NCBI GenBank assembly: GCA_012845835.1 | Contig: JABAKD010000021.1 | Location: 5,408,477-5,472,476 of the forward strand | Reading direction: 5' to 3' | From: Undaria pinnatifida | Taxonomy: Eukaryota > Sar > Phaeophyceae > Laminariales > Alariaceae | Length of the DNA: 64,000 nucleotides | In this document: positions 1 through 64,000 of the stretch, piece by piece | Numbering within the stretch: the stretch's first letter is position 1 | Layout: each line of letters opens with the position of its first letter | The notes under the pieces: model-generated | The model's input: the letters and a program-made list of their open reading frames with translations, nothing else | Told to the model about the DNA's origin: nothing | Databases searched by the model: none | Made by a program: the position numbers and the translations under genes

Positions 1-1400
1 GGAGTTGGCGGCGTGTGGCGAAGAGGTGGTGAGGCTGACGCTGCAAGGGTGCGGGGGCTGACGAAGAAATTCAAGGGAAACGTGGATTGGTGAAGATGAT
101 CTCGAAGGAGGGTCTGGTAACGGGGAGGTTGGCGACGCCGTTTCAAATTCGCGAGGTGGACCTACAACCGGATCTTGGTTTGGACGCTTCGTTCGAGACC
201 GTTGGGCGGCTGTGCCTGGAGATGGTGGTGTACTGGAGGAAAGCGTGACGGACTAGCAGTAAGGAAGGCAGGGACAAGAACCGGTTGCTCATCAATTTTG
301 GAGCGGATGGGCATGGTGACAAAATCGTGTGCGATCGGTATTTCACTGCCAAGGGATGGGGTGCAGAGATGTGTGGCAGGTCCAGGAGGTCGAGTGAGAG
401 GAACGAAGACGTGCTAAGAGCATCCGGATCTGTTGCCAACAGAAGGCGGGGCGGAAAGGTCACCAGGTGTACGGCTCAAGGGGGGGGGGGGGGGATATCC
501 GTTTCAAGAAAGGCGTGCAACTCGGGGGAGTGAAAGGGAGGGGAGTCGAGGGGGCGTGGAATCCCACTTCAAGACATGGAACACCGGGGGCAGAGCTACC
601 CGAACAGGACGTGTAATACTGCGGACAAGACGGGTTGGGGTTAGTGATTCGGAACGAACGCCAAACTCCAGTGGGTGAAGCTCTTACAGTACTACCGAAA
701 CAGTGTTTGGGAAGGGGAGGGGGGGGGCGCAACGAATGCCCTTCGTTAGCGGCCGGACGGGGGGTGTTGAAGGTGTGAGCAAGAGCGCAGGTAACGCACT
801 GCCTGATAAAATAGCTGGAGCAGGTAAGAGGGAGAAAAGGAGATCAACAAGAAAGGGTACAGGGGCGGACCTGCTTCCGCTACACTCCCCGAGGCTGACA
901 GGGCTGACGAAAAATGGAGCCTTTTTGAAGTGATCCAGAGAAGAAGGAAGCTATGGGCGTTGCGGGTGCTCGGGAGATACCAAAGGTCGAATATTGCAGG
1001 ATGTGCTGTGGGTTTTCAGAGTGTTGGAGGGGAGAACAGGGTACTGGAGTAGACAGCCAAGGCAGGAAAGGAGGTGGGGCGTGTTGCGGGGGAGGGTGGA
1101 GCGAGAGAGACAGACTGAGAACGCGCCTTCTGCATGTGAGTTTTGGCTGTCGAAGTTGTCTGTCAGAGTGGGGGGCAGGTCAGCCGCGTACAATAGCTGG
1201 GAAGGGAATTTAGCTGTTTTGTTTGCCTGCCACAGTGGAGGGCAGATCCGCCGCGTACAACGGTTGGATTCGGAGACGGGGGGAGGGGGCGGGGGGGGGG
1301 GGGGGGATTGGGCGATAATGGCCGTCACAGTTCTGCGTACTTCCCGCGTGGAAAGGAACGCCACGGACCACAAATAAAGCGCATTTTTGGTGAAGAGTAG
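1..1400 (+). mobile_element. 3' end of a second split-direct-repeat (Ngaro-like) retrotransposon copy, decayed
   Basis: The stretch is strongly G-rich on the plus strand, like the 33.6-41.5 kb retrotransposon and unlike the AT-richer DNA after 1.4 kb. From about 1150 to 1390 it carries the landmarks of that element's B repeats: a GTCAGCCGCGTAC block (present twice, near 1180 and 1250), a long G tract at 1278-1306, a GAACGCCACGG block and an AAAGCGCATTTTTGGTGAAG-type end. The B repeats at 40.6 and 41.3 kb show the same order. Upstream are short open stretches (about 90-240 and 285-533, plus strand) that I do not recognise. They may be decayed element coding sequence. The rest of the element lies outside the window. 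Assignment rests on shared end landmarks only. Confidence 0.5.
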
Positions 1401-1659
1401 ACCAAAATTAAAATAACGTGCGTTCATTGAAGACAACGACATCAGTACACCCATGTTCTTCATCCTACGGTGTAAGCAGCTACAACTTCTGTGGTGGCAG
1501 CCGTGAGAAGGGTAAGACATGACCAATCACACTTGTCCAAGGCAAAACAAACAGTGGAAAATGTATATCGTACCGGGTACGAAAACAAAACGAGACAAGC
1601 CCAGATCACCCAAAGAAAAACAAAAGGATACGTAGGGATATACAAAATGCCAACAGGGG

Positions 1660-2215
1660 TTATGATTAACATCATGCAAGAAAATCAGAAGGCTGCAAGA
1701 AGAACGAACGGCATAAATAGGTGCTGGAGAGGGAAACAGCAGTTGGGCATTGAGGAACAGGTAGCTGTTGCATGGACGAAACTACACGCGAACAAGCGAA
1801 ATGCTATGCCGGCATACCAAAGGCGGTCCTCTTCGCGGTTGAACGAACTCGAATTTTCGGCAAAAATTGGAAAAAAAACGATATTTTCGGGTGTGTGAGA
1901 GGATGCAACGAACTAGCGAAAAATCAAAAAAAAAAAAAAAATGATATCTGACATGGACCAGGGACCAGACAGGAGTTTTGAAAAACATTATGCAAGAGTA
2001 TCAGAAAGGCTGCAGGATGAACAAAATAAGTGCTGAAGAGGAACAGACAACGACCGTTGCACTGATGAAACTACACGAAAAAGCAGCAGAAAAAACATGC
2101 CGGCATCCAGAGAGATTTTGTTTTTCGCGGTTGTTTTATTTCGAGTTTTCCCGAAAAAGTTTCGGCATTAACGATACTTTCGCGAAAATCCGGAACAATC
2201 TCTTCGAAAAAATCG
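1660..2215 (+). repeat. Diverged tandem duplication, about 315-bp period
   Basis: Two neighbouring blocks (about 1664-1890 and 1980-2215) share an ordered series of words: ATGCAAGA, CAGAAGGCTGCA, a GTGCTG block, GAGGAACAG, GAAACTACACG and ATGCCGGCA, followed by a TTCGCGG block and a GAATTTTC/GAGTTTTC block. Both can be read as short basic peptides starting MINIMQE and MKNIMQE, but there is no long frame. I do not recognise a protein. This is best described as a non-coding or long-dead duplicated segment of an unknown element. Confidence 0.55.
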
Positions 2216-2479
2216 ATCCTGTGTCCGGCGCGGACGGAAAACATAATTAGAGAAAAGAGAGAAATCAAGCAACAACAAAATATCAACGGGAGCCATCACG
2301 AGAACAAGTGTAATTATTGCCGCTTTCGCGCTCCCTCCACATTAAACTTGACGTAAACAAACGAAACAAAATACCGCTCACTGTAGCGTTCAGAGCTGTA
2401 GTAGCACACGTTCTCGTTTAAGCCTTGCGACACGATCTACCATTTCGATTCTGCATTGGAAAATAGTTGCATTTCAATA

Positions 2480-3600
2480 CGGCTGCCCAAACCCTTTACC
2501 CCTCGCCACCGTGGTTTCTCCTTGCCGAGCTGCTTTTAACGGCCACTGCTGCACGGCGCAACCAGCCATCCTCCCCTGGCCACTGCGTCATCTCGTCACC
2601 AAGCATTCCGCCGCGTCGACAACCCCACGGTGACAGTTCCCAGTCTTCTTTACCGCCCGGGGCCATAGAACCGGCCCTTCGCAGGGCAGCAAAGGGTTAT
2701 CCGTTGACCCCGCGGCGGCGTCGAGAAATAGAATAGGGGAGACACCCGTAAACCCCTCGGTCACAAGCTATCTATAGACCCCTCGATGGCTTTGAATGAC
2801 CGTGATGTTGTCTGCCAGACACTAGGCCCAACTCGTTTTTTGTACGATAAGTCCCGGTTTCTCCGCACCAACCATTGTCCAGGGCATCACGCGATGAGGC
2901 AAACGTTTATAGGTTGTCCGGGGCACGGTCCCCGCAAAGAGGAGGCGTTGTTTGCGAACGGTCGTCTAGACGCCCTCACTTTTGTGCGCTCTTGACGGCC
3001 TCCCGTAACAAATGAGGTGGTCGGCGCGTTGACGGCGCTGGAAGCCAATGATTACTGGGAGGAGGGTTGTGGTGTGCGGTTCTGAGCTTGGCGAAGTTCC
3101 CCTTGGTGAACGTCGAAATCACCGCCCCGTACAGCAGAGCTTCCATGACCTCGACGTTTGGCAGAGGCGAATCTTTAGTGTCAACGGGGCATCTTCCATG
3201 TCGTACAGCTCCCTGGAACTAATCGCGGCATGCCCATGCCAGTCGGACCCGTGTTATTGTTTCTGCTTAGACGTCGGCGCTTGCGTCCACAAAAACGCCC
3301 CGGTAGAAAACAGCATCGTCTGCTTAGACCTATTGCCCGCTGCTTCGACGACAGTTAATAACACTGAGTCCGGAGTTCATGGATGAGACTTCGCAGCAGC
3401 GTTCTGCGGCTTCCTTCCCGACAGGATGGGACTTGCTGGGTCGAAGACGGTCACACAATGGTGGTCGCAACTTCGCAAGGCCCTCCGCCGGTTTAGACAC
3501 AATTACTTCATCGTTGGAGTTCAGCATATCCCAGAATACCTGCGTACAGATGCATATGGTTTGAACTCCACCCTGCCCGCCCCGAGGTCCTCTTCGAGGC
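2480..3600 (-). pseudogene. Decayed LINE (non-LTR) reverse transcriptase, C-terminal half
   Basis: Read on the minus strand in switching frames, this gives an ordered series of blocks I recognise from stramenopile LINE reverse transcriptases. First comes the palm region with IVSKPAEGLAK (about 3500-3465), where the catalytic YADD box would precede and here reads as a decayed NDE. Then come RVRLAWAC (about 3250), an LYDMEDAPLTLKIRL-like stretch (about 3200), LLYGAVISTFTKGNFAKLR (about 3135-3075), RKQRLLFAGTVPRTT (about 2950-2905) and GVVDAAECLV near the C terminus (about 2620). At least four frameshifts and several stops separate the blocks, so it is dead. In life it would copy element RNA at a nicked target. 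No endonuclease domain or poly-A tail was identified. The family call rests on remembered motif order, so a translated search is the test. Confidence 0.65.
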
Positions 3601-3609
3601 GAGCCAATA

Positions 3610-4840
3610 CTCTTTATATGTGTGAGTCCTTACTGAAGGTATGTGTGTGTCGCAGAGGCGGAAAATACGATCAAAAGAAGCGGTGATCGAAAATATCCTC
3701 ATCACCGCAGTGCCTGAGTTTGTGTGTGGTCGAGCTGTTTATTGTTGTAGTGCTTGCTCACCGTTAGCAGTAGGCACGAGAGATCGCATGCCTCTGTGGA
3801 ACAGGCGGATAATGGTCAGCATTTTCTCCAGGACGCCAAAGCACCCATAGAAGCCATCGGTCGACAGGATGACGATATGTGAAGACAAAAACTATGAAGA
3901 AATAGCTCTTGACGAATCCGTGTATTTTCTTCATATTATTAAACTATGAAAATTTGACTACCCATCTACACCCAGAACAACCAGTGTTCGTGCGAATACT
4001 TCTAACATGGCGATCTCTCACCACTGACGTCAGAAACTAAGAGACAGATATACGCACCATTACCAATACAAGGCGGTCTGTCCTATGCTAACCGTACTAA
4101 TGAACTTTGCCGTCAAGTCCCGTCAAGAAAATCACTCCCGGCGCGACTCGTCCCGTCCCGTCGATATATTGTCGTTTACCGTCCCATCATTCAAGCCTAC
4201 ACTTTGCTGTTGTCTTTACCGTCAAGGTCAGACGACCAAACTCGCCCCCTGACGGCCAAGACTCGCCCCTGTCCGTTGTCTCTTCCCCTCCATTCCCATC
4301 AAGAATATTTGTGGTTGTTGTTGTTGATCTCACACGAACTCGCATAATCAAGTCCGTGGTCACAGGCTCAGTCATTTTGGAGCTGAGGAATACCCCAGGG
4401 AAAAACATAAACAACCCAAGGTGGTACACGCACATATCACACCTTATGCCATTCATGCCTCCATCAGAGCATATGAAAGTGAAATCAGGAGGCAGTCTAC
4501 GATGTGCCAGGCCCATACCGGTGCATGCGTCTCACTACTCACTCACGCCTGGAGAAACCGACTAGTGCCCTAAAGAAACGAGCTCCGTGTTAACACAACA
4601 AAACAGCAGTAGCCATACTCATTGCACGTGTCATACAGCAACGTCGTATGGCCATGCGATGAGAAACGCATTGGACACCGGGGCAAAAACTATTCAAGCC
4701 AGCACACCCAGACGTAATCGCCAAAAAATACGACAAAAATGCGATTTCAAAATGTTGAACATTCAAACCAAAGCGTTCACGGAGGACAAAAGTAACCATT
4801 ACATAGAGTTGATGGTACAATAGAAGTCATATATATATAT
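3610..4840. other. No supportable gene; TCCCGTC-rich patch
   Basis: No convincing coding sequence is visible. Between about 4110 and 4260 there is a dense run of CCCGTCA and ACCGTC words, similar in style to the 12.4-13.2 kb inverted-repeat element but without matching ends. Open frames across this patch (for example about 4107-4565) are compositionally driven and not trusted. Confidence 0.4.
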
Positions 4841-4849
4841 ACTGGAGTA

Positions 4850-5925
4850 TTATATAAAAAATGAAAATACACTCCAGCTGTGAGATCGAAGATTTCGTCG
4901 AAACTCATCTTTGCAAGCTGTGTGTGATACTCCGATCGCGCGCATTACGAGTTGTGCGTCCTCATTAAGGATATAGGTCGGCGACTCCCCTTACAACTAC
5001 AGTGTAGCTATCAGGGTCAACAGGATGATTTAAGTCAGTCTGTGCGCGGAAACTATGAAACCTGTTTCTATTTATAATACATATATATTTACTGTGTACC
5101 GGTCGCCCCGGGTGGTGTATCAGGTTGTCTTCGAGCCTGCTATATTCCAGTTTTGTGATTTCGAGCCCCGTCGACTGCACACTCGTATAAATTCGTTGGA
5201 ACTTTTTCTTGTGCACAAGATGACTCGCGGAAAGCGCGCGAGCGTGAGTGAGCGACACTCAGTCAAAAATCGACGAGCAGTGGGATTGCTGAATCCTATG
5301 CACGACAAAAAATAAATACAAGACCCGGGGGGGAGAAGAGAGGACACGTGTGACCACGACTTGTCCAGAAGCTGGAAAGCGGAAATGTGAGGAAAAAATA
5401 ATAAAATTGTTGAAGTGTGGAGTCTTGTTCTTCGCATTAAACTGAAATCTCCACCAATCTAATGTACATCCAGCACGGGCGGTGTCCGTGCCGATATCCT
5501 CCTGCCAGAGAATCGAGCTCTACCGGCCACCACCTACCTACGAAACAGATGTACAAGTGTAAAGAGCGCAAACGCAGGTGATCTGGAGCCGCAATGCCGA
5601 ACTCAACGGGTGCAGGCGGTGGTGCACAAGCAAGCCCGCACACCAGACAACGTGAAAGGAAGAAATAATGGAAGGGCGCATGATGCACACACTCACAAAA
5701 TCACACCTGGTACGAACATGTTTCTGGTATGTATGGCAAATACATATAATATATGGACTATGTGACCAACATCACCCTGTTGACCCTGGTACAAGCTACG
5801 CTACCTGTAGTTCCAAGGGGGTATATCCACACCCAGTTATACGCGCGGTCGGAGTATCACACACAGCTTGCGAAGATGAGTTTCGACGAAATCTTCGATC
5901 TCACAACTCGAGTGTACGATTGTTC
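4850..5925. mobile_element. Poly-G-family inverted-repeat element with nested SINE
   Basis: The left arm (4850-5070, plus) starts TATAAAAAATGAAAATACAC and continues with the family core CTCCAGCTGTGAGATCGAAG. Its later landmarks are TCATTAAGGATATAGG and CTATCAGGGTCAACAGG. The right arm (about 5755-5925) carries the same landmarks on the minus strand, in mirrored order and more diverged. The arms are about 170-220 bp and converge on an interior that contains a SINE starting at 5099, immediately after the left arm. Arms pointing inward with a shared terminus look like terminal inverted repeats of a non-autonomous DNA element. There is no transposase inside. Confidence 0.6.
5099..5412 (+). repeat. 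tRNA-derived SINE, copy 1
   Basis: The head CCGGTCGCCCCGGGTGG is followed by a pol III A-box-like TGGTGTATCAGG and, about 40 bp later, a B-box-like TTTCGAGCCCC. The body carries TTCGTTGGAACTTTTTCTTG, GCGGAAAGCGCG, GAGCGTGAGTGAG, TGGGATTGCTGAA and GCTTG/ACTTGTCCAGAAGCTGG. It ends in the A-rich tail AAAAAATAATAAAAT. Two further copies with the same order lie at 10800 and 58391. The tRNA part is too degraded to assign an isotype. Confidence 0.75.
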
Positions 5926-5929
5926 ATGT

Positions 5930-7500
5930 AGTCTAGTCTAAATAAACCACTAATGCTCATGTTTCGGAGGCTTGGTGTATGTCCGGCAGTGCGAGAGGGC
6001 CGAACTTCACTCGGCCTGAGTGTTGTTTCAACCCGCGGTAGTGTTGGTGTGCGGTGTGTATTCTTCCGTTGTTCTCAATACGGTGTACATGCTTGGACTA
6101 TATTTTTATCGCTCGGAAATCAAGGTGCAGATTGAGCTCAACATCGGTTTGCTTTTTCTAAAAAGCACTTTCGAAAGAAACGACAAAACCCCGGGGCCAT
6201 AGAGAGGGAAACCTACACGCCAAATAAGTTTTGTACACACCCGGAGAAACGGAGGATAAAACGGAGAACAAAACACCCAATGCAAGTGCTGCATTTCTTG
6301 TTTTCAATGATGTCGGAGGTGGTGCTGGCGTTTGGTTGTGGATGGTGGTGTACCCTTGTTGGTGTTTCGTCGTTGAGATGTGGTAAGGGTTTTTGTGTAG
6401 CTGTGGGTGCTGTCCATCTCTAACAATGTGCACTACTATAGACTATTGCCATTGGTACGAGTGTCATCGCCCTAAAACTATGTAAAAAGTGGATTTTCAT
6501 GGCGCTGGTCCCGATCCTGTCACGTATCTCCTGCTGCTATTGGGCGCTACCAGACTGTCGTCCTAAACTGTACAACTGTCAACAGCAGGCGCAGTACAGG
6601 TTACCATAGCCATAGCATCTTCACGCCTTCCCAATAACCCGTGTGAACAGATACCGCAAGCACAGACGGGAGCTGGCCTCCTTATCCAAGTTTCGTTTGG
6701 TCGGATTGGATATATATAGGTGACTGGGCGCTGTTTACGTTTCTGATTTCACTCGTAGTAGCAATCTAGTTCAGAGTCACCCCACGGTAGGGGTTGCAGC
6801 TGTTGGGAAAACTAATAATGTACGTGTGTCCGATTGAGCCCCTCGAGTAAGGGACTACCGGTTTGTCATTAGTCAAGAACTTCACGGGTATGTTTATTTT
6901 TCGAGGAAGGCATAAAAGTTTGGTCGGGTTGCTCCAACGAATTCCTTCCAAGTCATTTTCTTCGGGTGAGATACTGAGACTCTCCTCTTGGGAGCTCAGA
7001 AAGTTTCTGCTGCATGCACCGTTACCGTGTGAGACGGCTCTTTAAGTTGTTTTTGTTATCAATTTTCACTTTCCCGCTCAACTCTCAAGTAAGAGGTTTT
7101 ACCCTCGACGACCTTGTGAACAAGCCGTGGCCACATATGTTTATTTCCGTCTGCCCTACGGTACGCCCCGTCATTTTTACCAGTTTAGCCGTAGAAGCGG
7201 GTTCATTAAATATTTCCACTTTTAGCTATGTTTATTTATGGTCGTCGAGGTTCATTAACTTTTGCTATGTCCCTCTCTTACCCTTTCCGCTTATCAAGTT
7301 CTTACGCAAAAGAGAAGGCCCCTACATGGACGAGTGAGCACATACGAAGAAGATCGATAAGCGAGCTCGAACTTGCATCGTTTTGGCTTTGCTTAGTGGG
7401 GACGACATTCACCTATCTATGATACTATCCGACAGGAGACGCTCGCTTTGTATAATACGTGGTATACATGAATGTCGTGGCCGGCGTAAACTATATCAAG
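5930..7500. other. No supportable gene
   Basis: I see no gene, repeat pair or recognisable element here. There is a G/T-rich stretch at about 6295-6420. The short open frames do not show coding character. Confidence 0.4.
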
Positions 7501-7632
7501 ATGCCCAAAGGAAGGTCGAACCAAGGCAATCAGGTAATCACCTCGTCTCCGTGCAACAAGAAGGCGCCCCGAGCAAACCTCAATAGCCCACTGAACAGCG
7601 GTAGAAGCAAAAGCACCGCGGCGGTCGCCTGA
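7501..7632 (+). CDS. Possible 43-aa small ORF or broken N terminus, basic and polar
   Basis: A frame starts with ATG at 7501 (MPKGRSNQGNQV...) and ends with TGA at 7632. The peptide is Ser/Asn/Lys/Arg rich, without hydrophobic segments, as seen at N termini of many transposases and nuclear proteins. After the stop a different frame stays open for about 95 codons to 7952 with Cys- and Tyr-rich content, so a frameshifted longer protein is possible. I do not recognise a family and found no flanking inverted repeats. Weak call. Confidence 0.2.
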   Translation: MPKGRSNQGNQVITSSPCNKKAPRANLNSPLNSGRSKSTAAVA

Positions 7633-7959
7633 GTGTTCCTCGCCATTTTTGGTGGACAACTGCTGTGCTGTCGCGGGTGGCCTGCCATTCAAAGACGAAT
7701 TGCTGCTGTTACACAAGGCGATCTAACAGCTACGCCACAACGATTTGCTGTGATGCATGTAGTGTTCACAGCATACGACACACAAACATTGGGTCACAGA
7801 TAGATGCATACGGTCACGATAAATGCATACGATTTGGAAGTAGACCAGGTCGTCAGTTCACCGTGCCGTATCAGGGGAAAAACGCCTCATTGATTTTCAA
7901 CAGTAAGTATTACACACTGCGATATTTCACAAACAAAGGTCGCCCCACTTGACCTGCCC

Positions 7960-8580
7960 CTCACACACTGCCGCTTGTACGGTTGTTCCAAGGGTAGTTC
8001 ATGCTTCGTAAATACGTTGCTACATACGTATCAAACAAAGCACACTTCAACTGTGTGGTACATAATTTTTCCAACTCAAAGCTGACTGCTGTCTACCCGT
8101 CGGTTCATAGAGTCGAGGTTTAGCTATTATTGTAGATAGAAGATGCGATTTACGCTCACATGTTGTACTCGTGCGTGTCGCAGATGAAAGATTTACGGTC
8201 ATTGTTCAGTAATACACGCGTGTTCGTGCGGTCATCGTGCAGGAGAATACTTTCAACTTGTACTCGCTCAGCATGGAAGGAGTGCGAGTGTGTCATATTC
8301 ACATCATTCAACAACGTATTTTTGTTCCATCCTCCGGGACGAGCTCTGCGATCACCACCTACAATGTTTGTAACTATACGCGTTATCCCAGAAAGAGCAA
8401 GCTCTGTGGTCCGTGAATATCACCAACTGAAGACGCATCATAAAAAATCGTTCCACGGTACGATCGAACACGGTACCCTAACACGGCAACGGTGAAGGTG
8501 TTGGGCAAATTCGGAGGTCCACGAGGGAATTGCGCTTTGATTTTCATCGACGAGGGTATTAGGTCTATATATACAGTATA
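7960..8580. other. No supportable gene
   Basis: Nothing recognisable. Open frames around 8160-8495 (plus) lack coding character. Confidence 0.4.
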
Positions 8581-8584
8581 TATA

Positions 8585-9226
8585 TCCACCCTCTCTTTAC
8601 TCACTGATTGTACGACTTACCCCAGGATATACATGATAAACTGCTGTATTATTTCCAAACCGTCACATTTATCCACTCAAAATAATGTATAGTTTCCGGG
8701 CACATATTGAGCTGCCCCACACGCCCCCCCCCCCCCGCCCCAACCCCCCCCTCCGCCCCCAATAATATACTGGTGCCAAACCCGTCAGATTTATCCCCTC
8801 GAAAGGATTTATAGCTTACATGCACAAATTGCCCCCTCCCCCCCCCCCCCCCCCTCCCTCCGAACCCGCTCACTTTTGATCAAAACCAGGCCCCCACGTC
8901 CTTCAAAACTCCGCCCCACCCCCCTCACCTGTTATTCGATTTACAATATTCACTTGATAAAAGGATACATTTCCCTTCACAGCTGTCAGATTTTGTCCCC
9001 CTCAGAAACGGGTTTTATAGTTTCCGCGCACAGACTGACTAAAATCATCCTGTTGACCCTGATAGGTATACTGTAGTTGTAAGGGGAGTCGCCGACCTAT
9101 ATCCTTAATGAGGACATACAACTCGTAATACGCGCGATCGGAGTATCACACACAGCTTGCAAAGATGAGTTTCGACGAAATCTTCGATCTCACAGCTGGC
9201 GTGTATTTTCATTTTTTATAATATAT
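8585..9226 (-). mobile_element. Poly-G-family element, minus orientation, truncated
   Basis: Read on the minus strand from 9226, it starts with the family end TTATAAAAAATGAAAATACA, then the GCTGTGAGATCGAAGATTTC arm. It continues through TCATTAAGGATATAGG, CTATCAGGGTCAACAGG and GCGCGGAAACTATAAAACCC. The first internal unit ends in a long G tract, seen here as C tracts near 8836-8852. Two more diverged copies of that unit follow (GCATGTAAGCTATAAATCC, then CCCGGAAACTATACATTA), with a second C tract at 8724-8737. It is truncated before the GTGCTAGGTCTAG block found in longer copies. No coding sequence. Confidence 0.75.
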
Positions 9227-9241
9227 CTACGAGTACTCGTC

Positions 9242-9571
9242 ATGTCGTTCACATCAAGCACGACGTACACGATTGAATTTCTGATGTCATTTTTACATAA
9301 GGGCCTAACGCCTCGCAACACTTTCGACATCACGAAGGTGACGGGGGCAGCCATGATGGCGACCATGCAAGAATTGGAAAACTGCATACGTGTAGTCTTT
9401 GAATGCGAACAACCGGACGGAGTAGTTTATTGTTGGCGAGTACACAATAGGTCTTGTGACATATACTCCGACGTATGCCATGTAGCAGCCGATCGAGGTT
9501 CCAACGTGAGAATTTTGCCCTCCGATGGGACTGGGATGTTACGTATATACCGTTGTTTTGGCAAATTATAG
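9242..9571 (+). CDS. Unrecognised 109-aa open frame beside an element end
   Basis: The frame begins with ATG at 9242 (MSFTSSTTYTIEFL...), 16 bp beyond the poly-G element end, and stops at 9571. Composition is mixed rather than repetitive, with six Cys and a plausible amphipathic N-terminal half. I see no signal peptide or membrane segment and recognise no domain. It could be an exon or a chance frame. The antisense strand also stays open over part of it. Low confidence. Confidence 0.25.
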   Translation: MSFTSSTTYTIEFLMSFLHKGLTPRNTFDITKVTGAAMMATMQELENCIRVVFECEQPDGVVYCWRVHNRSCDIYSDVCHVAADRGSNVRILPSDGTGMLRIYRCFGKL

Positions 9572-9664
9572 TCTAAGCACACAACATTCCAAAAATACCA
9601 GGTACGTCGTTCATCGTGAAACCGGAAGTCGACTGGCGCTGCACAGCCATGCATGCATTCTTGT

Positions 9665-10190
9665 AACTCATACGGGCGGACGGAGGCCCAACAGGGCGAG
9701 CACGTCGTTGACATTGAGAAACCACACGGTATCCAGGTCTTGTTTCATATGTTTGCGTCTTGTCTCCTCTGATTTCCAATGATGGTCGTGCCTCTTCCTG
9801 TGCCGCAGCTCACCGGTATCTCCGCAGTGTACAAAAATAAAACAATACCGGTAGTTGGTTTATAGTCTAATCCATTGAGTTTGAATGGATGTTGTGGCCG
9901 GCCCCGCTCCGATATTGTTTTCTTACTTCTCCGGCACACCCCATCCCGCTCCTAGCTGCCCTGATGAGCGACACCGTCGCCGCCACATTCCCATCGTCAG
10001 GCCACTCGATCGCGAGGTCGAACTTCGTTTCGCGCTGTGATTCATTTTTCCCTCCAACTGTAGCACTCGCCTGAGACTTGTACTCCCGGTGTGCATGCGT
10101 GAGGTTGCGTATCCCCGGCATAACCCCACGAAAAAGGAGATCGAAGACGTCTTGTCGGTTGGCACCATTTGTCCGCAAATATGTCGAGTG
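9665..10190 (-). CDS. Possible minus-strand gene fragment, two exon-like blocks
   Basis: Block 1 (about 10190-9927, minus) is hydrophilic and balanced. It contains RTNGANRQDVFDLLFRGVM and later KFDLAIEWPDDGNVAATVS, and ends at a consensus donor (GAA|GTAAGA, GT at 9926-9925). Block 2 (about 9769-9672, minus) follows an AAATCAG acceptor-like site, reads ...MKQDLDTVWFLNVNDVLALL... and ends before GTATGAG, another donor-like site. The implied intron is about 155 bp. No start codon or family is identifiable, and block 1 has no good acceptor upstream, so this may be a decayed gene. Splice calls are by eye. Confidence 0.3.
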
Positions 10191-10239
10191 TCAGGAGACG
10201 GTATTGTGACACCTCGACCGAATGTATTTTTCAAATAAT

Positions 10240-10795
10240 ACGCCTTGACTGACGCTAAAATGCTACTTTTTCCTGCAGAATGCTTCGTTTGACGCCCTTG
10301 ACCGCTGAACGTTTTTCCTTGACTGACCGTCTCTTGACCTTTCTGTAAGTGTAAGCTCCAATGAAGTCTATCCTCATACTGCTATGGTAGGTGACTTTAG
10401 GTCGTTCGGAATCTTAACTAACAACCATCACATGGCATCACGGTCGAGCCTCTACACCGGCACTCTACGTAGATCACAAAAATGCCCTGCGACCTGAGTG
10501 TGTAGCTTTGTATCCTGAAGCTTGAGACGATCCCGCTCGACGCGGAAAACACGATGATATTATTGTAGCCTCCTGCACCGTGGGATGAGCGCTCGGCTCT
10601 CATTTGTCGATGGAGGGTTTGTGTCTGTTTGCGGCCGCTGGGAAAAGCCATTCGAGCGCCACCTTTGGAGCATTCATGCCCCCTCATCCTCAGTTAGAAC
10701 AAACATTTCACCCATTTAGGCCAAGCTATTGTTAGTTGCTAGCGGAACAGGCCGTTTAGTCGATAAAATTTGGGCTAGGCAAATGCTTCCTAATA
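10240..10795. other. No supportable gene
   Basis: No gene, repeat or element recognised between the possible minus-strand exons and the second SINE. Confidence 0.4.
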
Positions 10796-10799
10796 ATAA

Positions 10800-11107
10800 C
10801 CGGTCGCCCCGGTGGCGTATCAGGTTATCCTCGAGCCTGGTATAGGTCAGTTTCGTGAGTTCGAGCCCCGCCGAGTGCATACTCGTACAAATTCGTTGGG
10901 ACTTTTTCTTGTGCACAAATTGACTTGCGGAAAGCGCGAGAGCGTGAGTTAGCAACATTCGATGAACAATCGACGAGCAATGGGATTGCTGAACCCTATG
11001 GGCGATAAAAATTGAAGGCAAGAACCGGGGAGGAGAAGGGATGACACCTGTGACCACAGCTTGTCCAGAAGCTGGAAAGTGAAAGTGTGCTAAAAATAAA
11101 ATATTTA
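10800..11107 (+). repeat. tRNA-derived SINE, copy 2
   Basis: Same layout as the copy at 5099. The head is CCGGTCGCCCCGGTGGCG, the A-box-like segment TGGCGTATCAGG and the B-box-like segment GAGTTCGAGCCCC. The conserved body blocks follow (TTCGTTGGGACTTTTTCTTG, GCGGAAAGCGCGAGAGCG, TGGGATTGCTGAACC, GCTTGTCCAGAAGCTGG), then the tail TAAAAATAAAATA. It is closer to copy 3 than copy 1 is. A TAGTCTAGACTA palindrome lies about 25 bp past the tail. Confidence 0.8.
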
Positions 11108-11109
11108 TA

Positions 11110-11370
11110 CGATATATATATATAGTATAGTTTAATAAATAGTCTAGACTATACAACGAAGTACATTGCTTCTACATTTCGCCATATATTTCTTCCCGTT
11201 TGGGTTCCCTGGCGTGGCTACTGAGGGAACGATGTCGGTATGAACATCGCCATCGAAGATACAGCGATAATAAGTAGAGAGAGCAGACTAGGCGGTAACG
11301 CTCCTAGCACGCTAGTAGTTGCATTTCGAACCTAGGTCGCGTGCTGCTCAGACGTCGGCCGGGTGTCATC
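11110..11370. other. No gene; AT-rich flank
   Basis: A (TA)n-like stretch follows the SINE tail, then TAGTCTAGACTA at 11141. Nothing else was recognised. Confidence 0.4.
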
Positions 11371-11379
11371 CTCTATAGA

Positions 11380-11744
11380 CTATATGTACGGTATATTACC
11401 TGGTGTTTGCTCGGGCATTAGTCTAATGGGCTTCTTTTCTTTCGTATTCGGGACGGAGGCGACGATGACGGAATTGACACCACTGTCGCCAGAAGAAGAG
11501 TCCAGGTGATACATCATGATACCATACGACACACCACGCGGAGATTGCCCTCCAACTACCAAAGTAGGTCCCATTATGGTTGCTGCCCCCGTCGATGTTT
11601 GCTGGAATAGCGTAATCTCATATCCAGTGTTGCTAGTCATAGTTGCTGCCTGTTCCTTGTGCTTTCTGTCTCGTTTTCGCCGAGCCGTCCTGTTTCTCTC
11701 TTCATTTCCATTTTTAATTTGTTGTTTTCTTTTTCTCCTTTCAT
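11380..11744 (-). CDS. Unrecognised open frame, about 120 codons, abutting a MITE
   Basis: On the minus strand a frame is open from the edge of the 115-bp MITE (about 11744) to a TAG at 11380. Its first third is strongly basic (RTARRKRDRKHKEQ-like). The remainder, from ATG at 11640 (MTSNTGYEITLF...), is Ser/Thr/Gly/Val rich and non-repetitive. A consensus-like donor (CCAG|GTAATA) lies near 11400. The basic segment is vaguely bZIP-like, but the spacing of its Asn and Arg residues is wrong, and purine-rich DNA can give such composition by chance. If real, the MITE has cut it off from upstream exons. Confidence 0.25.
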
Positions 11745-11745
11745 A

Positions 11746-11860
11746 TTACGCGAGACCCTAGTAAATAAGACCTACAGTGAACACAAAAACAAACTCCGGA
11801 GTATATTTTTATCCATCTTTACTAACGTTATTTGGTCCTGTTTACTATCGTCCTCCGTAA
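11746..11860 (+). mobile_element. 115-bp MITE with TA duplication, copy 1
   Basis: TA at 11744-11745 and TA at 11861-11862 flank a 115-bp element. It begins TTACGCGAGACCC, then TAGTAAATAAGACC, and ends GGTCCTGTTTACTATCG, TCCTCCGTAA. The ends are about 28-bp imperfect inverted repeats of each other. A second copy, in opposite orientation, lies at 57291-57396 with the same flanking TA. TA target duplication suggests mobilisation by a Tc1/mariner-type transposase. The element has no coding capacity. Confidence 0.8.
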
Positions 11861-11869
11861 TAGTAATAT

Positions 11870-12430
11870 TTCCTGTTTTCCCTTCCTGTTTTATACTCCA
11901 ACTTGTCTCGTGTGGTTACTCGTATGTACCTGTCTTGTTCTCTGCCCGTGTGCTTATTGTAGTTGGCATTAAATTATGGTGTGTATCTGCTGTGTACCTC
12001 CTTTCTCTACGTATCGGTTTATTATCACAGAACTCGTCTACTTGGCCCATTTTCTCGTTGCGGTTAGCTGTGCATGGCCAAATCACTTTCCTGTTATTTC
12101 TTATGTCTATCTCTGTCATCTAGTTTGTGACCGCAGAGAGTCAGTCAGCGCTCTTCACATTGGGCTGATTTTGTACTCATTTACATCCAGCAAACCAGTG
12201 TCCGTGCCGATGCCTCACAAGAGAGAGACGAGCTTTTTTCAGTCACGACCGATCGATCACGAACTACGACACAAAGACACAAATTGCAAGTAGTGCAGCA
12301 AGGCTATTCCGCCATTCATTCAACGCCGAATCATCTGTGGTAGCAAGCAACAAGACGGATATACAAATTTCGCGGCAGGAGGGCGTGCTTACCCCGGATC
12401 TCAGTTATTTCTACCAGGGGAGAAGGAAAA
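11870..12430. other. No supportable gene
   Basis: T-rich DNA with hydrophobic-looking chance frames (for example about 11659-12123) that run straight through the MITE. No gene is called. Confidence 0.4.
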
Positions 12431-12437
12431 AAAAAAA

Positions 12438-13228
12438 CCAGGGTAGTCCTCGGGAAAATTCCCGAGGTAGTTTTCCCGTGCTGTACGTCGGTCCCGGAAC
12501 TCGGCGGAATACCGTCATATTTGGGCAAACCGTGTACCGCCGAAGGCGGTACCGTCAAAAATCGAAAAACCGTCAACCGTTTAAAAAGTACCGTCATTTT
12601 GCAGCACCGCCATAAACGTACCGTCAAATAAGCGAAGTACAGTTTCCCGTTTAGAAAAACCGTCATATTCAGAACCGTCAAAGATTGTAGGGTGATGGTT
12701 TTCATTGAATGTTTTCATGTTTTAGGTTTTATTGTTTTATTGTTTACAGTAGTAGTATTGTTTTAATGTCTTATTTTGGTGCTAAATGCCTAAATGTTGT
12801 TTCGCGTGAGGCTGGTGAGTTTGTCAGCTTGACGGTTCGACGATTAGTCTAGCCTCTATTCGTCCGTTCTATATAGGTATGCAGGAACATCAGCGGGGTG
12901 GTGCCGGCATGCTTGATCGCCGCCCGGCAGGTACTGTCAAGTATTTCGTCATTTCATTCGTAATTCTGTATTTCTCAGTGGCGGAACCGTCATATTTCAG
13001 TACCCTCAAAAAAGTACCGTCAAATATCGAAAAACCGTCTACCGTCTAGAAAATACCGTCACTTTTCGATACCGCCGAAAAGTACCGTCACATTCGCCGA
13101 TACCGTGTACCACCAAAAGTGGTACCGTGAGAAATCGAAATACCGTCAACCGTTTGAAAAGTACCGTCATTTCGCAATACCGTCCGATCTCGTACCGTAA
13201 AAAAAAACGGTACCGAGGACTACCCTGG
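12438..13228. mobile_element. 791-bp inverted-repeat element built of ACCGTCA motifs
   Basis: The ends are perfect 16-bp inverted repeats: CCAGGGTAGTCCTCGG at 12438-12453 and its complement at 13213-13228. Both are bordered by A-runs, so any target duplication is hidden. Inside, ACCGTCA or near variants recur a dozen or more times in two clusters (12505-12680 and 12985-13190). The clusters share a colinear stretch: a CCGTGTACC hairpin, then AAATCGAAA, ACCGTCAACCGTTT, GAAAAGTACCGTCATTT. The middle (12700-12980) is AT-rich. The left end also folds on itself through CCTCGGGAA and TTCCCGAGG at 12448-12467. There is no coding sequence. It is most simply a non-autonomous DNA transposon. Confidence 0.75.
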
Positions 13229-13231
13229 AAA

Positions 13232-13740
13232 AAACAAAGAGTGGGCATTGCACAAGGCATTAGCAAAATAAAAAGAAAGTTCGTAGGCACAGCAAGCCAA
13301 CTTGCCCATGCAATGCCAACCAGTAATGAGCACGCGGGCGAAGCAGAGAACATGAAAGGCGGATTACAGTAAACAGGCGGGCGGGGGGAAGATGATTATA
13401 GCCACTGTATATGGTACCGTGATCTAAGTCTAAAATCTTGATGTTATCATGATTCGCCCCAAGATTATTGGGTGACAAATGTTGGTTCTGACAAGTTCCA
13501 AGATCGGAAAATCCATCGAGAAGGAATTTTTTGTTCTGGTATCAGGTGGAGATCGGGACAGGTGGCCCTTCTTCTCCAGATGTTGTCTCGAGATTAGGAC
13601 GTAAGGTTACCCCCGCGCGCACACACGGAGAAGCAGAAATATTATCAAGAAAGTCATGGCAAACATCCAAAGGTGGATACGACGAAAGTAATGCTACTAG
13701 TAGAGTACAAGGAGAGCTTTGCACCCGCTAAATAACAAAA
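13232..13740 (+). other. Unassigned flank; one unrecognised 66-aa frame
   Basis: From about 13531 to 13731 (plus) there is a 66-codon frame (FWYQVEIGTGG...) of normal composition, with no family recognised. It may overlap the decayed left edge of the satellite. Nothing else can be supported. Confidence 0.2.
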
Positions 13741-13970
13741 GCGAAAGAAAACTGAGTGAAAAGTCTACTCCCAACGAAGCATGCAAACTATGCCGCTAGT
13801 GGAGCTCGGCACACGCCAAAAGAACCAATGCCAGAAACAGCCATGATAGAAACCTTGGCCCACGCCAAAAGAAACAGCAACAGACGGTGAAGGCTACTGA
13901 ACAGAGCGTTAAACGGTAAAACCAGAAGTGGGAAGACCGGTGATCAACGTTGAAAACCTTCATCGAAAGA

Positions 13971-14234
13971 CGAAGGCTACGGTAGGGGGGATACCCCCAT
14001 TTTCACTGGTGTGTTTGAGCCACTCGCACGAGTAGCTCTGTACCCTACGGATTAAGATGGTTTAGGCACTTGGTTTAACGCAGCTTAGATCACCTTTGCA
14101 TTGCGGATGGATTTCGTCAATGTAAAACATAAAGAAAACGTATAATTGCATAGGAACAAAGGGGTTACTCGCGCGAGTGACCCCTCGCAACTGAAATAAA
14201 AGGCCCAAAAGGGGACGCTCTACCGTAGCCTGGG
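13971..14234 (+). mobile_element. GGCTACGGTAG-family MITE, copy 1, with 8-bp target duplication
   Basis: The left end is CGAAGGCTACGGTAGGGGGG. The right end, read in complement, is CCCAGGCTACGGTAGAGCG. The element is flanked by TCGAAAGA at 13963-13970 and again at 14235-14242, a perfect 8-bp direct repeat that would suit a hAT-type transposase. Just inside each end sits the palindrome ACTCGCnCGAGT (CACTCGCACGAGTA on the left, TACTCGCGCGAGTGA on the right). The element is 264 bp, non-coding and inserted in the satellite. Confidence 0.8.
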
Positions 14235-14447
14235 TCGAAAGAAGCCCCCCAACGACATAGTCCAAAGCTAGGGAATAGATAAAAAAAATGAGCTAAAAAC
14301 CTTTGAAACACCGAACAAAACTATCGACAGTCAACCATACATAGGGGACGGAAAACACCGGTCGGCGAAGAAGGCGAAGGACAAGAACCTGTTGCTGGAC
14401 CTAGCTCAACAGCAACAAAACCTACACTCAACGAAGAAAGCAAAAAT

Positions 14448-14717
14448 TATTACCTACGGTAGGGGGGTGGATCCCATTTTTAGGGACCTTTTTGTGCGTG
14501 GCTCGGGGTCAGTTGCGCCAGTGACCGTCCTGTTCCTTGAGGTCATGGGCTTTCTTTCTGCTTATATTTTTTGATGTGAATCCTTCAAGGGACGGTTAGC
14601 TACGTTGCGCCAAACTGACCATCTAACATGTTGTGGTCGGCGAGGGACAGGGGCACTCGTGCGAGTATAGTGAACACCACGTAGTGAAAAGGGGGGGGGA
14701 ACCCCTACCGTGGCCTT
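14448..14717 (+). mobile_element. GGCTACGGTAG-family MITE, copy 2
   Basis: The left end is ACCTACGGTAGGGGGG. The right end is CCCCTACCGTGGCC, with a subterminal CACTCGTGCGAGTA palindrome near 14654. It interrupts the same satellite unit as copy 1. Flanks GCAAAAAT and GCTCCAAT could be a decayed 8-bp duplication. Non-coding. Confidence 0.65.
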
Positions 14718-15685
14718 GCTCCAATCGGTTAGTGAACCTCGGCACACGCCAAACGTACCTATGCTAAAAACAACCACGAAAGGAACCTTGGCACACGCCA
14801 AGATGAGCAACTACAGTCCAGCCGGCGAAGGCTGCATGAGAAGAGCGTAAAACCGGCACGGAGGAAAACGTCGACGTAATTGGAATACTATTGTAGCTCA
14901 ATCGAAACAAAACAGCAGAGTTCAAACCAAGGAAATATATGGAGAACTACTAGCTAAAAAAAAAACTCGGTAAAACACTAGAAAAACCTACGACAGCAGC
15001 TGTGGGAAACGGAATACGCCAATCGACTAAAACTACGAGGACCAAGAAGAAGATGTTACTGCATAGACTAGCCCAACAGCCACAACAGTTTAAACCAAAC
15101 GCAGGATGCAGACTAACCAGCTAGTGGATATTGGCACACGCCGAAAGCACGTACGCCAAAAATAAACACGATAGGAACTTTGGCACACGCCGAAGTTAAC
15201 AACAGACGATCAGGGCTAGCAGAACGTAAAACCGGTACTGGGAAGAGTGGCGACGTACGCTGAAAACCTTAATCGAAATAATGCAACAACAGAGTTTCAA
15301 TCATGGGAAATATGGAGAACTATTACGAAGCTACACTTATTTGAAACGCTCGGAAAAAAAACAACCACACACAGCATATGTGGAAAATAGAAGACGCCGA
15401 TGGACCAAGACGAGGAAGGAGAAGAAGCTACATTTAACACTGGACTTAGCCCAACAGCAAAAATGATCTAAACCCAACGAAGAATGGAAACAAATCAGCT
15501 CGTGGACCTCAGCACACGCCAAACGCACACATGCCAAAATAAACCAGGATTAAAACTTTGATACACGCCGAAAAAGGCAACTTGAGCGTAAAGCTGGTAC
15601 GGGGACGACCGTCGACGTACGCTGAAAAACTTAATCAAAAGAAGTACGTGAGCTGACGTCTCGCCTCCCTGCACCGCATGCTCTT

Positions 15686-16546
15686 TTATGCCTTCGCGGC
15701 GAGGCCGATGTTCATGTTTGACAGCAGCAGCGCTGTCGAACCTTCACCCGAGTGCTCCGCTGGGGTGTTAAAATGGCGGCGTACATGCACCTCCACCATT
15801 TTCCGCACCTTCTCCAACTCCGAGCGCAACTTAACGACCCTCTGCTTGCATACGGGTGGAGCCCCATCCATCGCATACTCGAGGTTCTCCATGCAGGCGG
15901 CTACGAAGGTAGAGCAGTGAATCTCAGCGGCCATGGCCCTCGGCATCTCTCCCAATGCCACGGGGAAAAAACAATCATCGCCCGCGAAGTCAGACATGGT
16001 CTTTACGTGTTTTGACGTAGCGTCGGAGACGTGGTCACGGAATCGAGCACGATCGCCACTAATCCTGTGTTTAATCTCGACGAGACGTTAAAGCCGCCGC
16101 GGGCGATGAGCAATTTTGGCCCTTCGTTTGCCCGCCGGAGGTCAGCCGCCTTGTTGGCCTTTTCCTTCACGCCTGCAGTGATCGTAGCCGGCTGCAGTTC
16201 TTCTTTTGGTGCGGATGCCATGCTGTGGGTGCCGTCTACGAGCTGGAGGGCCGCCTGCTCAGGCGATTTTGCCCGCTGCGCCTGTTGGCGCTGGTGGAGC
16301 TGCAGGCAGGTGTGCTTGAATGTTCTCGACGTTCGTCGAGCGGGCTGTGATCGCCTGTTGACTCGCCAGCCACTCCTTCAGTAAGTCCACGATTGCTTGG
16401 TCATCCGCGGTGACGCCCGTCGGGCCCACGCCGTTGCATTGAGCGGCGGCCTGCGCAGGGTCGACTGCAGCGTCCACTCGCACCTCCTCCACCTCGTTAT
16501 TCCCGTATCCCTCTCCGACTCGCCCTCCCGAGTTGGCCTCTGTCAT
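15686..16546 (-). pseudogene. Unrecognised broken gene, three frames, possibly gag-like
   Basis: On the minus strand three coding-looking blocks follow one another in different frames. Block 1 starts with ATG at 16546 (MTEANSGGRVGEG...) and runs to about 16260, acidic then Ala/Pro rich. Block 2 (about 16260-16003) contains MASAPKEELQPATIT and a KANKAADLRRANEGPK stretch. Block 3 (15997-15686, MSDFAGDDCFF...) contains a helical VVKLRSELEKVRKMVEVHVR segment. Two frame changes but no internal stops within blocks suggest a recently broken protein of about 285 residues. Low-complexity linkers plus a helical region recall retroelement gag proteins, but I recognise no diagnostic motif. A host gene remnant is equally possible. 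Confidence 0.4.
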
Positions 16547-16782
16547 GCCTTGTGTCAATCAAATTCTAATGGGCACGCAACTGACTCCTTTCAATCGTAC
16601 GACACTACGCGATATCGCTCCACTACGCTCAAGGCGACCGTTTCTGGCAAGCACGACAGCTTTTCTGTCAGCGCTTTCGTCTCTCGAGCCGGTCGGCAAG
16701 AACTTCGTCTGTTAAATCCAAACCCGTGCTATGCCTCCACAAACACCACTTTCCTACGTAACGTTTACATTTTACCATAGAC

Positions 16783-17057
16783 CAACGCTTCGCTAGAGGC
16801 GGTCCCTTTCAAGGGATTATTTTTCATTGGCTCTGGCTCACTTCCGCGAGTGTCTCCCCCGTTCCATGCGGTCATAGGCTTTCGTGCAGGATTAACGTTT
16901 GTTATGAATCCCCAAAGTCATGGTTAGCTATATATGCTGTGCCAAAGGAGTCGCCTAACTTGTTTTTGTCGGTGAGCTACAGAGTCACTCGTGGAAGTGG
17001 CTCAGCCTCGGTAGCGAAACTTTGGGGGGGTATCGCCTACTGTATCCTTGATCCATA
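16783..17057 (+). mobile_element. GGCTACGGTAG-family MITE, diverged copy
   Basis: The left side has GCTAGAGGCGGTCCC then TCACTTCCGCGAGTG. The right side has GTCACTCGTGGAAGTGG then a GCCTCGGTAG-like block and a G tract followed by CCTACTGTATCCTTG. Subterminal blocks and spacing match the 13971 copy, but the terminal repeats have drifted. Non-coding. Confidence 0.45.
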
Positions 17058-17551
17058 CACTGTTTGGAAACATGCCCTGCCGGCGTCTTGATCCTTAGGC
17101 GGCGAAACGAATGTCAGGAACATCTGCGACCTAGATCAAGGTGCCATAAACATTGGCCTCAGGAACAAAGCAAAGCCAAACAAATATCAATCGAAAAAAA
17201 AAAATGAATACGGCACGACAGACAGACAGCAAGTATTAATACCAACCCAACAAATGACACGATCCAACAAACATCGGGGGCTGGAACCATATCGGGTTTC
17301 GACTGACGCTACTCTACATGCACTATTAAGAGCATTCCCGTATGACATATATTGTCGTTTTTGGGACATCAGCTCTAGTCACAAGGCATGAGTGCGTGAT
17401 CACAGAAATGCGCTGGAACCCTAGGAAGTAAAAACAATTCCAATGAATCAAATCCTCAGCCGGGATATACTACGCGTTCCCACCCAACCCAAGCGAGACG
17501 ACGAAGCCGCACAAACAGGGGAACTGGAAATTGATCAAAATGCAAATTTCA

Positions 17552-18350
17552 CTAATATGGCCAGAAGTGTTCATCACTCAACTGCGGCATCAAGTCCCCC
17601 CCGGTCCCACAACTAACCAACCCGTGGCTATTGATTACAGCGATGGCTGCCAAGGGTACTGCCTGCACCGTACGAACCGCACGGTAGTCGTGAGCACAGA
17701 GGAACATGCCTTCTGTCAGTAGTGCTGTGTCAGAATGACAACCCGCGGGCATGTAGGGAAAAATATAAATGTTTCGGTGCAATTTCTGCGTCGCCGGCGT
17801 GAACCATGCCCCACACGGCCCTCTGTACTTACCCTTCTTCTTCCACCGTCCGAAGCGGCCTTTCTTCGCAGCCGCAAGGCAGTCACGTTTTGAGGGTCGG
17901 AGTTATTTTCTGCGGTGGCATTGATTGATCGGTGCTTGATGCGGCCGCCGTCCCTGCTCCCCGCCAAAGTATCGAAGGCGTAGACGACTTTCTCGGCTCT
18001 GTGTCAACTGTTTTTTGGGGGGGAGACAACGAAGACAATACTCGTAGGACTGTTATGATATCGTCTCCTCCATGTCGCTGAGGCGCAGCCGAAGGTCGTC
18101 CAATAAGCTAAAAACGTCGGTGGTATCACCGCCGAACTTCGTATTCTTGGTACGGAAATCTTGCCGGCACGCATGTAGGGCTCCAATCTTCTTGTCGTCA
18201 AAGTCATTATTTCGGCGCCGTCCACGCGGCAGCCCTGTCGCCCAAGGAAGTGGGGGCCTTTCCCTCGTAGGCTCTAGCGAGAATATTCGCAGACCCTTAG
18301 GTCGCCAAGAAAAAGATGGGGGAAAGGCCGTTGTTGGTCTACTTCCTATC
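17552..18350 (-). pseudogene. Decayed Ty1/copia gag-protease region
   Basis: On the minus strand, a clear hydrophilic block FDDKKIGALHACRQDF ... DTTDVFSLLDDLRLRLSDME (about 18215-18060) resembles copia Gag. It is followed by a SYEYCLRCLPP-like tail of the UBN2-type Gag. After stops, a basic Cys-containing stretch (KRDCLAAAKKGRF, about 17880) sits where a zinc knuckle would be. Then comes GCHSDTALLTEGMFLCAHDY ... AAIAVINSHGLVSCGTG (about 17745-17580), placed like the protease region. Several stops and frame changes make it dead. In a live element, Gag packages RNA and the protease cuts the polyprotein. Recognition is by pattern memory, moderate only. Confidence 0.5.
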
Positions 18351-18399
18351 CGCGGCGTTGACGGCGTTGCCCGTTGTCTTCAAGACAAGGTCCCCTGTC

Positions 18400-21200
18400 G
18401 AGCACCCGGAGCATTTCCGGCGTGGAAACGTCAATTATCAGTTGCCTGGTGGACCTTCGACCCCTACTCGCGGCAGTTGGTCTGTCGATCGAACTTCATG
18501 AAGACATACAATACGCAGGTGAATCGAGAAGTCGACGATCCATCTCTACCCGACTCTGCACCCCACCCCAGAATTTAAATTGGTGCTTCACGCTGGGTGC
18601 GCAGGCTTCGCACGGGTGTAGTGCCCCGAGCACCTGCAGTACTCGACGTGCTAAATACCTATGAAGGGAGATTATAGCGTTAACGTCTGCGCAAAAGAAT
18701 ATATGGGAATCCATGCTTAGCCAAAATCCATGTATTTTGCTATTAATATGTGTCCTGTACTCTATTACTCCAATTTGTAGTGGAACTCCATCATACGCAA
18801 TAGCCCGAAACCAACTAAACCTTTTGGGTGGAAACAAGAAAGGACCCCATCACGAACGCGCGTCGAAAAAAGACTGAGTCGATAACGTACCAACCTGCGG
18901 CGCCTGAAACACCGGCTCCCTGAATTGATGCCAATCGAAACACCAGTGCGAACAGCCGCATTTTTGCCAGGGAAGAGTAACGGGGGACCGAGGCGTCGCG
19001 GGCTCGGCCGCTAGACCTCCCCTGCCGGCCGCGAGGGGTGCCGCGTGCGTGGGGGCTCGGTGTCAGGGTGATATACCGAGGTGTTCCTACGCCTGGGGCG
19101 AGGCCCCGAGAGGGAAAACACTTTTGACCAGTTGGTCGAGTAAAATGTTCAGCATATTTTTGGGTCTGCAGCTGTATCAACCACAGGACCTAGCGCAACA
19201 AGTTATTGTTACAGGCCTACAATACAGCACATATTTTAGAAATAAGGCGCGAAGAAGCCAGGCTGATATTTACCAAAAAGAAAGAAACCCGATAGCTTTC
19301 GTACCGAAGTTAGTATAGCCCACACTGTCTCACCTGAGGAAACCCGCCTCGTTAATTGTTTCTGAGTCCTGTACTGCTGTGTGTGTGAGCTCCAATTTTG
19401 GAAGGCCTGTTAGAAGAGCACGTTAAGCTGGAAACAAGCAACAAGAGGGAAACGGGACGGGAAGAAGGTACGTTCCGAAAAGCTTTTGACAACACCGAGC
19501 TGTCTAGAACAGGAGACACAGGAAAACATTATCCGCACCCGTTCTGTGTGGAGGTCAAATATGTCAAGAAAAGGCGACGTTGTTGGTTTCCAGTTGTTGG
19601 GCGGGTTGTACGTTTCATAATCCTCATCGGCGTGAGCTTTTGACTTCGACAAAACCACCCTCTTCCGGCCGACAGCTAGAAGGGTATTAGAGGTAGAAAC
19701 AACATCTCTTTGCCGACCATTGAGCTGGCCAGAACACAACACACGAGACGAAACAAAACCCCACGCGGTTGGTGGGGGGTGATCTGGGCAGTAACAGAGC
19801 GATCCTGCTGATGTTCAGCAGTGGCGAGCTCGGTGGCTACCGTAATCGGTAGCATTTTTGTCAGACCTCTTTTAAAAATAAATATCCCTGCGCTCTAAAA
19901 TAAATACCCGGTGAAGGCCAGTTTTCAGATCTAAACAGCACCCGGGCTGACCAGACACGGCACACAAGACACAAGACACGCCCTATTCGCTTGCTGCTGT
20001 GGCGACATAAGTTGCAAGAACAACGTGCTTACAAGCTTGGGAAGCGTGCGGTGAATTAGTTGTCGAATTCACTTGCGCCATCGGCTCAGATCATCACATC
20101 ACAATCTGATTGTGACAACGAGCGCCTGCTCTCGTGCGTTGTACTTGGATTTACATTACTACTCCGGTTGTTTCCGGACCGATTTCAACTGGAAAATAAT
20201 TTGTTGACAGTACTGTTCGGGACCTAGCTGATCTGTTTTGGTCTGGTAAAAAGGAGACGCAAATCAACTCGGCACGTACAGGAAAACACTCATCTTCTAC
20301 GGGTTCCATCCGCAGCTACGAACGTTCATCACTTTATCCGCTTTACCGAACAACGGGCGGAACACAACAAGTACGAGTAGTCTAACCCCGGACTTCGAAC
20401 CCCGCATATTGAAATACGCACTCTGCAGTCCATCATAATATGTATATTTGATTCGTGGTCACTATTATGAGTAAACTATGTACCTCAGTCTAGATGCAGA
20501 GAAATATCATGTGCGTCCCGTCGGTATGCTCTATATTCTAGTTGTTACTAACTTCCCACCATAATTATCGGGGAACGTCGCAGGGATTGTTTCAAGGAAA
20601 TTTACATAGAACGGTTATCGGTAAATACAACAACCAGTACAGTACATCTGCCCGTAACATGGGCATTGTGCCGTATTGATCAGGTGACGGTCAGCCCTAC
20701 CTCGATCACTCCCTATACGTCCTTCCCTCTTCTCGCAAATCCTTACTTCTCATTCGTTTCCATGTTTCTGCCACATACGCGCGACTTGAAAACTATATTA
20801 CGTCGTCTCTATTGTTAGTCACCCTAACAGACACTTTAGTGCCACCTCTGCAACCCTAGCACTGAGACAGAGCGTCGAAAGGTGTCACTGATTCAGGTTA
20901 TGAGCCTCGCGCATTGATCCATTTATTAACTGGCACCACGCAACGACGTCCCGCTGAGTTCCCCAAGCGTTTCCGAGAAGCTCGAAGAAGGATCTGCATT
21001 TCATCTGGTGTGGACGAGTTTTGAAATTTTCTCAAAGGAGCAAGGTCAAGCTCGACACAGCAGGGGCATCGCATCTTCTAATACACTCCAAGAAGCAGCA
21101 GCAGTCCACAAGTGGTCCCCCACACCATACCCGGCGCAATACGACCGGTATGGCCCCTGCGCTTTCTACATTTCGAGCTAGTGGGTACAAAACCGCCTGA
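18400..21200. other. Long stretch without a supportable gene; possible gypsy 5' flank
   Basis: No convincing gene. A perfect small hairpin (GCTACCG TAAT CGGTAGC) lies near 19837-19854. From about 19750 to 21200 there are almost no open frames. As it directly precedes the gypsy remnant, it may hold that element's 5' LTR and leader, but I could not match it to sequence after 23.9 kb. A minus-strand frame at 19742-19410 is hydrophilic (GRKRVVLSKSKAHADEDYE) but unrecognised. Confidence 0.3.
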
Positions 21201-21209
21201 ATAAGCGGT

Positions 21210-23880
21210 GGATACGGACACCGAACCTGTTGCGCCTCAAGCGTTTGCGCAGAATGAAGATGATTCCTATGTGTACATTCGCATGCCGCGGGAGAACGTG
21301 GGGTCAGTGGATGCCGGACTCAGCGAGACGGTGCAGCACCACGTTTCCATTGAACGCCCGGCCACGCATTGCAACGCCAGCTCGTCAATCCGTTCCGGTG
21401 CAGCTGCCGGCACCCGCGTCGCAGCAGTGGATTGGTGATTTCAGCACCATTTCGTACGCGTGTGTCTCGGCCTAGCAGCTTGGTGAGTGTGGTGATACGA
21501 ACGTCGATGCGGTGGACAACGAACTGCTTCAGAAGGCCTCGTGTAGCTTTTCGGCGGGGGTCTTGAGGTTCCCGATTCATCCGCGGTTGTTGAGCGTTTT
21601 TGGATTATGGTGCAGAGATTACAGAATTGTCGGAGGATCTAGTGGAAATTCTGCGGGGACAGCCGGGGATGACGAAAACCACGTTAACGTAGACCTCTGT
21701 TTTAATGTTGATGCGCCACCGTGTCCGCTGCATATATCGATGTAAACTCTATGGAGATCAGTCCGGTATACGATGCCCTGCAACGTGCTCTCTGGGACGG
21801 CAACAGAGTTATCATCAGGCAGAAAGGTTGAAAGATAAACTTGACATCGACGTCATGGAGCAGCTCAAGGCAGCTGTACTGAAGGCAAACGAGGGTCAAA
21901 ATAACGCTAGGATGGAGCTTCCCCCTCGTGCTCTGCGGATGGAATCCAACGTTGGTGCTTCACGGAGCGCGGCGATAGCTGCCACGGCATTCGGGGCGGG
22001 AGGCGACGCGCCAGGTGACGTGGACGATGTCGTTATCCTGACGATGCTGTCCCAACGACCCACCATGTTCCAGGGTTCCCAGGTCGAGTCGCAGGGTCGT
22101 GTGGGCGCGTTGACGACAGCGATCGATGACGCTATTGGCCATGGTTTACCGCCGGAAAGTGTCAAGATTCTGCGCGATATTGGTTTTAGCGCGGACCTCG
22201 ATGTCGTCCGTCGGGCGCTGTTGGGCGATCCACATGCCCGCGACCAGACCTGCAGGGGGGGCCTGCTGTCGCGTTCGGTGACTCGGCGAGGAGATCCGGT
22301 ACGCGTGCACGTCAGCGTCAAGTATGCGCAGGTGCTTTTCGCTGGGAGCGATTTTTTTCCGAAAAAGGAGGTTGTGGTTGGTGTGCAGGCGGACGCTGCG
22401 GGGTGCGGACCCACACTAGATACGGCGTCGGAGGTGGCTTCGCTAGATTCACAAGGGGTGTACCAGGTGGGGGACCAAGGCCGCTGCATGATCTGGGTGC
22501 CGGCCGGAGCCAACTCTCTGGAGAAGCAACTACTGGTGTGTGCCCACCTGGAGGCGGCCGAACACCGTGGGGTCGATGCAAAGATGGCTCGGCTTCAGCG
22601 GAATGCGTATGGGAGGGCATGGCTGGTGATGTGTTGGGCACGACTCGACCATGCCTGTACTGTGCAGACACCATAGCCGATGCGTTAGTTCCTCTTACAC
22701 AGGAAGAGACCCCTCATGAGCGAGAGCAGAACATAGTTGTGCATTTCGATTTTCTCCACATGAGGGACAACACGGTGGATTCTGCAGTTGACGCTGCGGA
22801 AGCAGTTCACTCCGTGTGGTCATCCTCGAGGACGTGAGTGGACACACATGGTTTCGACCGTCTAGAGCGTGCACGGCGAACGGCACCGTGAAGAGCTCAT
22901 TCGCTGGTGTACCACGCATGGGAAGCCAATAATTTGCGCTAGAGACAACGCGACTCATTTTTTCAACCGGGTGATGCACGAGCTAGCGAAAGCACCGCGT
23001 GTTGAGCATCGATTTTAGGAGGTAAAGCGTGCGTGGGCCAACGGGACCGTCGAGCGCATGATGCGCGAAGTGATCCACGGGCCGAATGACATGCATAACG
23101 AGGGAGGGTGGCCACGCACCGAGCGGGTTGTGGCGCTAGCGGCCGTTCAATGGGCATCGAACACGGCCTAGCGGAAGAGGCTGCAGAAAGCCCCGTACCA
23201 CGTCGCGCTGAAGCATGAGCCGTGGACGGCCTTTGCTCTCTCATCGAGGGGAACGAAGAGTGTTTTCAGTTCTGCCCAGTCGACGAAAACAGGTTTCAAC
23301 GGCTGGTAGTTTCCTTCCTGGACACCCAAGTGAAACTCGTGGCAGGTGTTATGCAACGCATCGACGCTGATCTCGTCACCCCCGACCACGGCAAGACTCT
23401 GCCGAACTTCACGGTAGGCGATCACGTCCTGGTCGCTCGAGTTTTCAGGCAGAGCAACCACTGCATTGTCATGAACCCTTGGACTATGCCGTGGCATGTT
23501 GCCCACGACGACATAGACCACGTGTATGCGTTGCAGCACTTGGTGGTAGGCAAACTGTGCGACGTTCGTATAACGAAAATGCGATTTTTTGTTGATGACC
23601 AGGTCGAGCTTCCAGCGAATTCTTCAAGGTGTTCCAGCAATTGGAAACCCAGGCCGAGTACCACATTCGAAGCTTCTCGACTATCAAGCGGGGTGCAACC
23701 TGTGCCAAGGTCGTGGTCTAGGTGGCCTGGGAAGGACTGAAGAAGGCGGAGAACACCTGGGAGTCGGTGTCACGCGTGTTCCATAACGCACTGGCCGTGC
23801 TGTTAAACTAGCATAAGGCGCTGTGGCTGAAACTGGAGCAGACGCGCGCGCGCGTACAACAGTATGGGCTCCGTTTCTGA
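21210..23880 (+). pseudogene. Chromodomain Ty3/gypsy retrotransposon, internally deleted and frameshifted
   Basis: Blocks are in gypsy order. A gag/pre-RT part (ORF 21705-22676, with RRALLGDPHAR-like pre-RT linker near 22215) jumps directly to the post-RNase-H linker (GVYQVGDQGRCMIWVPAG, about 22455-22508), so RT and RNase H are missing. The integrase zinc finger follows (CAHLEAAEHRGVD then CLYCADT, in two frames). The integrase core keeps its three acidic residues: D in VVHFDFLHM (codon near 22748), D in CARDNATHF (near 22944) and E in NGTVERMMREV (near 23052). A GDHVLVARVFRQ block and a chromodomain-like VAWEGLKKAENTWESVSRVF (about 23725-23785) complete the C terminus. At least four frameshifts and several stops make it inactive. 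No LTR pair was found. Chromodomains usually target integration to heterochromatin. Confidence 0.8.
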
Positions 23881-23884
23881 TCAT

Positions 23885-24575
23885 ATTGTGGTGTTTGAGG
23901 GGTGGGGGTGGATTCTCAACAGCTGATTTCCTGTTTTTCTGAACTTTGTATTTTCAAGGTAATTTCAAGGTTTTCTGATATAGACTTTTACCGTGAGACG
24001 CTGATAGTGCCTGACGGAACCACAGCTGGCGGTTCATTGCCGAGGTTGCGGGTGTGTACACAACATATCCGGGGTCAATGATGCCGTTTAATTGTTCTGG
24101 GGAATACATGTTACGTGTTTGGTCTCGGTTTGGGCAAGCCGCATGTGCAATTGGGGGTGTGATGCATGTTGGGTGGTTTCTTGAAGATGCAATGGCTGCC
24201 GAAGAGTCCTTTTCCACCGTCAGTAGACATGGTAGATCTTTGATCGTGATCAAACTGGCCTTGATCACTACCGAACGTACGGGCATCTATGTTTATCAAG
24301 GCTACGCGGTCTGAGCCAACTTGTAGTTGGTGGCCGAGATGGATTTTGGGAGGATAATGTAGCGCTGTGGTGGTATCATTGATCCTTTTACTGTACATAG
24401 AGTGGCTTGATACAAATTGTCGGGGAATTCCACTCTCGGTGTTTGCGTTTCTAGTGAGCTCTCGAGAGATGGACGGGAAGGCCCGTCGCCGATGGCAAGG
24501 CACTTCCCCGTCTTACAACGAGCGGACTAATGAAAACTAGACAAACCACCTTGAGCCTACTAGGGGAAGTCCGTG
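23885..24575. other. No supportable gene; gypsy 3' flank
   Basis: The region presumably contains the element's 3' end, but no LTR boundary can be drawn. An 86-codon frame at 24054-24314 is not convincing. Confidence 0.3.
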
Positions 24576-24577
24576 GA

Positions 24578-24622
24578 GGTGATACCACTGAGCTGGCGGT
24601 CGCGAGTCGATCCAGTATCACC
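24578..24622 (+). other. tRNA-like stem-loop, probably a relic
   Basis: GGTGATAC at 24578-24585 pairs perfectly with GTATCACC at 24615-24622. The 29-nt loop contains GAGCTGGCGGTCGCGAGTCGATC-like bases that resemble a tRNA T-arm with one T missing from GTTCGATCC. There is no D-arm or anticodon arm, so it is not a functional tRNA. Confidence 0.3.
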
Positions 24623-24643
24623 GTTCCTTTCTCAGTGCCCCTA

Positions 24644-24891
24644 AGTCGTTCCACGGTAGCCCTCCCAACGATTATTTTACGAAATCGGTTTTGAAACCAG
24701 CTCCCGGTCGTCTCTCCTGAAATACCGTTCCCCTTGCCACCTTGACGTTATCGTTCGATATTCCTTTCCATACTAGAAAGTATATCACGTTGTGTGTGTT
24801 TCATGGCATCCTTCCTCCTGTCGAGCAGCCATGGAACGCACGTTAAAGAAAATCGCTGGCTTGGAGGGGGGAGGCTACCGTAGAATCAGTC
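24644..24891 (+). mobile_element. AGTCGTTC-family MITE, copy 1
   Basis: It begins AGTCGTTCCACGGTAGCC and ends GGCTACCGTAGAATCAGTC, an imperfect inverted repeat of about 19 bp. Internal landmarks shared with copies at 36396 and 56273 are GAAATCGGTTTTGAAACCAG, CTCCCGGTCGT, a CTTCCTC-TGTCGAG block, and GAAAATCGCTGG near the right end. 248 bp, non-coding. Confidence 0.7.
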
Positions 24892-25464
24892 CCTTTCTTA
24901 TCAGATACATGACAGTGTACAGCTTTCTGGTCGCGTTGACCAGGTTTTCAGGAGCGTAGCAGTCCTCGGTGCCTTCAACGGGGGTAACTCTCTATGTTTC
25001 CACGGACCGGCAGCGATGTTTCGCTGGTGACGCAGTCGCGGACGCCGTCCGACTAGAAATAAAAGCGGTGAGCGTCGAAAGGCTCAGAGCACCATGACCG
25101 GGGCTACGATAGGCGTAGCGCTTTTTACATGAAATAGTTTTGTGACTGACCCGCTCCCCACCTGACAAACTACCCAAGATCGTAACAATATCATCGGGGT
25201 TCACAACGTTACTCGATGTATATACCTAGGCCATGGATTTGCTCGTTTTGTGTTTTGCCAACATCTCAAGGTAAGGTTTTGGACGAGGTGCAGAAACCAT
25301 CAGGTCAGGGATTTTACATATTATATTGAATTGTAGGCACAACCCTATTACAGCATGCATCAATTGCTCGTATCGCGGCATCATTCTGACTCCTCCAGTA
25401 TCCTTTAGCATCAGCCGGGTCTATTGTTGAACTCATCAACACCGTATTTAGGCCTGGCGTTCGT

Positions 25465-26015
25465 GGGCAACCCATGGTCGATAGATAAGCAACCGACGGG
25501 TGATCCACGGGTTACGCACGGAGACCCCAGTGGTGACCCGCGGGGTACCTATGCGTGGCTAATGGGTGACCCACGATTAACGACGGGTAAGAAATGGGTG
25601 ACCCACGGGTGCAACATGCGTGGATCCTGTGTGGCGTACGCACGACCGACGGGTGACCCCTGCGCGCCCCGGGCAAACCATCGGCGTCCCATAGATACCA
25701 TGGATTTCCTATGTGCTATCCGTGACCACGGATGGGCTACCGGTCAGTGATCGCTGGGGGGGGCATGACTACCCCATGGGTTGTATGGGTGTGACCCATG
25801 GACGAGCCATGGCTGTGCTACGAGAGGTCCACGGACGACGCAAGGGTATTCCATGGGTCATGGGTCACACACGGGTAGCCGATTACTCAATAGTTTGGGT
25901 GGTCCACCGAAGACCTATGATCTGCGACGAAAACCTAGGCGTTGGCCCACGGAGAACCCATGGGCTACTATGCCTCTAAGTCGTGGGTAACCAAGGCCGA
26001 CTGATGGGTAAGATG
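25465..26015. repeat. GGGTGACCCACGGGT motif cluster
   Basis: For about 550 bp the sequence is dominated by irregularly spaced variants of GGGTGACCCACGG, ATGGGTGACCCAC, CCATGGGT and ACCCGTG, in both orientations. The core GGGTGACCC is near-palindromic, and NcoI-like CCATGG palindromes recur. Spacing is not regular, so this is not a simple tandem array. It ends where the pogo-like element starts. Open frames through it are composition artefacts. Confidence 0.6.
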
Positions 26016-26286
26016 CGTATGGTACAGTACTGGGCCCGCTATAGTGCAGGGGTGTGTATAAAGATTTTACCTGCACTATAGAGGGTACCTGCAATACTCA
26101 TAAGAGTGCCTCAATGGTGCAGTTTCGGCATTATTGAGGTTTTGAATATCCCTCAAAAGCGCAGGATGAGGCACTCTTTGACTTAATGGTGTGGCGTTCA
26201 CTATTTGCGGGTGTAACAGCGTACGAAATGGATCGAAATTGTGTATCAATAGTGGACGGAGCTAACTCTCAGTCCTGGTTGCCTTC

Positions 26287-26715
26287 CTTCGATGTTGCAA
26301 GAGAGAAAAAGACAAAACATAAAAATAAACATTACAGGAAGCGCACTGCAAACAAACGAGCAACCGTGTACTTCTGCCCCCGCCCTCATTACGTGGTGAC
26401 AAAAAATCTCTTATGTCTGCCTGGCGCACCCGCTTCGATATTGCAAGAAAAAAACAAGCGTAAACAAACCAAGACAAGCACGACAAGAAGCGCACCGCAA
26501 GAAAAACGAAAACCCATGTGCCCCTCGCCCTCACTACGTCGCCACAAACTTCCTCATGTCTGCCTAGCGCACCCGCTTCGATGTTGCAAGAAGAAAACAA
26601 AAACAAACAAGAAAAACACACGGGAAGCTCACAGCATGAAAAATATAACAACCATGTAGCCCCCTCGCCCTCACTATGTCTCGACAAACTCTCTCATGTC
26701 TGCCTGGCTCACCCG
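26287..26715. repeat. Three tandem ~143-bp units inside the pogo-like element
   Basis: Units start at about 26287, 26433 and 26576, each with CTTCGATGTTGCAAGA or a near variant. Each continues with an A-rich stretch (AAAACAAACAAGAAAA type), then CCCTCGCCCTCACTA and TCTCATGTCTGCCTGG, then CGCACCCG or CTCACCCG. The unit length drifts from 146 to about 140 bp. The last half-unit runs into the minus-strand coding remnant, so the repeat may have grown by duplicating the 3' end of the coding region. Confidence 0.75.
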
Positions 26716-27250
26716 TTTAACGGAATGCGCTGCGATCATCGTCTTTTTTGCTCTAGTTAGGTAGAAAGCCGCGTCTCTGTCGCCACTCTCCTCTGCTGCC
26801 GCTTCGAGGACGCTGACGTGAGACGACACCTCATCATAAGCCGGTGGAGCACGACGCTCGCGCCCCGTGTTATCATCGCCACTGCCGTCCTCCTCTTCGC
26901 CCTTCTCCTCGCGGCGGGAACATACATGCGTTCCAGACAGCAGTGCCGCCATTTCGTCCACCGCATCCAGTCGAAGCGCCTACACCACCTCAACGTCAGG
27001 GTCCCGCCCCAGCACCCTCTAATGGTGTCGCTTTGCGCTTTCCAGCCTTGACAACGCACGTGCTGCAGATGCGCTTCGTTGCGTGGTCGTCAAACATGCT
27101 GCCGAAATTACCGTGGAGCCGCCCGCCACATCCTCTGTGACAGACGTGGCCACGATGGGCTTGCGGCGTTCTGTCTTGTTGATGGCACAGTTCACCGGCC
27201 GCACAACACGTGGTGCGCCTCTGCGCTGCGTAGAGCTCTTCGGGTCTGCA
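26674..27250 (-). pseudogene. Decayed coding remnant in pogo-like element, Cys/His cluster
   Basis: On the minus strand, one frame reads HVCHRGCGGRLHGNFGSMF ... RICSTCVVKAGKRK (about 27150-27035). This is a Cys/His cluster of the C-x-x-x-C ... C-x-x-C kind that could bind zinc. After a frame change and one stop (near 27000) an acidic, Glu/Asp-rich tail follows, from LDAVDEMAALLSGTH (about 26972) to RVSQADMREFVET and a stop at 26674. It looks like the C-terminal part of a transposase, whose catalytic part has been deleted. I do not recognise the exact family. The element context is the main support. Confidence 0.45.
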
Positions 27251-27489
27251 GCAGCACGTGTACCCTCGTTTCTGTGTTACGCCTGTCCGCTGTTTGTCTA
27301 TCCGTGTGCGCTCCAGCCCGCACTATTGCAAGGCACCGCGGTGCCTAGGCTGCACTATAGCGGGATCTGTCTCAATAGTGCAGGCCCTGCACTATTGAGG
27401 GCGCTGTCTGTGTCCAACGATTTTACATGCACTATACCGGGTACCTGCACTATTCAACCTGCACTATAGAGGACACAGTACTGTATAAA

Positions 27490-30400
27490 AGATATGTTTT
27501 CCTTACCGTGCCTTGACCCGAGGCAAATGTTAAAAATGAGCCCTGTCGAACTCTGCTGGCGGAACGGACAGGCCCGATTGGTATGCCCACGGCTATACAC
27601 TGAAACGGGAGTGGTTCGAACAAATCTCAAAGCAATGTCACACCGACCCACAAACCCACCCGCCACAAACACACGCATGATAGTTGTAGACACCGTCGGG
27701 AATCACACTACCCCGAGCAATGCAAAGGGATCGTCTGTGTCACCGACGGTTGCCCAAACGGTTTTGCCATATGCTCACACGCACACAGGTTGTCCGCAAC
27801 ATCGCAACCAATCCCCACCCAGAGCAACGCCGAGAGGTCGGCGGCGGGGAACGTCATGCTGCACCTGGTCGGCCTAGCAGCTTCTAGCATCGACCGCAGT
27901 AGAAGCAAAGATAGTCAACACGACCAACACACGACGTTAATCGGTCAAGAAAAAATATTTCGAACGACATACAACTGGCGGCCTTTGGCGGGAAAGTGGT
28001 ATCTGGCAGCTGCAGCTTCCGATCCTCAGTGACGCTGCTTCGAAGCTTGCCACCATCTATGCGGGTAAGAGGAGGGGTCCTATAACTTTCCCCATGAGTT
28101 TGCGTTTGTGTTGAGAGTATTGCCTTCTTGGGCAGAGAACGCCTCAATCATATTTATACGGGGTGTACTCTATTTCAACGCGCGTGCGCGATGAGGTTAC
28201 GAGCTCCACCGGCGCCTGTTCTCCGGCTCACTGAAACACTCAATTGGGGTAGTCCTGTTGCTCTTTGTTTTCTCGTCAAAATATTCTAAGCAAAGCTTCA
28301 ATCCCGCTTTTATTTACGTCAATTGCGTACTAGCTTCACTGTTACGTCTGCGCGGGTGTTGATATGTAAATTGAATATTGTACATAAATGTACTCGTATC
28401 TATGTCCCGGTCCAAGTAAGGCCCAACCGTGCTAAATGCGGTCACTGCCGTACGGTAAGCGAAGGCCTCAAAAACGTCGCGTCGAATTTTACAGGGCCGA
28501 CTGTTTACGCTTGCCGTTCCCAACACGTTTTGCACAGTAGTATATTCGTGTGATAAATACCAGTGCAAAACATATATACGCTGTAGTTCGTCAGTACGTC
28601 CGGCCTGCCTTCAAGGCTCTGTCGCGCCCGCGCTCAAAGGTCGCTTCCGTTTGTGCGCTCAGGTGTCGAACTCGCCTAGTTTGGGCAGATTTCTCAAGTA
28701 AACCTGGCACGCACACAAGTTCGCTATTATCTCTCACTGCTTCTCTCATGGTCCGGTCTACTCGGTACCGTGCGCCAGGCATTGACGAGGGCACGCGTGT
28801 CTGCGCGGGTCCCCAAACAGTATTGATAGACATCAGATGAAATATGTGGGTGTTACCGGAAATGGAACAACAACCACAACATATGTGGTGCCAGCAATCC
28901 AGCAGATACATTGGTTTTCCGTTCTTACAGCGGTGTTATCTAATGTTTTATACTCCTTAGAGTGCGATTGTTGGTTCGTGGTGTTCGGGTTCCTTTTGTT
29001 CCTCGGCAGCGATTTGCCTCTGGCTTTAGACCAACCGCGTAATATTGATATATTGTCGCGATACGTTCCTCCAAGATTACCAACGGTAATGTAAAATTGG
29101 AGGGGCATCACCGGCCGTAACAACACCACCAATGTCAACAAAAAACGTGTTGTTTCATCTGTTTTATATCAGGAGAAGGGTGGCGATGGCCACTGCTCCA
29201 TTACATACGTCTTCTTGATACCGACGCGTCAGCCCATTCGGGACTCAAGGTCCTCCATAAACGCCACGAGATTGCTGCGTCAATGCCTGTGTGTGTCGGA
29301 CCAGAGATTTAGAGGATAACAAATGCTGTTGCTCTTTGAAAATGAAAGGTCGGTGTCTATTGTAATGGCAATCTCCCTCATCGTGCAACAACCGATGGAA
29401 ACCATTCTAGAGGAGCGCTGCTGTGCAAACTTGTGGTGTTTTTTGCAATGCCTTGGTGCGTCATTACAGGGAATTCTTGAGGTGAGATACCTGTCGCGTT
29501 ATGATAAGGTAGCTGCCAAACAGTGCCTAGGTATAGTTGCGTTGGTTATTGAAGAAACCCCGTCAAGCGTATGATGTCGGACGCCGTTTAGAATGGTAAT
29601 AGCGGCAACCACCGTTTCAATGCTCAGCGCTCTCGTAAACACCCGTATGTGATGACGCATGATGAGCGTCGGCCACGACGTCAGGGGGGCATCACTTCTG
29701 GCGCCTTGGTTCTTAGCGGTTCAGAGTCAAGCGGGCGAACGACCACCTGCGCGCTTTTCTGTTTTTCTACATGCACCCCCATGAAATAGTTCGGTCAACA
29801 GCTCTAACACGTCATGGTGTTAGTCATCATGGGAGTGAGGCATCGAGCCAATCGCACAGGTCGCCCCCAGTTAGGAGAGAAAATAGTACAACCCCGCTAC
29901 CGTAGCCCCCCGACTGAAACATTATATACCAATATGAAGGTTGGCCTCGGTTGGCACCGGCGCTGTAAACCATTTTTTGTATATTGGGGTTGGCGCTGGT
30001 TGGCAACGGCGCCGTAAAACATGCCAACCACAGCGTGAGCTAGGTAACCAGGCAACCCTCTGTTGTTGTTGTTGTTTGGCGGTCACAATGATGGTTGTCG
30101 AGTTAGACCATATTGTGCGGGGTGGGGAGGCCTAACTCCGCTCATGGGGAATGATCGCACCACGTAATATGAATACGGCAAGTCACTCACGAGGCAGTTA
30201 TATAGTAATAACCATTGATGTCCCCGCAGTGGCCACACCCGAAAACAAATAACTCATCGGCGACGTCATCCGTAAGCAAGAAAGTAGGCACAAGGTGCCG
30301 AAGTCCGTCTTACGAGCGGTTCTTGGAAGGATGCAGTTCACGCTTCATGCGACTCGCCAAACAATTCACAGTTTTTCGCGCTTGGTACAAGCAACGGCTG

Positions 30401-30510
30401 CCGAGTTGGTGAAAACCTAACGCGCTGCGTCCCGGCATAGCAGGGGTGCGAGGGTCTACAGCCATACGACTACGGCCATGCACAAACTGAGTACACCCCC
30501 CCCCCTGTCT
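27490..30510. other. About 3 kb without a supportable gene
   Basis: Nothing is convincing on either strand. There is a direct duplication of about 37 bp (29941-29977 and 29990-30026, GGTTGGC...GGCGC-GTAAA). An 83-codon frame at 29323-29574 (MLLLFENERSVSIV...) and an 85-codon frame at 28837-29094 are of normal composition but unrecognised. Confidence 0.35.
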
Positions 30511-30584
30511 CGACTTGGGTGTTTCAGGGAAGACAAACTTATTTATGATTTTTTTTTCCTCGGTTAAACTACGCCGCCGCCCCT

Positions 30585-31258
30585 TTGTGCCGTTAACATG
30601 TTCCAGCATGAGTGCCGGGCACGAGGCGAACCGCTCTGCGGTGGGGCTCAACAAATCCGTAAGTCTCACGATCGATGCGCATAACGACAGCTCGTCGCTG
30701 GTCAAGTGCATGCACCTAGAGATCGTGCAGGTGTACACGTGCAACGCTCAAGGCCATCACCGAATGAAATATCGTACCGTCGCATCCATAGAAGTGCCTG
30801 GGTCACTGCCGGGGGACGTGCAACGGCCGGTGGACGGGCTACCCTGCCCGCGCGAAACTGCAGTGCAGCGGAAGATGCTGCCCGGACGTATCTCCAGGAG
30901 CTCCTTTCCACTGGAACCGGAACACGATGCGATATATTCGTCCCTAGCGTTTTGTGCCTTCACCCTGCAAACGGACGGATCAAGGTCCGGCACTGACTGA
31001 GCGTGCACCTCATACCTCCTACCTTCATCACCTCCCCTAGTCTCTAGTTTCTTTATGCCACTCCGCGTGCATGGAACTAAGGTAGTGGTGGAACCGTCGC
31101 CCAAGGTAAAACCAGAAGGCCTGTCGTCTTCAGGAGCGACGCCGTACGCTGCCGTGGAGGGACGGGGGGCTGGCAAGGAACTTGGAGCCACGGTGTCCTT
31201 ATCGCAAAGCGCGTTCGCAATGGACTTCAGCGATGACTTTCCCACCTGTCGGCAATAA
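30585..31258 (+). pseudogene. Possible arrestin-like domain remnant, frameshifted
   Basis: One frame (about 30605-30795) reads VGLNKSVSLTIDAHNDSSS then VKCMHLEIVQVY and a MKYRTVASIEVPG strand. This alternates beta-strand-like segments in the way arrestin C domains do. After a frame change, LLSTGTGTRCDIFVPS and ANGRIKVRH follow (about 30897-30995). A third frame gives MPLRVHGTKVVVEPSP (31055 onward), matching the final strand of such a fold, then a polar tail to a TAA at 31258. At least two frame changes and a stop separate the parts, so either introns are missed or it is a pseudogene. Arrestin-type proteins act as trafficking adaptors. The call is fold-pattern based and weak. Confidence 0.3.
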
Positions 31259-31259
31259 C

Positions 31260-31790
31260 AAAGGGCTAGTATCATCCTTAGAAAAATCGAGAGTTTAACA
31301 ACAAAAGGACTATCGCATGGTACTGCGTTTGCCGGTCGCGCGCCCTTGCAGCGGAATAGCCAAGAGACGTCCAGAGGTCCTACGTACTCGATCGAAATGT
31401 GCGGTTTAGTATGCGGTAATACAAGGTACGAGCTATGTCGGGAGTGTAGGCGAAAGGTAGATGTCTGCTGTATTCGTTTGCGGGAGATGGCGATGTAACA
31501 GAGGGTCTTTCCAAATTGCGAGCAGAGCGAACGTAGGGGCGTCGTGGCCGAGTTGATGCGGTCAGGAGGGGGGAACAGGCGATACAACAACTACTTGACG
31601 CGAACAAGGGCTCGGAGTGCAATGCTCAGCAACAACCTGTGCCGATTAATAGGTGAAAATGAAAAGTGCTTGATTCATTTAAGAGCGGGGGGCGGAACGT
31701 ACAGCCACATATGTATTTAGTCGATTTATGGTTGGCAATGGTAAGTACAAAAAAATGAAACTACTACGATGTATACGTACCCTAATTGGG
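31260..31790. other. No supportable gene
   Basis: The 277-codon minus-strand frame spanning 31590-30757 is mostly antisense to the arrestin-like remnant and is not trusted. Nothing else is seen. Confidence 0.35.
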
Positions 31791-31799
31791 TGGTGCAAG

Positions 31800-32130
31800 G
31801 TTCAAGGTTATAGCAAAGGGATTTTAATGCCCATTCGTGAAGACCCTCTTGTCGACTGTACGAGGCGTACGATGTGTCTCTTTAACCGTCAGGGAGTTTG
31901 TGGGGATGACAGGGATGTCTCACCCGAAGCACATTATATGGACCTCGTTGGATCCCCACTAACTCATCTTTACATCTTGATATATACCTGTGTCCTTCTA
32001 TGTTCTACTTTGGATCTACATGTACCCCTTCCGTACGGCCGTCATGAGAACCCACCCGTGAACCCACCCCGACCCGAGAACCTACCAGTGGTGCATCTTA
32101 TCAGGTTTGAATGCTCCAATGGTAGGTGTT
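31800..32130 (+). repeat. Dispersed repeat (GAACCCACCCGTGAA family), copy 1
   Basis: It shares an ordered set of words with 49790-49915 and 51740-52030. These are GTACGAGGCGTACGA, AACCGTCAGGGAGTTTGTG, ACACATTATAT-type, TCCCCACTAA, ACATGTACCCCTTCCGT, GAGAACCCACCCGTGAA and ACCTACCAGTGGTG. No coding capacity and no inverted ends were seen. Family unknown. Confidence 0.65.
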
Positions 32131-32335
32131 CGGGTCGGAGTAGGTTCACACGAGGGCACTAGTGATGTACAAGCGGAGAAAGAGCATTGTGTATATTATC
32201 GTCGCCCCGTGGGAGCTCGTAGACAAGTGCCGCAGTCAAAGCACCACACACTGGAAATTCAAAGAGCACGCGCTCTAACGAAGACACCGATCGGTACGGG
32301 ACGGTAGCCGTTTAGCCCGCTGCAGGTGGAAATTG

Positions 32336-32630
32336 TTTGAATTTTCCCGAGCGACGGTATGGGAAAAGGTTCCCACTTGTTTACCACGGGACGGGAATGG
32401 GACGGGAATGAGAGAAACCATTTAGTTCACGGGACGGGACGGGAGTCCACGATTTTTAGGCTATACTGGATCATGGAACGAGTCAAGAACAGGTCGGGAA
32501 ATCGGTCGGCAACATAGTCGGAAAATCGGTCGGGAACATAGTCGGGAAATCCATCAGGAACATAGTCGGGAAAACGGTCGGGAGCATGGTCGGGAAATCA
32601 GTTGGGAACGTAGTCAGGATATTGTAACAG
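32336..32630 (+). repeat. GGTCGGGAA dispersed repeat, copy 1, with five 24-bp tandem units
   Basis: Five consecutive 24-bp units of the type GTCGGGAAATCGGTCGGGAA plus CATA occupy 32493-32612, with a sixth partial unit to 32624. Before them are TTCCCGAGCGACGGTATGGG, AAAAGGTTCCC, GGGACGGGAATGGGACGGGA and ATCATGGAACG. The same order recurs on the minus strand at 43020-43392. Confidence 0.75.
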
Positions 32631-33592
32631 TCTTCCGATTGGGGGTTGCGTGGTTGGTCGGGTGTTGGGGAGCGTGCCCCTCATGGGTTCCGGTGTCTTT
32701 TGTAGTCCCTTGTCATGGCTCGAAGGCCAGGCTCAAAGGGTATTATGCATTATTTCCCTAAAGAGGATGCTATAGCACAAACATTACAGGGTTAGGCACG
32801 GTAGGGCACCGTTTTGCAGAGTAGTGGAGGGTAGTGAGATGAGGGGCGTCCTGCTTGTCCCGTCATCGTCACCTGCATTATCGCCCATTTATGATGGCCT
32901 TGGCGTGAATGTGACTTCCAATATCACGTGGTTTCACCTCAACCATGACATGGTTTCACGTCGAATCTATAAACTATTATTCTACGGAGGACACTTCATT
33001 ACAATATGGCCAGCAGATGCACTCCGGAATGGTTGGGAACACGCTCGGGAACGCGGGCTGGGAGAAACGGTCGAAAAGGGGAAAATAATACCGAGTGTTA
33101 TATCGTATTGGTCAAGTGCTACCACTTGTTGGGCTGTCGACGTAGGTGCTGTTGGTATGATATTGATACACTATTCTACGTACACACTGGTACATCGGCG
33201 TCGACCTCTGCGACATACATCCACACGCCCGAAACATTTTGCTGTCGCCGACAGCGTACGCTCCTATCTTTGCCGGACTACCACCAGCAAAATGATTCAC
33301 TGGAGCTGATCTGGGGATGCCTGGGGTGGCTCTGCTTGGTTGAGCCGACGAAGCAGACCAGCCGGCACCATCCACCTTCACAACGCGTCCATGCTTTCCA
33401 TGTCTCGTGCGTGCGCACAGGGAGTAGGCGAGAACAAATAACTCGCAGCCGCTGACGTATTTTCCAATCGTGTCTGCAAGTGAATTTGTTCTCGCCTTAT
33501 GGTTAGTTGTAAAAGTACTACAACTAGTCTACGTGTACAACTATATTAATTATTCCCAGGCAAATTTTTTGGGAATTTTTTATGGTTAAAAA
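32631..33592. other. Unassigned; possible transposase N terminus and a small inverted repeat
   Basis: An ATG at 32715 opens a 26-codon frame (MARRPGSKGIMHYFPKED...) ending at 32795. Its style recalls the start of BED-finger or hAT transposases, but it is too short to call. A perfect 13-bp inverted repeat GGCGAGAACAAAT/ATTTGTTCTCGCC sits at 33428-33440 and 33483-33495. No gene can be supported. Confidence 0.25.
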
Positions 33593-33990
33593 ACAAAATG
33601 TATGAACGTCGGAACAGTGTGGAGTTTGGCGGAACGAAGAGGAAGGAACGAAATATTGGAGAACTGGGTAGGGGTGGTTCCAGGGGTGGGAATGACGGGA
33701 ACGATAGGAGGACCTCAGCAGCAGAAAGTTAGCACAGCAGTAGCACATCAGCGGCGCGTATCGGATACAACAACCGGTAGAGGTTGAAGGAGGTAGCGAC
33801 AGCGCAGAAGCGACAACAGTAACACATTAGCGGCGAGTATCGGATACAACAACCGGTAGAGGTTGAAGGAGATAGCGACAGCGCTGCAGCGACAGCAGCA
33901 GCGGTAGCAATAGGGAGAAGATTGGCGTTAGGAGCATAGGGGGGTAGAGAGCCGGCACGGGGAGACACCAATCGAAATATAAGACGCAAT
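33593..33990 (+). repeat. Left direct repeat A1 of the retrotransposon, with 79-bp internal duplication
   Basis: It shares with A2 (40771-41100) the words ACGTCGGAACAGT, GAGAACTGGGTA, GAGGACCTCAGC, CAACAACCGGTAGAGG, GGTAGCAATAG, GAGAAGAT, AGCATAGGGGGGTA and ACACCAATCG. In A1 the block from GCACATCAGCGGCG to CGACAACAG is present twice (33741-33819 and 33820-33898). A2 has it once. Confidence 0.8.
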
Positions 33991-33991
33991 C

Positions 33992-35790
33992 ATGGCTGGA
34001 AGGGAGTTGTACGAGAACATGTCATCCTCACAGGAACGGGAAGTAGGCTTCCAGGCGAAGATCAGAAAGCTGCGGGTGGAGCTGGAAGAGACGGAGCGCA
34101 TGAGGAAAAGAGGACTGGAGAGGAGGGAAAACACAAGGGGAGCGAAGGAGAGCGTCGATGAGGTGTGGGAGGTACGAAAGCCAGTGGACCAGATAGCAGG
34201 CTCTCAGAAGCAGGGTAACGGTCAGAACCAATTTCTTGAAGAACTGGGCAAGGAGAGAGACGGGGGTGAAGGTAGAAGGGCGGAAGAGAGGTGGAAAGCA
34301 ATATTTGAGAGCGAGGTCGAAGAGGAGGTTGGCAGTAGAATACGCGCGAGAGAACCGAGTAAGGACATGGCTGACGAAATGGATGAACTCGCAAGTAGCC
34401 CACAACAGCAAGGGCGGCACAAGGAGACGCGGGGGCATGACACGCACTTCCAGCCGGAGGAATGGCGAGACATGGGCCACCCCTGCGAACACAGGGGGGT
34501 TTCATATGACACTGAGGCCTAGGAGGGGAGTGGCAGAACGAGACAAATGTTACTCTCAAAGAATTCAGCTGAACCACGGAGCCAAAGCCAAGAAGACGGG
34601 AGATGGGAAGCAGGAGGCAGGGGCCAACAAATAGAACCCACAGCTGAGGGCGGCTACTGGAGGCAGATGAGACGGGAAGACAGGGAAGGGTGGGAAGGAA
34701 GGAGCGAAGGTCCGATCACGGAACCTACAGCCGAATACGGTTATTGGGAGGATAGGACGGGAGGGCCGGAACAGGGAGCGTGGATGCAGGGAGGGAAAAG
34801 GAAAACGCTAGCATCGGGATAGGAGAGTAGAGGGTGGCTGGTGGCTTAGTGGGAAAAGGGGTAGGGGCGCACGGACGGGGCAACTAGCCGAAGACGGCTC
34901 CTGGGGGACGATGAGAGGAAGGGCCAACGGGGCGCGAGGATGGAAGGACAAGGAGGCGGCACCGGGGTGGGAAGGACGAGAAAGGTTTGGGGGGGCTGGG
35001 TGGAAGTGGAGCGGACAGGGACACGGGGCCAAGCAGCTACTTCAGGGAGCCAGAACCATCATCATGGGCGGAGGTGATGGGCATGGGCATGGGCATGTGA
35101 GGGGTAATCAGGGCAGACGGAGGAGTACCCCAATGGGGTTCGGTGAAGGAACGGGACATGTTATCGCTGTGCAGTGAGCGGTTCTTTGTGAACAGGAAAG
35201 AGGAAGGGGACCTGATGCGTTTTTTCGACCCGGGCACGACCATATATTCGAGAACAGAGAAGTCGGGGAAGCGCCCGAGTGTTGGTTGGACAGCTTTGCC
35301 AGACAGGGTGGAGGCTACGTTGGGTGTAATTTTGTACATAGCGAAACTCGCGACGGACGCGCACACGAAGATGGGACAGGCAGCGCTAGACCGGGTGTAG
35401 AATCAATGGGAGAAACCGTTCCACAGCCTGAAAGAGGGGGTTTACCACTTTTTTGTAACGAACAGGAGAGTTTTAGAGCCGGAGTACTTCCAGGATGAGT
35501 TCGGGACGCGGTTTAATGTGGACTTAGCGGAGTTAGAGGAAGACGTGCGGAGGGGAAATACGTGGCTGACGGCGGAAGAGGCCGGGCCCGTACCAGTCCC
35601 GGAGTTTAAGGCAACGCGGGCGTGGCTGGACATGGCGCCACTATACATGAAGGGGAGGAGTGAGTGTAGGGCTAGGGGAGAGATAGGGGGGGGGGCAGAG
35701 GGTAGGAAGAAGACAACCGGCGAGAAGAAGGGGGGCGGGGGCGGAGGGGTGCAGCAGGAGAACGCAAAGGTGAGGAAAGGAAGGATGTGA
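33992..35790 (+). pseudogene. ORF1 (gag-like) region of the retrotransposon
   Basis: The first frame (ATG 33992, stop 34522, 176 codons) is highly charged, with a predicted coiled coil from about residue 20 to 60 (heptads in IRKLRVELEETERMRKRG). A second frame (34547-34822 and onward) carries a PTAEGGYW/PTAEYGYW motif repeated two to three times. A third frame (35143-35790) is interrupted once by TAG at 35398. It contains FFVNRKEEGDLMRFF, GVYHFFVTNRRVLEPEYF and a Gly/Lys-rich tail. A degenerate knuckle-like CYIFKNGN...RKFEHG sequence follows near 35805. These features suit a nucleic-acid-binding Gag-like protein. Frame changes show decay. Confidence 0.55.
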
Positions 35791-36395
35791 GGGGAAGCAG
35801 GGAGTGTTACATCTTTAAGAACGGCAATATCTTCCCGTACATGGAGAAGTGGGGGGATCGCAAGTTCGAACACGGGCGCGAGAAGGGAAGGAAAGACGAG
35901 CGAGAGGGAGGGGGGAAGGGTTGAGAAGCGGGCAGCCCCGAGGGGGGAGGGGGAGGGGGTGTTGGCGGGGAGGAGAAGAACAAGAAGAACGAATTAAGAT
36001 ACTGGTCTTGCCAGAGCGCAGGGTCAACAACGTACGATTTCGGACGGGTGGACGAACGCAAGCACAGCGAGGGTCACCTTGTGGACCCGAAAAGCTGAAA
36101 GACCAATATCGAGAGGCGGCCGACACCGGGGTCAGTCAGACCGATCAATTCACGTGATAAAAAACGGGTTCGGGGCGGGGGGGGGCGTAGGGGCGAAAGA
36201 CCAGAGAGGAACAGGAACAGAAGGAGGGGACGGAAAAGGGGGAGGCAATAGGTTACGAAGAGGATAAGGAAACACGCGGGAAAGGGCGTGCAAGCGGAAG
36301 GGGCAAAGGAGAGTATGGAAAAGGAGCCGTACAGGACCAGGAAGAACGTACTTGTGGCATTGGGGCGGAAAGGCGGTGAATAAGAAGTACTGAGG

Positions 36396-36651
36396 AGTCG
36401 TTCTAAGGTGGCCTCTTCAAATTTTCTTTAATGAAATCGCCGGTTTCAAGACCAGCTCCCGGTCGTATCTCCTGGAATACGGTGTGTGTCTCTCGACACC
36501 CTCCCCGACGTCATCGAGATCGATAGGCCTTTGCACCAAAGAAAATTTATGAGTACGGTTTTTTCAATAGCATCCTTCCTCGTGTCGAGAAGCCATGAAA
36601 CGTTCGTTGAAGAAAATCGCTGGTTTCATGGGGGCTATCGCGGAATCAGTC
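36396..36651 (+). mobile_element. AGTCGTTC-family MITE, copy 2, inside the retrotransposon
   Basis: It begins AGTCGTTCTAAGGTGGCC and ends GGGGCTATCGCGGAATCAGTC. Internal landmarks match copies at 24644 and 56273 (GAAATCGCCGGTTTC, CCAGCTCCCGGTCGT, CTTCCTCGTGTCGAGAAGCC, GAAAATCGCTGG). TGAG lies on both sides (36391-36394 and 36652-36655) and could be a short target duplication. It post-dates the retrotransposon insertion. Confidence 0.7.
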
Positions 36652-36699
36652 TGAGCTGGCAAAATGGGGGCAGAGCGACGACGGCCAGGCCGCGGGCTC

Positions 36700-36985
36700 A
36701 AAGAACCAGGGGTGTATGAAAAAGTGGCCGCGCAAAGAACCAGGGGAGGGAGGTGCAGCAACGAGGCCGTACACGATCAAGCCGGGAGGGAACGCGGCAA
36801 CAGGCTACGCAAAGGGAAGGGGGGGGAAGTGGGCGGTGATTGGCTCGTACATGACCAAGGGGGAGGGGGACGCGGCAACGAGGCCGGGCAAAGAACGGGG
36901 GGGGGGCGGAGGCGGCAACGGAGCCGTACAGAACCTGGCGGGGCGGGAGCGGGTCCAGGGGGCTGCACAAAGACAAAGGGGGGGA
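36700..36985 (+). repeat. G-rich minisatellite, GCGGCAACGAGGCCGTACA type
   Basis: Four or more diverged copies of a unit containing GCGGCAACGAGGCC, then GTACA, a CAAAGAACC or GATCAAG word and a GGGGGAGG tract, spaced about 35-80 bp. It lies between ORF1 and the reverse transcriptase of the retrotransposon. Open frames here are repeat-driven on both strands. Confidence 0.5.
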
Positions 36986-37499
36986 AGCGGACGATGACGG
37001 GACCGCACACGTTCACAACCGGTGACCTTTCGGCAACGGGGTCGGAGGGATGGGACGTAGAGAAGGGGCGACGCACGAGGGGGGAATGACAGATCGTAGC
37101 AACGGGACTGCGTACGAGTTCAAGCGCGAGGAACGGGAGGCGGTCCTCATGTGGAGGAGCGCGCTAGGGCGCCTGGAGAAGACAGGGGCAGACGCAGACG
37201 AACGAGATCGACTGTTGGGGGTCGTGGCTAGGTTGGTTGGGAGAAGAGAGGGGACGTAGGGAAGGTGGTGTGGGCTTTAGGTGGAGAGCTGCTCGCACCA
37301 CATATTGACGTAGAGCAAGTGAAGAATGTTTTCGGGGAACAACACCAGATCGACCAGTTCGCACTGCTGGAACAGATGGCGAGGGTAGGCGCGCCGGTGG
37401 ATGTGGCACCAGGAGGTAAGGTAATCTCGAGCGGGAACTGGCATAAGGGAACCGAAGCAGCGCCAGACGACACGTGGTCGAGGTGTAGGAGAACCCAGT

Positions 37500-38170
37500 G
37501 GGAGACGTCAAGAAGGTAAGAGCGATCGTGATGCCGGTGAGACTATCGCGGAGAGTGCGAGGATCAATCCGGTGAGGGTGGTGGAAGAAAAAGGGAAGAG
37601 GAGGATAGCCTATGATTCGACGTTCAGCAGCAAACCGGAGCAACGGGGGGGGGGCGGGGGGCGACCGGCTAACAACACGACGTACTCGGTCCAGATTCCG
37701 GAACGCCACCTGATGGATGTGATGGGCCAAAATATCAAGAGGGCGCTGGGGCTGCGGGACAAATTCGAGATAAGTGAAAGTATCCTGATACAGAAGATAC
37801 ACGTGAAGAGCGCTTTTTGGCAGGTGGGAGTGGACGCAACAGGGGCAGAAACCTTCTGGTACGTGCGGAGAGGGTATTTGTTTATCGACTTGCGGTTGCA
37901 GTTGGGATGAAGGGGGAGCCCAGGGTGGTAAAAAGTGATCGCCAGCGCGATCCAGCAGGCACAGCGGCAGACGACAAAGGCATCGGCGACGGTCCTAGCC
38001 GCGGCAAGGACGCCACAGCGCATGTCCGAGTCGCGGGGCGTACGGGTTGTAGCGGTAGAGCCGCTGCCACGGGGCTGCATAGTCGAGGAGGTGGAGAGGG
38101 GAGGGGAGCAGGACCCAGCGTGGGTCGTCTTCCTCATGGATGATGCGGTTTCGGTGGAATTGCAGTAAGA
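37500..38170 (+). pseudogene. Reverse transcriptase of the tyrosine-recombinase retrotransposon
   Basis: One frame runs 37572-38168 with only two internal stops. Blocks in order: RRIAYDSTFSSKPEQ, a poly-Gly insert from a G tract, the palm motif KIHVKSAFWQVGV (about 37795-37835), FWYVRRGYLFIDLRLQLG, a GWRGSPGWW-like block (codons 37911-37935, two of them now stops), VIASAIQQAQRQT and the active-site FLMDDAVSVE (about 38130-38160). The first catalytic Asp of the palm is His here (HVKSAF where DVKSAF is usual), while the second box keeps both Asp as MDD. It would have made element cDNA. The His substitution and stops make it inactive. Confidence 0.75.
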
Positions 38171-38639
38171 AGCAGAGGGGGGAAGGTGCTGAGCGCTGTC
38201 GCAGGCACTGGCGTCGAATCACCACCAGGCGATGGGAGAAAGAGCAGCGGGGGAGGAGTGTCTGCTATCAATTAAGAAGGTGACGGATCCCCCCCCCCCC
38301 GACAGCAAATATTGGGCTGTGACCTACACACGGGGAGAATGACGATATCCTTACCGGGATGCAAGATCAATGACCGACGGGAGATGCTAAAAGAATGACC
38401 CGAGGAGAAAAGCAAGGCAACAAGACGGGCGGTCCTCGTGTTAGCTAGCAAACTGCACCACGTGGCGCGCATGGGCAGACCAGGCCGGTATTTCGTGCGG
38501 CGGCTTCTGCCGCGCAAGCTGCATCTGAACGGGCAGACGAAATGGGGAGGGGGGGGGCTGGAGAAAGGGCAGGGAGAAGACAGAGGGAGTGAGGGTTTTT
38601 AAACTGATGGAAGTGTTCATGGCAGCTGTGGAGTGGTGG

Positions 38640-39260
38640 AGATGGTGCGCTTGGCGGTTAGAGTGGATGGGGTTGGTGGCGCTGTTCTTCCGGTTCGTGA
38701 AATAGCCTCACAGAAGGACCTGGTTTTTCGACGCATCATTCGATGCGGTAGAGGGGCTATGCCTGGAGACGGGGGCGCAATGGAGGTACAACCTGACCGA
38801 GGAAGAGAGAACGAGGACGATTAGGAGCAGGAGGGGGGAGCACGTGAACAGGGTGTCCTTTAATGTTCTGGAGCTGCTCGGGATGGTAATTACGGCATTC
38901 GTGATTATCGTGATCAGGAAGGATAGGCCGGGGATGGTGGGAGAGCCAGTGCTGATGAGGGGGGACAGCTCGTTGGCGGTTCAGAGGGTGAAGAATTGCA
39001 AAGGGAAAAAATGGGAAGTGAGTTCGGGAGTGATGATGAGAGTTTTGGGGGTGTTACAGCAAATAGGCGGGTGGTGTTTCCAGGCAAAGCACGTGCGGGG
39101 GGGTGGAGAACGGGTTAGCAGACGGGATAACGAAGTAGAAGGAAGACGAAATCCAATCAAGGCTGACAAAATAATGCCCCGCCGTCTGGTGGCAAGCCCA
39201 GGAGCTTATAGCGGAAGGAGAGGGGACGTGCTCGGAGACTTTGCGCTCGGCTACGGACGT
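38640..39260 (+). pseudogene. RNase H domain of the retrotransposon
   Basis: The frame from about 38730 to 39110 contains FDASFDAVEG, then RVSFNVLELLGMVITAF, PVLMRGDSSLAVQRV (with the conserved Asp) and GGWCFQAKHVRG. After a frame change, ENGLADGITKWKEDEIQ follows (about 39105-39160). The order matches RNase H domains that follow RT in DIRS-order elements, and the ADGITKWK-type end is characteristic. It would remove the RNA strand of the cDNA hybrid. A stop and frameshifts are present. Confidence 0.7.
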
Positions 39261-39279
39261 GGGTGAGTTGCGAAGTCGA

Positions 39280-40500
39280 GTCGAAAGACGTATGCGCAAG
39301 GTTGGAGAATGTGGGCGAGTTGGAGGATGATGAGGGGGAAAGGGAGCTGGTTGGAGAAGGAGCTGGACGAGTGGGAGTTGGTGGAGGAGCTGACAGAGTT
39401 TATGGCCTACTACTGCGCGGAAAGGAAGAATACGGAGGCGACCGTGGCAGGGAAGTTGATGGCAGTAAACGTTTATCACGAGCATTGGGGGGGGCTGTCT
39501 CTGCCGCTGCAGCATTTCAGCATTTAGGCGGAGAAGAAAGGAATCAGCAGGGCTCATACAGAAGCGGGGAACAAGGCACGGGAAAGGAGGCCGCTGAAGT
39601 CGGAGATGATCAGAAAAGAAAGGAAGAATACGGAGGCGATCGTGGCGGGGGAGTTGATGACAGTGAACGTTTATCACGAGCATTGGAGGGGGCTGTCTCT
39701 GCCGCAGCAGAATTTCAGGATTAAGGCGGTGAAGAAAGGAATCAGAAGAGCGCATTGCAGAAGCGGGGAATAAAGCACGTGAAAGGAGGTCGCTGACGTG
39801 GGAGATGATCAGAGTGGTGGAGGAGAGTGTCGGCGCGTAAGGGGTAGGGGGGAGGATCGTGTGGATCGGGCTGGTCTTGCCGCAACAGCTGTTGCTGACG
39901 GCCTTGGAACTGTTCGCAGAGGAAGGAGGGAAGGTGCACGAGATGTGGCCTTCTTCGAGAAAGGGGCGCACCTGGGACCGGGAAGGAGGAAGGCGGCGGA
40001 TACGGTGGAGATCCGTTTCAACGGGGGAAAAGGAGACCAGGGGAGAAAAGGCGCGGAAGCCGTGAGAACAAAAGGAACCGGGGGGGCGTGGAGTAGGCCC
40101 GGAAGGGAACGAAGTGGACCGGATGGTGGAGCTGGTAGGCTATTATGGGCAGACGGTTCCGGGGGGGGAGAGCGCCCCGTTGATGGCATACAGGAGCGGG
40201 GGAAGGTGGACGGCATGGACGAAGGGGCAAGCGACGTTTTGCTTAAAGAGTGGGCTGAGAGAGAGTGCGGAGGAAATGGAAGGAGCAAGAGAGGGGGGCA
40301 GTGGGAGAGCTGGTTCAAGAGGAATTCGCGCTACACTTGGAAAGCGACAAGGCTGGCAGGGATGGGAGCACAACCGTCGGTGATCCAGAGAGAAGGAAGG
40401 TGGGTGTCGCAGGCATTCATGGGGTACGTGGGATCGAATATGGAAGACCCCCTTTGGGTGTCAAGGATACTGGTAGGGAGGTCAAGAGCGCCTAGCCGAC
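39280..40500 (+). pseudogene. Tyrosine recombinase of the retrotransposon, with 198-bp internal duplication
   Basis: In the N-terminal half the segment TVAGKLMAVNVYHEHWGGLS ... is repeated (39421-39618 and 39619-39816), so the core-binding domain is partly duplicated. The catalytic part continues through RIVWIGLVLPQQLLL, a LFAEEGGKVHEMW block, PLMAYRSGGRWTAWTKGQAT (about 40180-40235), a decayed ALHSLR-like box (reads ALHLES), MGAQPSVIQREGRW and SQAFMGYV with the likely catalytic Tyr (about 40430). It ends NMEDPLWVSRILV. It would insert the circular cDNA by site-specific recombination. The frame changes at least three times. Confidence 0.75.
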
Positions 40501-40574
40501 AGCCGGGGCAAGGGACAAGATGGGGACGCGAGGGGTAGAAAAGGGTAGGTGCGGTCGTAGAACGCGACGTGCGA

Positions 40575-41460
40575 ATGGGCTTCTGGTTGTTGAGGTTATG
40601 TGTCGGGGGTAGAGGGCAGGTCAGCCACGTAAAAAGCCGGGAGAAAGAGCGGGGGAGGAGGGCGGGGGGGGAGGGCAAAGGAAACGGGACGAGGGAGAGC
40701 GTCAGTCCCCCCTACCCCCCCCTCCCCGTAAAGAACGCCGTGGTAAACATGAACACGCATATTTTCGTGAAAAAGAGACCACAATGGAAAAACGTCGGAA
40801 CAGTATGGAGATTGCCGGAACTACGAAGAGATATAGGAATATCGGAGAACTGGGTAATAGGAGGGGGGTTGTTTCAGAGTGAAAAATGACGGGAAAAATA
40901 CGAGGACCTCAGCGGCTATGAGGTAGCAAAGCAGCAGCACAGCAGCAGCGAGTACCGGATTCAACAACCGGTAGAGGTAGAAGGAACCAGGGACCAGGCA
41001 GCAACAACAGCAGCAGTGGTAGCAATAGAGAGAAGATCGGTGGTAGGATCATAGGGGGGTAAAGAGGCAGTACGGGGAAACACCAATCGCAATCTCCCAC
41101 CCACCCGGCCCAATTTTGTCAGGAGTGGGAGGGCTAACGCGGAGGTGAGGGGGTGGGGGGCGTGGGGAGGACGGGAAGGAAGGGCAGGGGTTAATTCATT
41201 GCTCTTCCTGTTTTTGTATATTGGTTCCTTCGTGGGGCGGGGGGGGGGGGTTGTGGTTGTTGGGGTTATCTGTCGGAGTAGAGGGCGGGTCAGCCGTGTA
41301 CAGTAGACGGGGAATGGAGCGGGGGGGGGGTGGGGGGGGGGAGGGAAACGGGACGAGGGAGAGCGCCAGTTTCCACCCCCCCCCCCCCCCCCTTGCCCCT
41401 CCCCCGCGGAGAACGCCGTGATATTTATGAGCATGCATATTTTCGTGAAGTGGGAGGTCA
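40575..41460 (+). repeat. Right split direct repeats B1-A2-B2 of the retrotransposon
   Basis: B1 (40575-40770) and B2 (41245-41460) share GGTTGTTG-GGTTAT, TGTCGG, GTAGAGGGC, GGTCAGCC, a G tract, GAAACGGGACGAGGGAGAGCG, a C tract, GAACGCCGTG and GCATATTTTCGTGAA. A2 (40771-41100) repeats A1. The spacer between A2 and B2 is about 140 bp. Order B1-A2-B2 follows the tyrosine recombinase directly. Confidence 0.75.
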
Positions 41461-41467
41461 AATACAG

Positions 41468-42910
41468 CATTTCTTATCGACTCATAGCTGAAGTTAATAT
41501 AATAAGTATCACAACGGCGGGGGGGGGGGGGTTAACACAGCTAAAATAATGTAAACAGACAACCAAATTCTACATGCATGCCTTTAAAAATAGATTACTG
41601 TCTGCTGCAGCTGTTACATCCAAAGTTGATATGAATTAAGGCCCAAATTGGAGTAATCCAGTTGCATCCATAGTCGTCATATCATATAGATTTTCATGTG
41701 TCAAAAATAATTTCAAGCATTATTTGAGTCGACTCGTCATATACATGGGAAAAAAAGAATACAACTGACGATGGAAAATGGGGTGGGAACTTCTGCCACT
41801 TTGGTGAGTTGTGGGATAGGAAAACCTGTGTGCGAACGTCGGTATGGGATGGGAACAACTGGGAGGACGGCGGGCCGGGAATCAGTCGGGACGGGAACAA
41901 TATGCCTTAAGTCGTGACGGTAGACGGCGGGAACAGAGCCCAAGGTCGGGAAGGGGTCGGGAAGTCGCGTACGGGAACGAAATACACTCGGGATTAACGT
42001 TCTCGTCTCGACCACATTTTCCTGACCCGCCCATTACCGCGCGTACCCTTGGGAAATTCATCAATATAGAAACATCCATATTGTATCTATCTGAAAACCC
42101 CAACAACTACGGGTACATGTACGTATATCTCGTCACCGAGCACGTGAGCATCCTCAACAACCCCTCCGCTTTTTTCTGCTCTGGGAACGAAACAACCCAC
42201 AGCATCGCTCGTCATACCCCAGTGATCCAAAACAAGATCATCATGTATTCAAAACTCAGTAGTACTCTCAAAACCCAAATACCACACAAGAATCGAAACT
42301 CAGATTCAATCCAAAATAGTAGAACTGCAAGCGTACGCGCGGTCATGGTTGGGTCGGAAAAATGTGCTCGAGTCGGGAATTGGTCGGGACGGGAACGGGA
42401 ATCACGATGCATTTCGTTCCCGACCACGACTGTCCGATCCGTTCCCGACCTCGGCATCTGTTGCCACCATCTATCGTCCCAACTTACGGCATCTTGTTCC
42501 CGTCGCGACTGTTTCCCGTCCCGCCGTGTTGTCGATTCCCGAGTTTTCCCGTCCCGCCGTCCGCCCAGTTGTTCCCATTCCATCCTGACGTTCGCACCCA
42601 ATTTCTCCCATTTCGCAACTCATTCAAGTGCCAGATGTTTCCATCCCATTTACTATATGGGTTGTGTATTTTTTTCCATCATGTGACTAGTCCTGCTATT
42701 TACGGATAGATGTAAATGGGTAGATCCAATTTTGATCATTCAACATTGGATGCGGCAGCTGCAGCAGCAGTAGTCCATTAAAGGTATGTAGAGTAGATTG
42801 TCCAATTAATTTTTCAATCTTGTAACCCCCCCACCCCCCCCCCCCCCCCCCCGCTGAGCTTTTTTGTGATTTGTTTTAATACCTTAGCTATGAGTCGACA
42901 AATACCTGCT
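41468..42910. mobile_element. Foldback element: ~580-bp inverted arms, ~275-bp spacer
   Basis: The left arm (41468-42050) and right arm (42328-42910) are imperfect inverted copies over their whole length. Outer ends are CGACTCATAGCT and AGCTATGAGTCG. Next come a G tract facing a C tract, then ACATGCATGCCTTTAAA facing its complement, CTGCTGCAGCTG, GGGATGGGAACAACTGGG, GGTCGGGAA words and ACCGCGCGTAC at the inner edge. The spacer is AT-rich. A 280-codon frame (41844-42686) crosses both arms and is an artefact of the palindrome. No transposase is present. It abuts the end of the retrotransposon. Confidence 0.8.
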
Positions 42911-43019
42911 TGAACTCGTTTTGAAGCATAAAAATTCCAAAACATTCCTTTTTCAGGCGGCGAAGGACCGTTCGAGCAGTTGACAAATAGCACTCACTCG
43001 GCACTCGGCACTCGGTATC

Positions 43020-43392
43020 ATTTCCCTCTTTTCAACCATTGCCGATCCAATTCCCAACCATTGCGGACTGCGCCTCGCGGCCATAGACCGACCCAACCAT
43101 CCGTGACCAAATTCTTCCCGGTCGAGCTACCGACCGTTTTCCCGAATATTTGCCCGACCGATTTCCCGATTAGGTTCATTGGCCGATTTCCCGACCACGT
43201 ACCCGCCCGATTTTCCCGACCTGTTTCCAACCCGTTCCATGATCCCGTCCCGTCCGGTGTCCAGCCAAGAAATGGTGGACTTCCGTCCATTCCCTTCAGC
43301 CAAATGGTTTCCCGCTATCCCGTCCCATTCCCTTCCCACGGTAGGCAACCGGGAACCTTTTCCCATATCATCGCTCGGGAAGACCCAAACAA
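43020..43392 (-). repeat. GGTCGGGAA dispersed repeat, copy 2 (minus)
   Basis: On the minus strand from 43392 it reads TCCCGAGCGATGATATGGG, AAAAGGTTCCC, GGAATGGGACGGGATAGCGG, ATCATGGAACGG and then GGTCGGGAAA words at about 24-bp spacing (43120-43225). This is the order of the 32336 copy. It adjoins the decayed copia RT. Confidence 0.7.
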
Positions 43393-43419
43393 GAGTCCGC
43401 CGGCGGCGGGCAAAACGGT

Positions 43420-43930
43420 TACCATCCCGTTCCGGCCGGTGCCTCCGATACCGCGCGTACTCTTCGAATATCATGGTCTTAACTCCAAAAACTTCAAGGA
43501 CTTCTGCTTTGAGATCGTCAATAAACCAGGTTCTTGTCTCGGGAATAGTGTCAACGAGCGTACCATCGCCTGCCATCGTTATTGATGGCTACAAGTTTGC
43601 CCAGGTCCTAGCAAAACCAGTCACATCTCTCTTTACGGCCTACCGCAAAACTTTCACCCACGTGCACTACTGCAATGACAACGGAGACAGACCCTTCTGT
43701 TTAATGAATCTAAAAACGCAGGGATTCGCACGGCTCTGCTCAAAACTAGACTCTTCAGACACGGCCGACTAGGTGTTTTGTGCCAAGACCTCAACGGTTG
43801 CTTCAGACCGTACAGACTACGATTAAGGCGTACTACTCTATTTACCAGATGAATCTCCAAAGCCCTTTAGCATACGCATCAAAACAACATCATTCACCTC
43901 GTTCTGCATAAACGCCTGTCGTTGTACATC
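43420..43930 (-). pseudogene. Ty1/copia reverse transcriptase remnant
   Basis: On the minus strand: CHFDVQRQAFMQNEVNDVV (about 43930-43875), KGFGDSS, then VVRLNRSLYGLKQPLRSWH (about 43842-43785), the classic copia SLYGLKQ block. In shifted frames come SVSVVIAVVHVGE (about 43690-43650, where the YVDD box is expected and is decayed), a WYARxHYSRD block (about 43555-43525) and DDLKAEVLEVFGVKT. Stops and at least three frame changes show long decay. The 5' part and integrase are absent. It would have copied element RNA. Confidence 0.75.
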
Positions 43931-44087
43931 AAAATGACACAGATATAACTGCAACTCGCATGCCAGTTATTGATAACTGGTACCTGTGCTGACTGATTAA
44001 CATTCTTGAACTTCGGTGAACAACCATCTGTCGACGTGGATTGACCTGTCTGATAATACGTACCAGGTATCTGGCACCTGGTATACA

Positions 44088-44225
44088 ATCAATGTCGCCG
44101 ACCTATACCCTTAATGAGGACACACAAACCGTAATACGCGCGATCAGAGTATCACACCCAGCTTGCAAATATGAGTTTCGACGAAAATCTTGATCTCACA
44201 GCTGGATGGAGTGTATTTTCATTTG
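44088..44225 (-). mobile_element. Poly-G-family arm, minus, head-to-head with next element
   Basis: In complement it reads ATGAAAATACACTCCATCCA, GCTGTGAGATCAAGATTTTC, TCATATTTGCAAGCTGGG, CGCGCGTATTACGG and TCATTAAGGGTATAGG, then stops. The arm of the following element starts one or a few bases away in opposite orientation. Confidence 0.7.
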
Positions 44226-46378
44226 TAATAATATTATAAAAAATGAAAATACACTTCAGCTGTCTGTGAGATCGAAGATTTCGTCGAAAGTCATCTTTGC
44301 AAGCTGTGTGTGATACTCCGATTGCGCGTATTACGAGTTGTGTGTCCTCATTAAGGATATAGGTCGGCGACTCCCCTTACAACTACAGTGTAGCTATCAG
44401 GGTCAACAGGGTGATTTTAGTCAGTCTGTGCGCGGAAACTATAAAACCCGTTTCTGAGGGGGACAAAATCTTACAGCTGTGGAGGGAAATGTATCATTTC
44501 ATCAAGTGAATCCTGTAAGTCGAATAACCGGTGAGGGGGGGGGGCGGAGTTTTGAAGGACGTGGGGGCCTGGTTTTGATCAAAAGCGAGCGGGTTTGGAG
44601 GGGGGGGGGGGGGGGGGGGGGGGGCGAACCATCAGGGCAATCAGAATTTCTGCAGAAAAAAGTTAATAGCGGTGTCTTGTCAAACGTAGAGAGTAGGAAG
44701 CCTATGGATTTTTTTTTGTCGTTTTCAAGCAAGCGGTTGCGTTGACATATACAACAATGCTCTTGATGTAAAGGAAATGAGCACCACGCAGCGATCATCT
44801 ACTACACGCTAGTGCATGTTTTCATGAGCACCACTAACAAGAGCACCAGACATGGACGCGACATCTACAGGACCACAACATCTTCGACGACAGTGGGGGA
44901 GAAAACAGGGCGTATAATCGTACACTAGATAATAACAACAATGTGAAAAAGAAGTACAGACAGTTATGTTAACACTGCGGTAGACCACACTACCAACCAA
45001 ATACGCAGGGTATTTCTTGCCTCCGGCCGTTTGCATGATCGCCTGACAACCTCTACCAAACGAGGTAGCATATGCCTAACAAAGTAAAGTCACCCTCGAT
45101 TTCAATAGTGGTGACATCGCATGCCCACGTCACCTCGCTTGGTGTATTTGTAAGATGTACCTCTGTCTTGGATTTTGCGACCTTAGAGCCCCACATCGGC
45201 ACGGCGAAAATCATGGGCGTAAAATCGTATAAGTGAGACAATAATAATGTGAAAAGGAGATAAAGACAGAGACGCTAAAATTGCGGTAAACCGCACTACC
45301 AATTTATTACATAAGGTATTCCGTATATATACCGTCTGTATGATCGCCTCCCAACCTATGCCAAGCGAAGTATGACCAACGAAGTAACGTAGTTGAGCGC
45401 GTGTACACTAAGCGTTCCTTTCAAAACAACAACGATTCGCATCTCTCCGTGTCGTTCTCACTGACGGTAACTTTGCATGACCACATCATCTCGCCTGTTG
45501 TATTTGGCAATATGCATCTCTTTCTTATATTTAGCGATGTCAGAAAAAAATGGTATCTACATGATTGTAGTGTCGACCAATACCTTGATTTTAATATTTT
45601 ACGTGACCTAAACCTCTTGAAAACCCTGCCCCCCCCCCCCCCCCCCCCCCCCCCCGGCCTTTTTTTTTCCCCTCGATTCCTCTTGCTTAAACACCCCACC
45701 TACTATCGAAATCCGCCAGAGTAATAAACACTTCCACGCCCTGGATATCGCCTCGTTATCGTTTCAGAGCCGTAAATGCCGCTGCTGCAATTCCCACCCA
45801 CCCCCGCCCCCAACGCCCCCTCCTTCCCCACCACCCGCAATATCGCCTAGATCTAGCACCACGCGTATAGCGAACCCCTACATCTATGCGACCTAAAGCC
45901 CTTCCCCCCCGCCCCCGCCCCCTCCAGCCACATTCCCCCCCCCTCCCCCACAAGAAATATTTGTTGTTTCCACGCACAAATTGACCTGCACCACCCGTTC
46001 CCTCCCCCCCCTTTCCTCCTCCCGCCCCCCTTTTGATCAAAATCAGGCCCCCACGTCCTTGAAAAATCCGCCCTCCCCTCACCGGTTATTCGACTTACAA
46101 GATCCAGTTGATAAACAGATGCATTTCCATTCACAGCTGTAAGATTTTGTCCCCCTCAAAACCGGGTTTTATAGTTTCCGCGCACAGACTGCCTAACATC
46201 ACCCTGCTGACCCTGATAGCTACACTGTAGTTGCAAGGGGAGTCGCCGACCTATATCCTTAATGAGGACACACAAGCCGTAATACGCGCGATCGGAGTAT
46301 CACACACAGCTTGCAAAGATGAGTTTCGACAAAGTCTTCGATCTCACAGCTTGAGTGTATTTTGATTTTTATAATTTA
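44226..46378. mobile_element. Poly-G-family composite element, both arms present
   Basis: The left arm is 44226-44640 (plus) and the right arm is 45590-46378 (minus). The left arm includes the 25-base G run at 44600-44624. The right arm includes a 27-base C run at 45629-45655 and the long form of the family (units ending in C tracts, GTGCTAGGTCTAG-type block in complement near 45855). The interior, 44640-45590, holds a tandem duplication of unrelated sequence. No transposase is visible. The inward-pointing arms would be long terminal inverted repeats. Confidence 0.6.
44906..45525 (+). repeat. Tandem duplication, about 305-bp period, inside the composite element
   Basis: Blocks beginning GGGCGTATAATCGTA (about 44910) and GGGCGTAAAATCGTA (about 45215) share AATAATGTGAAAA, a TGCGGTAGACC/TGCGGTAAACC word before CACACTACC/CGCACTACC, GGTATT, TGATCGCCT, GTAACGT-like, CACGTCACCTCG/CACATCATCTCG, TTGTATTTG and ATGCATCTC-like ends. 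Non-coding. Confidence 0.6.
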
Positions 46379-46654
46379 TCGGGGAACTTCGGCGAAACGT
46401 GCATTAACGCACGTCCCTCGGCTACACCCCCCTTCCCCCCCCCTCCCCGCTAAATATTTTGCCAGGTACAGAGCAAGGAGTAGTCAGGCAATGTATCGGG
46501 TTCTATTGCTGAAATATCTAGCGGTCTGCGAGACACATGCTAATCATTGGCACTTGAAATTTGATGATACGTTGTACTGAAATATGAAGAATGCACCCCT
46601 CCCCCCCCCCTCGTCGCATTGCACGCAATGCCAAGTGTTAAGTTGGCAGGCTAT

Positions 46655-47310
46655 AATATAATAAAAGCAAAAATACACTACAGCTGTGGTGATATTCAAT
46701 ATTTTGTCGGAACTCATCTTTGCAAGCTGTGTGCAATACTCCGATCGCGCGTATTACGGCTTGTGTGTCCTCATTAAGGATACAGGTCGGCGACTCCCCT
46801 TGCACCTACGATGTAGCTATCAGGGTCAACAGGGTGGTGTTGGGCAGTCTGTGCGCGGAAACTATACAACCCGTTTTTGAAAGGGACAAAGTCTTACAGC
46901 TGTGAATGGAAATGCATCAGTTTATGAAATGAATCCTGTAAGTCGAATAACCGGTGACGGGAGGGCGTTTTTTTCAAGGACGTGGGTGTCTGGGCTTGAT
47001 CAAGAAGAAGCGGGGAGGGGGAGGGCGGGACGGGCGAGGTAGCTCAATCTATGCGTGGAAACTATATATATCTTTGAAGGGGACAAATCTTACGGTCATG
47101 TATATCCTGTAAGTCGTACAACCAGTGAGGAGAGGGTGGAGCGTTCGAGGCGGGGAGGGGGGGGGTGGGGTGGGGGTTGAGGGGGGAAGGGGGGGGGGCG
47201 AAAGGGGTTTTAAAACATCTTCAGGTCCCATAGATGTAGGGGTTTGCTATACGCATGGTGCTAGGTCTACGCGATGGTGCGGGTGATGGGGAAGGAGGGG
47301 GCGTTGGGAG

Positions 47311-47357
<47 letters not shown>

Positions 47358-47760
47358 GAACTGCAGCAGCGTCATGGATGGCTCTAGAAATATAATGAGG
47401 TGAAAACAAGTGCGTGGAAGTGTGTTTTACTCTGGCAGATTTCGATGTTAGGTGGGGGATTTGAGCAAGAATAAGGAACAGAGGGAAAAAAATAAAAAAA
47501 GGACGGAAAGGATGGGGGGGGGGTGAAAGGGTTTTCCAGATATTTAGGTCACATATATAATATAAAAATACTCTCCAGCTGTGAGGTCGAAGATTTGGCC
47601 GAAACCCATATTTTGCAAGCTTGTGTGTGATGCTCCGATCGCGCGTATTACGCATAGCAAAACCCGTGGTGCTAGGTCTAGGTGATCGTGCGGGTGGTGG
47701 GGAAGGAGGGGGCGTTTAGGGGTGGGGGGGGGGGGCGACATGAATTGGAGCTACGACATG
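46655..47760 (+). mobile_element. Poly-G-family element, long form, with second arm and 43-base G run
   Basis: It starts ATAATAAAAGCAAAAATACA and runs through all family landmarks. It has two further internal units (AAACTATATATATCTTTG at 47060), a CATAGATGTAGGGGTTTG block, GTGCTAGGTCTACGCG, the 43-base G run at 47314-47356, ATGGATGGCTCTAG and TTTAGGTCACATA. A second family arm then begins (about 47560-47655), followed by a repeat of the GTGCTAGGTCTAGG block. The last part therefore looks like a tandem or nested copy. Non-coding. Confidence 0.7.
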
Positions 47761-47764
47761 GATG

Positions 47765-48160
47765 GCTTGAAAGACAATGAGGTGCTATATGCCCCCGCCC
47801 CCTTCCCCTTATTGCATGCGATGCCAAGTATCTAGTGGGCAAGTGTTATATGCGTGGTGTACTAGTGCTTGTACTGGGCCTGTTTCGCCTAGGTTTGTGA
47901 GTGATGCTAATCTGCTGTTTTAGGTTAACTTACTTTAAGGTGAGCACTACTTCTACTACTACTTACTACACTACGAAGTACTGAAATATTATACACCAGA
48001 TATATAATAATAGTATTTATGGCATGATCAATGAATGCATTGACACTTTTATTTATCGCATGCAATACGACCGCACCGAAACTCGTACATTCATTATGGT
48101 TTGTCAACGCTGGTTAACTGGAGGTAAACGTTCCACGTGGGGAAGTATTTAATATTGGTA
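47765..48160. other. No supportable gene
   Basis: AT-rich DNA with a CTACTACTT run near 47950. Nothing recognised. Confidence 0.4.
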
Positions 48161-48440
48161 ACTGGTGCTGGGTTCTTGAATGGAAGTCTGGCATGATACG
48201 ACGAGTAGCATTATATGTTGTTGGCTTTGATGCTTGGTTCTTGAATGGGAGCGAGCCTGGCTGGACGCCAACACTGACTGGTATTACTAGTGCTGGGTTC
48301 TTGCATGAAAGCCTGGCATGACACGAATATTTGTGGCGTTGATGCTAGGTCCTTAAGTTGGAGCCTGATTAGACGCGAGCACTGGGCCATGGTGGTATTA
48401 TAAATGCTTAGTTCTTGAGAATGAGATGGTAGAATTCGAT
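48161..48440 (+). repeat. Minisatellite, five diverged 51-68-bp units
   Basis: Units start near 48163, 48229, 48290, 48341 and 48404 with GGTGCTGGGTTCTTG or near variants (GATGCTTGGTTCTTGAATGG, GATGCTAGGTCCTTAAG). They continue with GGAGCCTGGCATGAC-type words. Alternate units resemble each other more, suggesting a dimer of about 120 bp. Confidence 0.65.
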
Positions 48441-48602
48441 TTTCTTCAGCAGTAGAGTGTGATGATAGTTACTACTACTCTCTACCGGTATTTATTTGAC
48501 ATCCTAAGCCCATGAGCTTTACAGGCTCTTGATTGTTGTGGCTTTTAGTCTTTGACGTAACCATGGTATCTATGTTGATATTTTGGTATTATTATAGACT
48601 AG

Positions 48603-49296
48603 ACTACAATAAAAATAAAAAAATACACTCCAGCTGTGAGGTCGAATATTTTGTCGAAACTCATCTTTGCAAGCTGTGTGTGATACTCCGATCGCGCGTA
48701 TTACGGCTAGTGTGTCCTCATTAAGGATATAGGACAGCAACTCCCCATGGAACTACAGCGTAGCTATCAGGGTCAACAGGGTGATGTTAGTCAGTCTGCG
48801 GGCGGAAACCTTAAAACCCGTTTCTGAGGGGGACAACATCTGACAGCTGTGAAAGGAATTGCATCAGTTTATCAAGGGTATCCTGTAAGTCGTATAACCG
48901 GTGAAGGGAGGGCAGAGTTTTTAAGGGCGTGGGGGCCTGGGTTTGAACAAGAGGGCGCGGGGGGGCGGTAGAACGGGCGGGTCAACTCAATCTGTGCGTG
49001 GAGCCTATAAATAAATCGTTGAAGGGGAAAAATCTGACGGTATTGGAAGGAATGCTCCAGTTTATCATGTATATCCTGTAAGTCATACAACCAGAGAGGA
49101 GAGGGCGTAGTGTTCGAAGGCGTGGGTGGGACGGGGGGGGGCAAAAGTGTTTCATCAGCATTAGGTCGCATAGATATAGGGGGTTTTACATATATATAGG
49201 CCACCCAGTAATACGCGGCATCGGAGTTTCGCACACAGCTGGCAAAGATGAGTTTCGACAAAATCTACGATCTCACAGCTGGAATGCACTATATTT
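48603..49296. mobile_element. Poly-G-family element with both terminal arms, about 690 bp
   Basis: The left arm (from 48603, plus: AAAAATACACTCCAGCTGTG, AAACTCATCTTTGCAAGCTG, CGCGCGTATTACGG) and the right arm (49200-49296, minus, complement AAATATAGTGCATTCCAGCTG) are inverted copies of about 95 bp. Between them lie the family's first unit, a second unit (GAGCCTATAAATAAATCG) and a third partial unit ending in G tracts. This is the most compact complete copy and best defines the element ends. A TAGACTAGACTA word is immediately upstream (48595). Confidence 0.75.
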
Positions 49297-49299
49297 TTT

Positions 49300-49789
49300 C
49301 CATCAGTCCATTGAATTTTGCAGACTCTTGATTCTGGCTTTTAATTTTGATAATTAATGAGACGTTGCGTTGAGGTTGAGATATGAGAGTTTGTGCTGAG
49401 GTCGAGATTCCATTGAAGTTTTATTATTATTGTTGAATCTGATATTCAATGTTTTAATTAGAGGTTTGAAGTTTGTTTCAGTTTTGCATTTCACACACAC
49501 ACACACTTGTTTCAACCCCATTCGCCAGGTAGCTGATAACCGTTTGACTAGTCTAATAGGGCAGACGCTCCTAGTTCGGAGGTTATGGCAACTGAGTGCT
49601 GATTATCGGGTCGATGTTGAAGTCGTCGATTTGGCAGATTTTGTATTTGTCATTCATACTGAACTCTACCTCCTGTCGGAATGATATTTGGTTTTGATAT
49701 TTGGAGTTTGAGCATGATGACAAGGATTTGAGTACTTGGTTATCATGGTTTCAATCGCCGATATGTTTTGACGTCTGTCTGCATTTTCC
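49300..49789. other. No supportable gene
   Basis: AT-rich with a short (CA)n run at 49493-49507. An 84-codon frame at 49430-49684 is not convincing. Confidence 0.4.
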
Positions 49790-49915
49790 CGTGCACCTAC
49801 AAAGAAGGCTGCCGACGGTACGAGGCGTACGAGATGGTCATAAAACCGTCACGGAGTTTGTGTAGACAGCAGGGGTGTTTCTCCCCAGACACATTATATA
49901 TAGGCTCCTCGTTCA
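49790..49915 (+). repeat. Dispersed repeat (GAACCCACCCGTGAA family), 5' fragment
   Basis: It carries GACGGTACGAGGCGTACGAG, AAACCGTCACGGAGTTTGTG and ACACATTATATATAGGCTCC as in the 31800 copy. It is then cut off by a minus-strand poly-G-family copy that begins at about 49895. Confidence 0.6.
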
Positions 49916-50225
49916 AACCCAGGGCCCCACGCCCTTCAAAACTCCGCCCTCCTCTCACCGTTTAGACGACTTACAAGATACCCTCGATAAGCTGATGATG
50001 CATTGTCTTCCACAGCTGACATATTTTGTCCCCCTCAGGAAAGGAGTTGTTAGTTTTCGCGCACAGACTGACTAACATCACTCTGTTGACCCTAATAAGC
50101 TACACTATCTGTAGTTCCGAGGTGAATCGCCGACGTATGTCTTTCACTAGGTAACACAACCCGCAATACGCACGATTGCAGTGTCGCACATAGCTTGCAA
50201 AGATGAGGTTCGACAAAATATGACA
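49895..50225 (-). mobile_element. Poly-G-family fragment, minus
   Basis: In complement it contains GTCGAACCTCATCTTTGCAA, GTGTGCGACACTGCAATCG, CAACAGAGTGATGTTAGTCA, GCGCGAAAACTA, CTGAGGGGGACAAAATATG and TAAGTCGTCTAAACGG. It is more diverged than most copies and lacks the terminal AT-rich end. Confidence 0.6.
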
Positions 50226-50267
50226 ACAAGGCTATGTTTTGGAGGGTTTGTGGATCCCGGTTAAGGA

Positions 50268-50525
50268 TATGGGAGTCTAACAGAACTTCCAGAAGTTTCG
50301 GGTATACGGGTATGAAAGTGTTGCAGAACTTCCAAAAGCTGTAGGTATTGTAACACGGGGCGTGCAGAACTCACAGACGTTCCGGGTACGGGGTATGTAT
50401 GAATGTCCTACAAACCTAACAGAAGTTAGGGTACGGGTGTGAAAGTCTTACACAACTTCCGGAAGTTCCGGGTATTGTGGCACGGTCGTTCACAACTTAA
50501 AGAAGTTCCGGGTACGGGTAATACC
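50268..50525 (+). repeat. Palindromic minisatellite array 1 (GAACTTCCnGAAGTTC)
   Basis: About five diverged units contain ACAGAACTTCCAGAAGTTTC, CGGGTA and a GGCACGG-GTA or TATGAAAG word, spaced 45-65 bp. The core GAACTTCCGGAAGTTC is a perfect 16-bp palindrome in its best form (about 50456). The same unit forms a second array at 51310-51645. Confidence 0.7.
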
Positions 50526-50595
50526 CAGGTAAATGCACACCTTCTCTGGGGGGAGTTCGATTTGAAGTGGAGAATTGCTTCTAACTTGCATCAGG

Positions 50596-50892
50596 ATGGC
50601 ATGTTCTGACTTGGCCAATGTCCCCGAGAGGCAGTATGTCCTAAAACTTCAAGAGAATAATGAATTATCGACCAAACCACCACCGAGAGAAGCGATAAAT
50701 CGTGAACCTCAACGAGTGTCGACCGGGGCAACAGCCGCGCTCACAGCCATACTGCGCTATGATCATGCCATAGCGCACCCCGGCTGTGGCGTTTCAAACC
50801 AAATAATGGCGTTCGCAAGCCCATATTGGCGACCACAGCTCGAGAAGCCAAGTGCCGCGGCGAAGAAGAAGCGAAACCAACAAAAACACTGA
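50596..50892 (+). CDS. Unrecognised 98-aa protein candidate between two palindromic arrays
   Basis: ATG at 50596 opens MACSDLANVPERQYVLKLQE... and the frame closes with TGA at 50892. The product is hydrophilic with balanced composition: a helical N-terminal part, a polar middle (STKPPPREAINREPQR), then AALTAILRYDHAIAHPGCG and a strongly basic C terminus (AAAKKKRNQQKH) that could be a nuclear localisation or nucleic-acid-binding tail. No domain recognised and no splice evidence. The upstream in-frame extension (to 50575) lacks an ATG. It sits between two arrays of the same palindromic minisatellite, which raises the chance that it belongs to one element. Confidence 0.35.
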   Translation: MACSDLANVPERQYVLKLQENNELSTKPPPREAINREPQRVSTGATAALTAILRYDHAIAHPGCGVSNQIMAFASPYWRPQLEKPSAAAKKKRNQQKH

Positions 50893-51309
50893 AGATAGGT
50901 ACTTCTTCTGGACGTCGACGGTTGCGGCATCGCCGTCACGGCAGATCTATGTCCTATTCCGATCGCAAAAAACATTGACAATACTTGCACGCAATACGTG
51001 GTTTCCCGATAGACGCCAATTTCGTACCAGGTAGGTGTAGTATGTTTCCTCCGAATCGAATCGAACTCGATTCGATAAATAAAAGGATTTTTTTTTTTGT
51101 TCAAAGATTTCCTTCGTTCATATAACGGATAGAAACGAAAAATATGGACAGAACCTACAATAATAGATGCTACTTCGTATCATATACGATACGTGCTGCT
51201 ACTACTGTTGTACATTCGGTGTTCGGTTGGTTTCATGACGAGATATGACATAGTAACAGAATGCATAATACACTCTTTAAAGTTTGGGTTATTAAACCTG
51301 AATTAATGC

Positions 51310-51645
51310 ATGTAGGCTCTCCGGGTATTGTAGCAACGGTATACCCGTACCCCGGGTAGTGTTTGTACCACAGTCTTACAGAAGCAACAGAAGCTCCGGG
51401 TACGGTACGGAAGTGTCACAGAACTCACAGAAGTTCCGGGTATTGTGGCACGGGCGTATATAACTCACATACATTACAAAAATGATATACCCGTACCCCG
51501 GGTATTTGTGGCACTGGCGTACAGAACTTCCAGAAGTTCCGGGTACGGGCATGAGTGTCATACACAACTTCCAGGAGTTCCCGATACGGGTATGAATTCC
51601 TACAAAACTCACGGAAGTTCTTTGCACGGTGATACCCAAGAAAAA
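51310..51645 (+). repeat. Palindromic minisatellite array 2 (GAACTTCCnGAAGTTC)
   Basis: Six or so units share ACAGAACTTCCAGAAGTTCC, GGGTACGGG or GGGTATTGTGGCAC, with intervening ATACCCGTACCCCGGGTA, itself near-palindromic. Same family and orientation as the array at 50268. Confidence 0.7.
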
Positions 51646-51685
51646 TACCCCACGTATGGTTTCTGCGTACCAATCTTGACTATTC

Positions 51686-51720
51686 GATCTCACAGCTGGA
51701 GTGTATTTTTACTTTTATAG
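51686..51720 (-). mobile_element. Poly-G-family terminal fragment, minus
   Basis: The complement reads AAAAATACACTCCAGCTGTG then AGATCGA, the first 35 bases of the family arm, and stops abruptly against the palindromic array. Confidence 0.6.
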
Positions 51721-51739
51721 TACTATACGATAGACTAGA

Positions 51740-52030
51740 CTACTAGAGACCTCAGTCGGTCCCCACTAAAACTTCATCTTTATATTATAAAAAATGAAAA
51801 TACACTCCTCCAGCTGTGAGATCGAAGATTTCGTCGAAACTCATCTTTGCAAGCTGTGTGTGATCTTTATATTATCTTAAATAAATATATACTGGTGTTC
51901 TATATTCTACTTTGTTTTTGTTTACATGTACCAGTGTTCTCCTATATTCTACTTTGTTTTTGTTTACATGTACCCCTTCCGTGAGGCCATGAGAACCCAC
52001 CCGTGAAGTCATCCTAGTCCGAGCACCTAC
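51740..52030 (+). repeat. Dispersed repeat (GAACCCACCCGTGAA family), copy 3, interrupted
   Basis: It contains TCCCCACTAAAACTTCATC, ACATGTACCCCTTCCGT, GAGAACCCACCCGTGAA and ACCTACCAGTGGTG in the order of the 31800 copy. A 75-bp poly-G-family arm interrupts it at 51788. A block TCTACTTTGTTTTTGTTTAC (plus ATGTACC) is tandemly duplicated at 51906-51974. Confidence 0.65.
51788..51862 (+). mobile_element. Solo 75-bp poly-G-family arm with 12-bp flanking direct repeat
   Basis: The insert begins TAAAAAATGAAAATACACTC and ends CAAGCTGTGTGTG. ATCTTTATATTA occurs immediately before (51776-51787) and immediately after (51863-51874). The host repeat reads on across the junction. This looks like insertion of a single arm, or loss of the rest of an element by recombination within the duplication. 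Confidence 0.7.
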
Positions 52031-52329
52031 CAGTGGTGGATCTCGACAACTATAATATCCAACGTCCAAGTTATTCATGCCTGTGTCTCTATCGGGTTTG
52101 TTTTCAACACCCCCGTGCCGACCACAGCCGCCGTGTCCGCGGCGTGCAGTGCACCATCCAACGGTTTCGCGCGTTGCTGGTCACGTCGCACTTTTCGTGT
52201 CGTCCATCGCTATTTTTTTCAGAGTTGCGTTATTTTAGAGTTGACGGTGCCCTGCTGAAGGCTGTGGATTCTGTCGAAAGTCGTAGTCGTCACGAGGGCT
52301 ACCTGGTGAGGTGGTGTTGAACTTCAGAC

Positions 52330-52597
52330 AACGGCTACGTACGGTACGATGGGGGCGGCATTTTTTTGGGCTCATTTTTCTTTCCGGGAGCCTAGCGTTA
52401 CTCGCACGAGTGGTTCGTAACGCTTCGTACTATTGTTGGGTTTCGTGATGTGCACCGCCAGCCTGTAAATCGTCGTTACGCGGTCGCCGACACAACATTA
52501 CTACAGCAGCAGTAGATAGATCATTTTTATGCGGATGAAAATCAGTAGGGAAAATTGTGGTGCCCCCTACACCGTAGTCTTGATCTTCACAAGTACT
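52330..52597 (+). mobile_element. GGCTACGGTAG-family MITE, copy 4
   Basis: The left end is CAACGGCTACGTACGGTA with a GGGGGCGGC tract. The right end in complement is CAAGACTACGGTGTAGGGGG. The subterminal palindrome TTACTCGCACGAGTGG lies at about 52410. Non-coding. Terminal repeats are diverged. Confidence 0.6.
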
Positions 52598-52599
52598 AG

Positions 52600-53105
52600 A
52601 CGTTGCATTTTGAAGACTGAGTGAGGCGGCTCAAGCCATGGTACTCATATGTATAGCCTAGTCTATGTATAATTGTGATTTTTTTTTCCCTTCGGACACA
52701 TCTCTTCTTCGTGCTCGCACCTTTGCCCGAAACGTCGGGTAGGGTGGGCTCAATTCGACCGTAGGGCTCACGTTGCCGGGGGTTTCGGCGCGATCCGTGC
52801 AGTGTGTCGCGCGTGGCAAGCCTATGAAACTTTTTGGCCTTGGGCACACTTGAGGCAAATCCCCGGGTTTCCGCAACATCCGCGGGGATTGGGTTTCTGC
52901 ATCCCCTATCCCCGTATACGCACGTATGCTTTTGATGCAAACCGCGTTTTGCTGCTCGTAGAGGGTACACGCACATTTATTTCTCAATTTTTGCACAGAG
53001 AACCATCCTACGATCCTGCCTACCAGCAGCAGTCCATCCCCCTAGCAGCAGCAGGCTGCAACTCTATGCGCGTGCGGCTGCTGCTGTTGTTGTAGGCGAT
53101 TACTT
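52600..53105. other. No supportable gene
   Basis: Chance frames on both strands (for example 52596-52976 minus and 52802-53095 plus). None has a recognisable domain. Confidence 0.35.
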
Positions 53106-53111
53106 TGATCG

Positions 53112-53275
53112 GAGCCTGCGATGCTCTACCCACTTATACGCGACTACCTCTCGCTGCTGCTGCTTCTGCTGCTTCTGTCAAGTGACATGCCGGCATAACG
53201 TGTAAGGATCGTTTGAATATCAAATTAGTACTCAAACGGTCCTCACATTTATTGTTCATGTTGGTGTGTTTCTTA
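53112..53275 (+). repeat. CTGCTG-rich dispersed repeat, copy 1
   Basis: GAGCCTGCGATGCTCTACCC, CGACTACCTCTCGCTGCTGC, TTCTGTCAAGTGACATG, GTGTAAGGATCGTTTGAATA and ACGGTCCTCACATTTAT recur in the same order at 54687-54848. A small inverted repeat GGATCGTTTGA/TCAAACGGTCC lies at its end. Confidence 0.65.
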
Positions 53276-53276
53276 T

Positions 53277-54545
53277 ATTAAAAAAAATGAAAATATACTC
53301 CAGCTTGCTGTGAGATCGAAGATTTTGTCGAAACTCATCATTGCAAGCTGTGTGTGATATTGCGATCGAGCGTATTACGGCTTGTGTGTCCTCATTAAGG
53401 ATATAGGTCGGCGACTCCCCTTACAACTACAGTGTAGCTATCAGGGTTAACAGGGTGATGTTAGGCAGTCTGTGCGCGGAAACTATTAAACTCGTTTCTT
53501 AGGGGGACAAATTCTGACAGCTGTGGAGGGAAACGTATCCGTTTATCAACTGAATCCTGTAAGTCGAATAACCGAGGGGAGGGCGGAGTTTTGGAGGACG
53601 TGGGGGCCTGGTTTTGATCAAGAGGGAGCGGGGTTTGGGGGGGGGGGGGGGGCGGGGGGGCGGACGGGCGGGCAATTTGTGCGTGGAAGCTATAAATCCT
53701 TTAATAAAGGGGATAAATGTGACGGTTTTGGGAAAAAAAAAAAAAATGCACCAATTTATCATAGGGGGGGGTTGGGGCGGGGGTGATGCGGGTGAGACAG
53801 CTCAATCTGTGCGTGGAAACTATACAATATTTTGAGGGGATAAATCTGACGGTTTTGGAAAGAATGCATCAGTTTATCATGCATATCCTGGGTAAGTCGT
53901 ACAATCAGTGAGTAGAGAGAGGGCGGAGTGTTCGAGGGGGTTGGGGGTGGGATAGGGTGGGGGGGTTGGGGCGGTGGCGGGTGGGGGCGGGGGGAGGGGC
54001 TTTAGGTGGCGGTTTGTTACACGTGTGGTGCTAGGTCTAGGCGATGGTGCGCGTGGTGGGGAAGAAGGGGGCGTTCGGGGCGGGGGTGTGGGGGGGAAGC
54101 AGCGGCATGGATGGCTCTAGAAAGATGATGAGGTGATATCCAGTGCGTGAAGAGTTTATTAATCTAGCGGATTTCGATGTCAGGTGGGGCGTTTTAGCAA
54201 GGGAGAGCGAGAAGGGGGGGGGGTGGGGGGGCGGGGAGGGAGGTTTAGGTCACAAAAAATATTCAAATACACTCCGGCTGTGAGATCAAAGATATGTAGG
54301 GGCTTGTTATACCCGTAGTGCTAGGTCTGGGAGATCGTGCGGGTGGTGGAGAAAAGAGGGGGCGTTGGAGTTGAGAGGGGTAAGGGGAAAGAATGAAAAC
54401 TACGTCATGGATGGTCAGAAAGATAATGACGTGATATCAACTGCGTAAAGGTGTTCATTACTCTGGTCGATTCCGGTTGGGAGTGGGGCGTTTGAACTAA
54501 CTAGGCGGAAAAAAAAATTAAAAGGGGGGGGGGGGGGGGGATATA
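53277..54545 (+). mobile_element. Poly-G-family element, longest copy
   Basis: It starts AAAAAAAATGAAAATATACT with the GCTGTGAGATCGAAG arm. It contains three internal units marked by GTGCGCGGAAACTAT (53472), GTGCGTGGAAGCTATA (53679) and GTGCGTGGAAACTATAC (53809), each ending in G tracts. Later blocks are GTGCTAGGTCTAGGCG, ATGGATGGCTCTAGAAAG, GCGGATTTCGATGTCAGG, GTTTAGGTCACA, a short second arm (AAATACACTCCGGCTGTGAG) and a repeat of the GTGCTAGGTCTGGG block. It ends in a G tract at 54525-54540. Two overlapping insertions or a tandem dimer would explain the repeated blocks. Non-coding. Confidence 0.75.
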
Positions 54546-54549
54546 TATA

Positions 54550-55345
54550 GACTAGTCTAACACCGCACCATACCAAGAGAGCACAACGCTACAACCCTGC
54601 CACACAGCAGCAGCGGTAGGCAACACCATTTATGTAACATCGCAAATGACAGACAGCAGACAACATCCGGACAGCACAGCGCTAGCCTGCGATGATCTAC
54701 CCGCCTATACGCCACTACCTCTCGCTGCTGCTACTGCTGCTTCTATCTGCTGCTTCTGTCAAGTGACATGCTGGCGTAAAGTGTAAGGATCGTTCAATAT
54801 CACATTAGTAATTGAACGGTCCTGATATTTATGTTCTTGTTGGTGTCCTTTTTACCGGTGTATGATGTCGTACCGTACCATACCAAGAGAGCACAACGCT
54901 ATATACAAACTCTACCCTACAGCAGCAGCGGTAGGCAACACTATGTAAGATCGCAGATGACAGACAGCAGACAACATGTGGAGAGCAAAACGCTACAACC
55001 CTGCTGCACAGCAGCAGCGGTATGTGACAACATTTATGTGCGCTTGGCGTGTCCTCGCTATGCTGCGGCGAGTTGCTTGTGTCGGAGCCTGTCATAATTT
55101 ATCACCCCACCATACCGCACGTTTCTGCTGTGCTGCCGCTCTGGGTGCGCGTGTCCATCGATGCGGAAACATAGGGACCTTTGTTTGTAATAATAACAAT
55201 GTAGATACCAACCCATCCTTATACATTTACGTCCACAGAGGCAGTTCTTTAACGAGTATCTTTTCTGTTTTATTGCGAAGATCGCGGATGGCAGACAGCA
55301 GACAACGCGCGGGAAGCAAAACGCTACAGGTAGGACCATGTGCGT
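54550..55345 (+). repeat. CAGCAG-rich repeat cluster with embedded CTGCTG repeat copy 2
   Basis: Words ACCATACCAAGAGAGCACAA, ACGCTACAACCCTGC, CAGCAGCAGCGGTAGGCAAC, GATCGCAGATGACAGACAGC and AGACAACAT recur from 54556, 54873, 54948 and 55267. The CTGCTG repeat at 54687-54848 matches 53112-53275, so the poly-G element at 53277 lies between two copies of the same repeat. No gene. Confidence 0.6.
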
Positions 55346-55407
55346 GAGCGTGCTGTATCATCTCTTTACGGTGGCGAGTTGCTTTTTTCTTTTTCATAGG
55401 ATATAAT

Positions 55408-55850
55408 ATACTATAAAAAATGAAAATTCACATAGCTATCAGGGTCAAAAGGGTGATTGATGTCAGTCAGTCTGTGCGCGGAAACTATAAAACCCATTTC
55501 TGAGGGGGACAAAATCTGACAGCTGTGGAGGAAAACGTATTCGTTTATCGAGTGAATCCTGTAAGTCGAATAACCGGTGAGGGGGGGGCGGAGTTTTGAA
55601 GGACGTGGGGGCCTGGTTTCGATCAAAAGCGAGCGGGGTTGGACGGGGGGCGGAAGGGGGGGGGGGGGGGCAATTTGTGCGTAGAAGCTATAAATAAATC
55701 CTTTTAAGGGGATAAATCTGACGGTTTTGGGAAAAAAAAAACTGAAAAAAAAAAATGCACCAGTTTATCATAGAGGAGGGGGGGGGGGGTTGGGGCGGGG
55801 GGGGGGCGGGGGGGGCAGCTCAATCTGTGCGTGGAAACTATAGCATATAT
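55408..55850 (+). mobile_element. Poly-G-family element, internal deletion of the arm
   Basis: It starts TATAAAAAATGAAAATTCAC but jumps straight to ATAGCTATCAGGGTCAAAAG, so about 130 bp of the arm and its inner flank are missing. Then come GCGCGGAAACTATAAAACCC, CTGAGGGGGACAAAATCTGA, GGACGTGGGGGCCTGG, a G tract, a second unit (GAAGCTATAAATAAATCC) and a third start (GTGCGTGGAAACTATAGCAT). Confidence 0.75.
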
Positions 55851-56272
55851 ATATATATATATATGTCACGTGTTATTGTCCTCTTGCTCCATCGCTCTCA
55901 ATATGTGCCGCATCTCAACCCACACGTGCCCCTTCCCGCTTCCTGGCCGTCCCTAATATGCTGGAGTTCGAATAGTGACGCTCTTCTCGAAATCGTACAT
56001 ATCATACGACGGTGTAAAAGTTTTGCGTGCGTTATCAAGGAGTGGCGCTGTGTGTATTTTCTCAAAATCAGATCGGTCGTGGGCACGTCTATATTAATAT
56101 CGAGTATTATACCCAAAAAGTGCTAAAAGTACTGCTTTTGGGTACACCCAAGAAGCTTTTTTTTTGTGCGGGTGAACTGCGAATTCATTGTTTTTCCGGG
56201 CAAGTTTTTTTTTTTTCATGTATTACAAACAAAAATGGTCATCGCGTCGGGTAGTGAAAATGATGTGTTCTT
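55851..56272. other. No supportable gene
   Basis: A (TA)n run at 55844-55863, then AT-rich DNA. Nothing recognised. Confidence 0.4.
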
Positions 56273-56522
56273 GACTGATTCTACGATAGACCCCCCCTCA
56301 AACAGCGATTTTGTTTAAGAACGAACGTTTCACGGCTGCTCGACACGAGGAATGATGCGATGAAGAAAATTTCCTCATCTATGTCATTGGTTGCAAAGTA
56401 CTATCGAACGATGACGTAGGGGTGGCAAGGGGCACCGTGTTTCGGGAGGTACGGCTGGGAGCTGGTTTCAGAACCGGCGATTTCGTTCAAGAAAAGTTGG
56501 GGGGGGCTATCGTAGAACGACT
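56273..56522 (-). mobile_element. AGTCGTTC-family MITE, copy 3 (minus)
   Basis: It begins GACTGATTCTACGATAGACC and ends GGGCTATCGTAGAACGACT. The ends are about 20-bp imperfect inverted repeats. Internal landmarks in complement match the copies at 24644 and 36396 (GAAATCGCCGGTTCTGAAAC, CCAGCTCCCAGCCGT, TCGTGTCGAGCAGCCGTGAA). 250 bp, non-coding. Confidence 0.75.
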
Positions 56523-56783
56523 CCCTTGCGCCACTCCCCTTGGCACTTACTTCCCGGAGGGGAACCTTGTACATCCTATTCTTTAACCGCTCGCGTCACA
56601 CAAATTAGTAGGTTTGGACATTGCAAGCCGCTCAACCAACTGGGGGGGGGGGGGGGGGGGGGGGGGCAGTAGATCGACGTATCTCCTCGCCCCTCGTAGG
56701 AGCCAGGCGTTCTTGTCGGATAACGAGAAGAACAATTTGTTTCCGATTCGAAAACCGATTCGACTCTCATTTATTGCCGCCGT

Positions 56784-57257
56784 GTGAAACTTCAGTACTT
56801 CTGTATGTCCCTGGTGGATATGGTATCATACGTGAAATACGCGTCATATTCCGTAGAACGCGAAAGTATCACCCAGGGCGCGCAGATGAACTCCAACGAA
56901 GTTCTCGATCCCGCAGGCCTGTCCTTCGCTTGTCGCTTTGCGTGTCAAGAGGCTCTGGCGCGCCCACTCACCTCGCGATACCTTGTTGTGCTTGGTACCT
57001 ACCTGACGCAAAGCCCGTTTTGGACGAACTCCACGAGCGACAACACAGCGATATCCTCCAGCTATGGCGAGGCCTATTTCAGCCGCAGCCGCGGCGGTGG
57101 CACTGCTCCAAACTTCCGGGTTGATCAACGCCGCTCTGGCATCGTTTTTGTTTCAGGGGGACGAGGTGAATGGATACACCTACACAGCACAAGTACAGCA
57201 GTACATCTACTATTATTGAGGAACAGAAATCTGGGTTTGTTGTCAGTTCTACACTGA
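56784..57257 (+). CDS. Unrecognised 157-aa open frame with coding-like codon use
   Basis: The frame opens near 56784 (first codon not ATG; an ATG follows at 56805) and closes at 57257. From MNSNEVLDPAGLSFACRF to RSGIVFVSGGRGEW the third codon positions are mostly C or G and composition is protein-like. No signal peptide, membrane span or known motif is seen. The opposite strand is also open for 94 codons (57128-56844), so strand is uncertain. The 57291 MITE lies 34 bp past the stop. It might be an exon or a remnant of an unknown element. Confidence 0.35.
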   Translation: MKLQYFCMSLVDMVSYVKYASYSVERESITQGAQMNSNEVLDPAGLSFACRFACQEALARPLTSRYLVVLGTYLTQSPFWTNSTSDNTAISSSYGEAYFSRSRGGGTAPNFRVDQRRSGIVFVSGGRGEWIHLHSTSTAVHLLLLRNRNLGLLSVLH

Positions 57258-57290
57258 CCTCAGCATAAAGTCAAACTCCAGGGTTTCCTA

Positions 57291-57396
57291 TTACGGAGGA
57301 CGATAGTAAATAGGACCAAATATTGGCAGTAAAAATATATGAATATAGAGGTTTTTTGTGTTCACAGTAGGTCCTATTTACTAGGGCCTCCCGTAA
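57291..57396 (-). mobile_element. 106-bp MITE with TA duplication, copy 2 (minus)
   Basis: TA at 57289-57290 and at 57397-57398 flank the element. In complement it reads TTACGGGAGGCCC, TAGTAAATAGGACC, TACTGTGAACACAAAAAACC, an AT-rich middle, ATTTGGTCCTATTTACTATC and GTCCTCCGTAA. It matches the 11746 copy almost throughout except for a 9-bp shorter middle. Confidence 0.8.
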
Positions 57397-57399
57397 TAC

Positions 57400-58385
57400 T
57401 GTGTTGCTGAAAGCATTCGTCAAAACTGCGTTTCATGTCCACCCGGTTTCTTATTGGGCACCCTGTGCATACTCTATTAATAGTCTACTTCTGTCAAATG
57501 TCAAGTTTCGGAATGCTGCCGCAGGCTGGGTTCTTGTTTGGGATATATAGAGGCTGCGTTCTGCGCCAACTTCGGTACTTCGGCTACCATCTTTCTTATT
57601 TTTCTGTACCCGATAAATGCTATAATTTGTTTTTTTAACCCGTCTTCTTATTTGGTTGTGCCGTGCACACCGTGTTGCCACACCGTGTTATCATGCGTGC
57701 ATGTTACTGATGTATGATATTATAAAAATTAAAATACACTATATGCTATATAACACAACTTACTTACACAAATTTTGGGCCCATGTTTTATTACGGAAAC
57801 ACGAAGAGGGCGGACTTACGTTAAAGCAGGGAAAACGTGCAGAATAATATCACAATACAAAGCAAGAGTCACCATGTACGTGCTAGGCACGTGTTGTGCA
57901 GGACCTGATTGATTGCACTATTGACACGCACCTTAGATTCAAGAGCGGCGCATGCCATGCAGCTTCGTGTGTTTGTTTGAGGGCTTTTCTGTTTGCATGC
58001 GGTCGATCGTAGTTTGTTGTTTGGACACATTCTGCCTGTGAAACCCCACTACTGCTTGCTGTGCGTAATGCAGGATACCCAATAAGAAACAGAGAAACTG
58101 ACCCAGAGGCTTTGTTTCTTGATCCTGAGACAGTGCGTCATTTAGACTAGCTTTTAATATAGACTATAACGGCTCCCGGATTTAACAATTTCCTGTAGAC
58201 TAAACATCAACGCGTCAACCTGCGTTTTATGTTACGTCTTGCACTGACGACGTAGTATATTGGAAACATAAACCCACACTGCTGTTTCCATGTGGTCCGT
58301 CGCCGATTTCGCGGGTGCAGGTCTAGCATTGCTGATCGTCGTAGGCATACACTGTGCTGCTAGCGTTGCATAGACTAGTCTATAC
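57400..58385. other. No supportable gene
   Basis: A short poly-G-family-like end (ATTATAAAAATTAAAATACA) lies at 57719-57738. The word TAGACTAGTCTA lies at 58372, just upstream of the SINE. Nothing else was recognised. Confidence 0.4.
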
Positions 58386-58390
58386 AGTAG

Positions 58391-58690
58391 CCGGTCGCCC
58401 CGGTGGCGTATCAGGTTATCCTCGAGCCTGGTATAGGTTAGTTTCGTGAGTTCGAGCCCCGCCGGGTGCACACTCGTATAAATTCGTTTGGACTTTTTCT
58501 TGTGCACAAATTGACTTGCGGAAAGCGCGAGAGCGTGAGTTAGCAACATTCGATGAACAATCGACGAGCAGTGGGATTGCTGGACCCTATATGCGCGATA
58601 AAAATTGAAGGCAAGAAGCGGGGGGAAGAAGGGACGACACCTGTGACCACGGCTTGTCCGGAAGCTGGAAAGCAAAAGTGTACGAAAAAA
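58391..58690 (+). repeat. tRNA-derived SINE, copy 3
   Basis: The head is CCGGTCGCCCCGGTGGCG, the A-box-like segment TGGCGTATCAGG and the B-box-like segment GAGTTCGAGCCCC. The conserved body follows, with a CGAAAAAAATATATAG tail. ATAGACTAGTCTA occurs 8 bp before the head and again right after the tail, a candidate target duplication, although these palindromic words are common here. Confidence 0.8.
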
Positions 58691-58772
58691 ATATATAGAC
58701 TAGTCTAGACTATATAGTCTATAGTCTAGACTACATAGTCTAGTCTTGTCTAGTCTGGTCTAGTCTATACAG
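58691..58772. repeat. TAGTCTAGAC palindrome-rich short array
   Basis: TAGACTAGTCTAGACTATA, TAGTCTATAGTCTAGACTA and CTAGTCTTGTCTAGTCTGG follow directly on the SINE tail. The words are self-complementary and irregularly spaced. Confidence 0.7.
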
Positions 58773-58774
58773 CC

Positions 58775-59390
58775 AATTTTACACAACAAAGTACGGATCA
58801 CGAAATAGTGCCAGTGCTATAGAATATGTACGATACGTGACTCTGAATGTAAATTTAAATGCGCTATGGCCGCGTGTGTATATGTCGCTTACATTCGGCC
58901 GATATTTTCACAAATCAATCCACATCCAGCACAGCTAGCGCCTGTACCGATGCCTCATAGAGACGAGCCCCGTGGCAACAAACTACGAGAGGACAGAGGG
59001 ACACATCGCACGGCAATGGATGATATGCAGCACGCTGTGTATATTTTATGACGCTCCTTTCAAATTTGAGCTTCTCTTTCCCCAGCCCACAGAAACAGCA
59101 TTCGTGTTTGTTTTGTTTTTCCGTCGCATTTATTATCCTCGCGTTATAGTCTCGCCCTACCTCCAAGTACTAATCCAGGTCCGTGTCGCATAGCGGGCCC
59201 TCCTCTCTCTTCCCCGCCACGGTGCGTGCCTTCATTTTTTCTCGCGAGAAGAACTCAGCATTTTGATCCGTTCCTTGTCGACTCACGTCGAATTGTGCGT
59301 ACCCACGCTACTAAACGTTCTCAGCAGGGTGATCCTTTTTTTTCTTGGATCCTTGCGAGTAAATAAAGTGAAATCTCACCACGGTGAGAA
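58775..59390. other. No supportable gene
   Basis: Nothing recognised on either strand. Short mixed frames around 58866-59193 are not convincing. Confidence 0.35.
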
Positions 59391-59458
59391 TCGAACTCAA
59401 GGACCGAACGCTAGCAGTATTCGAAGGTAACGACTAGACCACCGGGGCGACCGGCGCT
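59390..59458 (-). repeat. SINE-type tRNA-like head, different body (minus)
   Basis: On the minus strand it begins GCCGGTCGCCCCGGTGG, the same start as the three SINEs. It continues with an A-box-like TGGTCTAGTCGTTACC and a B-box-like GAGTTCGATTCTCACC. The T-stem pairs at four of five positions, but the acceptor ends do not pair, so it is not a working tRNA. The following sequence is unlike the other SINE bodies. Confidence 0.55.
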
Positions 59459-59514
59459 GAAAAACAAAAACAAAAAACTGTGAGTGTGCAGCCCGATGTG
59501 CAACCCCATGTAGC

Positions 59515-59766
59515 GTGGCTACGTATAAAGCGAATAATGATCCACACGAACGAGAGATATTGGGTCGATTTTTATTCAAGGAGTCCCGTCATCCAGAGAA
59601 CGAAATCGCCGCAAGCAAGAAAGCTCGTACACTTCCCGTATTCCCTATTCGAATGCCTCGTGAAACCCAAGCAGCCCAGGCAGGGGCTACTATTGTGCGT
59701 GTCTCCAAAGAGCCCGGTCGTGTCGAGCTCACTCGGTGCTGTGCGCGTCCTTCACGTTTGAAATGA
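59515..59766 (+). CDS. Unrecognised open frame, about 83 codons
   Basis: The frame is open from upstream of 59515 (no ATG; a Cys-rich stretch NCECAARCATPCS precedes) to TGA at 59766. It contains YKANNDPHEREILGRFLFKE and an AASKKARTLPVFPIRMPRE segment, ending CCARPSRLK. Composition is protein-like and hydrophilic. No domain recognised. It could be a last exon of a host gene or part of an unknown element. Confidence 0.3.
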   Translation: MATYKANNDPHEREILGRFLFKESRHPENEIAASKKARTLPVFPIRMPRETQAAQAGATIVRVSKEPGRVELTRCCARPSRLK

Positions 59767-59996
59767 CTTGCGTTTTAGATGGGCCGAAGGATATGACGCG
59801 CAACACTAGAAGACAAACAACCGATTGTCGACCACAAGGAAAAAGATCCACCCCCGGTGAGGAACCTTGTTTCGTACACCAACTGTTCCGTGTTGCCGGT
59901 TCGTGTGGACGCACCCTCCAATACACCCACAAACACCCGCCCGACGATTCTTTAGGCGAAGGTTCAATTTCAGATAAATATATTATCGCGTTCCGA

Positions 59997-60266
59997 GCAA
60001 GGCTACGGTAGGGAGTACCCCCCCCCTTTTTCACCAGTCGCACGATACGAGTGACTCGGTACCTCCCTGACCAAAACACGTTAAACGACTTCGTTTGGCG
60101 CAACGCAGTAGGCTAACCATCCCGTTGAGGGTTCATATCCAAAAATTAAAGCAGCACGAAAACCTGTGGCCGCAAGGAACAGAGGAGTCACTCGCGCGGC
60201 TGACCCCGAACCACTGCAAAGAGAACGGTCCCTTATCATTGAAACAACCCCCCTACGGTGGCTTCG
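59997..60266 (+). mobile_element. GGCTACGGTAG-family MITE, copy 5
   Basis: The left end is GCAAGGCTACGGTAGGGAG and the right end in complement is CCGAAGCCACCGTAGGGGGG. Subterminal blocks are TCGCACGATACGAGTGACTC (left) and AGTCACTCGCGCGGCTGACC (right). About 270 bp, non-coding. Confidence 0.7.
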
Positions 60267-60269
60267 GCC

Positions 60270-61345
60270 CTCCGCGCTTCTCGGAATCTGCTCCTCGTTA
60301 CCTTACGTTACCGGTACTAGAAGCAGTAGGAGTGGGGAGAGTGACAGATGCTGGTTACCAAGCTACATGATATCCCTCTTGTGTGAAGCAGTGCTCTGCG
60401 GTATTGTCCTAGCAGTAGCTCCGCAAGGTGCCTTATGATGCAATGCTGCGCCATCGATAAGCGTCGCCGTGCTGTTCCCCGGACGTCACCTGGAAGCGAA
60501 TTCGGGGTTGAACAGAGGCATATGCTCGCCAGGAACATTTTGGGAGGGAAAAAAACACAAACAGGGACTCGGGAGCCAAAGACAGATACATGCTAGATAG
60601 GACTTACACCAATATTTACATATATTTCGAAATCTCCTTAGCAGTAGCACCGTTCGTCCCGATTGCTCGAAATGTAATTCGAGTGACAGTAAAATGGTGC
60701 ATGAGGCAAGCCTGCCTCTTGCTTGCAGCAGCCTGTGTTTGTTCTGGGAAAAGGAAGAAAATGAACCTTCGGTGGATTGTAAATGTGTGTTAAGCGCGAA
60801 GCAGGTGCACAAGGCGGTTGGAATTATTTCTTAGATTTCCGTTTTGCGTTTCCGTTGGTTTTGCTGTTCGATCTGGGAACGTTGAAATCATGACTGTTCG
60901 GCGTTGAATCTAATGATGCACATTGGAACTATTAATTGGAGCCGTTGTCAAAGCGTAAACACGACCTAAGAGACCCGGCAGTTTTAAGCAGGCACTGGAT
61001 AACGACGGCAGCACACCCGTATGTGCACGAACCCATTTCCTCATTCCCAAGAGGATTGCCTTGAATATTAGACGCTTCACCGCCGCGGCTTCGAACTCAA
61101 CAAAGATTCTTGTTCCCCAGAGAAGATCGTTTTTAACGGTCGGCTACGACGCCGTGTTTATAGAGTCGTTGCCGGGCTTACAATGATAAATCGTGGTCCA
61201 GGGCATTTCGCGAGATTTTGTCGTACACACGGGTTTAGCTAAAATATCAAGGATGAAAATCCTAATTCATTTTTATTTTGCGTCAAGGCCACAAAGCAGT
61301 TAACAACGCATTTTATTCTCCTTTTTTTCGTGAACTTGTTACCCG
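60270..61345. other. No supportable gene
   Basis: Nothing recognised. It may be upstream sequence or intron of the gene whose exon starts at 61350. Confidence 0.35.
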
Positions 61346-61349
61346 TCAG

Positions 61350-61706
61350 GTGTCCTCCGCTCGCGCTCGTGAGGCTGTCCGGGGTCGGGTTCACCTACGA
61401 CAAGGGCTGACACTGAGAGGCAACTATCTCCTCTCTGCCGCTGGTGACGAAATACACGTCGGCGTCAAGGGGGACAAACTTGGGTTGTTTGCAGAAATGG
61501 GCTTTCAAGCCTCGACCATCAACATTCGAAGTTTGCAGGAATCGGCTTGCACTGACGGTGCTTCGCCCGTTTCAGTGACCTCCACGGTGTTCCCCCTATT
61601 AGAAGGCTGTTATATTCCGTCCGTCGACGGCGACGGAGAGGTGTCGTACACAGCCACATCAGGCGCCGCATTTTTTTGGGTTCTCGACGGTGCCGCCTCG
61701 ACAGAT
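61350..61706 (+). CDS. Probable host-gene exon with a Gly-Cys-Tyr module
   Basis: A good acceptor (a pyrimidine-rich stretch, then ACCCGTCAG, AG at 61348-61349) and a consensus donor (ACAGAT|GTAAGT, GT at 61707) bracket a 357-bp, phase-0 open frame of 119 codons. It begins VSSARAREAVRGR and contains LRGNYLLSAAGDEIHVGVKG. It ends with LEGCYIPSVDGDGEVSYTAT and AAFFWVLDGAASTD. The last part resembles the end of the exon at 63313 (EGCY ... YTTSG ... W), indicating a repeated module of about 45 residues. No enzyme motif is seen. A secreted or surface multi-module protein is a guess. One-exon-per-module structure with large introns suits brown algal genes. Confidence 0.55.
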
Positions 61707-61779
61707 GTAAGTATTTGATCAGGACTCCTAACGTGTGTTATCGTTGTACTCACGTAATGTACTCGCAACTGCAACGTGT

Positions 61780-62200
61780 CTTCATGAATTACTTACGCAG
61801 TCCAAGCTACGAATACATGCATTGTCGACAAGTTGTATTTTTTGGGGGGCCATATGCTGTCGACAAAGGTGCCGCGAAATGTTGCCAACGGTGGCAGCAC
61901 GATTTGGTGGATGCGTGTTAACTGTCCGGCCTTCGCGTTCTGTCGCTCGTACTCCCGCCGTATATTTATGTAGAGTGGCCTCCGCCAAAACAGTTGCTTG
62001 GACTTGCACGCGGGCCAACCCACTAACTCTGGTGTAATGCAATCGAATGTGCCCCAATCCAACTGTCTTTGAGTCGTTAATCCATCTGACGACCCCTTTT
62101 CTTGGCGCACATCAATATTCTTTTCGATCCAGCCGCCACGATGGTACGCTGTCTCCCAAACAGGTCCGGAATCCTTTACACTAACGTGCATCACGCTTGA
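61780..62200 (-). CDS. Unrecognised minus-strand open frame, 133 codons
   Basis: A minus-strand frame runs from about 62194 to 61793 without stops. It reads SGPVWETAYHRGGWIEKN then QRQLDWGTFDCITPELVGW, LFWRRPLYINIRREYERQ and a C-terminal YNLSTMHVFVAWTA. Another minus frame over the same DNA is also open. The composition is protein-like but I recognise nothing. It lies in what would be an intron of the plus-strand module gene, so it could be an inserted element or chance. Confidence 0.25.
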
Positions 62201-62423
62201 GAGTGCCGAAGACGTGGGCCCCTGGGACGCGACTTGGTATTGTGAGTCATGACGCCCTACAGGACACCGTGCGGCAACCAGCGGGGAGGGGCGGCGGTTG
62301 AGATGGTGTTTTAAGCGGGAAGAACGGCGTTCGTAAACGCTAGTGTCTTGCCGTGGTTAGCTCTTTGTGGTACTGACTGTAACGACTAGAGTACGGATAC
62401 GACTATTTCGGATGGTTTCGTAC

Positions 62424-62495
62424 CTTCAGGCGGACGCCTGCCACAATGGAATCGGCACAGGGTTTGTCTAAGATTATGTTGGGACCAACGAAGCT
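62424..62495 (-). CDS. Possible 72-bp minus-strand mini-exon
   Basis: On the minus strand a pyrimidine-rich stretch and CTACAG acceptor precede 72 bp open in one frame (SFVGPNIILDKPCADSIVAG...VRLK). It is followed by the donor AAG|GTACGA. Length is a multiple of three. No family recognised. Short open segments with good-looking sites occur by chance. Confidence 0.25.
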
Positions 62496-63312
62496 CTGTA
62501 GGCAGAGAAAGTAGGTACTATCGCTCGAACGCTCTTCGTGTTTAACACGGCTAGCACTTGCAAGCCCCCCCCCTCGGCGTGGGGTTGGATTGAAACACAC
62601 GGGGGGTGTTGCAAGTCCAAACGGCGACCATGAGTGTTCCTGTGAGCCTCGTATACAGGTACCAGGTAAAACACCAAAACAGATCTTGAAGACGAAAAAA
62701 AAAAAAAAAAGGCACCGCGCATGTAACACGGAAAGAAAAACACCGACCAGGCCAAATGAGTAAGTAGTCTACCCATTGCACCAGCTCCTACACCACGGGA
62801 TCGTTGATGAGGTCAGAAATACCAGTTCTCGAAGTAAGATGTGCTTCTGGCGTAGGGCTCCTCGAGCCATGAGACTGCCCAGATACCCCGACCGAACGAA
62901 ACAGGCGTCAAAGGGTTATTGCCCTGTTCAGCTATTCGATTTCGTTCCGGTTGTGCATTACTGAACAGTACAATACCACTACAACATCCGGTGTTTCGCG
63001 AGGACGCCCAAACAGCTAAGTTCGGAACGACTCCGGGAAGGATTTCGCATATGAAACCAGACGTGTATGTAAGGAAACGGCTGAAACAGCTCCAGTCACA
63101 AAAAGTCGCCATATGTTTGATCATCACGCGCGTCAGTTTCTCACAAAGAGCCGCTCTTACTGGAGATATTCTCCGGACCGCATTCTGGTCGTTTTGTTAT
63201 CAACTAACATAATGCCAGGAAAGAACCTATACGAGTGAACATCACAAACCTGAAATGCTCATTCAATCCCACCTCATGTGAAACTGCGGCCATCGTCCTT
63301 AATACTGTGTAG

Positions 63313-63715
63313 GTACTCTCCCCGGTGACGTTTCGGAGATGACCTTGGTAGATGAAGAGCTCTCGGTCTCTTGCGGCTGCAACTTCGACTCTGCGTCGCC
63401 TATTGTTGATGCATCCACACCGAGTCCTGCTATACCTGCGTCCGCGCCAAACTCTGGAGTGGCGGGCACACCCAGCCCTGCTATGTCTGCGCCTGCACCA
63501 AGTTCTCCAGCGCTTGCTCCCACGCCGAGTACCGCTGCATTTTCTTGTGGTGAAGGAAATTCCTTTTCGATTTCATCGGAGGCCCTGCCTGGTACAGAGG
63601 GGTGCTACTTGGCGACGACAATGTTCAACAAGAACAAGCCCATCTATACTACCTCAGGACTCTTCGAGATGGGACAGACATGGATGATCGCCTCCGACTC
63701 TGCAGACGGTGGTGA
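63313..63715 (+). CDS. Probable host-gene exon with Pro/Ala/Ser linker and Gly-Cys-Tyr module
   Basis: It follows a TGTGTAG acceptor (AG at 63311-63312) and is open to a donor-like CTAGAA|GTGAGC at about 63721. The peptide starts TLPGDVSEMTLVDEELSVSC. Next comes a low-complexity linker with TPSPAIPASAPNS, TPSPAMSAPAPSSPALAPTP and similar repeats. It ends SSEALPGTEGCYLATTMFNK ... YTTSGLFEMGQTWMIAS. The EGCY-to-W part parallels the exon ending at 61706. Pro/Ala/Ser linkers between Cys-containing modules are common in extracellular proteins. The exact boundaries and phase match with the earlier exon are unproven. Confidence 0.5.
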
Positions 63716-63729
63716 TCTAGAAGTGAGCA

Positions 63730-64000
63730 AACGCGTAAGATTTCAAGCGAGGTGGGTTAGAAGCGTTTGACGCTCATTGTAATCTGATTCGGGGGCAAGT
63801 CTAACTATGGTCCGCAATCTTGTTCGTTTCTGAGCAGTTTCATAGTCGGTAGCGCATTACTACTGCTTGGCACGACGATTACATCAAGCTGCCCGTTTGT
63901 AATGCATGCCTTTATATAACCAGGTTAATGCAGTGTGCTTGGAATACTCTAGGTCGCTGAGATTGGGTACATACAATTATGCTAGAAGAAAGAGCGTTTC
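63730..64000. other. Presumed intron or downstream sequence
   Basis: No further exon can be supported before the window ends. Confidence 0.35.

Follow-up and report, generated by a model that had tools for sequence, protein, structure and literature searches.

A G-tract repeat family in Undaria pinnatifida as the probable 5′-truncated 3′ region of a Penelope-like retrotransposon

Repeat copies in the window

Between 44 and 56 kb of the window, as we refer to the whole 64,000-nucleotide stretch of Undaria pinnatifida DNA analysed here (GC about 50%), is a cluster of related repeats. A library of four family sequences masks 15 pieces of the window, amounting to 6,818 bp, of which 5,803 bp lie in the cluster, in agreement with an initial annotation that had placed a repeat family there; the 20-mer TATAAAAAATGAAAATACAC has 7 window matches at up to 3 mismatches, against 0.01 expected. 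The copies had been described as non-coding, and the cluster is indeed without any open reading frame (ORF) of at least 200 aa. All 12 window ORFs of that size lie elsewhere, and ten long ORFs of the window, none of them in the cluster, gave no match in Pfam. Strands are given in the orientation of the ‘arm’ of the initial annotation, which is antisense to the element.

Outside the cluster are a 5′-truncated copy of about 220 bp (4848–5069, +) and an older copy opposite to it (5763–5916, −), both identified with the family library. These had been taken for the inverted arms of one element, but the ~690 bp between them are unmatched by the library, and the second copy shows no sign of being the mate of the first. 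A further 5′-truncated copy of about 640 bp (8585–9223, −) has the target repeat GATATAT. At the left edge of the cluster, a truncated copy (44094–44233, −) stands tail to tail with another of about 394 bp ending in a G tract (44232–44625, +), and beyond them a long copy (44711–46376, −) comprises the tail, G/C-tract units and region X, in which units of about 250 bp recur in tandem in diverged form. The copy at 46654–47788 (+; pieces 46654–47096, 47234–47469 and 47554–47788) has units A, B and C, a degenerate tail in its interior and a further C unit.

Truncated copies at 48609–49141 (+) and 49208–49299 (−, about 92 bp) had been read as one element with an arm at either end, the shorter copy being its second arm; the opposite orientation at 48.6–49.3 kb is correct, but by BLAST these are two separate copies, head to head and 66 bp apart. 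They are followed by a diverged fragment without the tail end (49913–50221, −), a very short piece with about 41 bp of tail (51683–51723, −; outside the 15 library pieces) and an 82-bp copy (51783–51864, +) between perfect 13-bp direct repeats of ATCTTTATATTAT. A 41-bp tandem repeat in this part of the window (50257–50520 and 51324–51620) also borders copy L002, there as insertion target. The longest + copy (53276–54540) is composed of tail, A, A′, B, C, degenerate tail and C′, and the rightmost (55410–55842, +) of the first 20 bp of the tail and A/A′ units, with the rest of the tail mostly absent.

In arm orientation, the general order of parts is tail (~88 bp), unit A, related B units, G-tract monomers, region X and further sequence. 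The G-tract monomer is ~412 bp long and is repeated once to about 14 times; by our own arithmetic, L028 and L037 form a single copy of about 7.3 kb. Internal units with G tracts and a possible relation to G-quadruplexes had been suggested initially, and both are borne out at the level of sequence motifs, since 65 oriented copies contain 172 G4-type stretches, all in arm orientation and none in the opposite one (nested copies may count twice). A stem in the tail has no covariation support. The tail peptide MSFDEIFDLTAGVYF was considered as coding and rejected, all 150 scored matches lying in short frames of 30–92 aa; it is absent from the literature texts searched.

One fixed end and its insertion sites

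Every copy has one fixed end, TATTATAAAAAATGAAAATACAC, corresponding to the arm of the initial annotation, and an opposite end that varies from 23 bp to about 7 kb inward. Copies taken from C1 and picked solely by an exact 20-mer begin, with a few exceptions, at about TA(N)TATAAAAAATG and are preceded by unrelated DNA; for many of them, among the copies listed, a mate arm is absent within up to 4 kb. What had been described as a ~95-bp terminal inverted arm is one fixed end, beyond which similarity continues for hundreds of base pairs or stops variably, and terminal inverted repeats at both ends with a target duplication of fixed length did not occur in the copies compared.

The inner ends of 39 copies picked by the exact 20-mer lie at 23, 24, 26, 27, 64, 87, 87, 88, 88, 111, 127, 156, 241, 243 ... 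>3,000 bp, with 14 of the 39 below 250 bp; the longer values, obtained from chained matches, are rough, and one of 40 rows, an alignment file, was dropped. Read by eye against the tail, ends 26 and 27 both become 25, giving two groups of four within 2 bp, an arrangement seen in 0.015% of log-uniform draws and in 0 of 20,000 uniform draws; without this adjustment the first group is 4 bp wide, and both range and cluster rule were set after the data had been seen. Preferred truncation stops are a lead only.

The assembly holding the window comprises 511 Mb in 68 contigs. Genome-wide, the exact 20-mer has 3,775 matches (reversed control 0) and another at offset ~105 has 11,849 exact matches; with at most one mismatch, 28,198 matches were counted at offset ~55, 9,494 at ~280 and 860 at ~3,400 (in L033), with reversed controls of 0, 0 and 1. 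This 33-fold drop towards one side fits 5′ truncation, with unequal conservation of the segments as a confounder. Exact-pattern scans of viral and prokaryote collections gave 0 matches. A common point at ~3.4 kb was dropped as the 5′ end of the element, as copies run on beyond it.

Target repeats were assessed in 36 of the 65 oriented copies (arm identity at least 95%, end inside the locus). An exact repeat of at least 7 bp across the insertion is present in 12 of the 36; when the flanks were re-paired 2000 times, copies with such a repeat averaged 4.0 and never exceeded 10; the mean repeat length is 5.42 against 4.69 for re-paired flanks, the highest of the 2000 re-pairings equalling 5.42. 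The remaining 24 copies are without a target repeat of that length. Clear target-site duplications (TSDs) are thus carried by a minority of copies; they reach 13 bp, and some contain TATTAT. The best are those of the window copy at 51783–51864 and of L010 (CGTCTCTATTA), certain others being AT-rich strings; chaining placed the ends of some long copies too early. Both features that the initial annotation had proposed to look for, a defined end and target duplications, are present.

Within the loci collected, a related empty site was found for 4 of the 18 insertions tested. Compared with the empty L020 (AGTTTATTATGG), L036 carries the insertion with TTATTAT on both sides, and L002 differs from the empty L004 by an insertion plus a duplication. 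In L005, set against the LINE copy L039, ~25 bp of tail and four or five additional bases lie between two AATATATA, and for L016 the duplication relative to its empty site is not clear. Given the duplications in the L036, L002 and L005 comparisons, TATTAT is at least partly target sequence. Such a pattern is expected under target-primed reverse transcription and not for a DNA transposon with fixed duplications. Taken together, the single fixed end, graded truncation, target duplications and empty sites identify the arm as the reverse strand of a retrotransposon 3′ end. An ordinary tandem satellite, to which the arrays of 412-bp monomers in L028/L037 could be ascribed, is a negligible alternative: the copies are dispersed, with a defined end and insertion sites, and the empty sites exclude a satellite for the copies concerned.

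At 8 loci, about 7 of them independent (L044 and L046 are near-identical), opposite copies face each other head to head across at most 16 bp, and two wider cases occur in the window, with gaps of 66 and 85 bp. The L044 pair joins an old copy to a young copy and looks like nesting; in L041, a short inverted piece resumes where the direct part ends (reference 886 versus 972–897), as in twin priming; and in L011 one and the same rare variant of the tail is found at either end. By our own count, 100 listed exact tails include, among neighbours within 3 kb, 1 tail-out, 3 tail-in and 4 same-way pairs, and 100 listed places of the offset-~105 20-mer include 4, 4 and 6, respectively. As there is no tail-out excess among the matches listed, close opposite copies are probably mostly independent insertions.

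Pairs that meet head to head with tails outward are also what an inverted-repeat DNA transposon or a foldback element would leave, the class favoured in the initial annotation, and foldback elements have long arms with subrepeats. Such an origin is highly improbable here: solo truncated copies bear target duplications at the truncated end, the tail-out excess is lacking among listed neighbours within 3 kb, and a transposase was not among the features noticed incidentally. A retrotransposon 3′ end thus remains the preferred reading of the arm.

A coding relative beyond region X

Most copies of the region beyond X are 98–99% identical (40 scored of 1,003 candidates), and walking in the 5′ direction led to L053. 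Encoded there, in sense order, are a 424-aa ORF with a GIY-YIG domain (L053:2959–4227; PF01541, E 8.7e-7, 29.6 bits against a cut-off of 22.6), a 143-aa ORF with ITKVDKAANCLSV and a 384-aa ORF with GGAINKQSSGIFMGTAPAPDLAN and KRFIDDI. The coding copy is thus split into three separate ORFs, a GIY-YIG, a DK-motif and a reverse transcriptase (RT)-like piece, and at this one locus the GIY-YIG domain is encoded 5′ of the RT-like ORF. The motifs of the 143-aa and 384-aa ORFs are presumably the DKG-type motif and RT motifs B and C. The RT-like ORF contains GIFMGTAPAPDLAN and FIDDI, and the motifs read by eye as those of an RT are FIDDI, GIFMGTAPAP and VDKA; the ORF has no RVT profile match in Pfam or NCBIfam and no counterpart in the PDB by sequence.

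Matches to the 384-aa ORF number 121 (396 candidates, 107 scored); four are stop-free in frames of 806–1100 aa and many others contain stops. In L055, a single frame of at least 884 aa contains both the DK and the FIDD motif; the 883 aa read gave nothing significant by Pfam, and the GIY-YIG part would fall beyond the locus. Eight ORFs of L047 and L042 gave only sub-threshold matches in Pfam. No hammerhead ribozyme reached the Rfam gathering score in 10 sources; to our knowledge, this ribozyme is not universal among Penelope-like elements (PLEs).

At 9 loci the RT-like ORF and the X-side region are 2.3–3.5 kb apart and consistently oriented; 4 of these loci come from the 40 places listed for the region beyond X and 5 were hand-picked from the matches at offset ~3,400, the comparison covering 35 of the 121 RT matches. 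The tail is linked to the coding copy of L049/L053 by shared B, C and X units, and in L033 the flanks on either side of the coding part are present while the coding part is missing. Directly behind the coding copy of L053, in direct orientation, is a second tail-to-X unit (5802–8896), 95% like L033 over 2.4 kb and with no match past 8896. At this one locus the arrangement is a partial tandem, and the unit hence a pseudo-LTR (pLTR).

On account of the variable 5′ truncation, the target duplications of variable length and the RT-like and GIY-YIG ORFs, the repeats are very probably the 5′-truncated non-coding 3′ region, or pLTR, of a Penelope-like retrotransposon with GIY-YIG upstream of an RT-like domain. 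The initial annotation was right that this is a transposon family, that its copies are many and have a defined end and, as it had envisaged, that a coding relative exists; the class it gave was wrong, as the same features argue against a miniature inverted-repeat (MITE) or other inverted-repeat DNA element.

A non-autonomous retrotransposon of the SVA or SINE type, with a variable-number tandem repeat (VNTR) and dependent on the RT of a LINE, would make the PLE genes an unrelated neighbour. LINE truncation and target duplications would look the same, and the genome does have LINE families whose ORFs, of 1250 and 1267 aa, are intact (one copy of each was read). This alternative is improbable: neither of the two LINE copies read has the tail, their ends being (AC)n in one and (CAA)n in the other, whereas at 9 loci ORFs of PLE type are found 5′ of region X, oriented as expected.

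Proposed mechanism and comparison with known systems

Under the Penelope-like reading, insertion would begin with nicking of AT-rich DNA at TATTAT-like sites, the 3′ end of the target would pair with the RNA end ...AUAAUA, and the RT would then copy the RNA. In this model arm orientation is that of the first cDNA strand, which would be G-rich. Early fall-off of the RT would often leave short solo tails, and the non-coding copies were presumably made in trans by coding copies. Inverted pairs would be two copies meeting head to head, through nesting or through priming on both target strands. The latter may be possible by analogy, since PAc of Anolis, which cleaves AT-rich DNA with a 5′-ATT motif, cleaves and extends both strands (PMC11167929, PMC3846280).

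Tentatively, and with the balance tipped against it, we suggest that head-to-head pairs with intact outer tails are single events in which both cut strands at TATTAT-like sites prime on two element RNAs, that RT stops at ~24 and 87 nt leave records of 23–27 bp, and that the G-rich first strand and the monomer arrays shape the reach of the RT. Tens of thousands of tails, many of them extremely short, with empty sites and junctions of both kinds, would make target choice, priming and RT drop-off directly readable. The tail family could also explain part of the 36.1% of ‘unknown’ repeats given, together with a size of 511 Mb and a GC content of 50.14%, in the accessible part of the Undaria genome report (PMC7058681). 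Searches of mostly open-access literature showed nothing on the family. Two of its features are unusual, namely that its G-tract monomers of 412 bp form arrays and that some insertions are as short as about 25 bp.

PLEs with an N-terminal GIY-YIG (‘permuted domains’) were reportedly described by Craig et al. in 2021. The family resembles these in having a GIY-YIG ORF upstream of an RT-like ORF, truncated copies and partial-tandem pLTRs, and differs in a 3′ region or pLTR of several kb, in its arrays of G-tract monomers and in the number of its tails, which runs to tens of thousands. GC-rich tandem arrays inside the retrotransposed unit are also a feature of SVA and similar non-autonomous elements with a VNTR; these, however, are LINE-dependent, whereas the adjacent genes here are PLE-like. 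As for MITE and foldback elements, certain pairs resemble their inverted arms with subrepeats, in contrast to the one-ended truncation and target duplications of this family.

The Penelope/Poseidon clade (the Pen families of A. vaga, and PAc), in the portions of its literature available to us, has pLTRs in tandem or partial tandem, inverted pLTRs mostly head to head, and TSDs of 8–10 bp (PMC11167929, PMC3846280). Shared with this family are the tandem and inverted pLTRs, the preference for head-to-head contacts, TSDs of variable length and, with PAc, the AT-rich ATT target. According to the same partial accounts, the pLTRs of A. vaga are about 200 bp and the PAc element carries a hammerhead ribozyme (PMC11167929, PMC3846280). 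In those accounts the nuclease of the clade is C-terminal and G-tract monomers do not figure in the descriptions (PMC11167929, PMC3846280), whereas here the nuclease is encoded upstream.

Sequences flanking the copies

Flanking the longest plus-strand copy (53276..54540) is a repeated sequence (53120-53270 and 54680-54900), one unit on each side, which carries an inverted motif of the form ...GGATCGTT..ATTAGTA..AACGGTCC, as identified by eye. The strings TAGACTAGACTA and TAGACTAGTCTA, also recognized by eye, recur beside several copies (at 48590, 51735, 54545 and 5935), with similar strings in L010, another locus of the same genome.

Tandem repeats and base composition

Tandem repeats of 41 bp, of the CAGAACTTCCAGAAGTTCCGGGTACGGG type, occupy 50257-50520 and 51324-51620 and are present at three further loci of the genome (L002, L004 and L008), the 41-bp repeat serving in L002 as the insertion target. 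Spanning 34000-42000 is a long tract with a strong GC skew (0.30-0.41), of which the plus strand is purine-rich.

Insertion at L005 and LINE elements

At locus L005, the 25-bp insertion of the tail is simple apart from four or five added bases (CTCCG; L005 1493-1497), which separate the tail end from the target repeat.

Distributed over many contigs of the genome are two LINE families, related to each other (examples are L038 and L039), with intact open reading frames of ~1250 and 1267 amino acids and, in the copies read, ends formed by (AC)n or (CAA)n. Located on the minus strand at 2564-3840 of the window is a LINE reverse transcriptase remnant, with ~30% identity to the 1250-amino-acid LINE open reading frame of L038.
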